Below, piece by piece: positions 1 to 64,000 of a stretch of 64,000 nt of DNA. The notes beneath the pieces are model-generated. The model saw only the letters and a list, made by a program, of their open reading frames with translations. It did no database searches and was not told the DNA's origin. The stretch covers positions 52,242,645 through 52,306,644 of the forward strand of contig OU744731.1 in assembly GCA_916613615.1 (NCBI GenBank), given 5' to 3'. Source of the stretch: Steromphala cineraria (taxonomy: Eukaryota; Mollusca; Gastropoda; Trochida; Trochidae). Positions within the stretch are counted from its first letter, which is position 1; each line of letters opens with the position of its first letter. The translations under genes and the position numbers were made by a program.

Positions 1-164
1 ATTATTCTGAAGCAATCGCACGCCTGCCCAAGTTACAACACTTCAGTCGAAAAAGGGATACAATAATGACACATAATCCAAACAAAATGTAGTAACAATA
101 CATCGAAATTTAGAATATAATTTTTTCGCAGATGCTAGAATGACACACGCCTATTGTTACGTAC

Positions 165-2876
165 CTGCAATCCAGTTTAAGGTTTCCATTCTCAAACAGT
201 TCATCTGGATCAAAGACAATATAAGCCGGGCTGCACTGTCCAAGAACTCTGGTTACACACTGGGTAGGACTCTCTCTACGGGCTCTGGGGTGTCCCATCA
301 CCCATCCATTCGCCAATACTGGAGAAAACAATTCCTTTAGAATAATTTGCATAGAAAGTTTAAAGTAAGGTTATTATTATATTTGTATTTGAGACTGTTA
401 GATACCATGATATTGTTCACAATCAATATCTTTCCTCTGACATATAGAAAGGACTTGTAACATGCGCTATATATAATAAATAATAATAATAATAATTTTA
501 ACGCCTAGTATCCAGTCCAGGACTGCTCAACGGCGATACACATGGCGATACAATGTATATTATTACCCTGAAGGAATTGTACTTTCGATCGCGAGTCAAG
601 CTACTAAGCGCCTCGCGCGACCATATAGGTCCGTACTTTCCCCATGTTCAGGTACCCATTTATACAGCTGGGTGAACTGAGCGCAATGTGGTTGGAGTGC
701 CTTGCCCAAGGACACAACACAGTGTTAAAGCCCAGGTTACAAATTTTTGGTGTCTCCACCGGGATTCGAACCCGGGCCTTCGGCGTGACAGGCCAGCACG
801 CTAACCACTACACCACCGTGCTCCAAACATATATGTTTGTCAAACAATCCAGACTCAAAATAATTAAACCCATCACATGTAAATTGTAGACAATATTTCA
901 TCCGTTATTATTTATCTTGTACAATTTCTTAAAGAAGATCTCATGTGAATTTCCTTGTTTCAGAAAGGAACGTTTTGATATAAACATGTCTTTCATATTT
1001 ATAATAATTATAGATCATGCAATGACTTCATACACACATTCTCAGTAAACGTAGCCTCAATAATACTCGTTTCTCTCCGCCGTTCTATCGATTGACGAAT
1101 CAGGGATCGTCTCATCAAGCCGCAAAATTCTGTATTCGAACATATAACGTTGGAGGGTTGTAGATCGGTTGACGCGACCCCCTAATACATCTCGCTAAAC
1201 TCAATACTTAAACTGTCACATATAATGCCTGTACTGTTTGACATGATAGTAATGCCTGAGTTACACCAAGGTCGTTCTCACTACGTCCTACTCCGTCCAA
1301 AACTAAAAGCAAAACGGCCTCGGACGGGATGGAACCGAGTAACGATTGTTTACATTTTATCCAAACGTGATGCCAGTTCGTTCATACACAGTTCGCACGT
1401 TCATCTAGTCTTTATCCCGTACTCAGGCAGTTTTTAACGCGTTCAGATCGGATAGTATTGCCTGTTTCAGGACGTCTTCAACCAGTTCAATTCCGTTCTT
1501 AGACAGTTCATATCCGTTCTAAACTAGACCAATCTCGTTCTTGATACGCACAATTCCGTCCTAGCTGCGACCAACTCGTTTTAAGACAGTTCTTTTCGTT
1601 TTCACTACGTCCTGATTCCTTTCTCAGTGCGTCCTAATTGTAAAATCATCCAGTTCTGGCCCGTTTTCAATAAAAGCCCATCACGTCCTTGCCCGTTCTC
1701 ATTAGCGTTCTCAATTTCAAGATGAAAACATCATGCCTCCAAAGAAGAAGTATGGTCAGAGGAAGGTTGTTCACAGGAAATCAAATACCAGATCCACGAG
1801 CCCTGTATAGAAGCCATAGTGGCCGAGGCAAACAACACTTTACATTGTTTCTCTGCTTCCATCACAAACTTTAAGAAACCCTTATTCATCATGCTGAGAG
1901 CTTCATGTAACTTGCTTCATGTTTCTCTTATCACTTCTGTATCCCGAATGATAAATGATAATGTATCATTTTTACTTGTGTATTTATACCCGTCCTTACA
2001 TAACGAATTACAAACGTAGTAAGAACTGTGTGAGAATTTTGCAAACGTACTAAGAACGAGTAGAACGCAATGAGGACCTTATTAGAACTTTTATGACTGC
2101 GTAAGAACGTACTACACACTGAATCGGAACATTTTCAATATTTTACACTTATTAGGACGTACGAACAACTGACTATGGTCGTACTGAGAACGAGGTACAC
2201 TGAGGCTGAGGACGGAATGGACGGGGTGGAAACTGTGCACAAACGTATTGCAATCGATTCCCGACTGCGCTAAGTTCTTACTCGTCCTTAGGCAGATCGA
2301 AGTACGGCAGTTCCGTTCGCAGTACGGCAATCCCGTTTTCAGTACGTTTGTACTCAGTCCAATTTCAGGACGGGGAGAACGTTTAACATGTCAAACGTTC
2401 TGGAGCACCTTCCCGTTTTTAGTACGTCCAAACCAGTTCATAAAGTTCGTAAACAGTTGCCACAACGTCCATTTCGTCCTCGGACAGTTCTCAGACAGTT
2501 TCAGCCCGTTCTGAGAAAAATCCAAGAACGTACTGAGAACGGGCTTGGTGTTATGGGGGTATAACTCTCGCTGTAATGATCTGACATTCACAATGTTACA
2601 TATGCATATGGCATATCTTCTCGATGACATGGTTGTTTAAAAACTGGATCATTAAAACGTTCTGAACTTGATGAAAACAATGTTGCTATTTACGAACAAT
2701 AAATACTAAATATAAAAGCCATAATATTATTTAACTGTGCTGTTTACGAACAATAAATACTCAATATAAAACCATATCAGTATCCAAATGGTTACGTCTT
2801 TATGCAAATCAGTATTCTTATTGCACAATTATGTAACGTACTCACCAAGGGAGACTGCGAGAATGACGGAAAACAT
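165..2876 (-). CDS. secreted cysteine-rich protein, gene A (5' part, runs off left edge)
   Basis: Two exons are visible on the minus strand. Exon 1 (2876-2846) starts with ATG and codes MFSVILAVSL plus one base, followed by a consensus GTGAGT donor. Exon 2 (318-165) follows an acceptor ending TTTTCTCCAG, enters in phase 1, stays open for 50 codons and leaves in phase 2 at AG|GTACGT. Joining them gives a signal peptide (MFSVILAVSL-VLANG) and then a region with Cys-x7-Cys-Ser-Pro and a closing LDC motif. Exon phases and the C..CSP..DC pattern match exon 2 of gene B, so the two are tandem paralogues. The remaining exons should lie to the left of the window. I do not recognise the family. A short-intron alternative or an unseen extra exon in the 2.5-kb intron cannot be excluded. 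Confidence 0.6.
475..824 (-). repeat. tRNA-Asp-derived SINE, near full length
   Basis: Read on the minus strand, 824-752 resembles a tRNA: a box A-like TGTAGTGGTTAGCG, an anticodon-loop stretch CCTGTCACG (GTC, Asp-like) and box B GGTTCGAATCC. The acceptor stem does not pair (the 3' side TGGAGAC has no partner), so this is a SINE head and not a working tRNA. The body includes a segment also found at 5289-5340 (…GGGTACCCATTTA…). The tail is an (ATT)n run at 475-495. It lies inside intron 1 of gene A. Confidence 0.75.
1066..1215. repeat. diverged copy of the 59-kb TIR MITE
   Basis: Segments such as CGTTGGAGGG, GTTGACGCGACCCCCTA and CTCAATA occur in the same order as in the inverted-repeat element at 58997-59190 (GCTGACGCGACCCTCTA, TTCAATATCGG). 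The copy is degenerate and its outer ends are not clear. Confidence 0.5.
1255..2550. repeat. field of degenerate short repeats in both orientations
   Basis: About 1.3 kb is built from a loose 10-14 base word resembling CGTTCTCAGTACGTCC. From 1255 to 1720 the word runs in one orientation (CGTTCTCACTACGTCC, GTTCTTGATACG). From 2005 to 2240 it appears as the reverse complement (ACGTACTAAGAACG, GTACTGAGAACGAGG). It then flips again at 2260-2520 and once more at 2520-2545. No protein-coding signal is convincing here. It could be a foldback transposon or a decayed minisatellite with inversions. Confidence 0.65.
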
Positions 2877-3599
2877 CGTCTCGTTTGAATAGGCTTTTAG
2901 TCTGAATAAACATTAAGTTATATCATTTTCAAATGTGGGATGATACATGGTCCGATTATCACCCCATGCATATCCGCCTTGGTTAGTTTAACATGGCATG
3001 ATCAGTGTTTTTGTTGAAATTAAAATGATTATACACCGATGAACTTTCAACACGCGTGTTTTGACATTTAACGACCGTTTACCAAAACAGTATGTACTCT
3101 ATATTTGAAATACGTAAGTTCAGACTGTAAATTATCTCGCTAGAACACTTTATGTCCACTCATGTAGGTGTACTGACGTAAATATTATTGTTTGTAGTAC
3201 GAGGTTTGTCTGTCAACAAGACCGTAGAATAAAATCCCAAGCAAGTCTATAATAAGACTTGGGAGCTCTGAAAATTAAGAAATCTCAGTATCCTTTTCAT
3301 TATGTTTATTAATTTTTTAAATTTCAGATTTATTGAAAAATATTTATTTCAGAGTCGAATTGTTAGACTAGTACGAGGTGAATTTTTTTGGTTCCAATAT
3401 TTACATGTGAGCAATATAATCATACAGATAAAATACCACAGATCAACGAGTAATCCTTTGGTGCAGTGTTTGATTCAAAATTATTTTAGCCTTAGTAATG
3501 GAATATTGGGAATAATGGGCACCTTCTGTAAACAAATTTATCAATTCTATTGTTTCTTCTGGATATGAATTTTTCAAAAATGTAAATGTCTTTCAAAAT
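2551..3599. other. AT-rich stretch with no recognised gene except exon 1 of gene A
   Basis: Apart from gene A exon 1 and its possible TATA element I see only AT-rich sequence. It includes a local repeat, ACGAACAATAAATACT, at about 2693 and 2751. An 88-codon open frame at 3302-3568 has no recognisable motif. Confidence 0.5.
2917..2924 (-). promoter_or_regulatory. possible TATA element of gene A
   Basis: GATATAAC on the minus strand lies 41-48 bases upstream of the gene A start codon, with an initiator-like TTCAGACT between them. Gene B has a better TATA element at nearly the same distance from its ATG, which supports this weaker site. Confidence 0.35.
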
Positions 3600-4690
3600 C
3601 TTAAAGAAATTATGCAATTTTGGAATTATTATATTATATTATATTATAATATATCTTTTAGCAGAAAATATTAAATGAATCAATAATGAGTTATTATCAA
3701 AATACCAATCCAAACCAATAGATTTGTAATTTCAAATTTCACATACTTTTATGTTATTTCAAGTTCCATCCAGAAAGTATGGGTCACATTGCTTTCCAAA
3801 TATACATAACAAAAAGACTCACTTTCAACATTACAAAAAGTACATATTGCAATGTCAACAAGTTTCATTTTCAAGTATAATCCTTGTTGTGAGTGTGTGA
3901 TTGTTAACTTGTTTAACATTGTATAAAATTGTTGTATTGTTTAGTGGGTCATACTTTAACTTGTTTTGATTATGTTAACTAGTTATTTCTAGAATCTTCT
4001 AATCTAGAATGTTCCATCTATTTCTTAAATATCTGATGTGGACTCTTCGCGAATTCTGATTTGAGTTTTGTCATGGAACGTTAAGAACTCTAGATCATCT
4101 TGCTTCTTACGATTTGACTTTGCGATCATCTGCCGTGCCACTGATTTTCGGACACCTTTACAAGTTGTGTCCATCTATCTACATTCAAGACTACTGACTG
4201 TTTCATCATTCATCAACTTGTGATTCATAAGGATTGGTGACTGTATTTAGCTAGATTATTTGTGTTACTCATTTGACATTGTATTATAACTTGTATTAGA
4301 TTGATATTGTAATCTTAAACGCTTTGTTTATTATTAGTAAAATAAATTGTAATTATTATATACAATTGTTTGTTTTATTTTGCTGGTTTGACTGGGGACA
4401 TTTTTTCTTTTTCCAAATTCATTCGTAACATCCTATACACAGATTTAAACTGAAAATCAAATAGCTTTATATCTTAACAGAGTAAAAATCTTTATGAAGA
4501 GAATATAGCTCCAGAGGCATGTGTGCATATTATCCTTTGATTCCTTATTGTAATTTTCCATACTTTTTGTAAGATATGCAAGCTCAATATATGTACCTCT
4601 TATATTAAACTTTACCTTCAGTTCATCAATAGACATAAAACCTTATTGATTGCAAAGATCTTTAAGTGTTAAATTTCATTTTAGCCAAGT
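3600..4690 (-). mobile_element. decayed LINE 3' region (zf-RVT), interrupted by a solo LTR
   Basis: Minus-strand translation near 3870-3780 gives CTFCNVESESF followed by a FW pair, the shape of the C-terminal zinc-knuckle region of L1/Tx1-like LINE ORF2. On the other side of the inserted LTR (about 4640-4440) the frame reads ELKVKF... and FQFKSVYRI. Removing the LTR places FQFKSVYRI just before KMKLVD...CTFC. The intact order of the related fragment at 50337-50797 is FQFRIIHGI...KIKI...CTFC, which matches. Stops and frameshifts are present, so it is a relic. Confidence 0.55.
3885..4430. mobile_element. solo LTR with 4-bp target duplication
   Basis: A 546-base segment begins TGTTGTGAGTG and ends TTCGTAACA, flanked on both sides by TCCT (3881-3884 and 4431-4434). 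It contains an AATAAA signal near 4335. No internal coding region accompanies it. TG...CA ends with a 4-bp duplication fit an LTR retrotransposon reduced by recombination between its LTRs. It sits inside the decayed LINE. Confidence 0.65.
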
Positions 4691-4696
4691 GTTTAA

Positions 4697-5052
4697 AGGG
4701 GCAGTAGCACGTTTTTTGATAATTTTATATTTTAAATTTGTCAGTGATAATTGTAAGTTAATGCTAAATGTATTATTTTGACAGTGTCAAAAATCTCATT
4801 ACACAAGCCAATCATCCATAATCGGAGGACAAAGTATGAAGATTCACATAAAATCCATTGGCGGCCATTTTGTGTGAACACCTATTCATTTCAAGTTTGA
4901 AAAAAACCGTTGCTATTTCTATTTTTAACGTTGATTGCAACAAATTAGGATTCTGTAAATCAACCCAGAAAAGGATCCTTTTTAACTGGATAAAATGAGA
5001 AATATGATATACGGAAATCGGACTGCAACTAAAAAGTGTTTCTGCTCCCTTC
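4697..5052. repeat. TTAA-flanked MITE, family P, copy 1
   Basis: The left end AGGGGCAGTAGCACGTTTT follows TTAA at 4693-4696. The right end is a decayed inverted copy (AGTGTTTCTGCTCCCTT). It belongs to the family whose clean insertion at 39737-40092 shows a TTAA duplication, as in piggyBac-type elements. No coding capacity is seen. Confidence 0.7.
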
Positions 5053-5065
5053 TTGTGTATTTTAA

Positions 5066-5687
5066 AGGGGCAGTAGCACGTTTTTAGGGGGAATATAAGG
5101 TGATATCAGGAAAATGAAAATAAATGGTTCCAATTGAAAGACAATGTATTAAAAATAAATGGAGCAGTAATAAATCAAATACATAATGTAGAGTTTAGCC
5201 ATGCGATTCCTTTTTCTTACACAAAATGAATTAAAGGTGTTCACACAAGATGGCCGTTATCAGCGTTCAGTAGTGTTGGACAAACTGCTGTGACTATGTG
5301 TCTCAGTTCACCAAGCTGTAAATGGGTACCCTGTGAGGCATAGAATGGTCCCTAAACTGAGCGCCAATTATGGATGCCGGTTGAATACTCCCCAGGGAGT
5401 TGAATTGGAAAAATGATTCGACAGTGAAAGAATGCTATTGACCAGGGGAAACAATGTAAGCGCCTTGAGCAACCACTAGTGGATGGATATGTGCGCTATA
5501 TGAATATCCTAATAATAAAAATAATAATAATAGATTTTAGATGAATTCTCATACTTTGTCCTCGGACTATGGATGATTTGTTTGTGTAATGAGATTTTTT
5601 ATCTCAAAATAATATATTAAGCATAAACGTACAATTATCAGTGAAAAAATTCAAAAAATCAAATTAAAAAAACGTGCTACTGCCCCT
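5066..5687. repeat. TTAA-flanked MITE, family P, copy 2, split by a SINE
   Basis: The inverted ends AGGGGCAGTAGCACG and CGTGCTACTGCCCCT are flanked by TTAA at 5062-5065 and 5688-5691. The internal sequence matches the copies at 28958 and 39737 but is interrupted after ATGGCCG (5256) by about 275 bases of SINE-like sequence. It lies head to tail with copy 1. Confidence 0.75.
5257..5533 (+). repeat. SINE-like insertion inside MITE copy 2
   Basis: The insert contains CAAGCTGTAAATGGGTACCC, shared in reverse with the SINE at 475-824. It ends in the typical tail GCGCCTTGAGCA... GTGCGCTATATGAATA followed by (AATAAT)n. Its boundaries are inferred from the uninterrupted family P copies. No tRNA head is recognisable, so it may be 5'-truncated. 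Confidence 0.6.
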
Positions 5688-6289
5688 TTAAGAGATATGT
5701 GATTAGACGTTTTCTTTTCGTATTGATATGTCTCAATGAAATAAAAACATAAAGAAAAACGGACGAAAATGTTTATTTTTATATCAACGGTGAAATTCAA
5801 AGAAGTACTGAAGGTTGTTACCGGTGCATCACCTGAAAATAAGAGAGACACGATTTTGTCAAAACGTTTCTACGTTTTGTGAAAATATATCTTGCTGTAA
5901 AAATTTAAATATAAAACAAACTTTTCAACAACTCATAAATCTTGAAATTGGAAGTGTCTTCTTTCATGGAGCAAACTATTTACTCTTTCAGTAAAGTCAT
6001 TAAAATTACGTTCTAAACATTTAATTCGGCGTTTCGTCATTTTTGTAGCGCTCTTTAAAGTAAGTGAATCTTTATACACTGTTAAAAGAATATTTAGATA
6101 CGGATAATCTCTTTAAATTCGAAATATGTGCATATTCTTTTGTATCTATAAAGTTACCTTCAGGAATCTAATTTGTACACTTGATTATTTATATTCAGAA
6201 CCAAATAAGTTAAAGACCATGCTGATTTTTAACATTGATATGTCCATTTTCATGATTCAATGATTCATAATAATAGCCATAGGGTGCAC

Positions 6290-6860
6290 TGCTAATTCAC
6301 GTAGTGACATATTTTCAATATGAGCACATGTGCTCATATCACGTTTGCCTAGCAACTAATTTTTGGGCGCGATATCCCGTATCTTTCGTCTTTGGCGACA
6401 TAACATCATTATTCACGACGACACTGTAGCCGGTTTCTGAAGATGCTTGAGAATAAAATGACATAGAATCGGTTATCAGGAAATTCTCGACTGCTTCTCA
6501 TTTTTCTGAACATTGTGCAAATGTGTGTATTATCCTTGCTCTCGCTCGGGTAATACACACATTCACACTCGTTTCGTAAATGTCATATGACACACTACTT
6601 CAGTCAATAATCTCTATCATATATCGGTGAAATTAATTAGTGACATATTTTCAAAATGAACAAATGTGCACTTATGCTTTTTGCCTAGCAACAATTGTGA
6701 TAACGCGAATTCCGTTAATTCACGCCTGTGACGTCAAGACACCATTGTTCTTGACGTCACAGTAGCTCAGTGGCCGTCGCTCTCGCTCGGGTAATACAAA
6801 AATTTATTAAAGGTCATATGACATACTTCATCGGGTAATAATCTGTATTCATGTGATGCT
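6290..6860. repeat. two diverged tandem copies of a dispersed repeat
   Basis: TAGTGACATATTTTCAA(T/A)ATGA followed by GTTTGCCTAGCAAC-like sequence occurs at 6303 and 6637. CTCTCGCTCGGGTAATACA occurs at 6539 and 6780, and GTCATATGACA follows each. The second copy contains TGTGACGTCAAGA and its inverse 12 bases apart (6727-6762). The first contains the palindrome ATGAGCACATGTGCTCAT (about 6319). Confidence 0.6.
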
Positions 6861-6865
6861 TTATT
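6860..6865 (-). promoter_or_regulatory. polyadenylation signal of gene B
   Basis: AATAAA on the minus strand about 70 bases downstream of the gene B stop codon. It is the first canonical signal after the stop. Confidence 0.6.
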
Positions 6866-6933
6866 AAACATTGGGCTGGTCTTTAACTTATTTTGTCGAG
6901 GATAGAATATAATAAATCTCCGTAAGACGTTGT

Positions 6934-9900
6934 TTAGGTATATGGCGACTGTTGAAAGGTGCTGTTAGTCACCTGTTGGATCTGTTGGTGTTGTTCTGTT
7001 GGACACATGTTGTTGTTCCGTGTGTAGATCGTTGCTATCTCCAAAGCAAATGAAATATGTTCTGTCCGACAAACAGGTAAATCTTCAAGCTTCTCCACCA
7101 GACACGCGTGGTCACTGAAACACAGAATGTTGACATATTATACTAATCTGATAGGAACAGTAAAATTACTTTGGTTGTTATAATAAAACTGAATATTTCT
7201 TTAAATTCAAATATATTATTCAAAACAACAAACATTTGACAACTTCGTTGGTTCATTTTGTTGATTTCGTTACGGTTCAACGTCGTCGACTCATGAGAAT
7301 TTATCATAATTATTCATAATCATAGTGGAATTTATAAATGATGAGAAGCGGCCATGGCTCGTTTTGGACGGGTTTCCTTCTTTAATTATAAATCATTAAG
7401 ATTTATTTTCAATTCTCATTGTTTATCGAAATGTTTTTAAGCTCCCGAATGAGACTTGATACAGAAGGCATTCATTTGTGGCGTCATGAGGTCTATTCAC
7501 TAGATTTATATGACACCAATAGAAAGGTTAACTTCCAAAACAACATATGGATTGACAAAAAATTTAATAAGAATTGATTGAAATTAGAAACTAAATAGAA
7601 AAGAAATTTTAAAATGTGAGAAGAGATCAGAGATTATGGCTGATTCTTGTTTAGGCTTGTATCACGCTAGAGTTTGTGATATCATACTGTACAAATGTTA
7701 CAATACTGCTACTTCTTAAACATTAAAAACATCATACAATCTTTGACAAAGTCTAAAATACTTTTGCGGACACTATGAAATTCACTATATAATCAAAATA
7801 TTCAACATAACAACAGAAACTTTAATCTTTTACTTTTAAGGAAGCATTTAGAATATCTCACCACAGGTCACAGTTCCGAAGAACTTGGGCTCTGTCTGCG
7901 ATCTCCATACAGTCTCGTCCCGTCACCACAACTGTTACAATACTTAGAGATGTTAAAATGTCATTTTTCATATCATACCTCAAATCAGCACGAGAAAAAT
8001 GATGGATGAAAAGTTTTGAAATAGTAAGGTATAGTAATATGTATAACAAAACGTTCATGCTTTCAAGAGTTAAGTGTGAGAAAGATACTGTGCGCAGCTC
8101 TGTTTTTTCAAATTACAAAACATCCCATATTATCAATAGTTATATTATGTCAAGATATTCATAACGTGTAACAGATATGACTACAAATACCTAGAAAGGG
8201 GGGGGGGGGGGGGGGGGGGGGGTGGTCAGGAGTATCTAAGCAGTGTTAAGATCAGCCAAAGTCTTGTATATCGGACATTTACGTTGTTAAGTACCGTCTA
8301 ACGCCTTACATTTACTGTCTTTATGTGTTACATTAAAGTCCATTGGTCAGACTTGCATATCAAGCTAAGCCTTCCGAAATATTGTGGCACAGGAGCACAT
8401 AGTCGGGGAGAAAAATCTTTCAGGAAATGTTTGATACCAAAATCAGATTGTTTGATAAACGAGAAAGTACCTAACTTGAATTTTGAAGCATACCACCCTC
8501 AAAAACTTGCCGTAGCCTTAAACGACCCCACAATCAGTGACATCACTGTTTCATGCGTAGGATTCACCTCACTTCCTGTTTATCGAAATCATGGCCTCAT
8601 GGAAATAACTGCTCGAATATTTGTCTACAGTTGTCGGATCCAGATACATGATTTCAATACCTATACGTTTTGCGAAAGTAGGACGCATAAAACCAAACAA
8701 AAATCCTGTATTAACTGTCAAAAGTTGAACATATGTATCATATCCTACAATTCACTGAACCGTTTAAGCAAATAAATCACGAAAAAAAAAATTACAATAA
8801 AGGTTTTTATCTTTATTTCCAAAGGTATTCTTATTGTCCAAGTTTTAATCTCTGGAAATCAATACACACCTTGAATATATTTGCAATTAAGCTAAACCTA
8901 AATAACTATGCAACCATAAAGAAATTTTGCAATAACTGCTAAAATGCATTCAATTGTTTGATAATATTCAAATATAATTTCGATTATTATAGAACATTTG
9001 TTTATGTAAAATACAAACATATGGCTAAAAAATCCACAAACTTTCTTGAATGAATGAGTATTTTATAAATCAGAATTCAATTCATTTAATGATGTCACAA
9101 AATCCAGTTCAGCTTTCTTCCTCATTTAGAAGAGTTCTATTCATATATTTAGATATATAATGTACATGTATTAATAATGAAATAAATCTTTTGGTAAACA
9201 AATCTACTGCTTTGGAACAATGAAAACTTGAAATTCACCTCTTTGATTGCTACAGAGTGCTTCCTTAATCTCCAGTTGGTTCATGAAGCGACTGCGCGTG
9301 CGCAGGTAATCACTTCCGGGACACGCATCTCGGATACCTTCCACGCATGCTCTGTCAGCTTGGAGTGTAGCATTGCTGAAACAGAAAATGTAACGTAAAA
9401 AGATGGCTTTTGATAGCAACATTTCTTTTGATTAAATTCAGTGATGTATGAATTATAATTCAAGTAATTATAAATACTAATTCATGATATACTGAGAGAA
9501 TCTGTCAAGTGGTAATATATGTTTCTGATTTTTAAATATGGGTTATGTAATACTCATTTAGTGGCTCATAGTGTTCATTACATGAATGTTTATTGGATAC
9601 AAGAATATTTATGTATTATTTCAATCTCATTAAAATAATATCATTATTTTGTTTCACTTTGTTATATGCGTGACTTAGTGTGGCAATCATGAAATCCAAA
9701 ACTAATTATATAATCATGTGAAGATGGCGCGTTATAACCCTCAAACAGCTCTAATGCGATATGTTTAAAGTGTAACATCGTGTATTTTTTTGTCAAAAGT
9801 TGTCAATATGTAACTGCATACATAACGTTTTTGAAAGTTTACATCTAAAAGCTAATCAGTTATATGGAATGAAATATAATGTTAAAAGTCGGTATTGTTA

Positions 9901-11351
9901 TCGAATGTATGAAACATTACACAAAACTTCAGGTATGATATGAGGGTACAAATGTATTTGAAAATTCGAAATTGTTAATAATGACATGCATCTTTTTTGA
10001 CGACATGATGAAATACTAGTACTATTCATAAAATGTCACTGATCAAAAACTTCTTAGTTCTAAGAAAGTGATATTTTTCACTTATTTAAACAAAAATTAA
10101 AATAGCACTTATCACTTTGATATACGACAAACGCACTTATCCATTTCGTTGTCAGTTAAATCCTGAATGCGTCTATTCAAGGCAGGCTTCTATTCAAGGC
10201 ATGTTTCGTTATAAGGTTTAGGGTTAGACTTACAAAAGAACAAAAGGTCGATGATTAGCGCCACTAGTGTGAAATGTTTTGATACGGCATTACAAGGCAT
10301 TGCTGATTCGTCATTTCATTAACCATATACAAATATTCGGATATCATATAAATACCAATAGTTTATTTCAATAGTATTGAAGAACAAGCGGAATAATTTC
10401 CCAAAATTTTCAAATGGATTTCATAAATCATTCTCTCCCCACAGAGGCAGCTAATCAGTGCGAGCAAGCCTCTGTTCTAATCAGCCGCGATTCTGGGAGA
10501 TTGCCCTAGCGGCAAAAAGTTGTAACTTGAGATATCACCCTTATTTGCAGCCAATGAAAACACTTTTGGATATCATTGATTTGGAGCATTCTTAATAGTA
10601 TTAAAGTGACCTGGAAAATATATGGGTTCTATTTTTTTCATAAGCAGTGTGGAAGTGAAATATTTGAAAAATCAGATATGGATTGTTTATTTATAAGGTA
10701 GTTACTGGTACCTGCAGTCCATGTTGACCTGACCCCCATCATCGTACAGGGAGCCTCTAGTCTGGGGGAGTCGGGGAGGGGAACAGCCAAATAACGCTAT
10801 GGCACACCTGTCGTCATCCCTCGTGCCCCCTAGGGTCGGCACACCTTGAACAACAGAGTACATAGATATATACATAATATTATATATAAATATATCCTCA
10901 TTTACATAAACACAATGAAAAAACAGAAAAACAATATTTATGAATATTGTAATACATTGATTAACTGAAATTGAAATAATGTTAAACTTTAACAAGTTTG
11001 GTCAATGAATTGGAAAGTAAACTTAAATTACAATACTTTACATACCTAGTCATTACATTGGAAGGTAGGAAATACGGAATAAATCTCAGTCAAGTTATCA
11101 AAATACTATACCTTTATATAATTTACCCTGATATAAGAAAACTTATATAAACTACATAAAATTATTCATAGACAGACAAGGTCTATTTGACACATCTTTT
11201 TATTGAATACTTTCCAACTTATTTAACACATACAAAAGACGAATAAATTCATATCGTGAGTAGAAAGCAAAACGAAAAAGAGGAAGGGCAACATACCCAG
11301 TGTGAGGCCTAAGAAGAAGCTTAAAAGTGAGACAATGCCGAGAGAATTCAT
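6934..11351 (-). CDS. secreted 12-cysteine protein, gene B (complete, 5 exons)
   Basis: Exons 11351-11297, 10844-10712, 9375-9239, 7931-7862 and 7114-6934 join without a frame break to 191 codons plus TAA. Phases 1, 2, 1 and 2 match at every junction. Donors are GTATGT, GTACCA, GTGAAT and GTGAGA. Acceptors for exons 3 and 5 have good pyrimidine tracts; the one for exon 4 is weak. Exon 1 is a signal peptide (MNSLGIVSLLSFFLGLTLG). The mature part has 12 cysteines with motifs FGCSPP, MDCSN, RACVEGIRDAC, ALCSN, RDC, RNC and VC, suggesting paired helices held by disulfides, and no other membrane segment. I do not recognise the family; helical cysteine-rich secreted domains such as DUF19-like ones look vaguely similar. 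Gene A is a tandem paralogue. A CAG|GTGACT inside exon 5 (about 6975) could act as an alternative donor. Confidence 0.72.
8198..8222 (+). repeat. 25-base poly-G tract
   Basis: An uninterrupted run of G in intron 3 of gene B. Such runs are unstable and often miscounted in sequencing, so the exact length is unreliable. A 150-codon open frame to its right (8323-8775) is intronic and motif-free. Confidence 0.9.
9440..10430. other. intron 2 of gene B, no internal gene seen
   Basis: AT-rich intron between exons 3 and 2. The only structured part is the repeat copy at its exon 2 end (10437-10690) and a short duplicated phrase, TCTATTCAAGGCA, near 10172 and 10190. Confidence 0.6.
10437..10690. repeat. 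half copy of inverted-repeat element M2
   Basis: It shares CAAGCCTCTGTTCTAAT, GATTGCC(C/A)(A/T)AGCGG, AAAAAGTTGTAAC and TATTTGCAGCCAATGAAAA with the element at 14131-14735. It ends only about 20 bases from the donor of gene B exon 2. Confidence 0.7.
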
Positions 11352-11395
11352 TGTCTGGACTTACTGTAGTGTTTGACTTTCTAGCCTATGCAACC

Positions 11396-11402
11396 TTATA
11401 TA
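11396..11402 (-). promoter_or_regulatory. TATA box of gene B
   Basis: TATATAA on the minus strand, 45-51 bases upstream of the gene B ATG, with an initiator-like GTCAAACA between. The spacing would leave a 5' UTR of about 20 bases. Confidence 0.55.
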
Positions 11403-11519
11403 TTTATCATTACCATAAACAGGAAGTGCGTCTAGTACGTGTTGTCCAATGATACAGTATCGAGTAAACTACGTTAGAATGTCACTATCTTTAAATTGCG
11501 TAATTAACCTTACCACATG

Positions 11520-13690
11520 TCCGGCTTGATGACACCCCTTGGGGTGTTGACATTATTTCAACAAGTTTAACGATTGACAAACTCTGTTGAATAGAAAATA
11601 TTGCCCTTTCATATTTCCAAAAAAGTAAAATGCATGCAATGCATGTCATCAGCGGAGTGTTTTGTTATATCATATTTACGTTGATGGACCGCTTTGGGTC
11701 TTACTTTTTTTAAGAGAAAGGATTGCTTTTTCAGATTTCTGGAATATTTAAACGTATATGAAATGCCGAAATAGGAAAAAAACCTTTTTAAACCATTGAA
11801 AAGACTTTACAACAAGAAAATAAAGCGATATTGAGCAAGCTATTTGGATGGACGGTTTCTCTGGTAAAACGGGTTATATTAAATCAATGGATGGACGACA
11901 TCGATATATAAATATCGATATAATAATACGAATGTCCTTTGCAAATAAGGGCGCGTGATCTTACACACTAATGTCACGCGAGCTTATATGGTGATTCCAA
12001 ATCATCAGCGAAGTACATCTTATAGGGTTTTATGGTTGTATTTACGTTTACAATACAGTGTCTACGGAAAGTTCTTTCATATATTCAAGCTCATATTTTT
12101 CGTAGCAGTTTTGTTTTTTAAAAGGCATAATTAAACAATCTGACGTGTGTCTACTTTTGAAAAGATAATTTACATGTTCAAAACGTACCTTTAATGTTCT
12201 TCAAAACTAATACTCATCTCACACAATTGCTGCTTTCTTTTTCAAATAACGAATGGCTCCCGGTCATGCCAGACATGTAACGGTTAACGCCAATTTTCAT
12301 ATCTCATTTCTCTAATTCGTTCATTATTTCAATGAAAAAGGCAGATTTATTTCTTTGAATTATTGTGCTCCTCGATTGCCTTGGTATCTTCTTTAGATTC
12401 AATAATATACACATTTTTTATTTTTTTTGTTTCTTTTCAATGCTGCCCATTATTATTAATATTTATGGGGATACGCATAAGGTAGGGGCGAGGTTTCAAA
12501 ATGCATTTCAAAAGACACTACCTAAGATATTATTTCCCTTAGCAACCTTCTTATATCTCTGGTAAAACGAGTTATATTAAGTCAACAGCCCCTTAACCAT
12601 GATTTTATTCGAGACCCACTTTGTGTTTCGGAAATACGGTTAATGCTAGCAATTGATAACAGAGTGAGCTTTGAAACGGAAAACTTCCTGTTTACATTCA
12701 TCTGCACATGTAGACATAACTTACACTATGATTATTGCGTTATTGTCAATCAGCGATGTGTCGAACGTAGAGTTATTGACTTTCACCAAATGCGTTGGTT
12801 TATGTATAATACTACTCCTAGGGAATATATTCAACCAATTTACCCGAACTAGTGTACATGTAAGAAGTCCGATTCACAGGTTTTACCAATTGATGTTTGC
12901 GAGTAACTACTCAATATATAGGGTGCAGTAACGAATTCGATATATTACCCAATGGGTTACATGTGTTATAAAACCATCAAAGAGGTACTTAGCAACCATT
13001 ATATCGACCATGTTGAATAACTGTGGTGCATAGAAAACCATCGCTCGATAATGTGAAATACATTTTGTGTTCAGCAAACATTCTCTCCATCATATTTTTT
13101 TTTAAATCTGGCGCATATCAAACATTCTCTCGATCATGTTAGATACATTAGGTGTTTAATTTGATTATCTAGATAATAATTATACAAAGTGGTTCTAAGT
13201 AATCATTCTTTATAAATGGTATAGCATTGGTAAAACCATTGGTCAAGTAACAAAAATAGGTTTGACCAGCTGCCGCTTTATAACAGCAATGTAATAGGCA
13301 GATAAGCTCTACCTCCTGAAATTATTTTACTGTTCACATTTCATTTTGATGCACCTGATTCATGCTGGAAAGATTTTTTTTTCTGGCATTTTTTTCTATT
13401 TTGTTCATTTATTTTTCATAACATTTATGAACGTAAGTTCTGTGATGTAGTTTATAGAAGTACATTTTTATTGTTCTTAATGTATTCTTATATATTTATA
13501 GCCGGGAAAACATTTTTAAAAACAACACTATTGAAGACAATTTTGTCATCTCCACAGGATTTGAACACCCTTTGATAAGTTGCAGTTCGTCGACGAAGAA
13601 ACGGGATTACTGCTAATGAGAGTTACCTCCCTTGTTTAACCCTCTTCTGTTATCTTATTATGTCGATGGGCGTTTTCTAGAGTGCAGTAT
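11520..13690. repeat. dispersed repeat R1, copy 1
   Basis: It shows ordered similarity with 34020-37150: CTTGGGGTGTTGACAT, CATCAGCGAAGTAC, GGGATACGCAT(A/T)AGG, ACACTACC(T/A)AAGA(T/C)ATTATTTC, AACCATGATTTTATTC and GTTACCTCCCTTG near the end. No protein-coding frame is retained, so its class is unknown. Copy 2 is longer because another element sits inside it. Confidence 0.65.
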
Positions 13691-14130
13691 TCTCTTCCTG
13701 GTAGGTAGTTAAATCAATTCAAGATTGTTAATTTGTTAATTAAGTTGTCACAATAAATGTTATATTGCGATATTAGACAACCGTTCACTGTCTTAAACAA
13801 CAAACTAGTATGAATAAATTTCTATAGTATTGTTTTGGGAAATGTTGTATTTGTTGAACATCAAATAAACATAAACAACAACATTAACTTTTATATTTTA
13901 ATGAAGCTTGGTGGTGTTAGAAGGTAAATGTGATGTTTTGTATTTTATATACAATTAGTTTGAACACGAAAGTATCGAGGAAACGAAAGTGAAAGTAGGA
14001 TTTTCTATTGCGTGTTATAACATGTTCAAGGATACAAGATATTGAAGTATCTTAAACCAGCTACACATGCCATGGTCTTATTTTGTTGATAAATTTGCCT
14101 TGCATTTAGTTATGTCATACCATTCTATGT

Positions 14131-14735
14131 CACCATTCTCTCCTGAAAGAGGTAGTTCAGGTCGAGCAAGCCTCTGTTCTAATAAGCCAAGATCCTTGGG
14201 TTCCGACAGATTGCCAATAGCGGAAAAAGTTGTAACCAAAGATATCTTTCTTATTTGCAGCCAATGAAAAAACATCCTTTGGTAATCCATGACTTGGAGA
14301 TTTTTAACGGTCGTAAAGTGACATGGAAAATGTGTTTATTTTTCATAAACAGTGTGAGTGGGAAATATTTGAAAATTAGATATGGATTGGGTTTTTCATA
14401 AGATCGAAACTGTTTTATAATTGTGTAAATTATTGTTCGTTTTATGATAAATTTCATTTTACTAATTACCTAAATGAGAAGGTAAAAAGATATGTTTTCT
14501 AAATGGAAGAGTTATCTCACCTGGATGTAAGATTTCAATGATAGTTTTTCCGAAACATACGGAAATGGCCGAGGTTTTGCGAATGACCACTTTTGAAACG
14601 GAGTCGCAGATTGTAAAGCTAACTTGGATCAGCTCCAATCAGATTTCTACCTTTCTATCCAATGTATTTGGCCCATTAGAACAGAGGCTAACTCGGGTAT
14701 GCCTGAGCTACCTGGGAAATGGGGTGTCACCGGCT
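14131..14735. repeat. inverted-repeat element M2, full copy
   Basis: The ends are inverted copies of each other: GCAAGCCTCTGTTCTAATAA near 14166 and TTAGAACAGAGGCTAAC near 14676, continuing outward to ATTCTCTCC and GGAAATGGGG. Internal parts match 55698-56290 in opposite order. Short open frames across it are not conserved between copies, so it is treated as a non-autonomous DNA element. Confidence 0.7.
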
Positions 14736-14799
14736 GACGTATACAACGCATTAAAGATCCATTGTAGTGAATTTCAATATTTTTCAAAGTATTTTTAAT

Positions 14800-15690
14800 G
14801 TATTTGTTGTATATAAGGAATATTATGCAACCAACCTAGAGAAAATCGGACAAAAGTTCATTAAAAAGGAGACGATTAACCGAAGTGACCGAAACGGCAT
14901 CTGCTAATTCCTAGTACCACTAGTAGTCGACATGAAGGCGAGACAACCAGTGCTGCAATCTCTGATCTAACCGTGTTATATTGTATATAGCATTTAAATA
15001 TACTGATTAAAAACAAATTTTCAAATTTCATAATGTTATTAAGCCATGCAAAATACCGGTCGGAATGTATTTTATGAATGAAAGCAACTTTGTCAAAAGA
15101 AAATGTCACAGAGAAACCATTTTACTTCGACTATGCCTTTCAAGAGGGGCAATAAGTATGATTCATGACTAATTTTCTTAACTTAATATATATTTAAATG
15201 ACTGTACATTTGCTTTAAGACAAAGGCTTCGTTACATTAAAAGTATGTTCATATTTACCTTTAAATCATCGCCCTCATTCGATTTGCACATTCATACCCT
15301 CAAGGTAAATGTATGACAATTATTTGTTTTCAAAGGAAGCCGAGCAAACTTCCTATACATGTGCAGAAGCAGAAATTACAATTCAATTTAATTATATGTT
15401 TGTGATATATGACCAAATCCAAATCCGTTTTACAGTATTGATAAGATAAAAAATTGTTTTCGACTTATTGCTAGTCGCAGTGCATTGTCCTGATTTCGAT
15501 CAAAAATAAATGTTTTACACTTTTTTGTTGAATGTATACTACCGCATACAACTTAGCATTAGTATAATTTTCAACAACAGTCAGCAATTAGCGAAATAAG
15601 ATTAACTGATACATTTTAACTTCTGACATATTTGACTCAATAACATACCAAAGTAACTTTAATTCAGAAATAACAGCAGAAGCTAGTAAA
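14800..15690. other. AT-rich intergenic sequence, nothing recognised
   Basis: No open frame with a motif, no inverted repeat and no tandem array was seen between element M2 and the minisatellite. Confidence 0.5.
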
Positions 15691-15702
15691 CCAATATTAA
15701 AA

Positions 15703-15870
15703 ATAGAACGCCAATATTCAAAAAAAGAACGCCAATATGCACAACTAGAACGCCAATATGCAAAACTAGAACGCCAAAATTAATTGCAAAACTAGAACGT
15801 CAATATGCAAAAAAAGAACGCCAATATGCACAACTAGAACGCCAATATATAAAACTAGAACGCCTTTATG
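15703..15870 (+). repeat. 22-bp minisatellite
   Basis: About eight imperfect units of AACTAGAACGCCAATATGCA, with variant linkers (AAAAAAAGAACGCC, ACAACTAGAACGCC). One unit carries an extra AATT. It is directly followed by a different tandem repeat. Confidence 0.85.
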
Positions 15871-15875
15871 CATAA

Positions 15876-16079
15876 GCTGTTCACAAATCGCAAAGATATA
15901 TTGGACTGCAATTTTGAGATTATAACACCATGTGCATGTGCCACCGCCAACACAGATAAATAGAGATTATTAACCGAGCTGTTCACAAATCGCAAAGATA
16001 TATTGGACTGCAATTTTGAGATTATAACACCATGTGCATGTGCCACCGCCAACACAGATAAATAGAGATTATTAACCGA
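15876..16079 (+). repeat. 102-bp perfect tandem duplication
   Basis: Two identical-looking 102-base units begin GCTGTTCACAAATCG at 15876 and 15978 and end TTATTAACCGA. The reverse strand is open through both units (AVAHAHGVII repeated) only because 102 is a multiple of three. The outer flank GTGTGTTTCCGTATCATTAA recurs in reverse near 19390 and 33485. Confidence 0.9.
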
Positions 16080-16297
16080 GTGTGTTTCCGTATCATTAAA
16101 GCGTAACTCCCGGATAATTTAGAATAATTTATCCAAGCCAAACTGTACATTTATGATCGTGTTTTCATAATATATAGTTCATATTATGAATTTACGTGAG
16201 GTCATTTTATTTTTAAACTAATCATAAAAGTGATTAATTGCGATTTAAAAAATAATAGTACGCTTCCTGCCTCGATCGTGTTGTTCCGTAGATCTTA

Positions 16298-16345
16298 CCG
16301 GAAGTTACGTCAACTGTGGAAAACAAGAGTGACGTAGCCGCCATT
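16298..16345 (+). promoter_or_regulatory. possible TATA-less promoter: ETS, CRE-like and YY1-like sites
   Basis: ACCGGAAGTTACGTCA (16297-16312), GTGACGTAG (about 16329) and GCCGCCATT (16337-16345) are clustered in an otherwise AT-rich area. These motifs are typical of housekeeping promoters in animals. A similar ACGTC/ATGGCCGCC combination near 19030-19100 is repetitive, so this cluster may instead belong to a transposon. Confidence 0.35.
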
Positions 16346-16512
16346 ACTAACGTAAACAACACCACGTTTTATTTCAGTGATCATGTTCTTGTCGATATTG
16401 GCCCATCAAACCAAGTTTTAGTGATTACATTTTAATATCTGCTGTATGAAAGGATATTCTAAGTGAAGGAAAAGCTATATGATTATTTCGGCAAATTTTA
16501 CGGAAACAATTA

Positions 16513-18099
16513 ATGTCAATTATCCGGTATATTGACAATGCCATACTCGGAAAACCTGTGGGCTGCACTGTTTTGCCTCTGGTGAGTTAGGCTAGTCGTT
16601 GTGTCTTTTTTCCTTATATATTATCATCTGTTTGTCTATGGAATCTTTCATTTACCATCTTCGTATTTGCATGTGTGAAAATATTTCAATATTTAGCCTT
16701 GAAAAAAATATCATCTGCCGTCTTTCGAAACGTGGCTCTCCGTGTTTGCAGTATGTTGCCTTTGGTTCGTTTTCGCTGCATGCATTTCTTGATAAACGGC
16801 ATATAGACTATAGCCCCATTTACATCAGTGTACGACAATATACGTTGTAAATATGATTTATCAAATTTAAATTTTGTTGTCCAATTTCAAAATCATGATC
16901 TGGCATCACTCACTAAAATAAACATTTACTATTTTTTACTTACTTTGAAGCTCATGCAAACAATGAAGGAGGTAATTATTATGGTTTAATTTTTATAAAT
17001 ACATATATATCTAATATGTTTATTGGAAGAGAATAGTTTTATGTAAAACATAAAATGTAAATATTCATTTGGAAATTAATGTGACTGAACAAAATTTATA
17101 TTTATCCAGTGATTTCTGGGACAATGATGATTTATGTTTTATTTATGTTCATATGAATTTTCCCATAATAAACAAATATGAGGCATTTGTTAAATAATTG
17201 AAACTAAAAAAAATCAATGCATATGGGGTTTTTTTCTCAACTATTTTCTTTAAAAAATATTTCATGTTCCATATTAAAAATTGTTTGTTATTTGAATGAA
17301 CAGCACATTTATTTTTTTTATTTTTAAAATAAAATATGTCATAATTTCTTGAGCAATCACTCAAAGTAATAATGACAGGTATAAATATTTGGAGTAGCTT
17401 TTCAGGAAAACATTTATTTATTTATTTCTGTACTCTGATTTCCCCCAAAAAAATTTAAATTAAAAGTATTAATTTGATATACAAAATAACTTCCTTCCTT
17501 TAGTCAATTAACTTGTTTATGTGAAATTCAAAAACATTTAATTTCTTAACAAATATGTTTTTACCAGGAGGTCTGAAACAATAATTATCAAAATATTTAT
17601 TGAATATTAGGAATAATTTTATTCTATCAATATCTAGTGTTTGTGCATGTATTAATTCAGAATCCAGAACGATTTTTAATATTAGTTTTACAGGCAATGC
17701 TCAATAGAGTCCAATAAACAATAAAATATTTATTGTTAATTATTTACCTCCATGCATAAACATTTTGTGTCATGGAGGGGACTTGAGGAAAAAACTTCAT
17801 AATCAAAACTTCCTGCGGAGGAATTTCGAATTTATTTTTTGCAAAAATGTTGATATTAATATATAATTCTAATATTGTAATTATTCTATAATAATAATAA
17901 ATATGATATTAATTTAATAAACAAATTTGAATAATTTTTGTTTTATATTTCCCAGCTTACAGCAGAGAAGCATCTTATTAACATAGAGAAAAATTTAAGA
18001 GAACAATTTATGAACTATTTTTATGCCCCCGAATCGGAGATTCCGGGGGTATATTGTTTTTCACCTGTCCGTCTGTCCGTTTGTCCACAAAAACTTTAA
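16513..18099 (+). CDS. candidate small gene, about 77 residues, unrecognised
   Basis: Three phase-0 pieces join in frame. 16513-16581 runs from ATG to CTG|GTGAGT (MSIIRYIDNAILGKPVGC…). 16951-16971 is a 21-base microexon (LMQTMKE) with GTAATT donor. 17956 onward follows TTTCCCAG and reads LTAEKHLINIEKNLREQFMN, a helix-like stretch. It then runs into a MITE and stops at 18099. Codon content of the real part looks protein-like and a plausible promoter lies upstream, but the second acceptor is only fair. The true 3' end may be a donor just before or within the MITE. No family recognised. Confidence 0.3.
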
Positions 18100-18247
18100 C
18101 CTTGGTCATAACTTTTGATTGGTCAGAGCTGGGTCTTTGATACTTGACATATGGATCCCTTGTGATGAGACCTTTCAGACGACACCATGACATTTGACCT
18201 TGTGACCTTGACCTTGACACAGCGAGCAGGATGCATCTGGGGGCATT
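18022..18247. repeat. MITE with CCCCC/GGGGG ends
   Basis: It begins TATGCCCCCGAATC and ends TCTGGGGGCATTCG, an inverted pair. The inside has CTGTCCGTCTGTCCGTTTGTC and GTGACCTTGACCTTGACA, a style common in mollusc genomes. A relative with TATACCCCCGC ends lies at 34211-35286. Confidence 0.7.
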
Positions 18248-18259
18248 CGTGTTTCACAA

Positions 18260-20450
18260 ACACATCTTGTTAATTTCAAAACTCTGAACTATTATTGACT
18301 GAAATCGTTGATATTTATTATCAATTACTGATAAAAACACTTATAAAATGCAGATATATAATCAATTTAAATTTTATTTTGATATAAATTAGATAAAGAC
18401 TTCGCGTATATATCGTAACATGATCGGTAAGTAATATGATATTTATAGATATTAAGTGAAATTGTTAAATTATTGAAGGATATTCTGGACGATTTCACGT
18501 CCACCTGTTACGACATTGCAATGCAATTCATAACATATTGTTTTGATAACTTTTCTTTATTTATACGTATAATTTAAAAAAAAAACTAAACATTTCTTAT
18601 AATTTGGTATTTCCTGTCGGTGTTCTGTTGAAGTAGTACTTCTAACCCGGACTTTGGTATCGTGCTGTATTTTGCAAAATCAAACTACAAAAAGACAGAA
18701 ACAAATTACGCAATTTCACTGATAAACAAACCCACATACATTAGAAATTATTTATGTAAAAAAAACCCGATGTTTTCCTAGATGTTTTTGAACTGAAAAT
18801 CGCATTGCAGGGATTCATTTCCGGGTTGGTTAATAGATAGCTATCAAATTTTATGGTCAATGTTGGGGTTATTCCTTTCAACCATTGCTTCAGAGAGTTA
18901 TTTACAGACATTTTGCAAGTTTTTACATGGATTCGTCGAGTGGTATGGCCGCTACAACCCTCGGTGTTTATTTGTCTGTCAGTGCTAATAATACGACAGA
19001 CGCCATTTTGCGGGCCGTGTTTTCCACAGTTGACGTCACACATTCCATCGGCAACAATCGAGATTTTCCCGGTCTTTTCCGTAAAACAAAATGGCCGCCA
19101 CGTCAAAAAGCGACGTAAACAGTACAGTTTTTCGCCTTCTTTTACGATTTTCATGAAATATACTTGATTGTGATGGCAAAGATGTGTATTGAATTGATCG
19201 CTTATAACTTATCAATGCGAGTTTTACGTCTTCAAAATGTACATGCTAAGCATTGTGAAGATATATGAACGCAGTTGGAGCAAAATCACCCGGGAGTTGC
19301 GCTTTAATATCATTTAATAGGAATAAAATTTGTATTATGCGAGCCTTTGGCGAGCATAATACATATATTTTTATTCCTATTATATGATATTAATGATACG
19401 GCAACACACGAGGTTAATAATTTCTTTATCATATAATGTCACTTTGAAATAAAAGGATTTAAACGAAATATGATACCTTCTTAAAAAAATTTTTACCTAG
19501 ATTTCGCGGAGTAATTGCTTTCACAATAAACCAAGGTGAATTCATATTGTCGGCGATGTACAGTTGTGAACAGTCTAGAAATATTCCTTCATGAAATGAT
19601 TTTTTTTACAGTGATAGAAACGTCTCCTTCAATCTATGAACATTTTCAGTCTGATTTCCAATGCACGAGTAAACATTGTATTTTTTAATTACACAAAATG
19701 TGTAAGAACCAGTTGTCAACGTCGCTACAACAGGGGAAGTAACTCTAACTGCATTTTGAAAAGCTGCATTGTCATTGTTGTTACGCCAGTTCAGTTACGG
19801 TATCCTTAGACTAAACGTCGACTATTTGCGAAGGTGAGGTTGTTGCGTTTGTAACTACGCTACTAGATAATCTGTACTATCACTAGAATATGATTTGTTT
19901 ATGCTGATAAGTTGTTAACCGACACGACCAAAGCGATCTAGGCCTATGTTATGCACGAAAATTGAAGCACCTATTTTTTCGATAGCCGATATTGTTAGCT
20001 GCATATCGTTTTATTTTTAAACGCACAATGAAAACAACTTGAAATGCTTCGATAGCCAAGCTATTTATAAAATACGAATGCGTGATTAGTTTACGATATT
20101 TTTTTCGATAAAAAACCCACAAAACCTGAAAACTCCCGACGACGTTATCAATGTTTAGAGACCGGTTTAGGACTCGCATGACATGCATGGAGTTTTGAGA
20201 AAATAGTTCGGGTTTTGACCTCATTTGCATTGTTTTCAGGGATCTGATAACATGATTACAAGATGGGTTTATTGCACAGATAACACTGCCCATTATATGA
20301 TAATATACTGTACATGTCAATAAAGTGAAGATGTCTTTAGAAGGCCATGTGAGTTTCAAAGTCGATATTAAAATTTTGATGTATATTTTCCCCAAAAAGT
20401 CACAAATCTTTAGATATTAATAACATAGTATTTTGGCATTTGCTAATTTG
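18260..20450. other. intergenic, repeat-derived; no supported gene
   Basis: It holds several short open frames on both strands (the largest 148 codons, 20395-19949 minus) without recognisable motifs. There is a hairpin at 19306-19393, with its outer repeat ends GATACGGCAACACAC and GGAGTTGCGCTTTAATATCA. The 5' UTR exon or exons of the TRIM-PARP gene should lie here or further left. Confidence 0.5.
19306..19393. repeat. 88-bp hairpin
   Basis: TAATATCATTTAATAGGAAT... GTATTATGCGAGCC is mirrored by GGCGAGCATAATAC...ATTCCTATTATATGATATTA around the centre at about 19347. Confidence 0.8.
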
Positions 20451-20486
20451 ATGTTATTTGTGTCGTTTCAGTGTCCCATCTCAAGA

Positions 20487-23400
20487 ATGGCAGAATCTAA
20501 GCCAATGTTAGACGTTGATGATCTACAGGACACGTTTTTGGAGTGTCCCGTGTGTGTAGAGCACTTCAATCAAACAGACCGACGCCCTCGCCTGCTGAAC
20601 ACATGCCTGCACGCTTTTTGTACCCCTTGCTTGGAAAAGCTTCTTCAGAAGGGACAGATTACGTGTCCAGTCTGCAGGCGTGTTGACAAGATACGAGGTA
20701 AAGCAGATGGTCTGCGCGTTGACCCCGTGAGAAGCAATTTGATTGATTACTTACAGATGAAACAGAAGAAGGGTGTTCTTTGCACAGAATGCAATGAAAA
20801 TACTGCAGTTGCAGTATCGCAATGTAAAGAATGCAAAGCTTTCCTTTGTAAGCAATGTGACTTTATCCATAAGAATCACCGTGTCAGTCGAGGTCATACA
20901 ATCATACCAGTGGAAGAGGTCTTGAAGCAGCCAATGAAGAGCTTTTCAAAGGGCCGCTTCTGTGAAATCCACCCACAACACCAGATCGAGTTCTTTTGCA
21001 CAACTGATGGAAAGCTTTGCTGCGTCTCCTGCACTGTTCTAGATCACAAGGGGCATAATCTCCAGAAACTGAAGGAATCGGCTGACGACAAGAAACGAGA
21101 ATTGGAGGCTGATGTTTGCAAGCTACAGCATGTAAAAAATGGTTTTAAGATTGTAAAGGTAGAAGAAGAGAGACAGAAGAAGACAATCAAGGACACAAAA
21201 GCAAAATCACTGGCAGATATAGAGAGCATGTTCAATGAAATTCAAAGACGAGTCAAAGAGAGGAAAAATCAACTGATTGCTGATGTTATTGACAAAAGCA
21301 ACAACCTCTCTGCAGTTGTAGAAAAGAATGCAGAAGCAAATGATCAATCTGTAGCAACATTGGAATCAACGGAGACTTATTTCAGACAAGCCAGAGAAAA
21401 AGCAGATGAAGTTGACATGCTGCAGATGTACCCCTCGATCAAGAGGAGTCTGACAGGTCTGGGAGGACCACAACAAGTTCCTGATTTTGAGGCATCTATC
21501 CAAGACTTCACGTTCCAGAAGACAAGTACAGATGAAGTGGCAACAGTGACATCTCAGTTGGGACAATTCTGTAAGTTTATTTATTTATATGCTTCACTTT
21601 ACTTGTTGTATCTTATTTGTCTTGTTTTTAGGGAATTGTTACGACCACTTAATTATCGATTTGAACAAAAGTATAAAAATCAAGATGTACTTCTATCCCC
21701 CCACCCCAAAAAAAAATAATTTCATGAGATATAGAAACGACCCATGTCTGTTCGTCTGTGCGGGTTGTTCTTTCAACCTTATTGAAATTTTCACTGGAAA
21801 TGACTTTTATATTTGGTACTATTTCAGACTTTATAAATTAAAAGAAATAAGCCAAGCTCATTGTAAGTTGAATATCGAACAGTGGATATTATAATTTACC
21901 ATGTATCCGCGAGTTTGATATGGAGATTTATCATGTGTCCGAGTTAAATATCAAACTCGAACTTTATCATGTGTCCGAGTTAAATATCAAACTCGAACTT
22001 CGTTCTCGTTTGATATTTAACTCGGACACATGATAAATCTCCATAACAAACTCGCGGACACATGGTAACGAATTCATCTTGACGAGCACCTTTTCTAAAT
22101 GCCTTAAATCTGGGTTGAAAGATGGGATTGGCCAAAATGATCAGTGTTACTCTTTTATTAAGGTATTTACAAATATAATTTTTAAACCATCGTGTTAATG
22201 TACCAAAAGTATGGTCTAGTACCGGAGCGAAGCGCACGGTACTAGATAGAAATTTAGGATTTACGAAAAAAAATCAAAATACCGAGCATTGCGGGCATTC
22301 CTATATTTTGATTGTTTGGTCACGTGACCTCGTGCACTCGCACCACATTCGATTTAAAGCGGCCGTAGAAGCCCCGTTACTGTCATGGCGGACTGTCTAG
22401 TAGGGCCGAGCGAGTTTGACAGTGTCGGAGTATTATAGATAAGACAGGCATCATAGCAGAATGTACAGGTTGGTTTGAGAGTACAATAAACAAATAGCGG
22501 TGACTTTTAACTTAACTGATGTTCATAGATCGGCTTTCTGTTTGCGTGATTTGAATCTTGAGCTCGCCGATAGCCAACCTTGCTGCGAGTGAGCGGGTCC
22601 AAATGCCGTTGAGATGCCGTATGACTTGCTAATGTATTTTAGCGGTACCAATCTTTTATTTGAAGAACATTTTACTTATACCTTTAAAGTTAATACATAA
22701 AGATGACTTTAGCATTTAGGGGAATTCACCAAGCATACATGACGTAACAGCAATCGAGCGAAGCGTAGCCTTGTTTAGCGAACAAAGGGCAAGGGAGATA
22801 ACTCTTGACTCCGTCGTTGCTTGTTACTGGGGGAGCGCGTGGCCCAGTTTAACATAGCTAAATATACCTACGGCTCGTGACCGGTTTTGACCAATGGTAA
22901 GCCGACATTGCTGTGCAAGTCGAGATAAATAAAGTAAATCGTTTTGTGGTTTCAACTTCTTGTTACGTTTGTGTTGAATAAATGGAAAGTATTACGCAAG
23001 TTTGGTTCTAGGCCAGAACTCAAAAAGAATAGCTCATTTGCATATTCTGTTTTCTTTTGGTTTCTATTCACTTATATATTTTGAAGTTTCCAGCGAAACA
23101 CAAATTGGAATTTGTTTCCGGATCAAACTCTATCATCATTTCTTAGGGTGCTTTTTATGTTTTCGACTTCTTCAGAAAAACAGGTTCCCAGCGGGGATCC
23201 TTAAAACCTTAGCAAAGCAAAGTGAAACTCACAATATTTAACAACTAGATAGTATGCATTCATTATCAAGATCTGCTTATGGGATCATTTTGAACTGAAT
23301 ATTTAGTTATAAAGTGTTCCTCAAGAGAAAAGCTTCATATATGTTGTTCACTACCTATTCTGCTTGTTTTGTTGAATCTGAAAGGTTTGTTATCCTCTTT

Positions 23401-25733
23401 ATAAATGATTTTGAATGATGCACAATGATGATGAATGATGCTCTACCTTCCAAATTCAGTATGGCAGCATTTGACTTGATACATAAGCTCCTCCCACAGT
23501 GTTTTTAATTTTGAAAATGACTTGGGTACATGTATATATCAGTGACTTGCATATCCAAATGTGATATGATCCTAGTGAGTTTTCCCAACTTGTGGCCCTT
23601 GAGAAAGAGAATATGAATCAATCTCTTTGGGAATTCACTAAGACTATAACCTATAGTTACTCTTTTTCCACAACGATATCAACAAATACAAATAGTTTGC
23701 GTCAATAGGACAAACGGTTGATTTTTATGCTCTCGCAGCAGTTGTGATATTTCCTGGTTTTAATGGAAACAATTTAAACTAAGTGCACAAGCGGGGTTTG
23801 GACTTTTTTCTGTCTCACATTATTTTCAACATCTTACTTGGTATGTTCCATTAAGAATAAATATGCCGTTTGCTACTTTGTTATTTATAATTATTGACAT
23901 GTCAAATTTGTTTTATTGCAATATATTTACCATTTTGTAATAATCTTGTTAAGATTATCTCAGAAAAAACTTGTAAATAAAATTAAGATGATAATGTTGA
24001 ATTGGGAGTTGAGGGGGAACATCACATTGTATCAAATGGACGTATTTTAACTCTTATCTTATCCAAGCAGATAAGAGAGGGGAGGCCGCAATATCGCTGG
24101 ACAAGTCAACAATTCAGAAACAACGAAAGCAACTGAAAGGGGCACCGGGATCTATGAAACTAATTGATGAAATGGCGGAAATGTCAGAATTTTTGCCGCC
24201 TGCATATTGGAAAGACGATCAGACGAAAACTGGCTTTCGTAGATACAAGGATTTGGTGACTGTGGACAAAGCCACTTTTGATGCTATCGACAAAGTGATT
24301 CAGACGACATGGGATTCATCTCTCGTAGGGCGTGGTAAAGATGCAGTCAATCTTCACCACAGTAATATCAGAGTGAAGCAGATTGAGCGACTTGAGAACC
24401 CAGAACTGTTCAGGATTTATAGCCAAAGGCGTTCAGCCATGTTCAGGTCTGCACGCGATCAAGGAGGTCCTTTCACGCCAATAGAAAAGGTCCCTGGATC
24501 CAAACATGGCGTACGAACTACAGAGTGTGCACCCCCTGAGCTGCAGCGAGAAGTATATCCTGAGGTCAATGAACATTATCTCTTTCATGGCACGGAGATG
24601 GAGAACATACAAGCAATCTTTGCTCACGGTTTTGACCCACGTGTTGGCAGTAAGGGCATGTTGGGGAGCGGTGTATATGGAGCCGAGAGTTCAACCAAAG
24701 CAGACATATATACAGGTTTGTGGAGCTTGATTTTTGGATAGTATCTTAATTGGTATGCTTGAATACGCTCACCTAGAAAAGACATGCACGAGTAAAATGA
24801 ACTTAGCGAAATGGAAATAGCGAAATTTTAATGGATACTTTTTATCCGATGGATAAAAGTTATAGTGATTCAGCTACACTAAACACCTAATAACACTACA
24901 TTTGTAAAGCTAGCCCTAAAATGCCATTGCCCATTCATTGGAACAGATATTTTTTTGTTTTTATTATTTATTTAGTTATCTCTGATATCAGGTACTCATC
25001 AGGTGATCAGGTTTTGTTAATCAAAAGGTCATTTCAGGTGAAATTCTGACCAGTCCCTGCATATGACAACCGTTTTACCAAACAGATCCTTGATAACCTG
25101 CAATCCATATATTTTTCCAAAAAGGATCTATTTTGGATACGCCGCTAATGGCTAAAATATTGCCTAAGCGGCGTAAAACAATAACTCACTCACTCACTCC
25201 ATTTTGGATTAAACTAATGCTTTAAAGTATCAAACTAAATGTCGCAGTCACGGCGTGCACTTGATTTGATATACGACCGACAGCAAATAAGGCGAAGATT
25301 AGGCAGGCACAAAGGGAAGATTGAAGTAACTGGTTAAATATTTGCAATGCGTGCATATTTTTGCATTGTATCACTGATTGATTATGGCTATGATAATCCT
25401 GCTATCCACCGCTATTTTGTCATACACAGTATGTCTATCTCCTTAACAATCAGTATCTCACATTCAGATGATAAGAGAAACCGGACACCGACTGACAAGC
25501 AGATGTTGTTGATGCGAGTCCTGTTGGGTCAGCCCCTTATCACCAACAGACCTAGAGACTACTGTCGACCTCCTTGCAGAGATCTCCGACATCTCGATGA
25601 CAAGTGTAGACAACAGCATCGCGGTTTCTTTGATTCTGTCATTGCCGATGGCCCATTTTATTTCAGAGATGTTGTTGTATACGATGGTGATGTCTGTTAC
25701 CCTGAGTATGTAATAACTTACACAAGAGTGTAA
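20487..25733 (+). CDS. TRIM-PARP fusion: RING, two B-boxes, coiled coil, ADP-ribosyltransferase
   Basis: Exons 20487-21570, 24071-24715 and 25468-25733 join in phase 1 at both junctions (TTC T|AT and ACA G|AT) to 664 codons. Residues 20-63 form a C3HC4 RING (C20, C23, C40, H42, C45, C48, C60, C63). Residues 99-131 look like B-box 1, 159-190 are B-box 2 (FCEIHPQHQ...CVSCTVLDHKGH), and about 195-330 is a coiled coil. From about 395 to 664 is a PARP catalytic domain: LFHGT with H534, GSGVY with Y564, Y575, and YPEYVITY with E656. This gives a complete H-Y-E triad as in PARP1 and tankyrases, so polymer formation is possible. It would be a RING E3 carrying its own ADP-ribosyltransferase. The start is the ATG shared with the duplicate; an acceptor 16 bases upstream implies a 5' UTR exon. 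Retaining the first intron would give a TRIM-only product. Confidence 0.75.
21886..22945. repeat. unit-1-specific insertion with long hairpin
   Basis: Unit 2 passes directly from GAACAGTG(A) to TTCAACTTCTTGTTACG, while unit 1 has about 1.05 kb between. The insert contains the hairpin at 21897-22068 and a palindromic GTACCGGAGCGAAGCGCACGGTAC near 22217. No coding potential. It may be a DNA transposon relic, or sequence lost from unit 2. Confidence 0.65.
21897..22068. repeat. 172-bp near-perfect inverted repeat
   Basis: The arm ACCATGTATCCGCGAGTTTG...ATCATGTGTCCGAGTTAAA... AAACTCGAAC is mirrored at 22003-22068. Inside one arm GTGTCCGAGTTAAATATCAA is itself repeated directly (about 21935 and 21974). 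Confidence 0.85.
25130..25200 (+). repeat. SINE tail with (TCAC)n
   Basis: AAGCGGCGTAAAACAATAA followed by CTCACTCACTCACTC in the second intron of TRIM-PARP. The same segment is present in unit 2 near 41760-41812. This tail style is frequent in mollusc SINEs. Confidence 0.6.
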
Positions 25734-26034
25734 TTTATGAGACTTCTGTGTGTTAATTGTCATCATTGTAGATTTGCATGACATGTCTGGACATACAACT
25801 GTGTTTCTTTTATCAAATTAGCATAACGGGCTCGTGAGAGGGTCATTTTGACAAGGGAACTATTGATACATGCCAAGCATTTCAATTGTGTCACTTTGAT
25901 TTGTAACAATTTTGCATAAAATCCGACTCCAAATATTGAATTCCAAATATCAGTACTCAGATCTATTTTGTGTTCAATCTGCTTGCTCGCATCATTTACA
26001 CCATTCTCCTTATTTAAGCCAAGGAGCAACTCCA

Positions 26035-26040
26035 AATAAA
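26035..26040 (+). promoter_or_regulatory. polyadenylation signal of TRIM-PARP
   Basis: AATAAA about 300 bases after the stop codon at 25733, conserved in unit 2 (about 42668). Confidence 0.5.
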
Positions 26041-26880
26041 ACAAAGTTTTCTACTGGACCAAACATTCATAAGACCACCAATATGAAATCTGCAAATCAC
26101 ACAAATGTTAATGCCAATGATTCAATGGCATAAAACAGATTTTGCCCTCTTCTCTGGAAGAAAAAGTCGAAAAGGCTTAGATCTTTTGTAAGATACCCTG
26201 GCCAGTGAGGACGGCAAGCTGTTCATTTGGTGAATGTCGTCCTTCAAATAGGTCCTTCGGGTCATGTCCTTAAAACCTATTTCTGAAGTCTAACATCTCA
26301 TCTGCAGCATTATGAACTATGGAAATGGTGCCATTGAAGCCAATTTTTAGAGTCTAAGGTTGATTAGGGGCCATGCCCTAAACTCTTTGTATAACCCCAC
26401 AGAAGAAACTTCCCATGACATGATTTTGACTGATACCTTGACTTTGAATTTGTGATGCCTTTGTTGTCCCTATTGAGAGGGTTTAAGGGAGATTCATTTT
26501 GGATTTCTTCAGAAATAGAAGCCCTTGAAAAATGAAACTATGTTCACAGACTCTGTGTCCATGTGGTATTCTCTTTTGTTATGCACGGGAATGATGGCCT
26601 ATACAAATGACATATTTTTTAACCTCCGGTGATGACCTTGTGGTTCCAAAGAAAGTCCCCAGGATTATTCTTGAGCACCACAAGATGGCCCCATCATATT
26701 ATATTTGTTATGTTGCCTCTCCATACCATGTAGATGTGCCCTAGAGCTTTAAGCTTTATTTCAATAGCATTTATTCTGTTTCCTTGGCACCAATTTTGTC
26801 ATTTTGTCTTTTGGATGGGTATTTTATGTTTCAACAGCTCAACTTAAATAAAACCAATCATCAACTTAACTGTCTCCAGA
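26041..26880. other. unique-looking duplicated spacer
   Basis: No gene seen. The sequence is almost identical to 42674-43520 and contains phrases such as TTAGGGGCCATGCCCTAAAC that resemble mollusc intergenic repeats. Confidence 0.5.
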
Positions 26881-26888
26881 TGTAGACC

Positions 26889-27856
26889 ATCCTGTAAAAC
26901 AGGCGTCTTTATTTCTTTTGCTTCACTTCGAAATAGACCCTGTAGCCATACCCGTTATATCCGCCGATTCAGCAAAACGGAAAGTCCATTTTCTATTAAT
27001 AGTACACCAATCAAGAAACGCGTCTCATTTAAATGCAAGGAGCTACCAACTGAAGGTTATACACGGTGCAATAACTCTTCGACTCGAGAATTGTTGTCTA
27101 TACTTTCTTTACTATGTATATTATCTAATAAATCGATGTTATTTTATGAAATATCGAAAGTTTGAAGTATGTTAGATATAGTTTGATGACCTGAAGTTGA
27201 CAAGAGTCTTTAATAAAAGTGTTTCATAAATGATTAACATGGCTTGTGGATGTACAATTCATATTATTCATTGGGCCTCTTCATCTCACTCACTCGCTCA
27301 CCAACCCTTTCACCCACACCCACCCCCTCATTCAATAGTTATGCAAGAGCTCTATGCTTCATGTGAGTAATGTGCGCCTGTGTAAGCGTGCCCTAGTCCC
27401 TGACCCAACTTATCGCACATTGACATTACTCTCAAATGCTGCGATTTTGGTACGTTCAGCAAACCGCTAAATTGTAAGTCTTGTATTTTCAGAGAAAAAC
27501 ATTTGTGCATATTAAAAAATTTGCATAAAACAAATATACAATGGTCAAAATTAAATTCAGCACTGAACCATTATGCAAACAAATGCAATGATTTATTAAA
27601 ACTAGATGTCGACATATTTGTGTTTAAAAAATACATTAACAACGAGCCGGAAAAGGTTGATTAATGAGTAATGAGAGTAAGTTTATTCGAAACGGGGCGT
27701 TACACGTCAATACAAGGAAAGCGTTGATTGGATCTATAGATAAGCCATAGACTTTACTGTGATTGGTAGCTGTCGTGTCGGAGAATATGAAGGGTATGGC
27801 TACAGGGTCTATTTCGAAGTGAAGCGAAAGAAATAAAGACGCCTGTTTTACAGGAT
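26889..27856. repeat. foldback element F, 65-bp inverted ends (unit 1)
   Basis: The left end ATCCTGTAAAACAGGCGTCT...CTGTAGCCATACCC (26889-26953) is mirrored at 27792-27856 with about one mismatch. The interior has no conserved protein; the 150-codon minus frame at 27636-28088 runs through the repeat end and is taken as chance. The same element is at 43527-44501 and one end is at 33957-34022. Confidence 0.8.
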
Positions 27857-28125
27857 AGATGTAGACGTGAATTTTGCTTGTTTGAGCCATTTGTTTGATT
27901 TTGATATGTTTGCTGTTTCCATCAACAACTAAGCATAGACTTGGAAGTGTTTCATTGTATTGGTTTGAGAAATTATGGGTGGAGGAGAAAAATGTTTCAA
28001 CGCGAAATAACACTCTAGTTTCCATGTAGAAAGAGAGTGAAGGAAGGATTGTATTGTCGCTTACATGGTTTTTAAGGTACCTGATCAACCTAAAAGGATA
28101 TATGTATATAACAGGATGGGATGGC

Positions 28126-28137
28126 GATGAGCAGCTA

Positions 28138-28172
<35 letters not shown>

Positions 28173-28300
28173 AACATTTGTATAGCGCCAATATCCAGCT
28201 CAGAGGGTGCTGCTCAAAGGCGCTTTGTTTCCCTCGATCGTTGGATATCAGTCTTTACGACACTTCTTTTACCATCTCGACTCCCGGGGGAGCATACAAA
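28126..28300 (-). repeat. SINE 3' part with (TAG)n tail (unit 1)
   Basis: (TAC)12-like tract at 28138-28172, then GTATAGCGCCAATATCCAGC and GTGCTGCTCAAAGGCGC. On the minus strand this is the familiar ...GAGCAGCAC...GGCGCTATAC tail. It is related to the SINE tail at 475-540. Confidence 0.65.
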
Positions 28301-28957
28301 CATACAATTTGAATAACAAAAGGAGAATGTACATATATCAAATATAATAGATTTCATATTTCTTATTTTGAGAAAGTTCAATGAATTTACATTTGACAGT
28401 AGCGTCTCCCCCAAATAATGTTTCTGTTATGTCCTATACATTTTTAACATTGAATGATGTAATAAAATACAATCTGTGGGTTTGCCTGCGTGGCTAATCC
28501 ACGTTCAATATATTGGAGGCCAAACATTTTCTCAAGTTCCAAAGGTGATTTTGTAATTACTCCATAGTGTTACACTATTATGTAAAATATAAATGTTCTG
28601 TACTTGTTTGCCATTTTCTAAGATCAGTTATAGTCCGAATTGCGCGAAAAACTATCCATCCTTTTCAATAAGTTCACGCGTCTTATAATTTTAAGGAGGC
28701 ATGCAGTGTTGAGTTACAAAAGATAACATGAATTTTGTGAAATATGTATGTTTTGTACAAAGTCATTTTATCAGTTCAAACTTTGTCCGACCAATTAGGA
28801 AGAAAATTTTCATTCCATTTTTGTCAATTTTGTTTGCTGTTTTGCAATTGCTGTTTTTTATGCTAAGGGTTTGGGTGCCGTTCCACAAAGCATTTTTAAA
28901 GTTACGATCGATTGTAGTCCATTCTTTTGACATTAATTACAATCGATTGTAGACTAA

Positions 28958-29310
28958 AAGAGGCAGTGGCACGTTTTATGGGCGAATATAAGGTGATGTC
29001 AGGAAAATGAAAATAATGGTTCCAACTGAAAGACAATGTATTTATAATAAATTGAGCAGTAATAATTCAAATACATGTAAAGTTTAGCCATGCGATTCCC
29101 TTTTCTTACACAAAATGAATCAAAGGTGTTCACACAAAATGGCCGCGGATGGACTTTATGTGAATCTCTATACTTTGTTCTCTGACTATGGATGATTGGC
29201 TTGTGTAACGAGATTATTGATACTTTCAAAATAATACATTTAGCATTAACGTACAATTATCAGTGAAAATTTTAGAATATAAAATTATCAAAAAACGTGC
29301 TACTGCCCCT
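28958..29310. repeat. TTAA-flanked MITE, family P, copy in unit 1
   Basis: The left end is AGAGGCAGTGGCACG (one decayed TTAA before it) and the right end ACGTGCTACTGCCCCT is followed by TTAA at 29311. It is present at the matching place in unit 2, so it predates the duplication. Confidence 0.8.
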
Positions 29311-29319
29311 TTAAGATCG

Positions 29320-30230
29320 GTGGAAGTGTTTAGAGGAACGGGACCCTGGACTAGGCCCTATAGAACGTCTGAGTTATTGGAAATAAAAAATTTTTTAGTT
29401 GGTCAGGGTTGCATGGTTGAGGTTATTTTTTCACCCTAATGTTTATTTTTGACGGTTTCGGTTTGCATTGAAACGTAATTATAACTTAGAATTCCGTTTC
29501 CTCACAATACTGAAAAAAACTATAAGATCTAGCTCAGTGATACTTGATATTTGGATCAATTTGGACATTCAATTTCACGGGATGGTTATTTGTAGCGATG
29601 TTTTTTCATCATTGGGGACAGGTTGGATACCTGTATGTCATCTTCTGGTGATCCTTATAAGATATGTCAATGTTGTTTCAGTCTTTTGTTTTTGTTTTGT
29701 CATTGCCTGCTTATGTACCTTGTGAATAAATTGTTACACTTCAGTATTCTATAACCATGAAAACTAATGCGTATTACTAATAAAGAATTTTATACCAATG
29801 TGTATGTTCATCTTTATATCCTGAACGTTTAAGATTAATTGTGTAAATACAAAACACTCTGATTGTATTTATATGCACATTATTATTAGGTGCGTTATGC
29901 TTTGCTACTAAAATCATGAACGACTCGAAGGAAATCTTATGTGTCGAGTCAAAGGAGATACCTTTCTGTTCTTGTTATATAATATTAATTAAACTTGTTC
30001 ATTTTCTGAAAAAAAAGTAAATAAAATAAATATTTAATTAATAATAAGAAAGGAAATCCAGAGAAATGATTATTTAGACAAGGTACGCTTATAGAGAGGT
30101 TCAGTCAACCTCAACGCTTTAGTATCCGCATGGTTCTAAAGTACCCTAAACAGGCCAAATGCCTGGTGTTACGGCATACAATACATACAAGGTGCCAAAG
30201 TAGTTAATGGAAGAGGAGGAAGAGAAGGGT
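29320..30230. other. non-coding duplicated spacer
   Basis: No gene recognised. It corresponds to about 48005-48910 of unit 2. Confidence 0.5.
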
Positions 30231-31040
30231 GAATGTTCCTATTGAGGAAGAAACAGTAATGCAGAGCATGTTTGCAGAAAATTCAAACATTCTGACTCAA
30301 AAATTCAGCTTGGATGTTACATATAGGCCATAGCTGCTGCCTGGCAGAAAATAACTGATGTGGTTTATGCGACTGGGGTCTGCCACCTAACTGTCGACCA
30401 GGTGAAGAAGAAATGGGGCAACATGACCCCAGAGGCTAAATTTAACGGACTACAGAAATCAGCAGAAGAAGATAAGATAGTGATAAGAAAATAAATGTTG
30501 CAACAGCGAATATAATTAGCCACAGCGTCTTTCAGTGGCGTTCCAGGCGAAATTGACACTCAAATCATCACATGTGGTAAGAATACTGTCACCACTTTTG
30601 CAATAAGCAGTTATCATGAAGTTTAATGCTCACTGTTTATAATAATATTACTTTAAATTTGAAAAATGTTTATTTCATGGACAGTGACATCAATTAACAA
30701 GTTCAAACAAAGCAATATACTTTAAGGAAACATGTAGTGAGTTTACTGCCGCTTCAACCAGTGTTTATTCCACAAAAATGATTCAATATGTATATTTCAA
30801 TCACAGGATAACACTACTTTCAAGATCTTTAATAGTGCTACTATGTCTCATCTTTACAGACTTACTCATCCCTGACCCTGTTGAGACTGTTGAGCAAGCC
30901 TACTGCCCTCCCATCCAAACTACATCAAGTAGGTCTCACGGTGCGTCCATTGAGCAACCAAGAACTCACTTCAAGAAGAGTTCCATCAAGACCAAGAGGA
31001 ATAACCAACTGCCATTGAATAAACAAATAATTAATGCACA
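30230..31040 (+). pseudogene. Myb/SANT-like DNA-binding protein of a PIF/Harbinger element (unit 1, decayed)
   Basis: Around 30340-30430 the frame reads QKITDVVYATGVCHLTV and QVKKKWGNM, the end of a Myb/SANT-like three-helix DNA-binding domain found as the second gene of PIF/Harbinger transposons. A following exon-like piece begins at about 30860 (ACAG|ACTTACTCATCCC, DLLIPDPVETVEQA). Frame changes before the domain and deletions relative to unit 2 mark it as dead. The nuclease gene lies convergently at 31311-31541 and beyond. Confidence 0.6.
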
Positions 31041-31310
31041 TTGAGTTGTATTCCTTTTTTCATCATTGACTTAACCTGCTAGCAAGCATTATCACTGACA
31101 CTGTACTACATTGTGATAGAGCAATCGAAGGGAGGCAATCTAAATTTGTTATTATCTCCCTTTAACCATGAGCAAATCATATTGTGAATCTTTCATAACA
31201 AGTGACTTTACACAATGTTTAGGTAACATGGTTAAGTTTGTGTAGTTTCATGCAGAACTTTATATGTGTATGTTTTTTAACCATCTCAAACTCATACTTT
31301 AAATGAACTA

Positions 31311-31541
31311 TTATTTTGGATACATATTAATATTTTCATAGTGAGTAAGAAAAATATTTGCTATGTGATCTCTGATAAATTTTCCATCATTGCGCTGTCC
31401 TATGTAGTTGTCTATTGGTGACTGATCTTGTCGGACTTCCGGGTCTTCGACATCCAAATTTGTATTACGCATGATGGCTACCTTGTGTAAGATGGCACAG
31501 GTAATGATGATCTTGCACACCTTGTCTGGTTTCATGCGGAG
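31311..31541 (-). pseudogene. HARBI1-like nuclease, last exon (unit 1)
   Basis: After an acceptor TTTCCATAG the exon reads LRMKPDKVCK... CAILHKVAIMR and ends at TAA, 76 residues. This is the C-terminal part of the PIF/Harbinger DDE nuclease (family pattern: lysine-proline, then Cys-x-hydrophobic-LHN/K). It is open here. The preceding exon, still present in unit 2 at 51976-52109, has lost its centre in unit 1 (about 31811-31890), so the gene is not functional. Confidence 0.65.
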
Positions 31542-32029
31542 CTATGGAAATTCAAATAACACATATTCATAAATGAAGATTAAATTCAATGAGACACTAC
31601 TCTAATAGAAATTTGTTAATAGGATAAAACTGTGTGGATTTCTGAAAATATAAAAACACATTATGCAAGCCTTGGTCATTAATATTACTAATCAAATTTG
31701 AATAGTATTGTAAAACGACCATTCAAGAAACACATATTCATATCTTGCAATCTGAACTTGCGTTTGGTTTTATACCTTCTTTAAGTATATATTAAACACA
31801 AATAAAATCACTTTTTAGTCCGCACAGGCCGTCGTTGAACCTCTCGCTTGCCCTGAGGCTGGGTGTACGGTGTGAGTGGGTACGGCCTGTTAATATAATA
31901 TGAATATCTTTATCTATTGAATCATTATTTTTCCGAATTTATTGAACAAAATTTTCAAAATCATTAGTATATTTGGACAAATATGTTTGATTGTTACAGA
32001 CTCATTGGCTCTGTAGCTATTTATTTTTT

Positions 32030-32560
32030 GCTGTAGGGTATGGGCCAATGTAATTTCCCCCTTTGTATGGGCCACAGGGTCACAAATCTTAGAATTAAGT
32101 ATATAGGCGATGTGATTTCAGATACCTGAAATCAATTCAGATATGGAAATTGCTCAATTATCCAATTGATAATTTATAGTATAGGATCCAACGGTTCACC
32201 AAGCCCTTTTCAGGGGCCATATGGTCACCAAAACCGTCTATTATAATTCTCAATAGTAGGAGTCTGTACGCAACATTTCAGCTTTCCAGGCATTTTGCTT
32301 CCGGAGAAGAAAATGAAAATAGGTTTCAAGGGCATGGCCCCTATAAGGGGCCACAGGGCCATCAAGCTATAAATCACAATACTCGCTTGTCAAAGCGTCT
32401 GAACACAACGTTTCAGCTTTCTAGGCCTAATGCTTCTGGGGAAGAAGATGAAAATAGGTTTTGAGGGCGTGACCCCTGTGTCCCTTATTTGGGGCCACGA
32501 AAGCTATAAATTATAATCCCCTCTTGATGAGCCAGATGAGCTAAAAAGTAAAAGTTTACA
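32030..32560. repeat. about 140-bp tandem repeat, three to four diverged units (unit 1)
   Basis: Units share TTTCAGCTTTC(T/C)AGGC, AT(G/T)CTTC(C/T)GG(A/G)GAAGAA, GGGGCCA(C/T)AGGG and GCTATAAAT(T/C)ATAAT. The same array is in unit 2 at about 52240-52720. Confidence 0.6.
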
Positions 32561-33299
32561 ATTTATATAAAACAAATTATAAGTTATTCTATCGGCATGG
32601 ATATCCACTGTCTCCTAATGTGAAGAAGTCAGAAATTCTGTGATGATTTTCTTTTAAGTGTGTTGTGTTGCCTCTAAGGTTGAAAATCTTGAATATGTGA
32701 CTGTAATGAGTTATGCTTGAAATACTTACGATTGGATATTCTCTCTATATTGGTCTTTGAGTTCAAAGTATCGTTACAGGTTATCTGTAAAATTGGTGAT
32801 ATAACAACGAATATTATAAAGAAAGGCAGGTGTTTAAAACTTGTTTTCCGTATTGTTTACATGTTGCCTAGTAACGCTAATTTTCAAACGTGAATAGACA
32901 TCACAGAAAGTTTTTTTTAGATATATGGATAAGTTCACTGTACTATGGTGAATGTTATAGTAGCTATGAAAAGTCTAAGAAAAACTCCTAAACTTCTGTT
33001 TGGAAAGATCCCGATGTTAAGAAATGCTAAGTCGCCTTGATTAGTTTCTCCCTTTGGTGCGTCCATTGGATAAAGGTTACCTGAGTTGATGAAGCGCAGC
33101 GTAATACACTTAGGGAACCAGAATGGGGAAACAGTGCGTTTTTACGTAAGATCGACGTGGGCAAGGGCAAGTAACTCCTAGTAATTGCACGATCGAATGA
33201 TTCAGAACATGTTGTGTGTGACAACACTCACAAAGTCATCCTTTTCACATATAAACACATTTCTAAACATGTTTTGAGTTGAACACGTATAGAACATGT

Positions 33300-33770
33300 G
33301 CTTTATAGATTTTCCTTTTGCTAAGATAGTTTCCTATTTTAAATTCTGATTTTAAAAAGGATATACACAAATAAAGATAATAAGTTATGAATGATAACGC
33401 AATGTTAAAGTTTGTCTTTTCTTTCAAAATATCACATAACATTAGAGTACTTGAACATCATACTTTTTTCAATGAACCTTATGATATTAATGATACGGAA
33501 ACACACTCGGCTAATAATCTCTATCAATGAACCTTAGTACATGTATATTGTCTATAATTGTCAATAGTACCAAAGTACTAGACCAACCCTGACAGCACCA
33601 TGTGCACATTCAACGTATTTTCATGACAATACACTCTACTTACATGAGCATGTAAACAGATTTGAAAACATGTTTTAAAATAAGAGATAAATGCCATTTA
33701 GATAGTGAACAAATGTAACAATGTTATATTTGGGATTACACTATCTTGAATAGTACAGATTCTTGTACTT
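33300..33770. other. spacer between duplication units, no gene seen
   Basis: AT-rich. It contains the repeat end ATTAATGATACGGAAACACAC at about 33487, related to 16080 and 19390. Confidence 0.5.
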
Positions 33771-33835
33771 TTTCGAGCCGAGTCCCATGCGGGATTCGAA
33801 CCCATACCCTCAGAGTCAGGCAACACCGGAAAAAC
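33765..33835 (-). repeat. tRNA-like SINE head fragment
   Basis: On the minus strand GGGTTCGAATCCCGC is a box B, preceded by an anticodon-like CCTGACTCTGAGG. It is followed by GGGACTCGGCTCGAAAAAG, similar to CACGGGCTCGGAAACTTTTT in the SINE at 58296-58545. The acceptor stem is not closed. Confidence 0.6.
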
Positions 33836-33956
33836 TTATTGCACCTTGGATTACCTCCAGCTAGTAGTGTCTTGCATCTATATGAGACGTGTTTTTTGAT
33901 TGGCGTTCCATTAATCGAAAAGGGAATTTCCATTTTACTGAATCGGCGATTTAAAG

Positions 33957-34022
33957 CCTTTCGGGTACAGGGGACTATTTCGAAGTGAAACGAGAGAAAT
34001 GAAGTCGCCTGGTTGACAGGAT
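33957..34022. repeat. single end of foldback element F
   Basis: GACTATTTCGAAGTGAAACG and GTCGCCTGGTTGACAGGAT resemble the right end of the element at 27792-27856. No partner end is nearby. Confidence 0.55.
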
Positions 34023-37000
34023 GGCTCAATGCGCTTCTTGGGGTGTTGACATTTTTCAACAATGTTTTTGAATTGGAGAATTAATTGAGTATAAAAACTA
34101 GCCTTTACAGATTACCGGTAAAGTCAATGGCATGATATGAAATAAACACCTTCAGTGGAGTACATTTTGATATGGGGTGTATACCTTGTTAAAAAAAATG
34201 AAGACATTATTATACCCCCGCTACAAAGTAGTCGGGGGTGTATAGCGGTCAGCGCGTCCGTCCGTCACACTTTTTGTTCCGCTCATTACTTGAATACTAT
34301 TTGTTCAAATGTCATGAAACTTCATATGTGTAATCACTATCGTGATGTGCCTTTTGTATATTTCGGTCAGATGCCCTCATTATTGTTTTAGATTTTAGAC
34401 TTCTTTGTTGTAGAAGTGACTGTTTGACGAAGTCATTTTTGTTCCGCTCATAACTCGGATATTATTTGTTCAAATGTCACAAATTTCATATTTGTAATCA
34501 CTTTGGTCCCTATATGTGCCTTTTGTATATTTTGGTCAGATGGTCTAATTTTTTATTTTTTTATTTTTGACTTCTTTGTTGTAGAAGTGATGGTTCTGGG
34601 AAATCCTTTTGTTCCGCTCATAACTCAAATACTATATGTTCAAATGTCGCGAAACTTTATATATGTAATCCCTACAGTCCTTAGATGTGCCTTTTGTTAA
34701 TTTCGGTCATATGCCATGATCATTATTTAAGATTTTCAATTTCTTAATTGTAGAAGTGACTCTTTGAGGAAGTCATTTTTTGTTCCGCTCATAACTCTGA
34801 TGCTATTTCTTCAAATGTGATAAAACTGTATATATGTAATGGCTATGGTCCCTAGATATGCCTTTTGTATATTTCAGTCAGACCACTCTCATAATTATTT
34901 TCAGATTTCGATTTCTTTCTTGTTAAAGTGACTCTTTGAGGAAGTCATTTTTGTTCCGCTCTTAACTCTGATATTATTTGTTCAGATGAGCCATTTGATG
35001 TACTCTCAGTATTTGTTTATGCTTAACTTCTTTCTTATGATACAGTCACATTGAAAGGACATTGAAGATTTTATTAATACAATAGTGACTATATAAGAAT
35101 CATAAATGTCTGAAAAAGACATTGTTATTTTCATAAGAGCTTATATAGCTTACATGCAATCAGGAAGTCTATATCTGCATTTTCATTGACTTTTAAACAA
35201 ATAAAAACAGTTTTTGCAATTTTGTAGGAATCCTTACCAAGTGTAGTATATTAGTTTCTATAATCACTTAGGGAAGCGGGGGTATAAAAAGTGAGTATTC
35301 TCTTGTTAAAGAGGAAAAAACACCTTTTCAGATTTCTGGTCTAATCAAACGTATGATACGAAATACACTTAATCAGCTAAGAACGTTTTGAAATCAGTGA
35401 AGAGACTCTACAATACAGGAAGATGTCTAGTGTAGTACTAGTCAAACGTATAGGCAGTGCACATCATCAGCGAAGTACGTTATTGTACATGTGGGTTTTT
35501 ACGATCTTTCGATTTTTCGATTAAATCAGACAATGATGAAAGCAAACTTTGACTTGCAAGTATTTAGACCTTTAATGAAAATAAAAGTGATTCTTGCTGT
35601 CGCTTGCCATCTTCTCAAATATAATTTCTTAGCAGTTGTGTTTTATTAAATACATATTCATAGAACTATAAATCAAAACTGACTCTAAAACTGTGCCTAC
35701 TTTTGAAAATGACATGATTTACATGAAAAGATCCATTTAATTTCCTTCAAAAAAACTACCTAACTCACCTAATTAATTGACGAATGAACCCCGGTTGTGC
35801 AGGACATGTTGCTGTTTTAGTGCATACCAGTTGTCATATCTGATTTCCCTAACTCATTCATTAATTCAATAAAAAAAATATTAGATTTTATGTTTAGTTA
35901 GCATGCACTGCCTTGAATTATGATTGTTTTTCATTGCTGTCAATAAATAAAACATATATTGCTAATCTTTATTGGGATACGCATTAGGAAGGGGTCAGGT
36001 TAGAAAATGCATTTCCAGAGACACTACCAAAGACATTATTTCTCTTCTTATTTAAAGGGTTTCCTGATAAAACGGGTAATATAAACAACATCCCCTTAAC
36101 CATGATTTAATTCTAGACATCATTTGTATTAAAGAAATACGATAAACGCGCTTATAATAGTCATTGATACGTGAGTGAGCTTTGAAAGTGACAACATCCT
36201 CTTTACATACATCCTACTCCCTACATCCTAACAAGTGTCGAAATAGTAACCGACATTCTTAAATTTTATATGAGTTCATCTTTGTATATTACTATTACTA
36301 ATGTCCAATCATTTTAGCTGAATATTTAACCATTTATGAATGCAAGCGACGACTCCTCAAAACATATTTAGTCACGTATTTTGGTGTCAGTACAATGGGT
36401 AACATGTGATATGTACAAGATGTCAGATGAACGAAGCAACTATTATTGCGATCTATTTTAGCATATATGGTTCCAAGTAAATATTTTCTCTATTTGATAT
36501 ATAATGAGGTGCTTAGCAGCACTATCTTAATCATATTTGAAAAAACGTCGTGCTTTTCCAACATGCAGTGCTAGGCAAACATCCACACGATTAGCTTCAT
36601 AAATGTCGTGCTTAGCTACATTATCTCGGTTACATCTAATAAATGCGGGGATTAGCCACATTATGTCGATCACATACTTTAATAAATATGATTTCAAGTA
36701 AACATTTTCTCGATCATGTTATTTAAATATTGTGCTCAACAAACATTCTTTCGATCATATTTTCTTAAATGTCAAATATTAGATATGCATGATTCCACTA
36801 ACACTTACACAATGTTTTGAATAAGTGACGGCATATTATCAGGTGGAGGTTGGAGGTTAGACGGATGGTTGAAGACTACATAATTTTGACTATCATTTTT
36901 TTTAATTCATTAAATATTTGTTGTTTCAGTCGTTTCTGTAATATAATCTATGAATTCATTGCCTGGCAATATTTTAAAAAACACAATTCAATGGCAGTCA

Positions 37001-37150
37001 GTTTGCTCATCTCAATGAGATTTGAACATGTACTTATAAGCTAGAGTTTGTCGACATAGACAGGAGAACACTGCTGAAACAGAGTAACCTCCCTTGCATT
37101 AAATCTGTTCTCTCTGTCATCTATTTTAGTAACAAGGGCGAGCATTCGGA
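34020..37150. repeat. dispersed repeat R1, copy 2
   Basis: Ordered similarity with 11520-13690, starting at CTTGGGGTGTTGACAT and reaching TTTGTCGACATAGACAGGAG and GTAACCTCCCTTG near 37090. It contains the inserted element at 34211-35286. Confidence 0.65.
34211..35286. repeat. TIR element carrying a 170-bp tandem array
   Basis: The outer ends TATACCCCCGCT and AGCGGGGGTATA are inverted copies. Inside, about 4.5 units start with TTGTTCCGCTCAT at 34274, 34439, 34609, 34780 and 34951, a spacing of 165-171 bases. Each contains TATTTGTTCAAATGTC-like and ATGTGCCTTTTGT(A/T)(T/A)ATTT-like sequence. No transposase. Confidence 0.8.
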
Positions 37151-37372
37151 ACACCTCGGCCCTCTCCGTTACACTCACAAGTGCTCGGACCCCACTGGGA
37201 GCCCGCCATATCCAGAATCCGGGTATAGCCAATCAGCGAGCTTCGTCTACTTTGCGTTCACTTCACTTTGACAGAAAATTGTTCTGCGATCATTCAACAA
37301 ATAAATGATTCTTTTATGGTATTTAAGCAAGTTTTAAAAACCCTTCCCTTCATTTTGCCATCTAACAGATAT

Positions 37373-38461
37373 TTATTTCTTGACATGATGAAAATTTACA
37401 TATATCACATTTAATAAAATCACTTCTGTTTTGTTAGGATTAAAATTTACCTGCCACTTTTCTGCCCAGTTTGCGATTCGGATAAGATCGTCATTTAAAC
37501 GAGATGCGGCAACGTCGTGATCATCTACAATTACATATATAGATGTGTGGTCTGCAAAGAGACGTATGTGACTCTCTATACCATCAACTATATCGTTGAT
37601 ATACACAATAAAGAGTAATGGTCCCAACACGGAACCTTGTGGGACTCCAGCCAAAACAGTTTTGTTATCAGAGTTATAGCCGTCAATAACAACTTTTTGT
37701 TGTCTTTTGTCTAAGTAACTTTCAAACCAATTCAACAGCGATCCATTGATACCATAACTTTTTAGTTTTGAAATTATCCCTTTATGCCAAACTTTGTCGA
37801 ATGCCTTACTTATGTCACAAAATACGGCTCTTACCTCCTTACCTTCGACGATACCTTTAGCGATAAAATCATACAGATAGGTCAATTGATTAGCTGTAGA
37901 ATCTCCCGGCATAAATCCTGATTGTAAATTAGTTAAGATATCATTATCTCTAAAGTAATTGAATACGTATTTAAACACGCATTTTTCAAAAACTTTAGAT
38001 AGACAACTCGTAAGCGCGACCGGTCGATAGTTTGAGCATTCATTTACACTATTCTTTTTGTGGAGTGGTATGACTGACGCTTCCTTCCAGATACATGGAA
38101 ATATAGATACTTGAAGAGACATATTAAAAAACGTTGTTAGCAACGGAGATAAATTCTGAGCAACGGTTCTAAGAAATCGATTGCCTATTCCATCTGGCCC
38201 TGTAGCTTTTGATGGATTAAGGGAGAGAAGAATATCTTTAACTTCGTCACTTGTAAGGTTAATGGAACTTAGCGTATCTGTAGTAATTTCAAATTGAATA
38301 TCAGGTGGTTGCAAATTCGGATGGTCTACTATAGCTTGACTAACGAAGAAATCGTTCAGAAGATTAGCAATGTCTTTAGGGTTGTCGTAGATAACGTCAT
38401 TTGATAAGATTGGCGGAAAATGGTTGCATTCAGACTTCATTTGTACATATTGTTTAACCAT
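37373..38461 (-). mobile_element. non-LTR retrotransposon reverse transcriptase, internal fragment, FADD mutated
   Basis: A 362-codon open frame carries the ordered RT blocks of jockey/CR1-type LINEs: KATGPDGIGNRFL, SVIPLHKK, NYRPVALTSCLSKVFEK, QSGF, DISKAFDKVWH, GVPQGSVLGPLLF and then LFADHTSIY. The usual catalytic FADD reads FADH, so one metal-binding aspartate is lost and the enzyme is probably inactive. Endonuclease and C-terminal parts are missing: the frame ends shortly after NPNKTEV. It lies directly upstream of the duplicated TRIM gene, on the other strand, at the edge of duplication unit 2. Confidence 0.85.
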
Positions 38462-38566
38462 ACGTCACCATGTTTTAGAACCTACGCAGGTATTATTATT
38501 ATTTATTTGTATCGTTTTAGGGTCCCCTTATAAAGTGAAATGAGCAGTATTTGATTAAACGCAAGG

Positions 38567-41500
38567 ATGACAGAATCTAAGCCCATGCTAGACGTTGATG
38601 ATCTACAAGACACATTTTTGGAGTGTCCCGTTTGTGTAGAGCACTTCAACCAAACAGACCGACGCCCTCGGCTGCTGAACACATGCCTGCACGCTTTTTG
38701 TACCCCTTGCTTGGAAAAGCTTCTTCAACAAAATGGGAGAGGACATATAACGTGTCCAGTCTGCAGGCGTGTTGAAAAGATCAGAGGAAAAGTAGATGGT
38801 CTACGTTTTGATCCCGTTCGAAGCAGTTTGATTGATTACATACAGATGAAAGAGAAGAAAGGTGTTCTTTGTACAGAATGCAAGGAAAATACAGCAATAT
38901 CCCATTGTAAAGAATGCAAATCTTTCCTTTGTAAAGAATGCGATTTTGTCCATAGGCGCCACAGAGTCAGCAAAGGACATACAATCCTAGCGCTTGAGGA
39001 TGTCATGAAGCAACCAATAAAGAGCCTATGTAAGGGTCACTTCTGTGAAATCCATCCACAACACCAGATCGAGTTCTTTTGCACCTCAGATGGAAAGCTT
39101 TGCTGCGTGTCCTGCACTGTTCTGGATCACAAGGGGCATTACCTCCAGAAACTGAAGGAATCGGCTGACAACAAGAAACGAGAATTGGAGGCTGATGTTT
39201 GCAAGCTACAGCATGTAAAAAATGGTTTTAAGGATGCAAAGGTAGAAGAAGAGAGACAGAAGAAGACAATCAAGGACACAAAAGCTAAATCACTGGCAGA
39301 TATAGACAGCATGTTCAGTGAAATCCAAAAACGAATCAACAAGAGGAAATGTCAACTAATAGGTGAAGTATTTGACAAAAGCAACAACCTCTCTGCAGTT
39401 GTTGAAAAGAATGCAGAAGCAAATGATCAATCTGTAGCAACATTGGAATCAACGGAGACTTATTTCAGACAAGCCAGAGAGAAAGCAGATGAAGTTGACA
39501 TGCTGCAGATGTACCCCTCGATCAAGAGGAGTCTGACAGGTCTGGGAGGACCACAACAAGTTCCTGATTTTGAGGCATCTATCCAAGACTTCACGTTCCA
39601 GAAGACAAGTACAGATGAAGTGGCAACAGTGATATCTCAGTTGGGACAATTCTGTAAGTTTATTTTGTTTATAAGCTACACTTTACTTGTTGTATCTTAT
39701 GTGTCTTAATTACAGGTAATCGTTACGACCACTTAAAGGGGCAGTAGCACGTCTTTTGATAATTTTATATTTCAAATATTTAGCTGATAAATGTAAGTTA
39801 ATGCTAAATGTATTTATTTGACAGTGTAAAAAATCACATTACACGAACCAATCATCCATAGTCAGGGGATAAAGTTTGGAGATTCACATAAAATCCATTG
39901 GCGGCCATTTTGTGTGAACACCTTTAATTCCTTTTGTGTAAGAGAAGGGGGTCGCATGCCTATACTTTACGTTATATATTTGAATTAGTACTGCATCATT
40001 TAGTTTCAATACGTTGTCTTTCAATTGGAACCTTTCATTTTCATTTTCCTGACATCAACTTAAATTGCCCCTGAAAACGTGCTACTGCCCCTTTAATTAT
40101 AGATTTCAACAAAAGTATAAAAATCAAGATGTACTTCTATCCCCCCACCCAAAAAAAATAAAAATTTCATGAGATATAGAAACGACCCATGTCTGTTCGT
40201 CTGTGCGGGTTGTTCTTTCAACCTTATTGAAATTTTCAATGGAAATGACTTTAATATTTGGTACTGTTTCAGACTTTTAAAGCAATAGGCTTAGCTCATT
40301 GTAAGTTGAAATATCGAACAGTGATGTATAAAGTGATATTTTTTTTCAACTTCTTGTTACGTTTGTGTTGAATAAATGGAAACGCAAGTTTGGTTCTAGG
40401 CCAGAACTAAAAAAGAATAGCTCATTGGCATATTCTGTTTTCTTTTGGTTTCTATTCACTTACATATTGTGTAGTTTCCATCGAATCATAAATTGGAATT
40501 TGTTTCCGGATTCAACTCCGTCATCATTTCTTAGGGTGCTTTATTATATTTTCGACTTCTTTAGACATATTGTTTGGCTGTTTCCATGGAAAAATAGGTT
40601 CCGAGTGGAGAACCTTAACACCTTAGCAAAGCAAAGTGAAACTAACAATGTTTAACAATTAGTAGTACATGTATGCATTCATTATCAAGATCTGCTTATG
40701 GGATAATTTTCAACTATATATTTAGTTATAAAGTGTTTCTTAAGAGAAAAGCTTCATATATGTTGTTCAAGATATTTCACACTTCTGCCGACTGGCGTGT
40801 AATATAGCCTACTCATTCTGTTTGTTTTGTTGAATCTGAAAGATTTGTTATCCTCTTAATAAATGATTGTTGAATGATGCACGATGATGATGAATGATGC
40901 TTCACCTTCCAAATTCAGTATGGCAGTATTTGACTTGATAACTCAGCTCCTCCCACAGTTTTTTAATCTTGAAAATGATTTAGGTATATATAGTAGTGAC
41001 TTGCATATCCAAATATGATATGATTCTAGTGAGTGTTCCCAACTTGAGAAAGAGAATATGATTCAATCTATTGGTTACTTGTTTTCCACAACGACACATA
41101 CATGTACAACGACATTATCAACAAATTCAGTAGGACAAGCGGTTGATTTTTATACTCTCGCAGCAGTAATGATATTTCCTGGTTTCAAAGGAAACAATTT
41201 GAAGTAAGTGCATAAGCAGGGTTTGGACTTTTTTCTGGCTTCACATTATTTTCAACATGTTACTTTATATGTTACACAAAGAATAAATATGCTGTTTGCT
41301 ACTTTGTTACTTATTAATATGTCCAATTTGTTTATTGCAATATATTTACTTTTTTGTATTAATCTTGTTAAGATAATCTCTGAAAAACTTGTAAATAAAA
41401 TTAAGATGATAATGTTGAACTTGGAGTTGAGGGGAACATCACATTGTATCAAATGGACATATTTTAACTCTTATCTTTATCCAAACAGATAAGAGAGAAA

Positions 41501-41622
41501 AGGCCGCAATTCAGAAACAACGAAAGAAACTGAAAGGGGCACCGGGATCTATGAAACTAATTGATGAAATGGCGGAAATGTCAGAATTTTTGCCGCCTGC
41601 ATACTGCGTACTCATCAGGTGA
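38567..41622 (+). CDS. TRIM-like paralogue, PARP domain lost
   Basis: Exon 1 (38567-39653) encodes 362 residues with the same RING (C3HC4, LECPVCVEHF), two B-boxes and coiled coil as the unit 1 gene. The second exon keeps its acceptor at 41488 and phase but is cut: after FLPPAYC a 785-base deletion joins it to former intron sequence and a TGA follows at 41620-41622. The spliced product would be about 406 residues, a TRIM without ADP-ribosyltransferase. The exon also lacks 21 bases (seven codons) relative to unit 1, an in-frame change. RING and B-box 1 have diverged clearly from unit 1, while the last 270 bases of exon 1 are almost identical. The start ATG matches unit 1. Confidence 0.65.
39737..40092. 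repeat. TTAA-flanked MITE, family P, clean insertion
   Basis: Unit 1 has the empty site CCACTTAATTAT. Unit 2 has CCAC-TTAA-element-TTAA-TTAT (TTAA at 39733-39736 and 40093-40096). The element is 356 bases with inverted ends AGGGGCAGTAGCACG. This shows a TTAA target duplication, as in piggyBac-type transposition, and that insertion came after the segmental duplication. Confidence 0.9.
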
Positions 41623-42100
41623 TCAGGTTTTGTTAATCAAAAGGTCATTTCAGGTGAAATTCTGACCAGTCCCTGCATATGACAACCGTTTTACCAAACA
41701 GATCCTTGATCACCTGCAATCCATATATTTTTCAAAAAAGGATCTATTTTGGATACGCCAATAATGGCTAAAATATTGCCTTAGCGGCGTAAAATAATAA
41801 CTCACTCACTCCATTTTGGATTAAACTAATGCTTTAAAGTATCAAACTTAATGTCGCAGTCACGGCGTGCACTTGATTTGATATACGACCGACAGCAAAT
41901 AAGGCGAAGATTAGGCAGGCACAAACACATAAACCATTGCAGGAAAGGAAAGATTGAAGTAACTGGTTAAATATTTGCAATGCGTGCATATTTTTGCATG
42001 GTATCACTGATTGATTTTGGCTATGATAATCCTGCTATTCACCGTTAATTTTTCATACACAGTATGTCTATCTCCTTAACAATCAGTATCTCACTTTCAG

Positions 42101-42366
42101 ATGATAAGAGAAACCGGATACCGACTGACAAGCAGATGTTGTTGATGCGAGTCCTGTTGGGTCAGCCCCTTATCACCAACAGACCTAGAGACTACTGTCG
42201 ACCTCCTTGCAGAGATCTCCGACATCTCGATGACAGGTGTAGACAACAGCATCGCGGTTTCTTTGATCCTGTCATTGCCGATGGCCCATTTAATTTCAGA
42301 GATTTTGCTGTATACGATGGTGATGTCTGTTACCCTGAGTATGTAATAACTTACACAAGAGTGTAA
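42101..42366 (+). pseudogene. orphan last PARP exon of the unit 2 TRIM gene
   Basis: This 266-base exon retains its acceptor (CACTTTCAG) and frame, coding DKRNRIPTDKQ... YPEYVITYTRV, but the exon with the catalytic His and Tyr is gone. Skipping the truncated exon would still join it in frame to the coiled coil (all junctions are phase 1), giving a TRIM with an inactive C-terminal PARP remnant. Confidence 0.7.
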
Positions 42367-42673
42367 TTTATGAGACTTCTGTGTGTTAATTGTCATCATT
42401 GTAGATTTGCATGACATGTCTGGACATACAACTGTGTTTCTTTTATCAAATTAGCACAACAGGCTCGTGAGAGGGTCATTTTGACCAGGGAACTATTGAT
42501 ACATGCCAAGCATTTCAATTGTGTCACTTAGATTTGTAACAATTTTGCATAAAATCCGACTCCAAATATTGAATTCCAAAGATCAGTACTCAGATCTATT
42601 TTGTGTTCAATCTGCTTGCTCGCATCATTTACACCATTCGCCTTATTTAAGCCAAGGAGCAACTCCAAATAAA

Positions 42674-43520
42674 ACAAAGTTTTCTACTGGACCAAACATT
42701 CATAAGACCACCAATATGAAATCTGAAAATCACACAAATGTTAATGCCAATGATTCAATGGCATAAAACAGATTTTGCCCTCTTCTCTGGAAGAAAAAGT
42801 CGAAAAGGCTTAGATCTTTTGTAAGATACCCTGGCCAGTGAGGACGGCAAGCTGTTCATTTGGTGAATGTCGTCCTTCAAATAGGTCCTTCGGGTCATGT
42901 CCTTAAAACCTATTTCTGAAGTCTAACATCTCATCTGCAGCATTATGAACTATGGAAATGGTGCCATTGAAGCCAATTTTTAGAGTCTAAGGTTGATTAG
43001 GGGCCATGCCCTAAACTCTTTGTATAACCCCACAGAAGAAACTTCCCATGACATGATTTTGACTGATACCTTGACTTTGAATTTGTGATGCCTTTGTTGT
43101 CCCTATTGAGAGGGTTTAAGGGAGATTCATTTTGGATTTCTTCAGAAATAGAAGCCCTTGAAAACTGAAACTATGTTCACAGACTCTGTGTCCATGTGGT
43201 ATTCTCTTTTGTTATGCCCGGAAATGATGGCCTATACAAATGACATATTTTTTAACCTCCGGTGATGACCTTGTGGTTCCAAAGAAAGTCCCCAGGATTA
43301 TTCTTGAGCACCACAAGATGGCCCCATCATATTATATTTGTTATGTTGCCTCTCCATACCATGTAGATGTGCCCTAAACTTTAAGCTTTATTTCAATAGC
43401 ATTTATTCTGTTTCCTTGGCACCAATTTTGTCATTTTGTCTTTTGGATGGGTATTTTATGTTTCAACAGCTCAACTTAAATAAAACCAATCATCAACTTA
43501 ACTAGTACTGTCTCCAGATG
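42674..43520. other. duplicated spacer (unit 2)
   Basis: Counterpart of 26041-26880, nearly identical; no gene seen. Confidence 0.5.
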
Positions 43521-43526
43521 TAGACC

Positions 43527-44501
43527 ATCCTGTAAAACAGGCGTCTTTATTTCTTTTGCTTCACTTCGAAATAGACCCTGTAGCCATACCCGTTATATCC
43601 GCCGATTCAGCAAAACGGAAAGTCCATTTTCTATTAATAGTACACCAATCAAGAAACGCGTCTCATTTAAATGCAAGGAGCTACCAACTGAAGGTTATAC
43701 ACGGTGCAATAACTCTTCGACTCGAGAATTGTTGTCTATACTTTTTTTACTATGTATATTATCTAATAAATCGATGTTATTTTATGAAATATCGAAAGTT
43801 TGAAGTATGTTAGATATAGTTTGATGACCTGAAGTTGACAAGAGTATTTAATAAAAGTGTTTCATAAATGATTAACTTGGCTTGTGGATGTACAATTCAT
43901 ATTATTCATTGGGCCTCTTCATCTCACTCACTCATTCACTCGCTCACCAACCCTTTCACCCACACACACCCCCTCTTCAATAGTAATGCAAGAGCTCTAT
44001 GCTTTATGTGAGTAATGTGCGCCTGTGTAAGCGTGCCCTAGTCCCTGACCCAACTTATCGCACATTGACATTACTCTCAAATGCTGCGATTTTGGTACGT
44101 TCAGCAAACCGCTAAATTGTAAGTCTTGTATTTTCAGAGAAAAACATTTGTGCATATTAAATAATTTGCATAAAACAAATATACAATGGTCAAAATTAAA
44201 TTCAGCACTGAACCATTATGCAAACAAATGCAATGATTTATTAAAACTAGATGTCGACATATTTGTGTTTAAAAAATACATTAACAACGAGCCGGAAAAG
44301 GTTGATTAATGAGTAATGAGAGTAAGTTTATTCGAAACGGGGCGTTACACGTCAATACAAGGAAAGCGTTGATTGGATCTATAGATAAGCCATAGACTTT
44401 ACTGTGATTGGTAGCTGTCGTGTCGGAGAATATGAAGGGTATGGCTACAGGGTCTATTTCGAAGTGAAGCGAAAGAAATAAAGACGCCTGTTTTACAGGA
44501 T
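43527..44501. repeat. foldback element F (unit 2)
   Basis: The same inverted ends as 26889-27856 (ATCCTGTAAAACAGGCGTCT and its inverse). Inserted before the segmental duplication. Confidence 0.8.
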
Positions 44502-44773
44502 AGATGTAGACGTGAATTTTGCTTGTTTGAGCCATTTGTTTGATTTTGATATGTTTGCTGTTTCCATCAACAACTAAGCATAGACTTGGAAGTGTTTCAT
44601 TGTAGAATTGGTTTGAGAAATTATGGGTGGAGGAGAAAAATGTTTCAACGCGAAATAACACTCTAGTTTCCATGTAGAAAGAGAGTGAAGGAAGGATTGT
44701 ATTGTCGCTTACATGTTTTTTAAGGTACCTGATCAACCTAAAAGGATATATGTATATAACAGGATGGGATGGC

Positions 44774-44950
44774 GATGAGCAGCTATACTACTACTACTGC
44801 TACTACTACTACTACTACTACTACTACTAAACATTTGTATAGCGCCAATATCCAGCTCAGAGGGTGCTGCTCAAAGGCGCTTTGTTTCCCTCGATCGTTG
44901 GATATCAGTCTTTACGACACTTCTTTTACCATCTCGACTCCCGGGGGATC
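44774..44950 (-). repeat. SINE 3' part with (TAG)n tail (unit 2)
   Basis: Counterpart of 28126-28300. The trinucleotide tract is longer here and interrupted by one TGC, as expected for microsatellite drift. Confidence 0.65.
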
Positions 44951-45614
44951 ATACAAACATACAATTTGAATAACAAAAGGAGAATGTACATATATCAAAT
45001 ATAATAGATTTCATATTTCTTATTTTGAGAAAGTTCAATGAATTTACATTGAACAGTGGCGTCTCCCCCAAATAATGTTTCTGTTATGTCCTATACATTT
45101 TTAACATTGAATGATATAATAAAATACTCCCTCAATCTGTGGGTTTGCCTGCGTGGCTAATCCACGTTCAATATATTAGAGACCAAACATTCTCTCAAGT
45201 TCCAAAGGTGATTTTGTAATTACTCCATAGTGTTACACTATTATGTTAAATATAAATGTTCTGTACTTGTTTGCCATTTTCTAAGATCAGTTATAGTCCG
45301 AAAAACTATCCATCCTTTTCAATAAGTTCACGCGTCTTATAATTTTAAGGAGGCATGCAGTGCTAAGTTACAAAAGATAACATGAATTTTGTGAAAATAT
45401 GTATGTTTTGTACAAAGTCATTTTATCAGTTCAAACTTTGTCCGACCAATTAGGAAGAAAATTTTCATTCCATTTTTGTCAATTCTTTTTTGCTGTTTTG
45501 CAATTGCTGTTTTTTCTGCTCAGGGTTTGGGTGCCGTTCCACAAACCATTTTTAAAGTTACGATCGATTGTAGTCCATTCTTTTGACATTAATTACAATC
45601 GATTGTAGACTAAA

Positions 45615-45969
45615 AGGGGCAGTAGCACGTTTTATGGGCGAATATAAGGTGATGTCATGAAAATGAAAATTAATGGTTCCAACTGAAAGACAATGTATTT
45701 AAACTAAATGGAGCAGTAATAATTCAAATACATACTGTAAAGTTTAGCCATGCGATTCCTTTTTCTTACACAACATGACTAAAAGGTGTTCACATAAAAT
45801 GGCCGCCGATGGACTTTATGTGAATCTCTATACTTTATTCTCTGACTATGGATGATTGGCTTGTGTAACGAAATTATTGACACTATCAAAATAATACATT
45901 TAGCATTAACTTACGATTATCAGTGAAAGTTTAGAATATAAAATTATCAAAAAACGAGCTACTGCCCCT
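45615..45969. repeat. TTAA-flanked MITE, family P (unit 2 copy of 28958)
   Basis: Left end AGGGGCAGTAGCACG, right end GAGCTACTGCCCCT followed by TTAA at 45970. Confidence 0.8.
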
Positions 45970-45979
45970 TTAAGATCGG

Positions 45980-48003
45980 GTTTAAGGACATACCCTACCC
46001 AGAAATAAAAATATTTAGATTTTTCTGAAAATAAGCATGTTTGTTCAAATGAATGTGCTGATTTCAAAAATCAAATAAAAAAAGGGGGTCACCGTGCTCG
46101 TTTTTGAGTAAAATCGATTTAAAAAATGATATTTTTGTGAAAAAAGCCAAAAAAATACAAATTTTGTATTTGACCACAATTTTTGTGTAAGCATGAAATA
46201 TCAAAAAATATTAATGCTTAAAGTGAGAAATGAAACATTTGTACATTTTAAAAACAAAAATGTTTGATAAAAAAATCATTTTAATAATTTTTTTCGGTTT
46301 TTTGTCACACGAAATCATATTTTTCACCCCAAAAAATTAATAGATTTTCTTAATAAATAACTTTTCAAAATTTAGAATTTTTTTAAATTCTCAATATATG
46401 AACTTGACAATATAAGAAACTGAAATTTGAAGAAAAAAATGGGGGTCACCGTCGAAAAATCGCGAACTTTTTCCTGTTGAAAATGAATATAGGGAGTGAA
46501 AAATTGCCTACTGCAGCCGGAGCGAGTCTAGAATGCCGTCGGCTTTCCTTTACAAGCAACAGTTTGTTGACGGCTTGTGCAATATCGTTCAAAATTATAT
46601 ATTTTAATCTAAAAGACACACAAGTTAACCTCTTAATCTTTTTAATTTTCCACAAATTTATAAAAAAGACTAAAAAGAACAACAAAGTATCCGGGGTATC
46701 ATGTGACATTTGAAGTCAATGAGCAACGAATCAAGTGTGAACATTCGCATCATGGATTGCAATTTGCATTAAACATCACCCACTGCAATGAGCATGCATG
46801 CCTTTCAGTGTTCTTCACAAATCTATGAATTACCCGTTATATTCAAGTAATTTTCACTATCCAAATCTACCAAAGAAGCATTATTTCATGAGCACTGCAG
46901 ACAAATCTGCATACGGACGATCGACGACACATGTAAACTTCCGCTTAGACTGTATTTCATCCTTGACTACATTTTCGTTACTCTCATGTTTAGATCAACT
47001 TTGCAAAAATTACGGTGGATGTCAGTTTCATTCGCTAATAAAATGTTATTATCTTCTGAAAACTTTTGTTTGGAAACTTGCAATAAAAACATATCTTTGT
47101 CTTGATAAGATTGTATCCCGCAGCAAGTCTAGTTGACATCAAACGTAGGTGGTCAACCACATCGTGGTTCAATCAGGTCACACACAAAATTCTACCTTCG
47201 AATAGACTATCGTCCAAAGAGTTTTTATGAGGCAAATATTCATAAAAATGGACTATACATATATATGTGATAATTTAATCTACAGGTTGCATACTTTGAC
47301 ATGTTGTAAACTTTATATAATTATTTATTTAATCAATGGATATATGATTCTATTTTTTTCTTAGCTTACCAGTAGGTCTCAATTTCCCAACAAAATAAAT
47401 CAAAGAAGTCTATTTCAACTATATATTTTATTTCAGCAAAAACTTTTAATATTTATGTAGCCTTGTATAATTGAACTCAGTGCCATATGCCATAATACAT
47501 ATCTATTCCTGAATATCAGCATGTTTCACATACCTTTAATTTTTTCACATGTATCCTTGTCATTAACTTTATTCAAATTTTTCCTTTAAATTTCTAAAAT
47601 AAGACTACTTATAGGTCTTTGCCAAGTAGCCATGATAGGGATTCAATTCAAATTAACTGCTGGCACTGTGGCACAATTAAAAAGATCATGGACCATGTTG
47701 CAGATGGAAAGTCTGTTAGATCATGTGTTTCAAGTTCCAGGAAAGTGCACAATGGGCAGGAACAATCACACCACTGCTGCTGCATCATAATCTGCAATAA
47801 TAAAAACATAAGATAAAAACATATCAATCAAAACTTTTTTTTATTCTTTTTTTAAATATTTTTAACACAATATATTAGTTTGATACACTTATGACAGTAT
47901 GTAATAAGAAGAGATACTGCAGTTACAAATAGGATTTTGAAACATTTGCTTTTCCAAAATAAAGGTAAAAGGAAATAGAAACAGAAAACATGTTCTGAAT
48001 CAT
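45980..48003. other. unit-2-specific 2-kb segment, origin unknown
   Basis: It replaces about 45 bases of unit 1 (29317-29362). The first 500 bases are A/T homopolymer-rich and hold GGGGGTCACCGT twice in direct orientation (46084 and 46441). The remainder has only short open frames (the longest 112 codons at 46798-47136) with no recognised domain. Transposon relic is the likely nature. Confidence 0.55.
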
Positions 48004-48899
48004 AAAGCCCTATGGAACGTCTGAGTTATTGGAACAAATTTAGTTGGTCAGGGATGCATGGTTGAGGTAATTTTTTCACTCTTTTGTTTATTTTTATGGT
48101 TTGCATTGAAACGTAACTTAAGATTCCGTTTCCTCACAATACTGAAAAATAACTATAAGACCTAGCTCAGTGATACTTGATATTTGGATCAATTTGGACC
48201 TTCAATTACACGGGATGGTTATTTGTAGCGATTTATTATTATTTTTTAATAATTAGAGACAGGTTAGATACATGTATGTCATCTTCTGCAGATATCCTTG
48301 TATTATAAGATATGTTACTGTTGTTGAAGTCTTTTGTTTTTGTTTTGTCATTGCCTGGCTGCCAATGTACCTTGTGAATAAATTGTTACACTTCAGTATT
48401 CTTTAACCCTGTAAACTAATGCGTATTACTAATAAAGAATTTTATACCAATGGTTATGTTAATTTCATATTTATGTCCTGAACGTTTAAATTAAATGTGT
48501 AAATACAAAACACTCCGATTGTATTTATATGCACATTATTATTAGGTGAGTTATGCTTTGCTTTTAAAATCATGAACGACTGAAGGAAGTCTTATGTGTC
48601 GAGTCAAAGGTAAATGCCTTTCTTTTCTTATAACATAATATTAATTAAACTAATTCATTTTCTGAAAAAAAGTATATAAAATGACTATTTTATTACTAAT
48701 AAGAATTTCCAGAGAAATGATTATTTAGACAAGGTACGCTTATCGAGAAGTTGTGTTAAGGACAACAAACTACAGCCAATGTGTTAGACTTCCGTTACAT
48801 CAACGCTTTAGTATCCGCATAGTTCTTAAGTACCCTGAACAGTCAAATGCCTGGTGTTACTTACGGCATAGAATACATACAAGGTGCCAAAGTAGTTAA

Positions 48900-49740
48900 T
48901 GGAAGAGGTTCCTTTTGAGGGAGAAACCGTAATGCAGACCATGTTTGCAGAACATTCAACCATCCTGACTCGAAAAAGAATTCTGAAAACTCTGAAAAAT
49001 TCAGCTAGGATATTACATATAGACCATAGCTGCTGCCTTGCAGAAAATAACTGATGTGGTTTATGCGACTGGGGTCTGCCACCTAACTGTCGACCAGGTG
49101 AAGAAGAAATGGGGCATCATGACCCAAAAGGCTGAAAATAAATTTAACGGACTACAGAATTCAGCAGACGTAGAGAGGGGCGGGCCTGCACCACCAGAAA
49201 TAAATGTTGCAACAGACAATATTGTCGAATCCATAGAGTACACATTTTTTTCAGTGGCGTTCCAGGCGGAATTGACACTAAAATCCTCACATCTGGTAAG
49301 AAGACCGTCACAACATTGCAATAAGAAGTTATCATGAAGTTTAAAGCTCACTGTTTATAATTATATTACTTTAAATTTGAAAAATGTTTATTTCATGGAG
49401 AGTGACATCAATTTACAAGTTCAAACAAAGCAATATACTTTAAGGAAACATGTAGTGATTTTACTGCCGCTTCAACCATCGTTTATTCCACAAACATGAT
49501 TCAACATATTTCAATCACAGGAACACACTACTTTCAAGATCTTTAATAGTGCTACTATGACTTATTTTTACAGACTTACTCATCCCTGACCCTGTTGAGA
49601 CTGTTGAGCAAGCCAAACTACATCAAGTGGGCCTGATGAAGAACCTACACCTCATGGTGCGTTTATTGAGCAACCAAGAACTCAACAACACACTGCAAGA
49701 AGAGTTCCATCAAGACCAAGAGGGATAATCAACTGCCATT
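48900..49740 (+). pseudogene. Myb/SANT-like protein of PIF/Harbinger element (unit 2)
   Basis: ATG at 48899 (MEEVPFEGETVMQTMFAEH) runs to a stop at about 49052. The DNA-binding part continues in another frame (49038-49337: QKITDVVYATG, HLTVDQVKKKW), so one frameshift separates them. A donor after CTCACATCTG at about 49297 and an acceptor TTTTTACAG near 49574 lead to a proline/threonine-rich second exon. It is better preserved than the unit 1 copy. Confidence 0.6.
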
Positions 49741-49773
49741 GAATAAACAAATTATTTATGCACATTGAGTTGT

Positions 49774-51160
49774 ATTCCTTCTTTCATCATTGACTTAACC
49801 TGCTAGCAAACATTATCACTGTACTACATTGTGACAGAGCAATCGATGGGAGGCAATCTCAATTTGCTATTATCTCCCTTTGACCATGAGCAAATCCTAT
49901 TGTGCATCTTTTATAACAAGTGACTTTACACAATGTTTAGGTAACATGGTTATGCTTGTGTAGTTTCATGCAGAACTTTATATGTATATGTTTTTTAACC
50001 ATCTCAAATTCATACTTTAAATGAACTATTATTTTGGATACAAATTAATATTTTCATAGTGAGTAAGAAAAATATTTGCTATATGGTCCCTAATACATTT
50101 TCAATCATTGCGCTGTCCTATTCACGACTCTGTAGTTGTCAATTGTTATTTTAATACAAGACAACACATTCAATCACACATTCACACTTAATATGCTAGT
50201 GCATATAATAAACCTAAGGTCAAGATTTAATTCAAATTGACTATTGTTGATATGACAAAGTAGTACTCTGTGGTTGTGACATATTTGTGAATATGATCTT
50301 ACATGAAGGACACAAGAAGGAGCAATTCTAGAGAGATTACTCTAAATTAATGATATCATGATACATCATCCACTTTTGATAAAACATGTCTTGTTTACTT
50401 TTACTAAAAGCTATCTGTTTTTCAATGAGATACATATTATACATATAATGTCTAAAATGATTAGAATTGAGAGAAGTTTTTAAAATCTTACATTTATAAA
50501 TATATAAAAAAATTGCTAACAGCAACAGCAAATCAAAAACATCATCAGTATAGATATTCTTTCTTAACCCAAACACAATCAACTGTAAGTCAAAGTTCAT
50601 GTTGTGAACATGTGGACATTTGTCAGTAATTAATTTTTAAAAACATTGCCAGAAAGATTGTACAAACTGACAATCCGAAAAAAGATGACATATGGTTTCT
50701 ACATCAGAGTGGCAAAATGTACATAAGTTGTTTTCAGTGATTTTAATCTTAAAGAGAAATGAATTTGTTGATAAGATACCATGGATAATCCTAAACTGAA
50801 AGTATTCCTTTTTTCATCATTGACTTAACCTGCTAGCAAACATTATCACTGTACTACATTGTGACAGAGCAATCGAAGGGAGGCAATCTCAATTTGCTAT
50901 TATCTCCCTTTGACCATGAGCAAATCCTATTGTGCATCTTTTATAACAAGTGACTTTACACAATGTTTAGGTAACATGGTTATGCCTGTGTAGTTTCATG
51001 CAGAACTTTATATGTATATGTTTTTTAACCATCTCAAATTCATACTTTAAATGAACTATTATTTTGGATACAAATTAATATTTTCATAGTTAGTAAGAAA
51101 AATATTTGCTATGTGGTCTCTGATAAATTTTCCATCATTGCGCTGTCCTATTTAGTTGTC
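49774..51160. repeat. tandem duplication of about 1 kb inside unit 2
   Basis: TTTCATCATTGACTTAACC, GAGCAATCGA(T/A)GGGAGGC and following sequence to TGCGCTGTCCTATT occur at 49778-50125 and again at 50812-51150. A LINE fragment and unrelated DNA lie between. Unit 1 has only one copy (about 31050-31400). Confidence 0.75.
50337..50797 (-). mobile_element. L1/Tx1-like LINE ORF2 C-terminal fragment
   Basis: The minus-strand frame reads FQFRIIHGIL, then NLCTFCHSDVETICHLFSDC and SFW. This is the C-x2-C-x8-H-x4-C knuckle typical of the zf-RVT region, followed after one stop by LIVFGLR and a lysine-rich helix ending FYQKWMMYH. Truncated at both ends; a relative of the relic at 3600-4690. Confidence 0.65.
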
Positions 51161-51692
51161 TATTGGTGACTGATCTTGTCGGACTTTCGGGTCTTTGACA
51201 TCCAAATTTGTATTACGCATAATCACTGTGTATAACCGTACACCGGACCTAGCGAGGTGTACGGCGGAGAAATGTTGCTAGAGAGGAGCCGAAATCGAAA
51301 GGAAATATTTAACTTCCTCACTTTATAATAATCAACATAATGTGGTAATTTTAGCACACATACTTAGTATCCAAGGGACAGTAACAATGACAGTTGCGAG
51401 TAATGCTGTTGTTAGTAACATAATTGATATCTTTGACTATGAACAGGATATGACATTAAATAGTTATGTCTCGGAAAGCTATTGACATGATAATACCATA
51501 GACAAGTTGATGAAACGGCAATGATTGCTTTTAAAGTGATCCCGTTTGCGATCACGCTCCTCGCTAGCAACATTTCTCCGCCGTACACCTCGCTAGTTCC
51601 GGTGTACGGTTATACACAGTGATGATGGCTACCTTGTGTAAGATGGCACAGGTAATGATGATCTTGCACACCTTGTCTGGTTTCATGCGGAG
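51053..51692 (-). pseudogene. HARBI1-like last exon, broken by a TIR element (unit 2)
   Basis: The exon begins at 51692 after CCATAG (LRMKPDKVCK...) and is interrupted at 51623-51222. The remaining part (51221 downward) also has an internal stop where unit 1 reads DNYIGQ (AACTAAATAG against AACTACATAG). Confidence 0.65.
51222..51623. mobile_element. 402-bp non-autonomous element with about 66-bp TIRs
   Basis: The left end ATCACTGTGTATAACCGTAC continues to GAAATGTTGCTAGAGAGGAG; the right end is its inverse with two mismatches. Unit 1 shows the empty site (TACGCATGATGGC), which places the insertion after the segmental duplication. Each TIR contains a smaller inverted pair GTACACC/GGTGTAC around CTAGCGA. 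No coding region. Confidence 0.9.
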
Positions 51693-51975
51693 CTATGGAA
51701 ATTCAAATAACACATATTCATAAATGAAGATTAAATTCAATGAGACACTACTCTAATAGAAATTTGTTATAGGATAAAAATGTTTTGGATTTCTGAAAAT
51801 ATAAAAACACATTATGCAAGCCTTGGTCATTAATATTACTAATCAAATTTGAATAGTATTGTAAAAAGATCAGTCATGAATCACATATTCATATCTTGCA
51901 ATCTGAACTTGCGTTTGGTTTTATACCTTCTTTAAGTATATATTAAACACAAATAAAATCACTTTTACTCATCAC

Positions 51976-52109
51976 CTCAGAGTGAAGAACATGAAACCTT
52001 CTCTTGAGCCTCCATAAAACCCTTTCAATTGTCACCCTTGTGCCACACAGTCCGTCGTTGAACCTCTCGCTTGCCCTGAGGCTGGATGTACGGTGTGAGT
52101 GGGTACGGC
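51976..52109 (-). pseudogene. HARBI1-like penultimate exon (unit 2)
   Basis: After TTTTAACAG the exon reads ERFNDGLCGTRVTIERVLWR then LKRRFHVLHSE and a GTGATG donor in phase 0. The string TR-x-x-IER-x-x-x-x-LK-x-RF is the signature of the PIF/Harbinger nuclease just before its last exon. It joins in frame to LRMKPDKVC of the next exon. Confidence 0.75.
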
Positions 52110-52239
52110 CTGTTAAAATAATATGAATATCTTTATCTATTGAATCATTATTTTTCCGAATTTATTGAACAAAATTTTCAAAATCATTAGTATATTTGGA
52201 CAAATATTTTTGATTGTTACAGACCCATTGGCTCTGTAG

Positions 52240-52720
52240 CTATTAACTTTGCTGTAGGGTATGGGCCAATGTGATTTCCCCCTTTGTATGGGCCACAGGG
52301 TCACAAAATCCGAGAATTAAGTATATAGATGATGTGATTTCAGATACCTGAAATCAATTCAGATATGGAAATTGCTCAATTATCCAATTAATAATTTATA
52401 GTTTAGGATCCAACGGTTCACCAAGCCTTTTCAGGGGCCATAGGGTCACCAAAACCGTCTATTATAATTCTCAATAGTAGGAGTCTGTACGCAATATTTC
52501 AGCTTTCTAGGCATTTTGCTTCCGGAAAAGAAAATGAGAATAGGGCCATCAAAGCGATAAATCATAATCCTCACTTGTCAAAGCGTCTGAACAAAAAGTT
52601 TCAGCTTTCTAGGCCTAATGCTTCTGGAGAAGAAGATAAAAACAGGTTTTAAGGGCGTGGCCCCTGTGACCCTTATGAGGGGCCACGAAAACTATAAATT
52701 ATAATCCCCACTTGTCAAGG
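52240..52720. repeat. about 140-bp tandem repeat (unit 2)
   Basis: Counterpart of 32030-32560, with one shortened unit (a deletion after GAGAATAGGGCCATC). Confidence 0.6.
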
Positions 52721-53485
52721 CCAGATGAGTTAAAAAGTAAAAGTTCACAAATATAAGTTATTTTATCGGCATGGATATCCACTGTCTCCTAATATGAAGC
52801 AGTCAGATATTCTGTGGTGATTTGCCTCTAATTATATAAATGTGTTGTGTTGCCTCTAAGGTTGTAAGTCTTGAACATGTGACTGTCATGAGTTATGCTT
52901 GAAATACTTACGATTGGGTATTCTCTCTATATTGCTCGTTGAGTTCAAAGTATCGTTTCATGCTATCTGTAAAATTGGTGATATAACAACGAATATTGAA
53001 GGAAATGCTTGAATTTTGTTCCCTGGATTGTTTACATGTTGCCTAGTAACGCTAATTTTCAAACGTGAATAGATATCACAGAAGTTTTTAATTTTTTTTA
53101 GATATATGGATAAGTTCGCTACATGTACTTTGGTGAATGTGTCAGTAGCTATGAAAATTCTAAGAAAAAATCCTTAACAGCTATTTGGAAAGATGCTCAT
53201 GTTAAGAAATGCTAAGCCGCCTTGATTAGTTTCGCCCTTTGGCGCGTCCATTGGATAAAGGTTACCTGAGTTGATGAAGCGCAGCGTAATACACTTAGGG
53301 AACCAGAATGGGGAAACAGTGCGTTTTTACGTAAGATCGACGTGGGCAAGGGCAAGTAACTCCTAGTAATTGCACGATCGAATGATTCAGAACATGTTGT
53401 GTGTGACAACACTCACAAAGTCATCCTTTTCACATATAAACACATTTCAGAACATGTTTTGAGTAAAATACGTACGAAACATGTT

Positions 53486-53985
53486 TAATGTAAAACGCAT
53501 TTTTTGCAGTGAAGACCATTACGAATTCTCTCAAAAATGTCTTATAGAAAACCACAGATATATCAATGCTACTGAAAATAAAACTCAGAATTTGTGTTGA
53601 GATTGGCAACTTTTGTTTGGGTGGTACAACTTTCTAATAAATCTGTGTATAACTTCCAGAAGAAGTTTATATTCAGAGCAGTATACTGGTTTTAGCGCTT
53701 TACAAATGTTTTATGTATTTATGTATGTATATATTCTCAGTTATCTGTTGGATGATAAAGTAAAATTCCAACATGCATTAGCGACACAGCATTCTTAAAT
53801 CTTGAAATGATGGTTGGTACAACGATCTGTTATGGTTTCAGCTGGAACACGTTTCACTCAAACTACTCCAGGTGTGCTCACCACATCGATACGGTTGAGC
53901 GATCTCTTTTTGGCATCTTACATGGTTCTCTCATTGACCCTGCAAAACAAGTCCACCGTCAGTCATATGGTGTAGCCACAGATTA
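53486..53985. other. sequence right of unit 2, nothing recognised
   Basis: No supported gene or repeat between the end of the duplication and the RNase H relic. Confidence 0.45.
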
Positions 53986-53989
53986 TCCA

Positions 53990-54363
53990 TAAATTGTTGG
54001 AGGAAAGGCAGAGATTCGTGAAGATGACTAAAAGATAGAGTTGCAAAGTTAAGAGTCCCAAGAATATGCCTAGCTAAAAGTCAAAATTTATTCACCGCGG
54101 ACAAGTGCCGAAGGCATGATAAAGCAGGAGGGTTGCTGCAAGTTCCTTTCTTGATATATGCTTTGGCCATGGCATTGTCAGTAACACAATAATATTCTAA
54201 TAGCGACTCTCCTTGCACCAGCATTTAGCTGAGAGATGAACACAATATTTTCAAGAGTAATTTTAGTAAAATCAGATTCCCACCTGCGATAGAGCAAATT
54301 GTTCATATGACATGCTGCACCCTCAGTAGAACAAGCGTCAGTGGATAAATCATGCACGGGCAC
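53990..54363 (-). pseudogene. retrotransposon RNase H-like domain, DIRS/YR type likely
   Basis: Minus-strand frames show LSTDACSTEGAACH, then (after a shift) VTDNAMAKAYIKKGTCSNPP and ARHILGTLNFATLS. The order D-A-x-x-x-x-G-A, T-D-N-A-x-A...K-G-x-x, A-R-H-I-x-G-x-x-N is that of the RNase H region of DIRS-like or gypsy-like elements. Several stops and shifts; a relic only. Confidence 0.5.
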
Positions 54364-54398
54364 ATGATTAGCCTTTAGGAAGCTGCAGGTTCCATTAA

Positions 54399-54476
54399 AG
54401 GGGCAGTAGCACGTTTTGTGATAATTTTATATTTTAAACTTTACACTGATTATTGTAAGTTAATGCTAAGTGCAAT
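54399..54476 (+). repeat. family P MITE, left end only
   Basis: TTAA at 54395 then AGGGGCAGTAGCACGTTTTG and the family interior up to AGTTAATGCTAAGTGCAAT; no right end follows. Confidence 0.75.
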
Positions 54477-54942
54477 CTAAATAAATTTAGATCAACAAGT
54501 TTTATATTTGGTCATACTGTTGATCTAAGATTGGCCCGTAAGGCGGTTCATCCCGGTGACCTCTGAAATCAGCCGCTCGGCCAATCAGAAAAGATGCCCT
54601 AGCTTGCCAGAAGTTTAAAAAACTCAGCAGCACATCTTTTGAAATGGATGATGTTCGGAGCTTTGTCATTCGGAGCGGAGCAGAGCGACCATTTCGATGA
54701 ATAATCCGATTGCTTGGATGTATTAATAGATTATATTTTTTCATTTTAAAATGATTTAGCGTATTTGCTAGTTGTCAATGACAAATGATGATTGCACGTC
54801 GCACAGATACTAACGTTGCGAATAATAATCACAAAGTAAGAGCTTGATAAGTGCCAATATTTACGAAAATCCTCATGCAAGGGGAGGTAACTTCTTTTTT
54901 AATCAAACTCGTCTGTACTAATTTCTTAATTATCAATTAGTT

Positions 54943-55262
54943 TTGGGATTTGGCAACTTCAAGGCATTACCAATAGTATTAGGATTTAGCAACTTCAAGG
55001 CACTATCAATAGTTTGGGGATTTAGCAACTTCAAGGCACTATCAATAGTTTGGGGATTTGGCAACATCACGGCATTATCAATAGTTTGGGGATTTGGCAA
55101 CATCACGGCATTATCAATAGTTTGGGGATTTGGCAACATCACGGCATTATCAATAGTTTGGGGATTTGGCAACATCACGGCATTATCAATAGTTTGGGGG
55201 TTGCAAAGTCAAGACATTATCAATAGTTTGGGGGTTGCAAAGTCAAGACATTAACAATAGTT
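54943..55262 (+). repeat. 36-bp minisatellite, about 8.5 units
   Basis: Units of the form GGATTTGGCAACATCACGGC followed by ATTATCAATAGTTTGG. Sub-types carry CTTCAAGGCACT instead of CATCACGGCATT, and the last units are shortened (GGGGTTGCAAAGTCAAGACA). Both strands are open with a 12-residue period, a by-product of the unit length. Confidence 0.92.
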
Positions 55263-55697
55263 TAATGGTACCGACCTTAAGTTTTGACACTGACAGATCT
55301 TAGTTTTGTATTTTGAGAAATAATTCGAAAACGATAAAAAATATAAATAAGAATGAATTCATTGTCTTTGTCATTTTCTAACTCCCTCTACCAAATTGTC
55401 CAACATTTACCCAAACCATTGCTTATACATTGAGGCACTGTCATGGGGGTTTTACCTTTGTCAATCAGTTTGCGTAATATTCTAGCACTTGCAGATATCT
55501 ATTGGGATAAAGAGGCTTGCTCTGGGGTTGGCTTACTGTTACGTTTCATTAAGAACATAGTGTCACTCCCCCTAAAAGTTTGGTTTCTTCAAATGGCACA
55601 GAGGATTTTTGGTTTTTCACAAAATCTGATTTAAAGACTATGATTGTTTCTCTCATTTGTCTTCAGTGGAGCTCTCTATGTTACATGTATATGGGTT

Positions 55698-56290
55698 TAA
55701 CTCAGTCATACCTGATTTAGCCTCTGTTCTATTACGGCTTATACGCGGGATATAAAAGGTAGAAATCTGATTGGAGGCAATCGAAGTTAGTTGTGCAATC
55801 AGCGACGCCGTTTCAAAAGTGGTCATTCACAAAACCTCGGCCATCTCCGTGTTGTTCGTCAAAGCTTTCGTTGAAATTTAACATCAAGGGGAGGTAATTC
55901 TTCATATTACAAATCATCGCTTTTTACCTTCTTATAAGTTATTATTTGGTTTCTTAGTAAAATAAAATCTATCATAAAACAAATGATAATTTACACAATT
56001 ATAAAACAGTTTCTATCAAATGAAAAACCCTATCCATATCTGATTTTCAAATTGTTTCCCTCTCACACTGTTAATGAAAAATACACATAAAGACATAATG
56101 TTTTCCATGTCACTATACGACCGTTAAGAACTCCCAAAGTCATGGATATGCAAAAGGTGTAATCATTGGCTGCAAAAAAGGGAGATACTTTAGGTGACAA
56201 CTTTTTGCCGCTAGGGCAATCTGCCGGAACCCCAGGATCTAGGCGTAATAGAACAGAGACTAATTCAGGTATGACTGAGTTGCCTCTGTG
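55698..56290. repeat. inverted-repeat element M2, second full copy
   Basis: The ends ACTCAGTCATACCTGATTTA (left) and TAATTCAGGTATGACTGAGT (right) are inverted copies. The interior matches 14131-14735 in opposite order (TTTGAAA... GGTCATTC, AAACCTCGGCCAT). Confidence 0.8.
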
Positions 56291-56439
56291 GGGAGAGAAT
56301 GGGGTTTAAGTTGAAGAAGCCTTTTTAATCCAAGTCAAACATTCAATTTTTATTCAATTTTGCTTGTTTGAAAAATCTTTAGTTGTAACAACACTAGTGA
56401 CACCAAGTCCGTTATTGTGATGTAAGTCTGAGGTCTTTA

Positions 56440-57080
56440 TTCTTTGTCCCAGGGGCAATGTGAAAGAAGGAGAGCAAGAATACACTTCAAGCAATTTTAA
56501 CATTTTTAAAATTGCAAGTCGTGTGCATGCTCTTTGTCATATCAAAGGCAACAGTTTGTACTTAGTACATATTGGAGGTAGGGTCAGTTTCCGGGCCATA
56601 TCTCAAAAGCTATTCCACATATTGAGTGATGCCTTTCGCTTTTTTGGTTATTCTGAAATTCTGTTTTTCTGGTTTCTATGGAAACAGTTTGTACTTAGTG
56701 CACATTGGGGGTAGGGACCTTTTCCGGGCCATATCTCCAAAACTGTTTAATATATTTTTTTACGAAACTTGGTATGTGGTTAGACCTAGTGATGACGTGG
56801 TCCTTTTTGCTATTTTGGTATTCTGGATGTTTCATCTTTTTCTGGTTTCTATTGAATTAAGTTGAACTAAGTGCATATGGGGGGTAGGTCCATTTCATAG
56901 CTATAGCTCAAAAAATATTTAACATTTTTTTACTTAACTTGATAAGTGGTAAGAACTATTGGAGGAGTGAGCTATTTTTCTGGTTACCAGTGAAACAATT
57001 TGAACTTTGAACTTATGGTGGGTAGGGTCATGTTGGGATCAAATATTGGGACGGGGGACATCACAGTGCATCAAATGCAC
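56440..57080. repeat. diverged tandem repeat, about 165-bp period
   Basis: Repeating phrases ATGGAAACAGTTTGTACTTA, GTGCA(C/T)AT(T/A)GGGGGTAGG and CCGGGCCATATCTC(C/A)AAA occur three to four times. It ends GGACATCACAGTGCATCAAATG, which resembles the end of the TRIM-PARP intron repeat near 24018-24040. Confidence 0.65.
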
Positions 57081-57462
57081 ATATTTCTAGTTAATAGAGA
57101 TGCAATGCTAAAGAATAAGAGATTTCATTATATCTTTTTATTTTGGAAAAAAAATTCACGTGTAAGTTATCTATTTGGAGAGTTGCAATGGCATATTACA
57201 AGTGATACTGAGATATCTTTGTCATTGTTGGTCAAGTATTATGATCTGGTTCTTGGAACGTCAGTACGTAATAGTAATATATGGGAAGGAAACATGGGTA
57301 TTTTTTCACCGTTTGCTTATTATGAGATGGTTTAGATTGTTTTCATCATAACTAAATGAACCAGAGATCGTGTCATTCAACGTAAAGTTGACTTTGTTAA
57401 TGGAGGTTATGTCATTCAAGTATTTGTATTTTAGGAAAAGTATTTTTGTGTAAGCCTTCAAT

Positions 57463-57505
57463 TCACGTCCCCAAAGACGTCAAATGGGGACTTGTCTTTT
57501 AACTT
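57463..57505. repeat. short palindromic repeat end
   Basis: CGTCCCCAAAGACGTCAAATGGGGACTTG near 57466 is self-complementary at its edges (TCCCC...GGGGA) and may be a transposon terminus. Confidence 0.4.
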
Positions 57506-57649
57506 GTATTCGTGTTGTTTTAATCAAATTGGTCTCTCGGAAGCCACCCTATAGCTATAGCCCGGGTCCAGGTCTTAATTTTGTTAGATCGTCAAATAAG
57601 GATTCACAGGATATCGATTATTCACACTTGCAGAAGTGTTTCTGCAAGA

Positions 57650-57960
57650 TCGATACCCAGAAAATTCAATGCACGCAATCGCCGCCAGGGAATTGAAGCA
57701 AGTCGTTACCTCATAGACATCTATAATGCTAATGCTAATGGCCGACTGGTTACAGGGGATGTAACATGGATTCATCACTGGGATCAAGACACTATACAAG
57801 AATCAAAACAATGAAGGCGCCAAATAAGTTCAGAACTCAACCTTTGGCTGACAAGATCATTGCGGTCACTTTCTGTTTAGGGTGTGATACTTATAGACTA
57901 TAACCCAACCAAATCATCAATGGCAGAAGCCTACCAGGCTCTCTTAGTGACCTAAATCCC
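57650..57960 (+). pseudogene. mariner-type transposase relic
   Basis: The frame near 57749 reads VTGDVTWIHHWDQDTIQESK, the mariner block normally reading TGDE-x-W-I-x-x-x-x-P-x-T-x-x-x-S; the glutamate is replaced by valine. After a stop and frame change, KIIAVTF and NQIINGRSL correspond to the later VFWD and tIN...Y blocks, whose catalytic residues are lost. Confidence 0.6.
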
Positions 57961-58295
57961 TCATACACGTAGGGATTGTCATTAAGCCAATCTCCCGACG
58001 GTAACTGAGGCGTGGTCAAGGGACCAATCGGTTGGCAGTCTCAAGGACACATTGGTAAGGCATATCGAGGTGAAGAGAGAGTAGTGGCAAAATGAAAGAA
58101 AATCAAAACTGTAGGCACCTTATCTATATCAAGTTCTATGACTTGCTCTCGTACCTTCAGGTGAACTTGCACGGGATCACTCATTGGCAATGTATGAATT
58201 AAACATTCCTGAACTTACTTTAGGATCTCTCATGCAGATATCGAAGACAGAAGGGGGCGTATTTTATTTCTATTAAGATATTCGTTACCGAGGAG

Positions 58296-58545
58296 GGTGG
58301 GATAGCGCAGTGGTTAGCGCGTTCGGCGCTACATCAAGAGGCCTAGGTTTTGAATCCCGCCACGGGCTCGGAAACTTTTTGCCAGTGCGTTGTTACACTG
58401 AATTTCAGCGCGATTACATTCATGGTTCGCTACTTCAATCCAAAGTTTCAACGCAATGCATAGCCACAATAATGCTGCTGCAATATTTCTAGCAGCCGTG
58501 ATATAAGTGAAATAATCTCTAAACAGCGTTAAATCCTTACAACTT
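58296..58545 (+). repeat. tRNA-derived SINE
   Basis: Box A-like TAGCGCAGTGGTTAGCGCG and a box B-like GGTTTTGAATCCC are followed by CACGGGCTCGGAAACTTTTT. The body contains AATGCTGCTGCAATATTTCT and ends AACAGCGTTAAATCC, a mollusc SINE style. The acceptor stem is not paired, so it is not a tRNA gene. Confidence 0.7.
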
Positions 58546-58996
58546 CACCTAACCTTTGGGAAGATTAGCAAAATGTCATTGACTCAGTTTAAATAACACA
58601 TATGACCTTTAAAGCTGCTTATCACTTTTTAGAGAATTTGTGATTTCGATATTTCCGGTTTCCTCTTTGACATGACGAAATACATGATGATATTAGCACC
58701 AGTATACGCATGTAAATGAACAAACTTTCGGTATGAATTAGCTTTATTTGGAACAATAAAGAGCTGCTATATTCTGAAGTTTGATGAGCTTCCGGTATAT
58801 CTCTCTACATTATTCAAAACTGGACTCGCGCTTGCAACAAAATTAGCTGTTTCAAGCTACTATAAGTAATTATTTAACATTAAAGTATTAGAAATATCAA
58901 TAATGAAAAACAAACTAAACTTAATTTTCAATTACAATTTTCTTTTAAAAACACCTGTCACGAAGTGTTAATGCGAAAGAACATAATAAATCTCTT

Positions 58997-59190
58997 CACT
59001 CCGATATTGAGTCTAGAAAGGTCTAGTAGAGGGTCGCGTCAGCCGACCTTTCTGCGACCTATGGCCCTCCAACGCTATACGTGCGAAAGCAGATTATTGT
59101 GGGCTTGGTAAGATGAGTTCTGTTTGGTCAATTCGATACGTGGGCTGACGCGACCCTCTACTAGACCTTTCTAGATTCAATATCGGAGTG
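58997..59190. repeat. 194-bp MITE with 48-bp TIRs
   Basis: The left TIR CACTCCGATATTGAGTCTAG...GGGTCGCGTCAGCC (58997-59044) is mirrored at 59143-59190 with one mismatch. The loop is about 98 bases. No target duplication is obvious. A decayed relative is at 1066-1215. Confidence 0.9.
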
Positions 59191-59472
59191 CAACGGGACT
59201 GGGACTGGGTCGATAAAATTGTCGATGTTTGTTTTCGTTTAAAACATAGTGTTATTGTCTTTTCTCACCATTAATTCTTCAGGAAACTTTTCAAAAAGAA
59301 TATTTTGGCTGCCTTCGAAAGTGGATAACTAGAAAACGACTGTCTTCTTTCGACTGGAGATAACACTCGTCAGGTTCTTCAACAGTCTGATGCCAAGAGT
59401 ATTTCACGATCGCTAATATGGATTTAAGAGTAGGAATACAATTACAGGATATACAATTCTTTCCATACCTCT

Positions 59473-59478
59473 TTTATT
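59473..59478 (-). promoter_or_regulatory. polyadenylation signal of the IAP gene
   Basis: AATAAA starts four bases after the IAP stop codon (TAAGTGCAATAAAA), giving an unusually short 3' UTR if used. Confidence 0.5.
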
Positions 59479-59482
59479 GCAC

Positions 59483-62400
59483 TTAGAAGTAAGTTCGGAC
59501 AAAACCAGATATCTGAGATCTGCATATCGGACACTCGGACACGATCATTGAACAAGAAGCACAGCAAACTAAATGTCCACACGGCATAAAAGTTACCCGC
59601 ACAAAATTTTCCATACATATTTTGCAAAGAAACTGATCTTTGAGTTTCGAGTTTTCACTTTTTAGGCTTGCAGTGTCAATGCCTTTGAGGTTTTGTCCTA
59701 CGGCAGCACCGTTGATTGTAACATCACCATAAGGACGTGTCATGCCATTGACTTGGACAGTTGACACGGGATCAGACCTCATCTTAAGGTCATTTCCTCC
59801 TTTGCGGTCACTTCCTGTTGTAAGGATTGAAATATCATCACAACCATGTCCGTTTACTGTATTATGAACAAATCCATTCGTATGTGCTACTGAAGAGACA
59901 TTACGGGCTGAGGACTGTGAAGCCATCAGTCTCTGAAGCGGTGTCAGTACAGGAATTGGTTCCGTTGTCTCAACCGGAAGTTGATCTTCCAGCTCCATCA
60001 ATATGGAAGCCAGTTCCTCCGCGGGCGGGAAGTGGTCAGGTCGTTCTCTAAAACACCTCTCTACCGTCTGTTTCACCGTCTGCTCCGGGAATCCCATCTG
60101 CAGCACCGCCTGAACCGGCTCTGACGTCATCCGCGCTGATACACGGTCCTCGGGAGTCGTCTGCGGGATAGTGGATGTCGTCTGCGGGGTGGAAGGATTT
60201 GATAAAGTTTGTGTTTTCGATGTTGTTGATAGTGTTGATGCTGCTGATGCTGATGCTGATGTTGATGCTGATGCAGAAGGTTCTCTATGATGAGAGTGGG
60301 CAGAGAGGGGCAGCTGATCGCCATGACTGAAATAAAGCACAATATTTAGGTGTTATCAAATACCCTTTGGATGGGTAGACGAGGGGCTCTGTCCCTTGTC
60401 TGATCTGGAAATGTTTATAGTGTTTGACATCACATTACATTTTAAAGCGCCTAGCATATTCAAAGTTCTTGTGTCATATCTACATTAAATGAAGGACAAG
60501 CAAGCCAATCATTTTTCACATTGACACGCGTTGTATGAATTGTACTATTGTAGTATTGCTTGCAGCATTAATAAAACATGAACTGCTTATAAGCACAAGG
60601 TTTGAAAATACCATTATGTAAGTCGATTTCATGTAATCGTGGGTCAACGATTAAAATCAGTCATTTTGAAAAAGCTGTTGGAAGTGACCACTTGATTTAA
60701 GTCGAAGTGAGTATCGAAGGAATTCAAATTTCAAATGGTGGTGACGTCATGCGTTACGTCACTGGAAGTATGCTTCCTGTTACTAATGAAGCTTCTCATT
60801 CGTGACATAAACATCGAACGACAAAATACGGATGTGTTTAAACCTCTTGGCCACGACATATTAATATGAGTTGGTACATTAGTATCATCGTGAAATTGTA
60901 TAGAATTCTATACACGCATGCGGTTCATTCACTCTGTTTATATTTTATGAGCGCTTCGTTTTCATGGAGTATGCTTATGAACAGTGACATTTATAAATAT
61001 CACTCAAATATTGACAAGAAATATTTGATACTCGTTATAAGTACTTATTTATCAGTTACTAGAGAATAAACTTTACATAGTTAAGGCAGACTTTATCAGC
61101 ACTGGCATTATAAACCCTTCTAGCAGCAGAGATATAAATTAAATGGTTGTCATCTTTTTATCAATATTAATGCTTTTAACTCATCAAGCACTGTTGCCTA
61201 TTGAGCAGTCTAAATAAATCAACAGTTTTTAGTTTTGTGATTCCATGAAACTGTTGTCACAAATATGGATCTGTAAAGCTGTATTTATTAACTTGATCAT
61301 TGGGGATTTTATGTTACTAAATCTCATTTCATTTGCACTATGCAACGTATCCTTAATAAAAAGTCGACGTTTTTATTTAATAACTAATTGGTTCTGATAA
61401 CAAAACTGGCTGTATCCAGTTGAAGCAAGTTCCACTATCAATGTCATGTGCTATGTAATCAGATATGCTGATATGCAAACTGTCTCAAGGACGCTCTTAA
61501 CATAAACGGGTTGCTGCGTGGCATAGGTTCAGGCCAAACATGTATAACTCTAACGACATAGTAATAAAATTGTTACTTGGAACTCATACGTGTAACGATG
61601 AAATCATACAAGAAATGACAATGAAACATAATATATTTCAGGCATGTCTTGCCCAAACGATGGCACCTTGTTGTTTGCCATGACAACACATAACGATAAC
61701 CATTACGCAAAGTACAATGCGTGTACTTTGATACTGACATGACAAATATTGTAACATTCAATCGCATTAAAATATGATCTTTTTGCTAGCATAATCTGCG
61801 TAACGTAGTGAAGAAATTATGATATCATTTTAATGAGATTGTAAAAGTCCCTCTTCTTGCTATTGCATTTTTCATACGTGATTTCAGAAACCGAAACACG
61901 AGCTAGTGAAAGCTCCTACTCTCACTTTTCTGTATTGACTATAATCGTTCTTTTCTCTTCTCGATAGCTCAAACTGACACTTTTCAAAGATGGTGAATTA
62001 TGTATTGACTATACAAGACCTAAGCGTTCTTACCCGTTCTCGACATGTTCCTGATGTTCCTGTCCGCCCAGCAGATCCTTGACAAAGTCTCGTCCCATGC
62101 ACAACTGAACATACTTGCACTGTGGGAAGCATCGGGCGTGTTCAATCCAGGGGTCGTCGTCACCCTGCCAGTTAAAGAGTTTACCTGTACAATACGCACA
62201 TTTCACTCTGTCCGGTTTATCGGGGGTTGCTTTATGATAAAAACCAGCCTCCGATAACATTTCCGGAGTTTGGGGAAGATTTTGAGGCCAATTTGAAAAT
62301 GAGTTCAGTCTATTTTCTTGATGTTTATAAAAGTCCTGAAAATCGCCCAAAGGCTGAGGTACCCCATTATATATAACTGTAGTTTGTCCATTCTGTACAA

Positions 62401-62851
62401 CAGGTCTTGATACAACACCATTAACAGTAAATGGAAGAGGATCCGGTGAATTAGATGATGGAATACATTGATGTCCGTTATAAACAATATGATTACCGTT
62501 TGAATTCATATGCATGTTAGTCACATCACGAGGTATTGAAATAGGTATATTTCCAACATCATATCCACAAATAAAACGACATTTAGGAAAATATTTAGCA
62601 TGTTCGTTATAAGGCACATCTGACGGTTCCCATTTTTTCAATATTCCGTAACAAAATGGGCACTTTACTTTATCGTCTATACCTGTATAAAACAGACCAG
62701 CTGCAGCTAACGTCCCTGGGTCCTGTATGTGGTTATATAGCCAAGTCTTGATTATAAATGTTTGACGTCTATCCGTTTCGCTCTTCATATTAAGTCGGTT
62801 CATTATGGACGGTATGTCGTTCCCTTGGCAGTGTTCACAAGCTTCATCCAT
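59483..62851 (-). CDS. inhibitor of apoptosis protein: BIR-BIR-UBA-RING
   Basis: Exons 62851-62034 and 60326-59483 join in phase 2 (GG|T) to 553 residues, complete. BIR 1 spans about 28-95 (zinc ligands C64, C67, H84, C91). BIR 2 spans about 181-247 (C218, C221, H238, C245; EAGFYHK, DDDPWIEHARCFPQC). Residues 342-386 are a UBA domain (VQAVLQMGFPEQTV), and 507-541 a C-terminal RING (CKICMENF, MPCGHLVCC, CPICRS). This is the XIAP/BIRC2/3/BIRC7 class, cytosolic: BIRs bind caspases or IAP antagonists, UBA binds ubiquitin, RING is an E3 ligase. A Ser/Ala stretch at about 290-303 comes from a GATGCT-type repeat. ATG at 62851 is chosen because an acceptor (TCTATTTAG) ends at about 62884 with no ATG between, implying a 5' UTR exon to the right. 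Confidence 0.88.
60327..62033 (-). other. IAP intron
   Basis: 1.7-kb AT-rich intron, GT-AG. The only notable item is a pair of CRE-like sites, GGTGACGTCATG and GTTACGTCAC (60739-60766). No internal gene. Confidence 0.7.
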
Positions 62852-62884
62852 TTGAAAATCTCCCAAACGATGTATCGCCTTGCT

Positions 62885-64000
62885 AAATAGAATATATGAT
62901 ATTGATCCAGCATACGGTCTGATCGCGTCCTTCGTGAAAGAGTTCGTTCACCCAACACAGCAACACCGCTCGCCTAGCTACATATGTACATGGTACAAAA
63001 ACCAGCCAATCGGCTTTTCCATAATTTCTATTTTTAGACCGCGTGCTTGATATCCTCCAACCAGGTTCCCTGGCCTCGTTGGATATCCTCTAGTTCCCTT
63101 TCTGGTATTTTTTTATGGATTAAAATTACGTTACTCACTCACTCGTACTATGTCGGTTGTTATTAATGATCTTCGCAATGAGGTAACGGTAGGATTTCTT
63201 TCTTTTCAGATTACATCAATGATATTCATACGCCTTTACATAAACCCACTTTAAATGTTATCAATGAATCGTATTTACACATCAACAATACGCCGATCAA
63301 ACTCAATGCATGTAAGAGATGGGGATAGGTGCTTTCAAGATTGAATTCCTACCATGTACATTGTCAAGTTTTAATCACATCTATAGTGATCTTCAATTTA
63401 ATATATTCTTGAAAGTTAGGTTGATATAAAAAAAATATTGTTTTGAAATTTCATAATAATACATGTATGCTCCAGACAAATAAAAATTTCAACCACAACA
63501 TGCATGATCATTCTTTATTACACAATACTCCTTTGACGTAGTGTTATGCCTGGTAGGTCAGCAAGTACCTGACAACGACTATCTTTAACAATATCAATTG
63601 TGTGATATCATTGAATTGATTTGTACACAAATGTTTGCAGTGATACAGGATCAGCTGTTTGGTCGATCAATTGTCTGACGCATGTCATATCGTCCGATAT
63701 GTCCAATCTGTTGTCATATGATGGTTCGATTATCTATAATGGTTTTAGTTCATAAAGTCACATGATGTATCACCACTCTAAAGTCATAGACATACTCCAT
63801 GACTGTGTACACAATACGTGTTCTAAATGTGTCATTATCTGTAGAGTCAAAATCACATTTTAAGACTATGAATAAAATTAGCTTTTCATTATTTATTTCA
63901 TACGTCTTAAATTTAGTCAGTTTAATGCGACGTAAAGGTGTAGATAGAATCACCTTAATCAAGCAAATAATCATTATTTAAAGTAAGTAAGAATAAGACA
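62885..64000. other. upstream of IAP; nothing else recognised
   Basis: It should contain the IAP promoter and 5' UTR exon, but no unambiguous motif stands out. A (TCAC)n-like SINE tail, TTACTCACTCACTCG, lies at about 63131. Confidence 0.5.

Follow-up and report, generated by a model that had tools for sequence, protein, structure and literature searches.

Signalling by ubiquitin and by ADP-ribose intersects in antiviral defence, for the most part via separate partners. The DTX3L-PARP9 complex couples the writing of the two marks, but does so with two chains and with a Deltex-type rather than a TRIM-type E3, while the Deltex module itself links ubiquitin with ADP-ribose. The tankyrases carry ankyrin repeats and a SAM domain, without an E3 domain. 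A Dictyostelium clade 3 PARP has an N-terminal U-box and a macro domain according to two papers (PMC2964712, PMC4245714), in one of which it is named DDB0232928 and, elsewhere in the same paper, DDB0393590 (PMC2964712). For Aplysia, a further paper lists 22 TRIM genes and 17 PARP genes separately (PMC9334734).

In the current study, we analysed a 64,000-nucleotide stretch of contig OU744731.1 of the gastropod Steromphala cineraria (hereafter the window), in which a sequence-only reading had proposed a TRIM-PARP fusion. We conclude that the locus is probably a three-exon gene, the predicted product of which is a TRIM E3 ligase carrying a PARP-type ADP-ribosyltransferase in place of the usual substrate-reading C-terminal domain. 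The coupling of marks proposed here is the same as that of DTX3L-PARP9, but in a single chain. The Dictyostelium PARP resembles the candidate in joining an E3-type domain to a PARP domain in one chain, but differs in possessing a U-box instead of a TRIM module and an additional macro domain; since its host belongs to the Amoebozoa, this joining was probably independent. TRIM and PARP in one chain appear, from the domain matches, to be a new pairing of known parts. A literature search of titles and abstract openings, thin on subscription papers and preprints, gave nothing on TRIM-PARP or TRIM-Deltex proteins among the matches listed, and a phrase search of the papers covered had no match for TRIM-PARP.

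Gene structure and splice signals

The candidate gene comprises the following features:

20472..20486, + strand: probable 5' UTR portion of exon 1; the TTTCAG acceptor preceding it implies an upstream UTR exon
20487..21570, + strand: exon 1, encoding RING, B-box 1, B-box 2 and coiled coil (residues 1-361 and the first base of codon 362)
21571..24070, + strand: intron 1, GT-AG, phase 1
24071..24715, + strand: exon 2 (645 nt), PARP domain with LFHGT (H534) and GSGVY (Y564)
24716..25467, + strand: intron 2, GT-AG, phase 1; the homology of relatives runs through the junction
25468..25733, + strand: exon 3, completing the PARP domain and containing D644, the terminal YPEYVITY and the stop codon TAA
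26035..26040, + strand: AATAAA, a possible polyadenylation signal about 300 bases 3' of the stop

Splicing in silico yielded a joined product of 664 aa and confirmed the exon borders, the phase-1 donor T/GTAAGT of exon 1, the phase fit and the open exon 2 that had been reported earlier. Exon 2 begins at 24071 behind its acceptor (CCAAGCAG/AT), is open in a compatible phase, ends with the donor ACAG/GTTTGT and is symmetric, with phase 1 on either side. Agreement of phase alone is expected by chance in one case out of three. At the local base composition, 215 successive codons without a stop at a specified position have a probability of approximately 2.5e-7, which, together with the strong homologues of both halves, argues that the TRIM and PARP open frames are not due to chance. 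The implied upstream UTR exon was not found.

Splice sites were scored with a splice-site matrix and ranked among all AGs and donors of the window. On this scale the acceptor at 24071 ranks 68th of 3262 AGs, that of exon 3 is weak (566th of 3262), and the donors of introns 1 and 2 rank 256th and 164th of 3583. The acceptor at 24071 had been described as the next usable one; the site and its phase fit stand, but "next" was too strong, since three AGs within intron 1, with exon starts at 21632, 23176 and 23739, obtain higher scores. These sites, the weak exon 3 acceptor and the six polyadenylation-type motifs (AATAAA/ATTAAA) of intron 1 speak against the fusion.

The TRIM half and its relatives

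In the joined 664 aa protein, Pfam matches to RING (zf-C3HC4, E=1.1e-07) and to zf-B_box in two stretches (E=6.7e-13) exceed their curated cut-offs. All eight zinc ligands of the RING (C20, C23, C40, H42, C45, C48, C60 and C63) are present and are invariant across 18 aligned sequences. A structure model of exon 1 (mean pLDDT 74.7, pTM 0.42) contains a long helix at residues 195-305, while the RING is poorly modelled (pLDDT block means of about 39-53). The defining features of the TRIM family are present: a RING with all its ligands, two B-boxes behind it and a coiled coil, although for the coiled coil the TRIM_CC match (23.9 bits) falls short of the curated threshold of 30 bits. From these domains, the first half appears to be a TRIM-type ubiquitin ligase.

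The nearest relatives of the gene are those expected if its bearer is a marine snail, probably one close to the abalones. Relatives of this exon are, among the 27 matches listed, mostly abalone (Haliotis) proteins; those among P0009-P0034 share the same RING/B-box/B-box/coiled-coil module at 40-51% identity and with a similar end residue. Identity falls within this range in 26 of the 27, P0035 reaching 64% over 26% of the query. Resemblance fades at about the exon 1 border, behind which other modules follow: 11 of the 27 end in a C-terminal Deltex domain (TRIM-Deltex, e.g. P0013 and P0019), two of these also bearing a macro domain (TRIM-macro-Deltex, P0012 and P0016), one has a PARP14-type RRM, one a DUSP, and in 14 no domain was found other than those of the TRIM module or an additional RING. 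A PARP domain follows in none. None of the 8, 27 and 82 matches listed by three protein searches, annotated abalone proteins included, has both domains, in line with the earlier view that the candidate lies outside the usual TRIM architectures; the 82-match search is of limited reach, having missed P0002, P0005 and P0007 though these are rows of its own alignment. The idea that one-chain coupling of ubiquitin and ADP-ribose is without precedent is weakened by the Dictyostelium U-box PARP and by the Deltex and macro modules on abalone TRIM relatives.

The PARP half and its catalytic triad

The PARP domain (PF00644) matches residues 459-661 of the joined protein with E=1e-13, better than the curated cut-off; exon 2 by itself scores 39 bits (cut-off 26.7), while exon 3 alone matched no Pfam family. 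Among the eight matches listed, at 33-50% identity, the closest are macro-PARPs from molluscs, several of which bear the names PARP14- or PARP15-like, the nearest being those of Haliotis rubra (P0003, 50%), Batillaria (P0001, 45%) and Pecten (P0002, 40%). These share the catalytic domain with the candidate, but carry a macro domain ahead of it and neither RING nor B-box. For P0004, another relative of this half, the solved fold closest to its structure model is that of the human tankyrases.

The NAD+-binding H534 and Y564 are both present. A complete H-Y-E triad had been claimed; alignment with PARP12 and tankyrase rules this out, as the Glu cited (E656 of YPEYVITY) sits in a terminal stretch shared with PARP12, which has a Glu of this type despite an Ile at its triad position. 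The triad column instead holds D644, in FRDVVVY, aligned with the Glu of human tankyrases (AEYVIY) and the first Ile of PARP12 SIFVIF, so that the triad reads H534-Y564-D644. Of the 40 relatives represented at this position of the alignment, 36 have Glu, two Ile, one Val and one Asp; P0001 and P0002 have Glu, and P0003 stops short of it. The adjacent V645 occupies a position at which most relatives have Phe. Since the triad Glu is replaced, lower activity is expected. In the counterpart substitution of PARP1, E988D, elongation is cut 20-fold and initiation is retained (PMC6486540, PMC10452840). Because of this effect, transfer of mono- or short ADP-ribose is likelier; of the "mono- or poly-ADP-ribosylation" put forward earlier, the former is thus favoured and poly-ADP-ribosylation is less likely given H-Y-D.

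A tandem copy

A second copy at 38567-42366, copy B, retains the TRIM-PARP order of the first, copy A, although the larger part of its PARP exon is gone:

38567..39653, + strand: copy B exon 1, intact TRIM frame with the phase-1 GTAAGT donor retained
41489..41606, + strand: copy B exon 2 remnant, 118 bases against the first 139 of copy A
42101..42366, + strand: copy B exon 3, with six amino-acid-changing and no silent differences from copy A

The remnant is 21 bases shorter, in frame, and soon runs into a stop; an equivalent of about 24210-24991 of copy A is absent. Between the first exons, dN/dS is 0.058/0.262 over 359 codons. As copy B has lost its PARP core while its TRIM frame is open and constrained, TRIM without PARP is viable, which also counts against the fusion. 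Two of the six changes in its exon 3 hit invariant positions of the relatives' alignment, and the triad Glu is Asp in both copies. A similar acceptor precedes copy B exon 1, the sequence farther upstream being unrelated. Conservation between the copies was rejected as proof of the exon borders, since intron 2 and the 3' flank are as identical (94-100% per 100 bases) as the exons, pointing to recent duplication or conversion rather than exon constraint.

Alternative explanations

TRIM and PARP exons are probably spliced into one mRNA, as inferred from phases and splice dinucleotides. They could instead belong to two transcription units, a TRIM-only gene that reads on to the stop at 21717 within intron 1, followed by an independent or damaged PARP gene, a reading to which the intron 1 polyadenylation-type motifs, the 14 listed relatives in which only a TRIM module or second RING was found, the lack of listed TRIM-PARP proteins and the PARP-less TRIM frame of copy B all lend weight. 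We regard it as unlikely: the 49-residue read-through tail has no equivalent in copy B, where the frame ends differently, the GTAAGT donor is conserved in both copies, and the frame behind the alternative acceptor at 21632 has stops in copy B. Moreover, the homology of PARP relatives is already evident ahead of the first Met in exon 2, and home-made profiles for macro, KH-like linker and RRM, run together with one for Deltex against all stop-to-stop frames of at least 20 residues in the window, revealed no macro, KH-like or RRM coding segment in intron 1 or elsewhere in the window. With the macro profile, built from nine segments, the best match in the window had E=0.92, so that the PARP14-like order of macro before PARP was not found. 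A macro-PARP gene hidden around the TRIM exon, which would then sit in one of its introns, was likewise sought by tblastn with eight PARP relatives and by the profiles, and none was detected. The Deltex profile, which contains a RING, gave only weak matches, to the TRIM RING (E=0.0017), to its antisense frame and to an IAP RING.

The fused chain might also be made with a PARP half that is no longer an enzyme but a binding or targeting domain. The Asp of both copies, the deviation at V645 in copy A and the loss of the PARP core in copy B would suit this proposal, which is compatible with the fusion; retention of the triad His and Tyr, the initiation and roughly one twentieth of elongation left to PARP1 E988D (PMC10452840, PMC6486540), the 645 open nucleotides of exon 2 and the 33-50% identity to relatives make it improbable. 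Skipping of exon 2, leaving as main product a TRIM protein whose 88-residue tail is encoded by exon 3, a product still open to copy B, would preserve the frame in both copies (645 nt, phase 1-1). Exon 3 alone would, however, encode a fragment of the PARP fold without a Pfam match, and the changes in copy B exon 3 look like those of an unused exon, six being too few for proof; we consider this very unlikely. The TRIM-PARP reading, by comparison, fits the phases, the splice signals, the border of TRIM homology and the same order in the tandem copy.

Proposed mechanism and significance

Judging from the two families, the coiled coil of the TRIM-PARP protein would form an antiparallel dimer, gathering two RINGs and two PARP domains; the RING would bring in an E2, and the PARP domain would bind NAD+ and add single or short ADP-ribose, likelier than poly-ADP-ribose on the predicted triad, to a partner, to itself or to ubiquitin. 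Both activities would be turned on when the protein clusters on a target, both marks being written by one chain, and those abalone relatives whose TRIM module is joined to Deltex and macro domains may be natural readers of such marks. An antiviral use may plausibly be conjectured by analogy with both families. Tentatively, the TRIM exon of abalone-like snails might be a swappable front end of a ubiquitin/ADP-ribose toolkit, to which recombination in introns could have joined a PARP writer (H-Y-D, short marks), macro readers and Deltex, giving single-chain hybrid-mark machines in immunity.

If one chain does hold both writers, it would offer a compact natural system for testing how both marks build on one target. 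A TRIM-PARP gene, alongside close relatives bearing Deltex and macro modules, would clearly exemplify modular exon shuffling among possible invertebrate immunity genes.

Gene structure of the TRIM-PARP candidate

The sequence-only reading had proposed a TRIM exon joined to phase-matched PARP exons, and inspection of the splice borders bore this out, yielding three plus-strand exons separated by GT-AG introns, each in phase 1, and joining to 664 codons up to the stop.

Coding exons of copy A
20487-21570, plus: exon 1, TRIM part (RING, two B-boxes, coiled coil)
24071-24715, plus: exon 2, PARP part
25468-25733, plus: exon 3, PARP part

The RING, two B-boxes and PARP domain exceeded the curated Pfam cut-offs, while the TRIM coiled coil was matched below threshold. 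The structure model of exon 1 contains a helix from 195 to 305, matching expectation for a TRIM coiled coil; the RING was poorly predicted in this model. None of the eight RING zinc ligands is missing, and an alignment of 18 sequences shows no variation at these positions. Exon 2 is bounded by phase 1 on either side and its length is a multiple of three. Given the local base composition, the chance of meeting 215 consecutive codons without a stop at a fixed position is approximately 2.5e-7, although homology is the stronger argument for coding status, as the TRIM part matched abalone TRIMs (E down to 1.1e-114) and the PARP part molluscan PARPs (E down to 1.5e-58).

Tandem duplication and other features

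Segments of 20482-33299 recur, patchily and with 81-97% identity, at 38562-53484, representing a large tandem segmental duplication in which the TRIM exon is again followed, in phase, by exon 2 and then exon 3.

Parts of copy B
38567-39653: exon 1, intact TRIM exon
42101-42366: exon 3, present

Exon 2 of copy B has kept its acceptor, and 118 of its bases match the first 139 of exon 2 in copy A (21 fewer, in frame), while an equivalent of about 24210-24991 is missing after this remnant. Since dN/dS for exon 1 is 0.058/0.262 between the copies, both TRIM frames were on the whole maintained by selection. The six amino-acid-changing and zero silent differences between the copies in exon 3 point to a loss of constraint, six changes being too few for proof. 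A reverse transcriptase fragment (RVT_1, E=1.8e-29; 37376-38464, minus) precedes exon 1 of copy B by approximately 100 bases and possibly cuts this copy off from its promoter.

Other features of the window
759-815, minus: tRNA-like match, possibly a repeat of tRNA origin (35.7 bits to Rfam RF00005, covering positions 8-63 of the 71 in the model)
4693-4891, 5062-5256, 28957-29315, 39732-40094, 45613-45974: repeat of approximately 190-360 bp
8302-8772: open frame with a FANCL UBC-like match below cut-off (19.3 of 23.8 bits)
19304-19393, 21896-22068 (the latter inside intron 1): imperfect self-inverted repeats, 81-82% identity
34268-34988: tandem repeat, units of approximately 165 bases
54922-55251: tandem repeat, yielding a repetitive open reading frame
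59486-62947, minus: probable inhibitor-of-apoptosis gene with BIR and RING matches (two BIR stretches at 62033-62947; RING and a sub-threshold BIRC2/3-type UBA match at 59486-60352)

Relatives of the TRIM module

The 27 database proteins matching the TRIM part are all from Haliotis except P0014, P0027 and P0030, which carry no given name. A Deltex C-terminal domain was detected in 11 of them (P0012, P0016 and nine other abalone proteins), two of which add a macro domain, while PARP14-type RRMs and a DUSP domain were each found in one, and 14 have no domain other than those of the TRIM module or an additional RING; a domain rescan of nine of the 27 returned the same domains. In P0025, from Haliotis rufescens, the TRIM module precedes a DUSP domain and a ubiquitin-like domain matched below threshold, parts usual in deubiquitinases. 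Several of these downstream modules are connected with ADP-ribose chemistry. When the first 480 residues of each match were aligned with both window copies, likeness ended within a few residues of the exon 1 end, or earlier in P0018, P0027-P0029 and P0035. Because the relatives diverge at about this border and carry different downstream domains, the TRIM module looks, at the protein level, like a unit joined to varied modules.

A probable single spliced chain

It is fairly likely that the TRIM and PARP exons are spliced as one chain, a reading favoured by the intron phases, the splice sites common to both copies, the family borders and a polyA-type signal approximately 300 bases past the copy A stop, as well as by the lack of an alternative partner, tblastn and profile searches having found no macro, KH-like or RRM partner for the PARP exons within 64 kb. 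Against fusion count six polyA-type motifs in intron 1, the existence of TRIM-only relatives and, by a splice-site matrix, three intron 1 AGs that outscore the exon 2 acceptor and a rank of only 566 of 3262 for the exon 3 acceptor. TRIM and PARP were combined in none of the matches listed for the PARP part (0/8), the TRIM part (0/27) or a third search (0/82; 58 PARP and 24 TRIM proteins). This absence is weak evidence against one-chain splicing, because the third search missed P0002, P0005 and P0007, database proteins whose segments sat in its own alignment.

The catalytic site

The complete H-Y-E site previously claimed, with the Glu of YPEYVITY as third residue, did not hold. PARP12, an H-Y-I enzyme, has the same stretch (YPEYVIQY), and profile alignment with PARP12 and tankyrase 2 rules this Glu out. 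The triad column instead corresponds to the first Ile of PARP12 SIFVIF and to the Glu of AEYVIY in tankyrase 2 (tankyrase being H-Y-E), REFVVY of molluscan relatives placing Glu in the same column, and the window has Asp 644, in FRDVVVY. Among the 41 lettered of 64 domain rows, the column holds 36 Glu, 2 Ile, 1 Val and 2 Asp, one Asp being that of the window. Copy B likewise has Asp; the change therefore probably predates the duplication, unless spread by conversion.

PARPs 6-8, 10-12 and 14-16, which work mainly as mono-transferases, are described as naturally carrying Leu, Ile or other residues instead of this Glu (PMC6486540). Since E988D in PARP1 is described as lowering elongation 20-fold (PMC6486540) and initiation only mildly (PMC10452840), the predicted enzyme would be expected to perform mono- or short-chain transfer, or to be weak.

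Precedents and significance

An E3-like domain and a PARP in a single chain, as proposed for copy A, have a precedent in Dictyostelium, where a U-box stands at the N-terminus of a PARP (PMC2964712, PMC4245714), and E2-type domains are described as fused with PARP6/8 relatives (PMC4245714). Oyster expansions join death-fold adaptors with KH, RRM, macro and PARP14-like domains, PARP14 being tied to the antiviral response (PMC8195603), and a Deltex C-terminal orthogroup appears in a bivalve gene-family table, presumably of expanded families (PMC8382680). Among the papers listed by literature searches, in a collection that includes only a minority of subscription papers, no title or abstract opening described TRIM-PARP or TRIM-Deltex. 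TRIM-PARP is probably a new domain combination from known families, and it would belong to a group of mollusc TRIM proteins with relatives that have taken up Deltex and macro modules as well; an antiviral function of the predicted protein is plausible.
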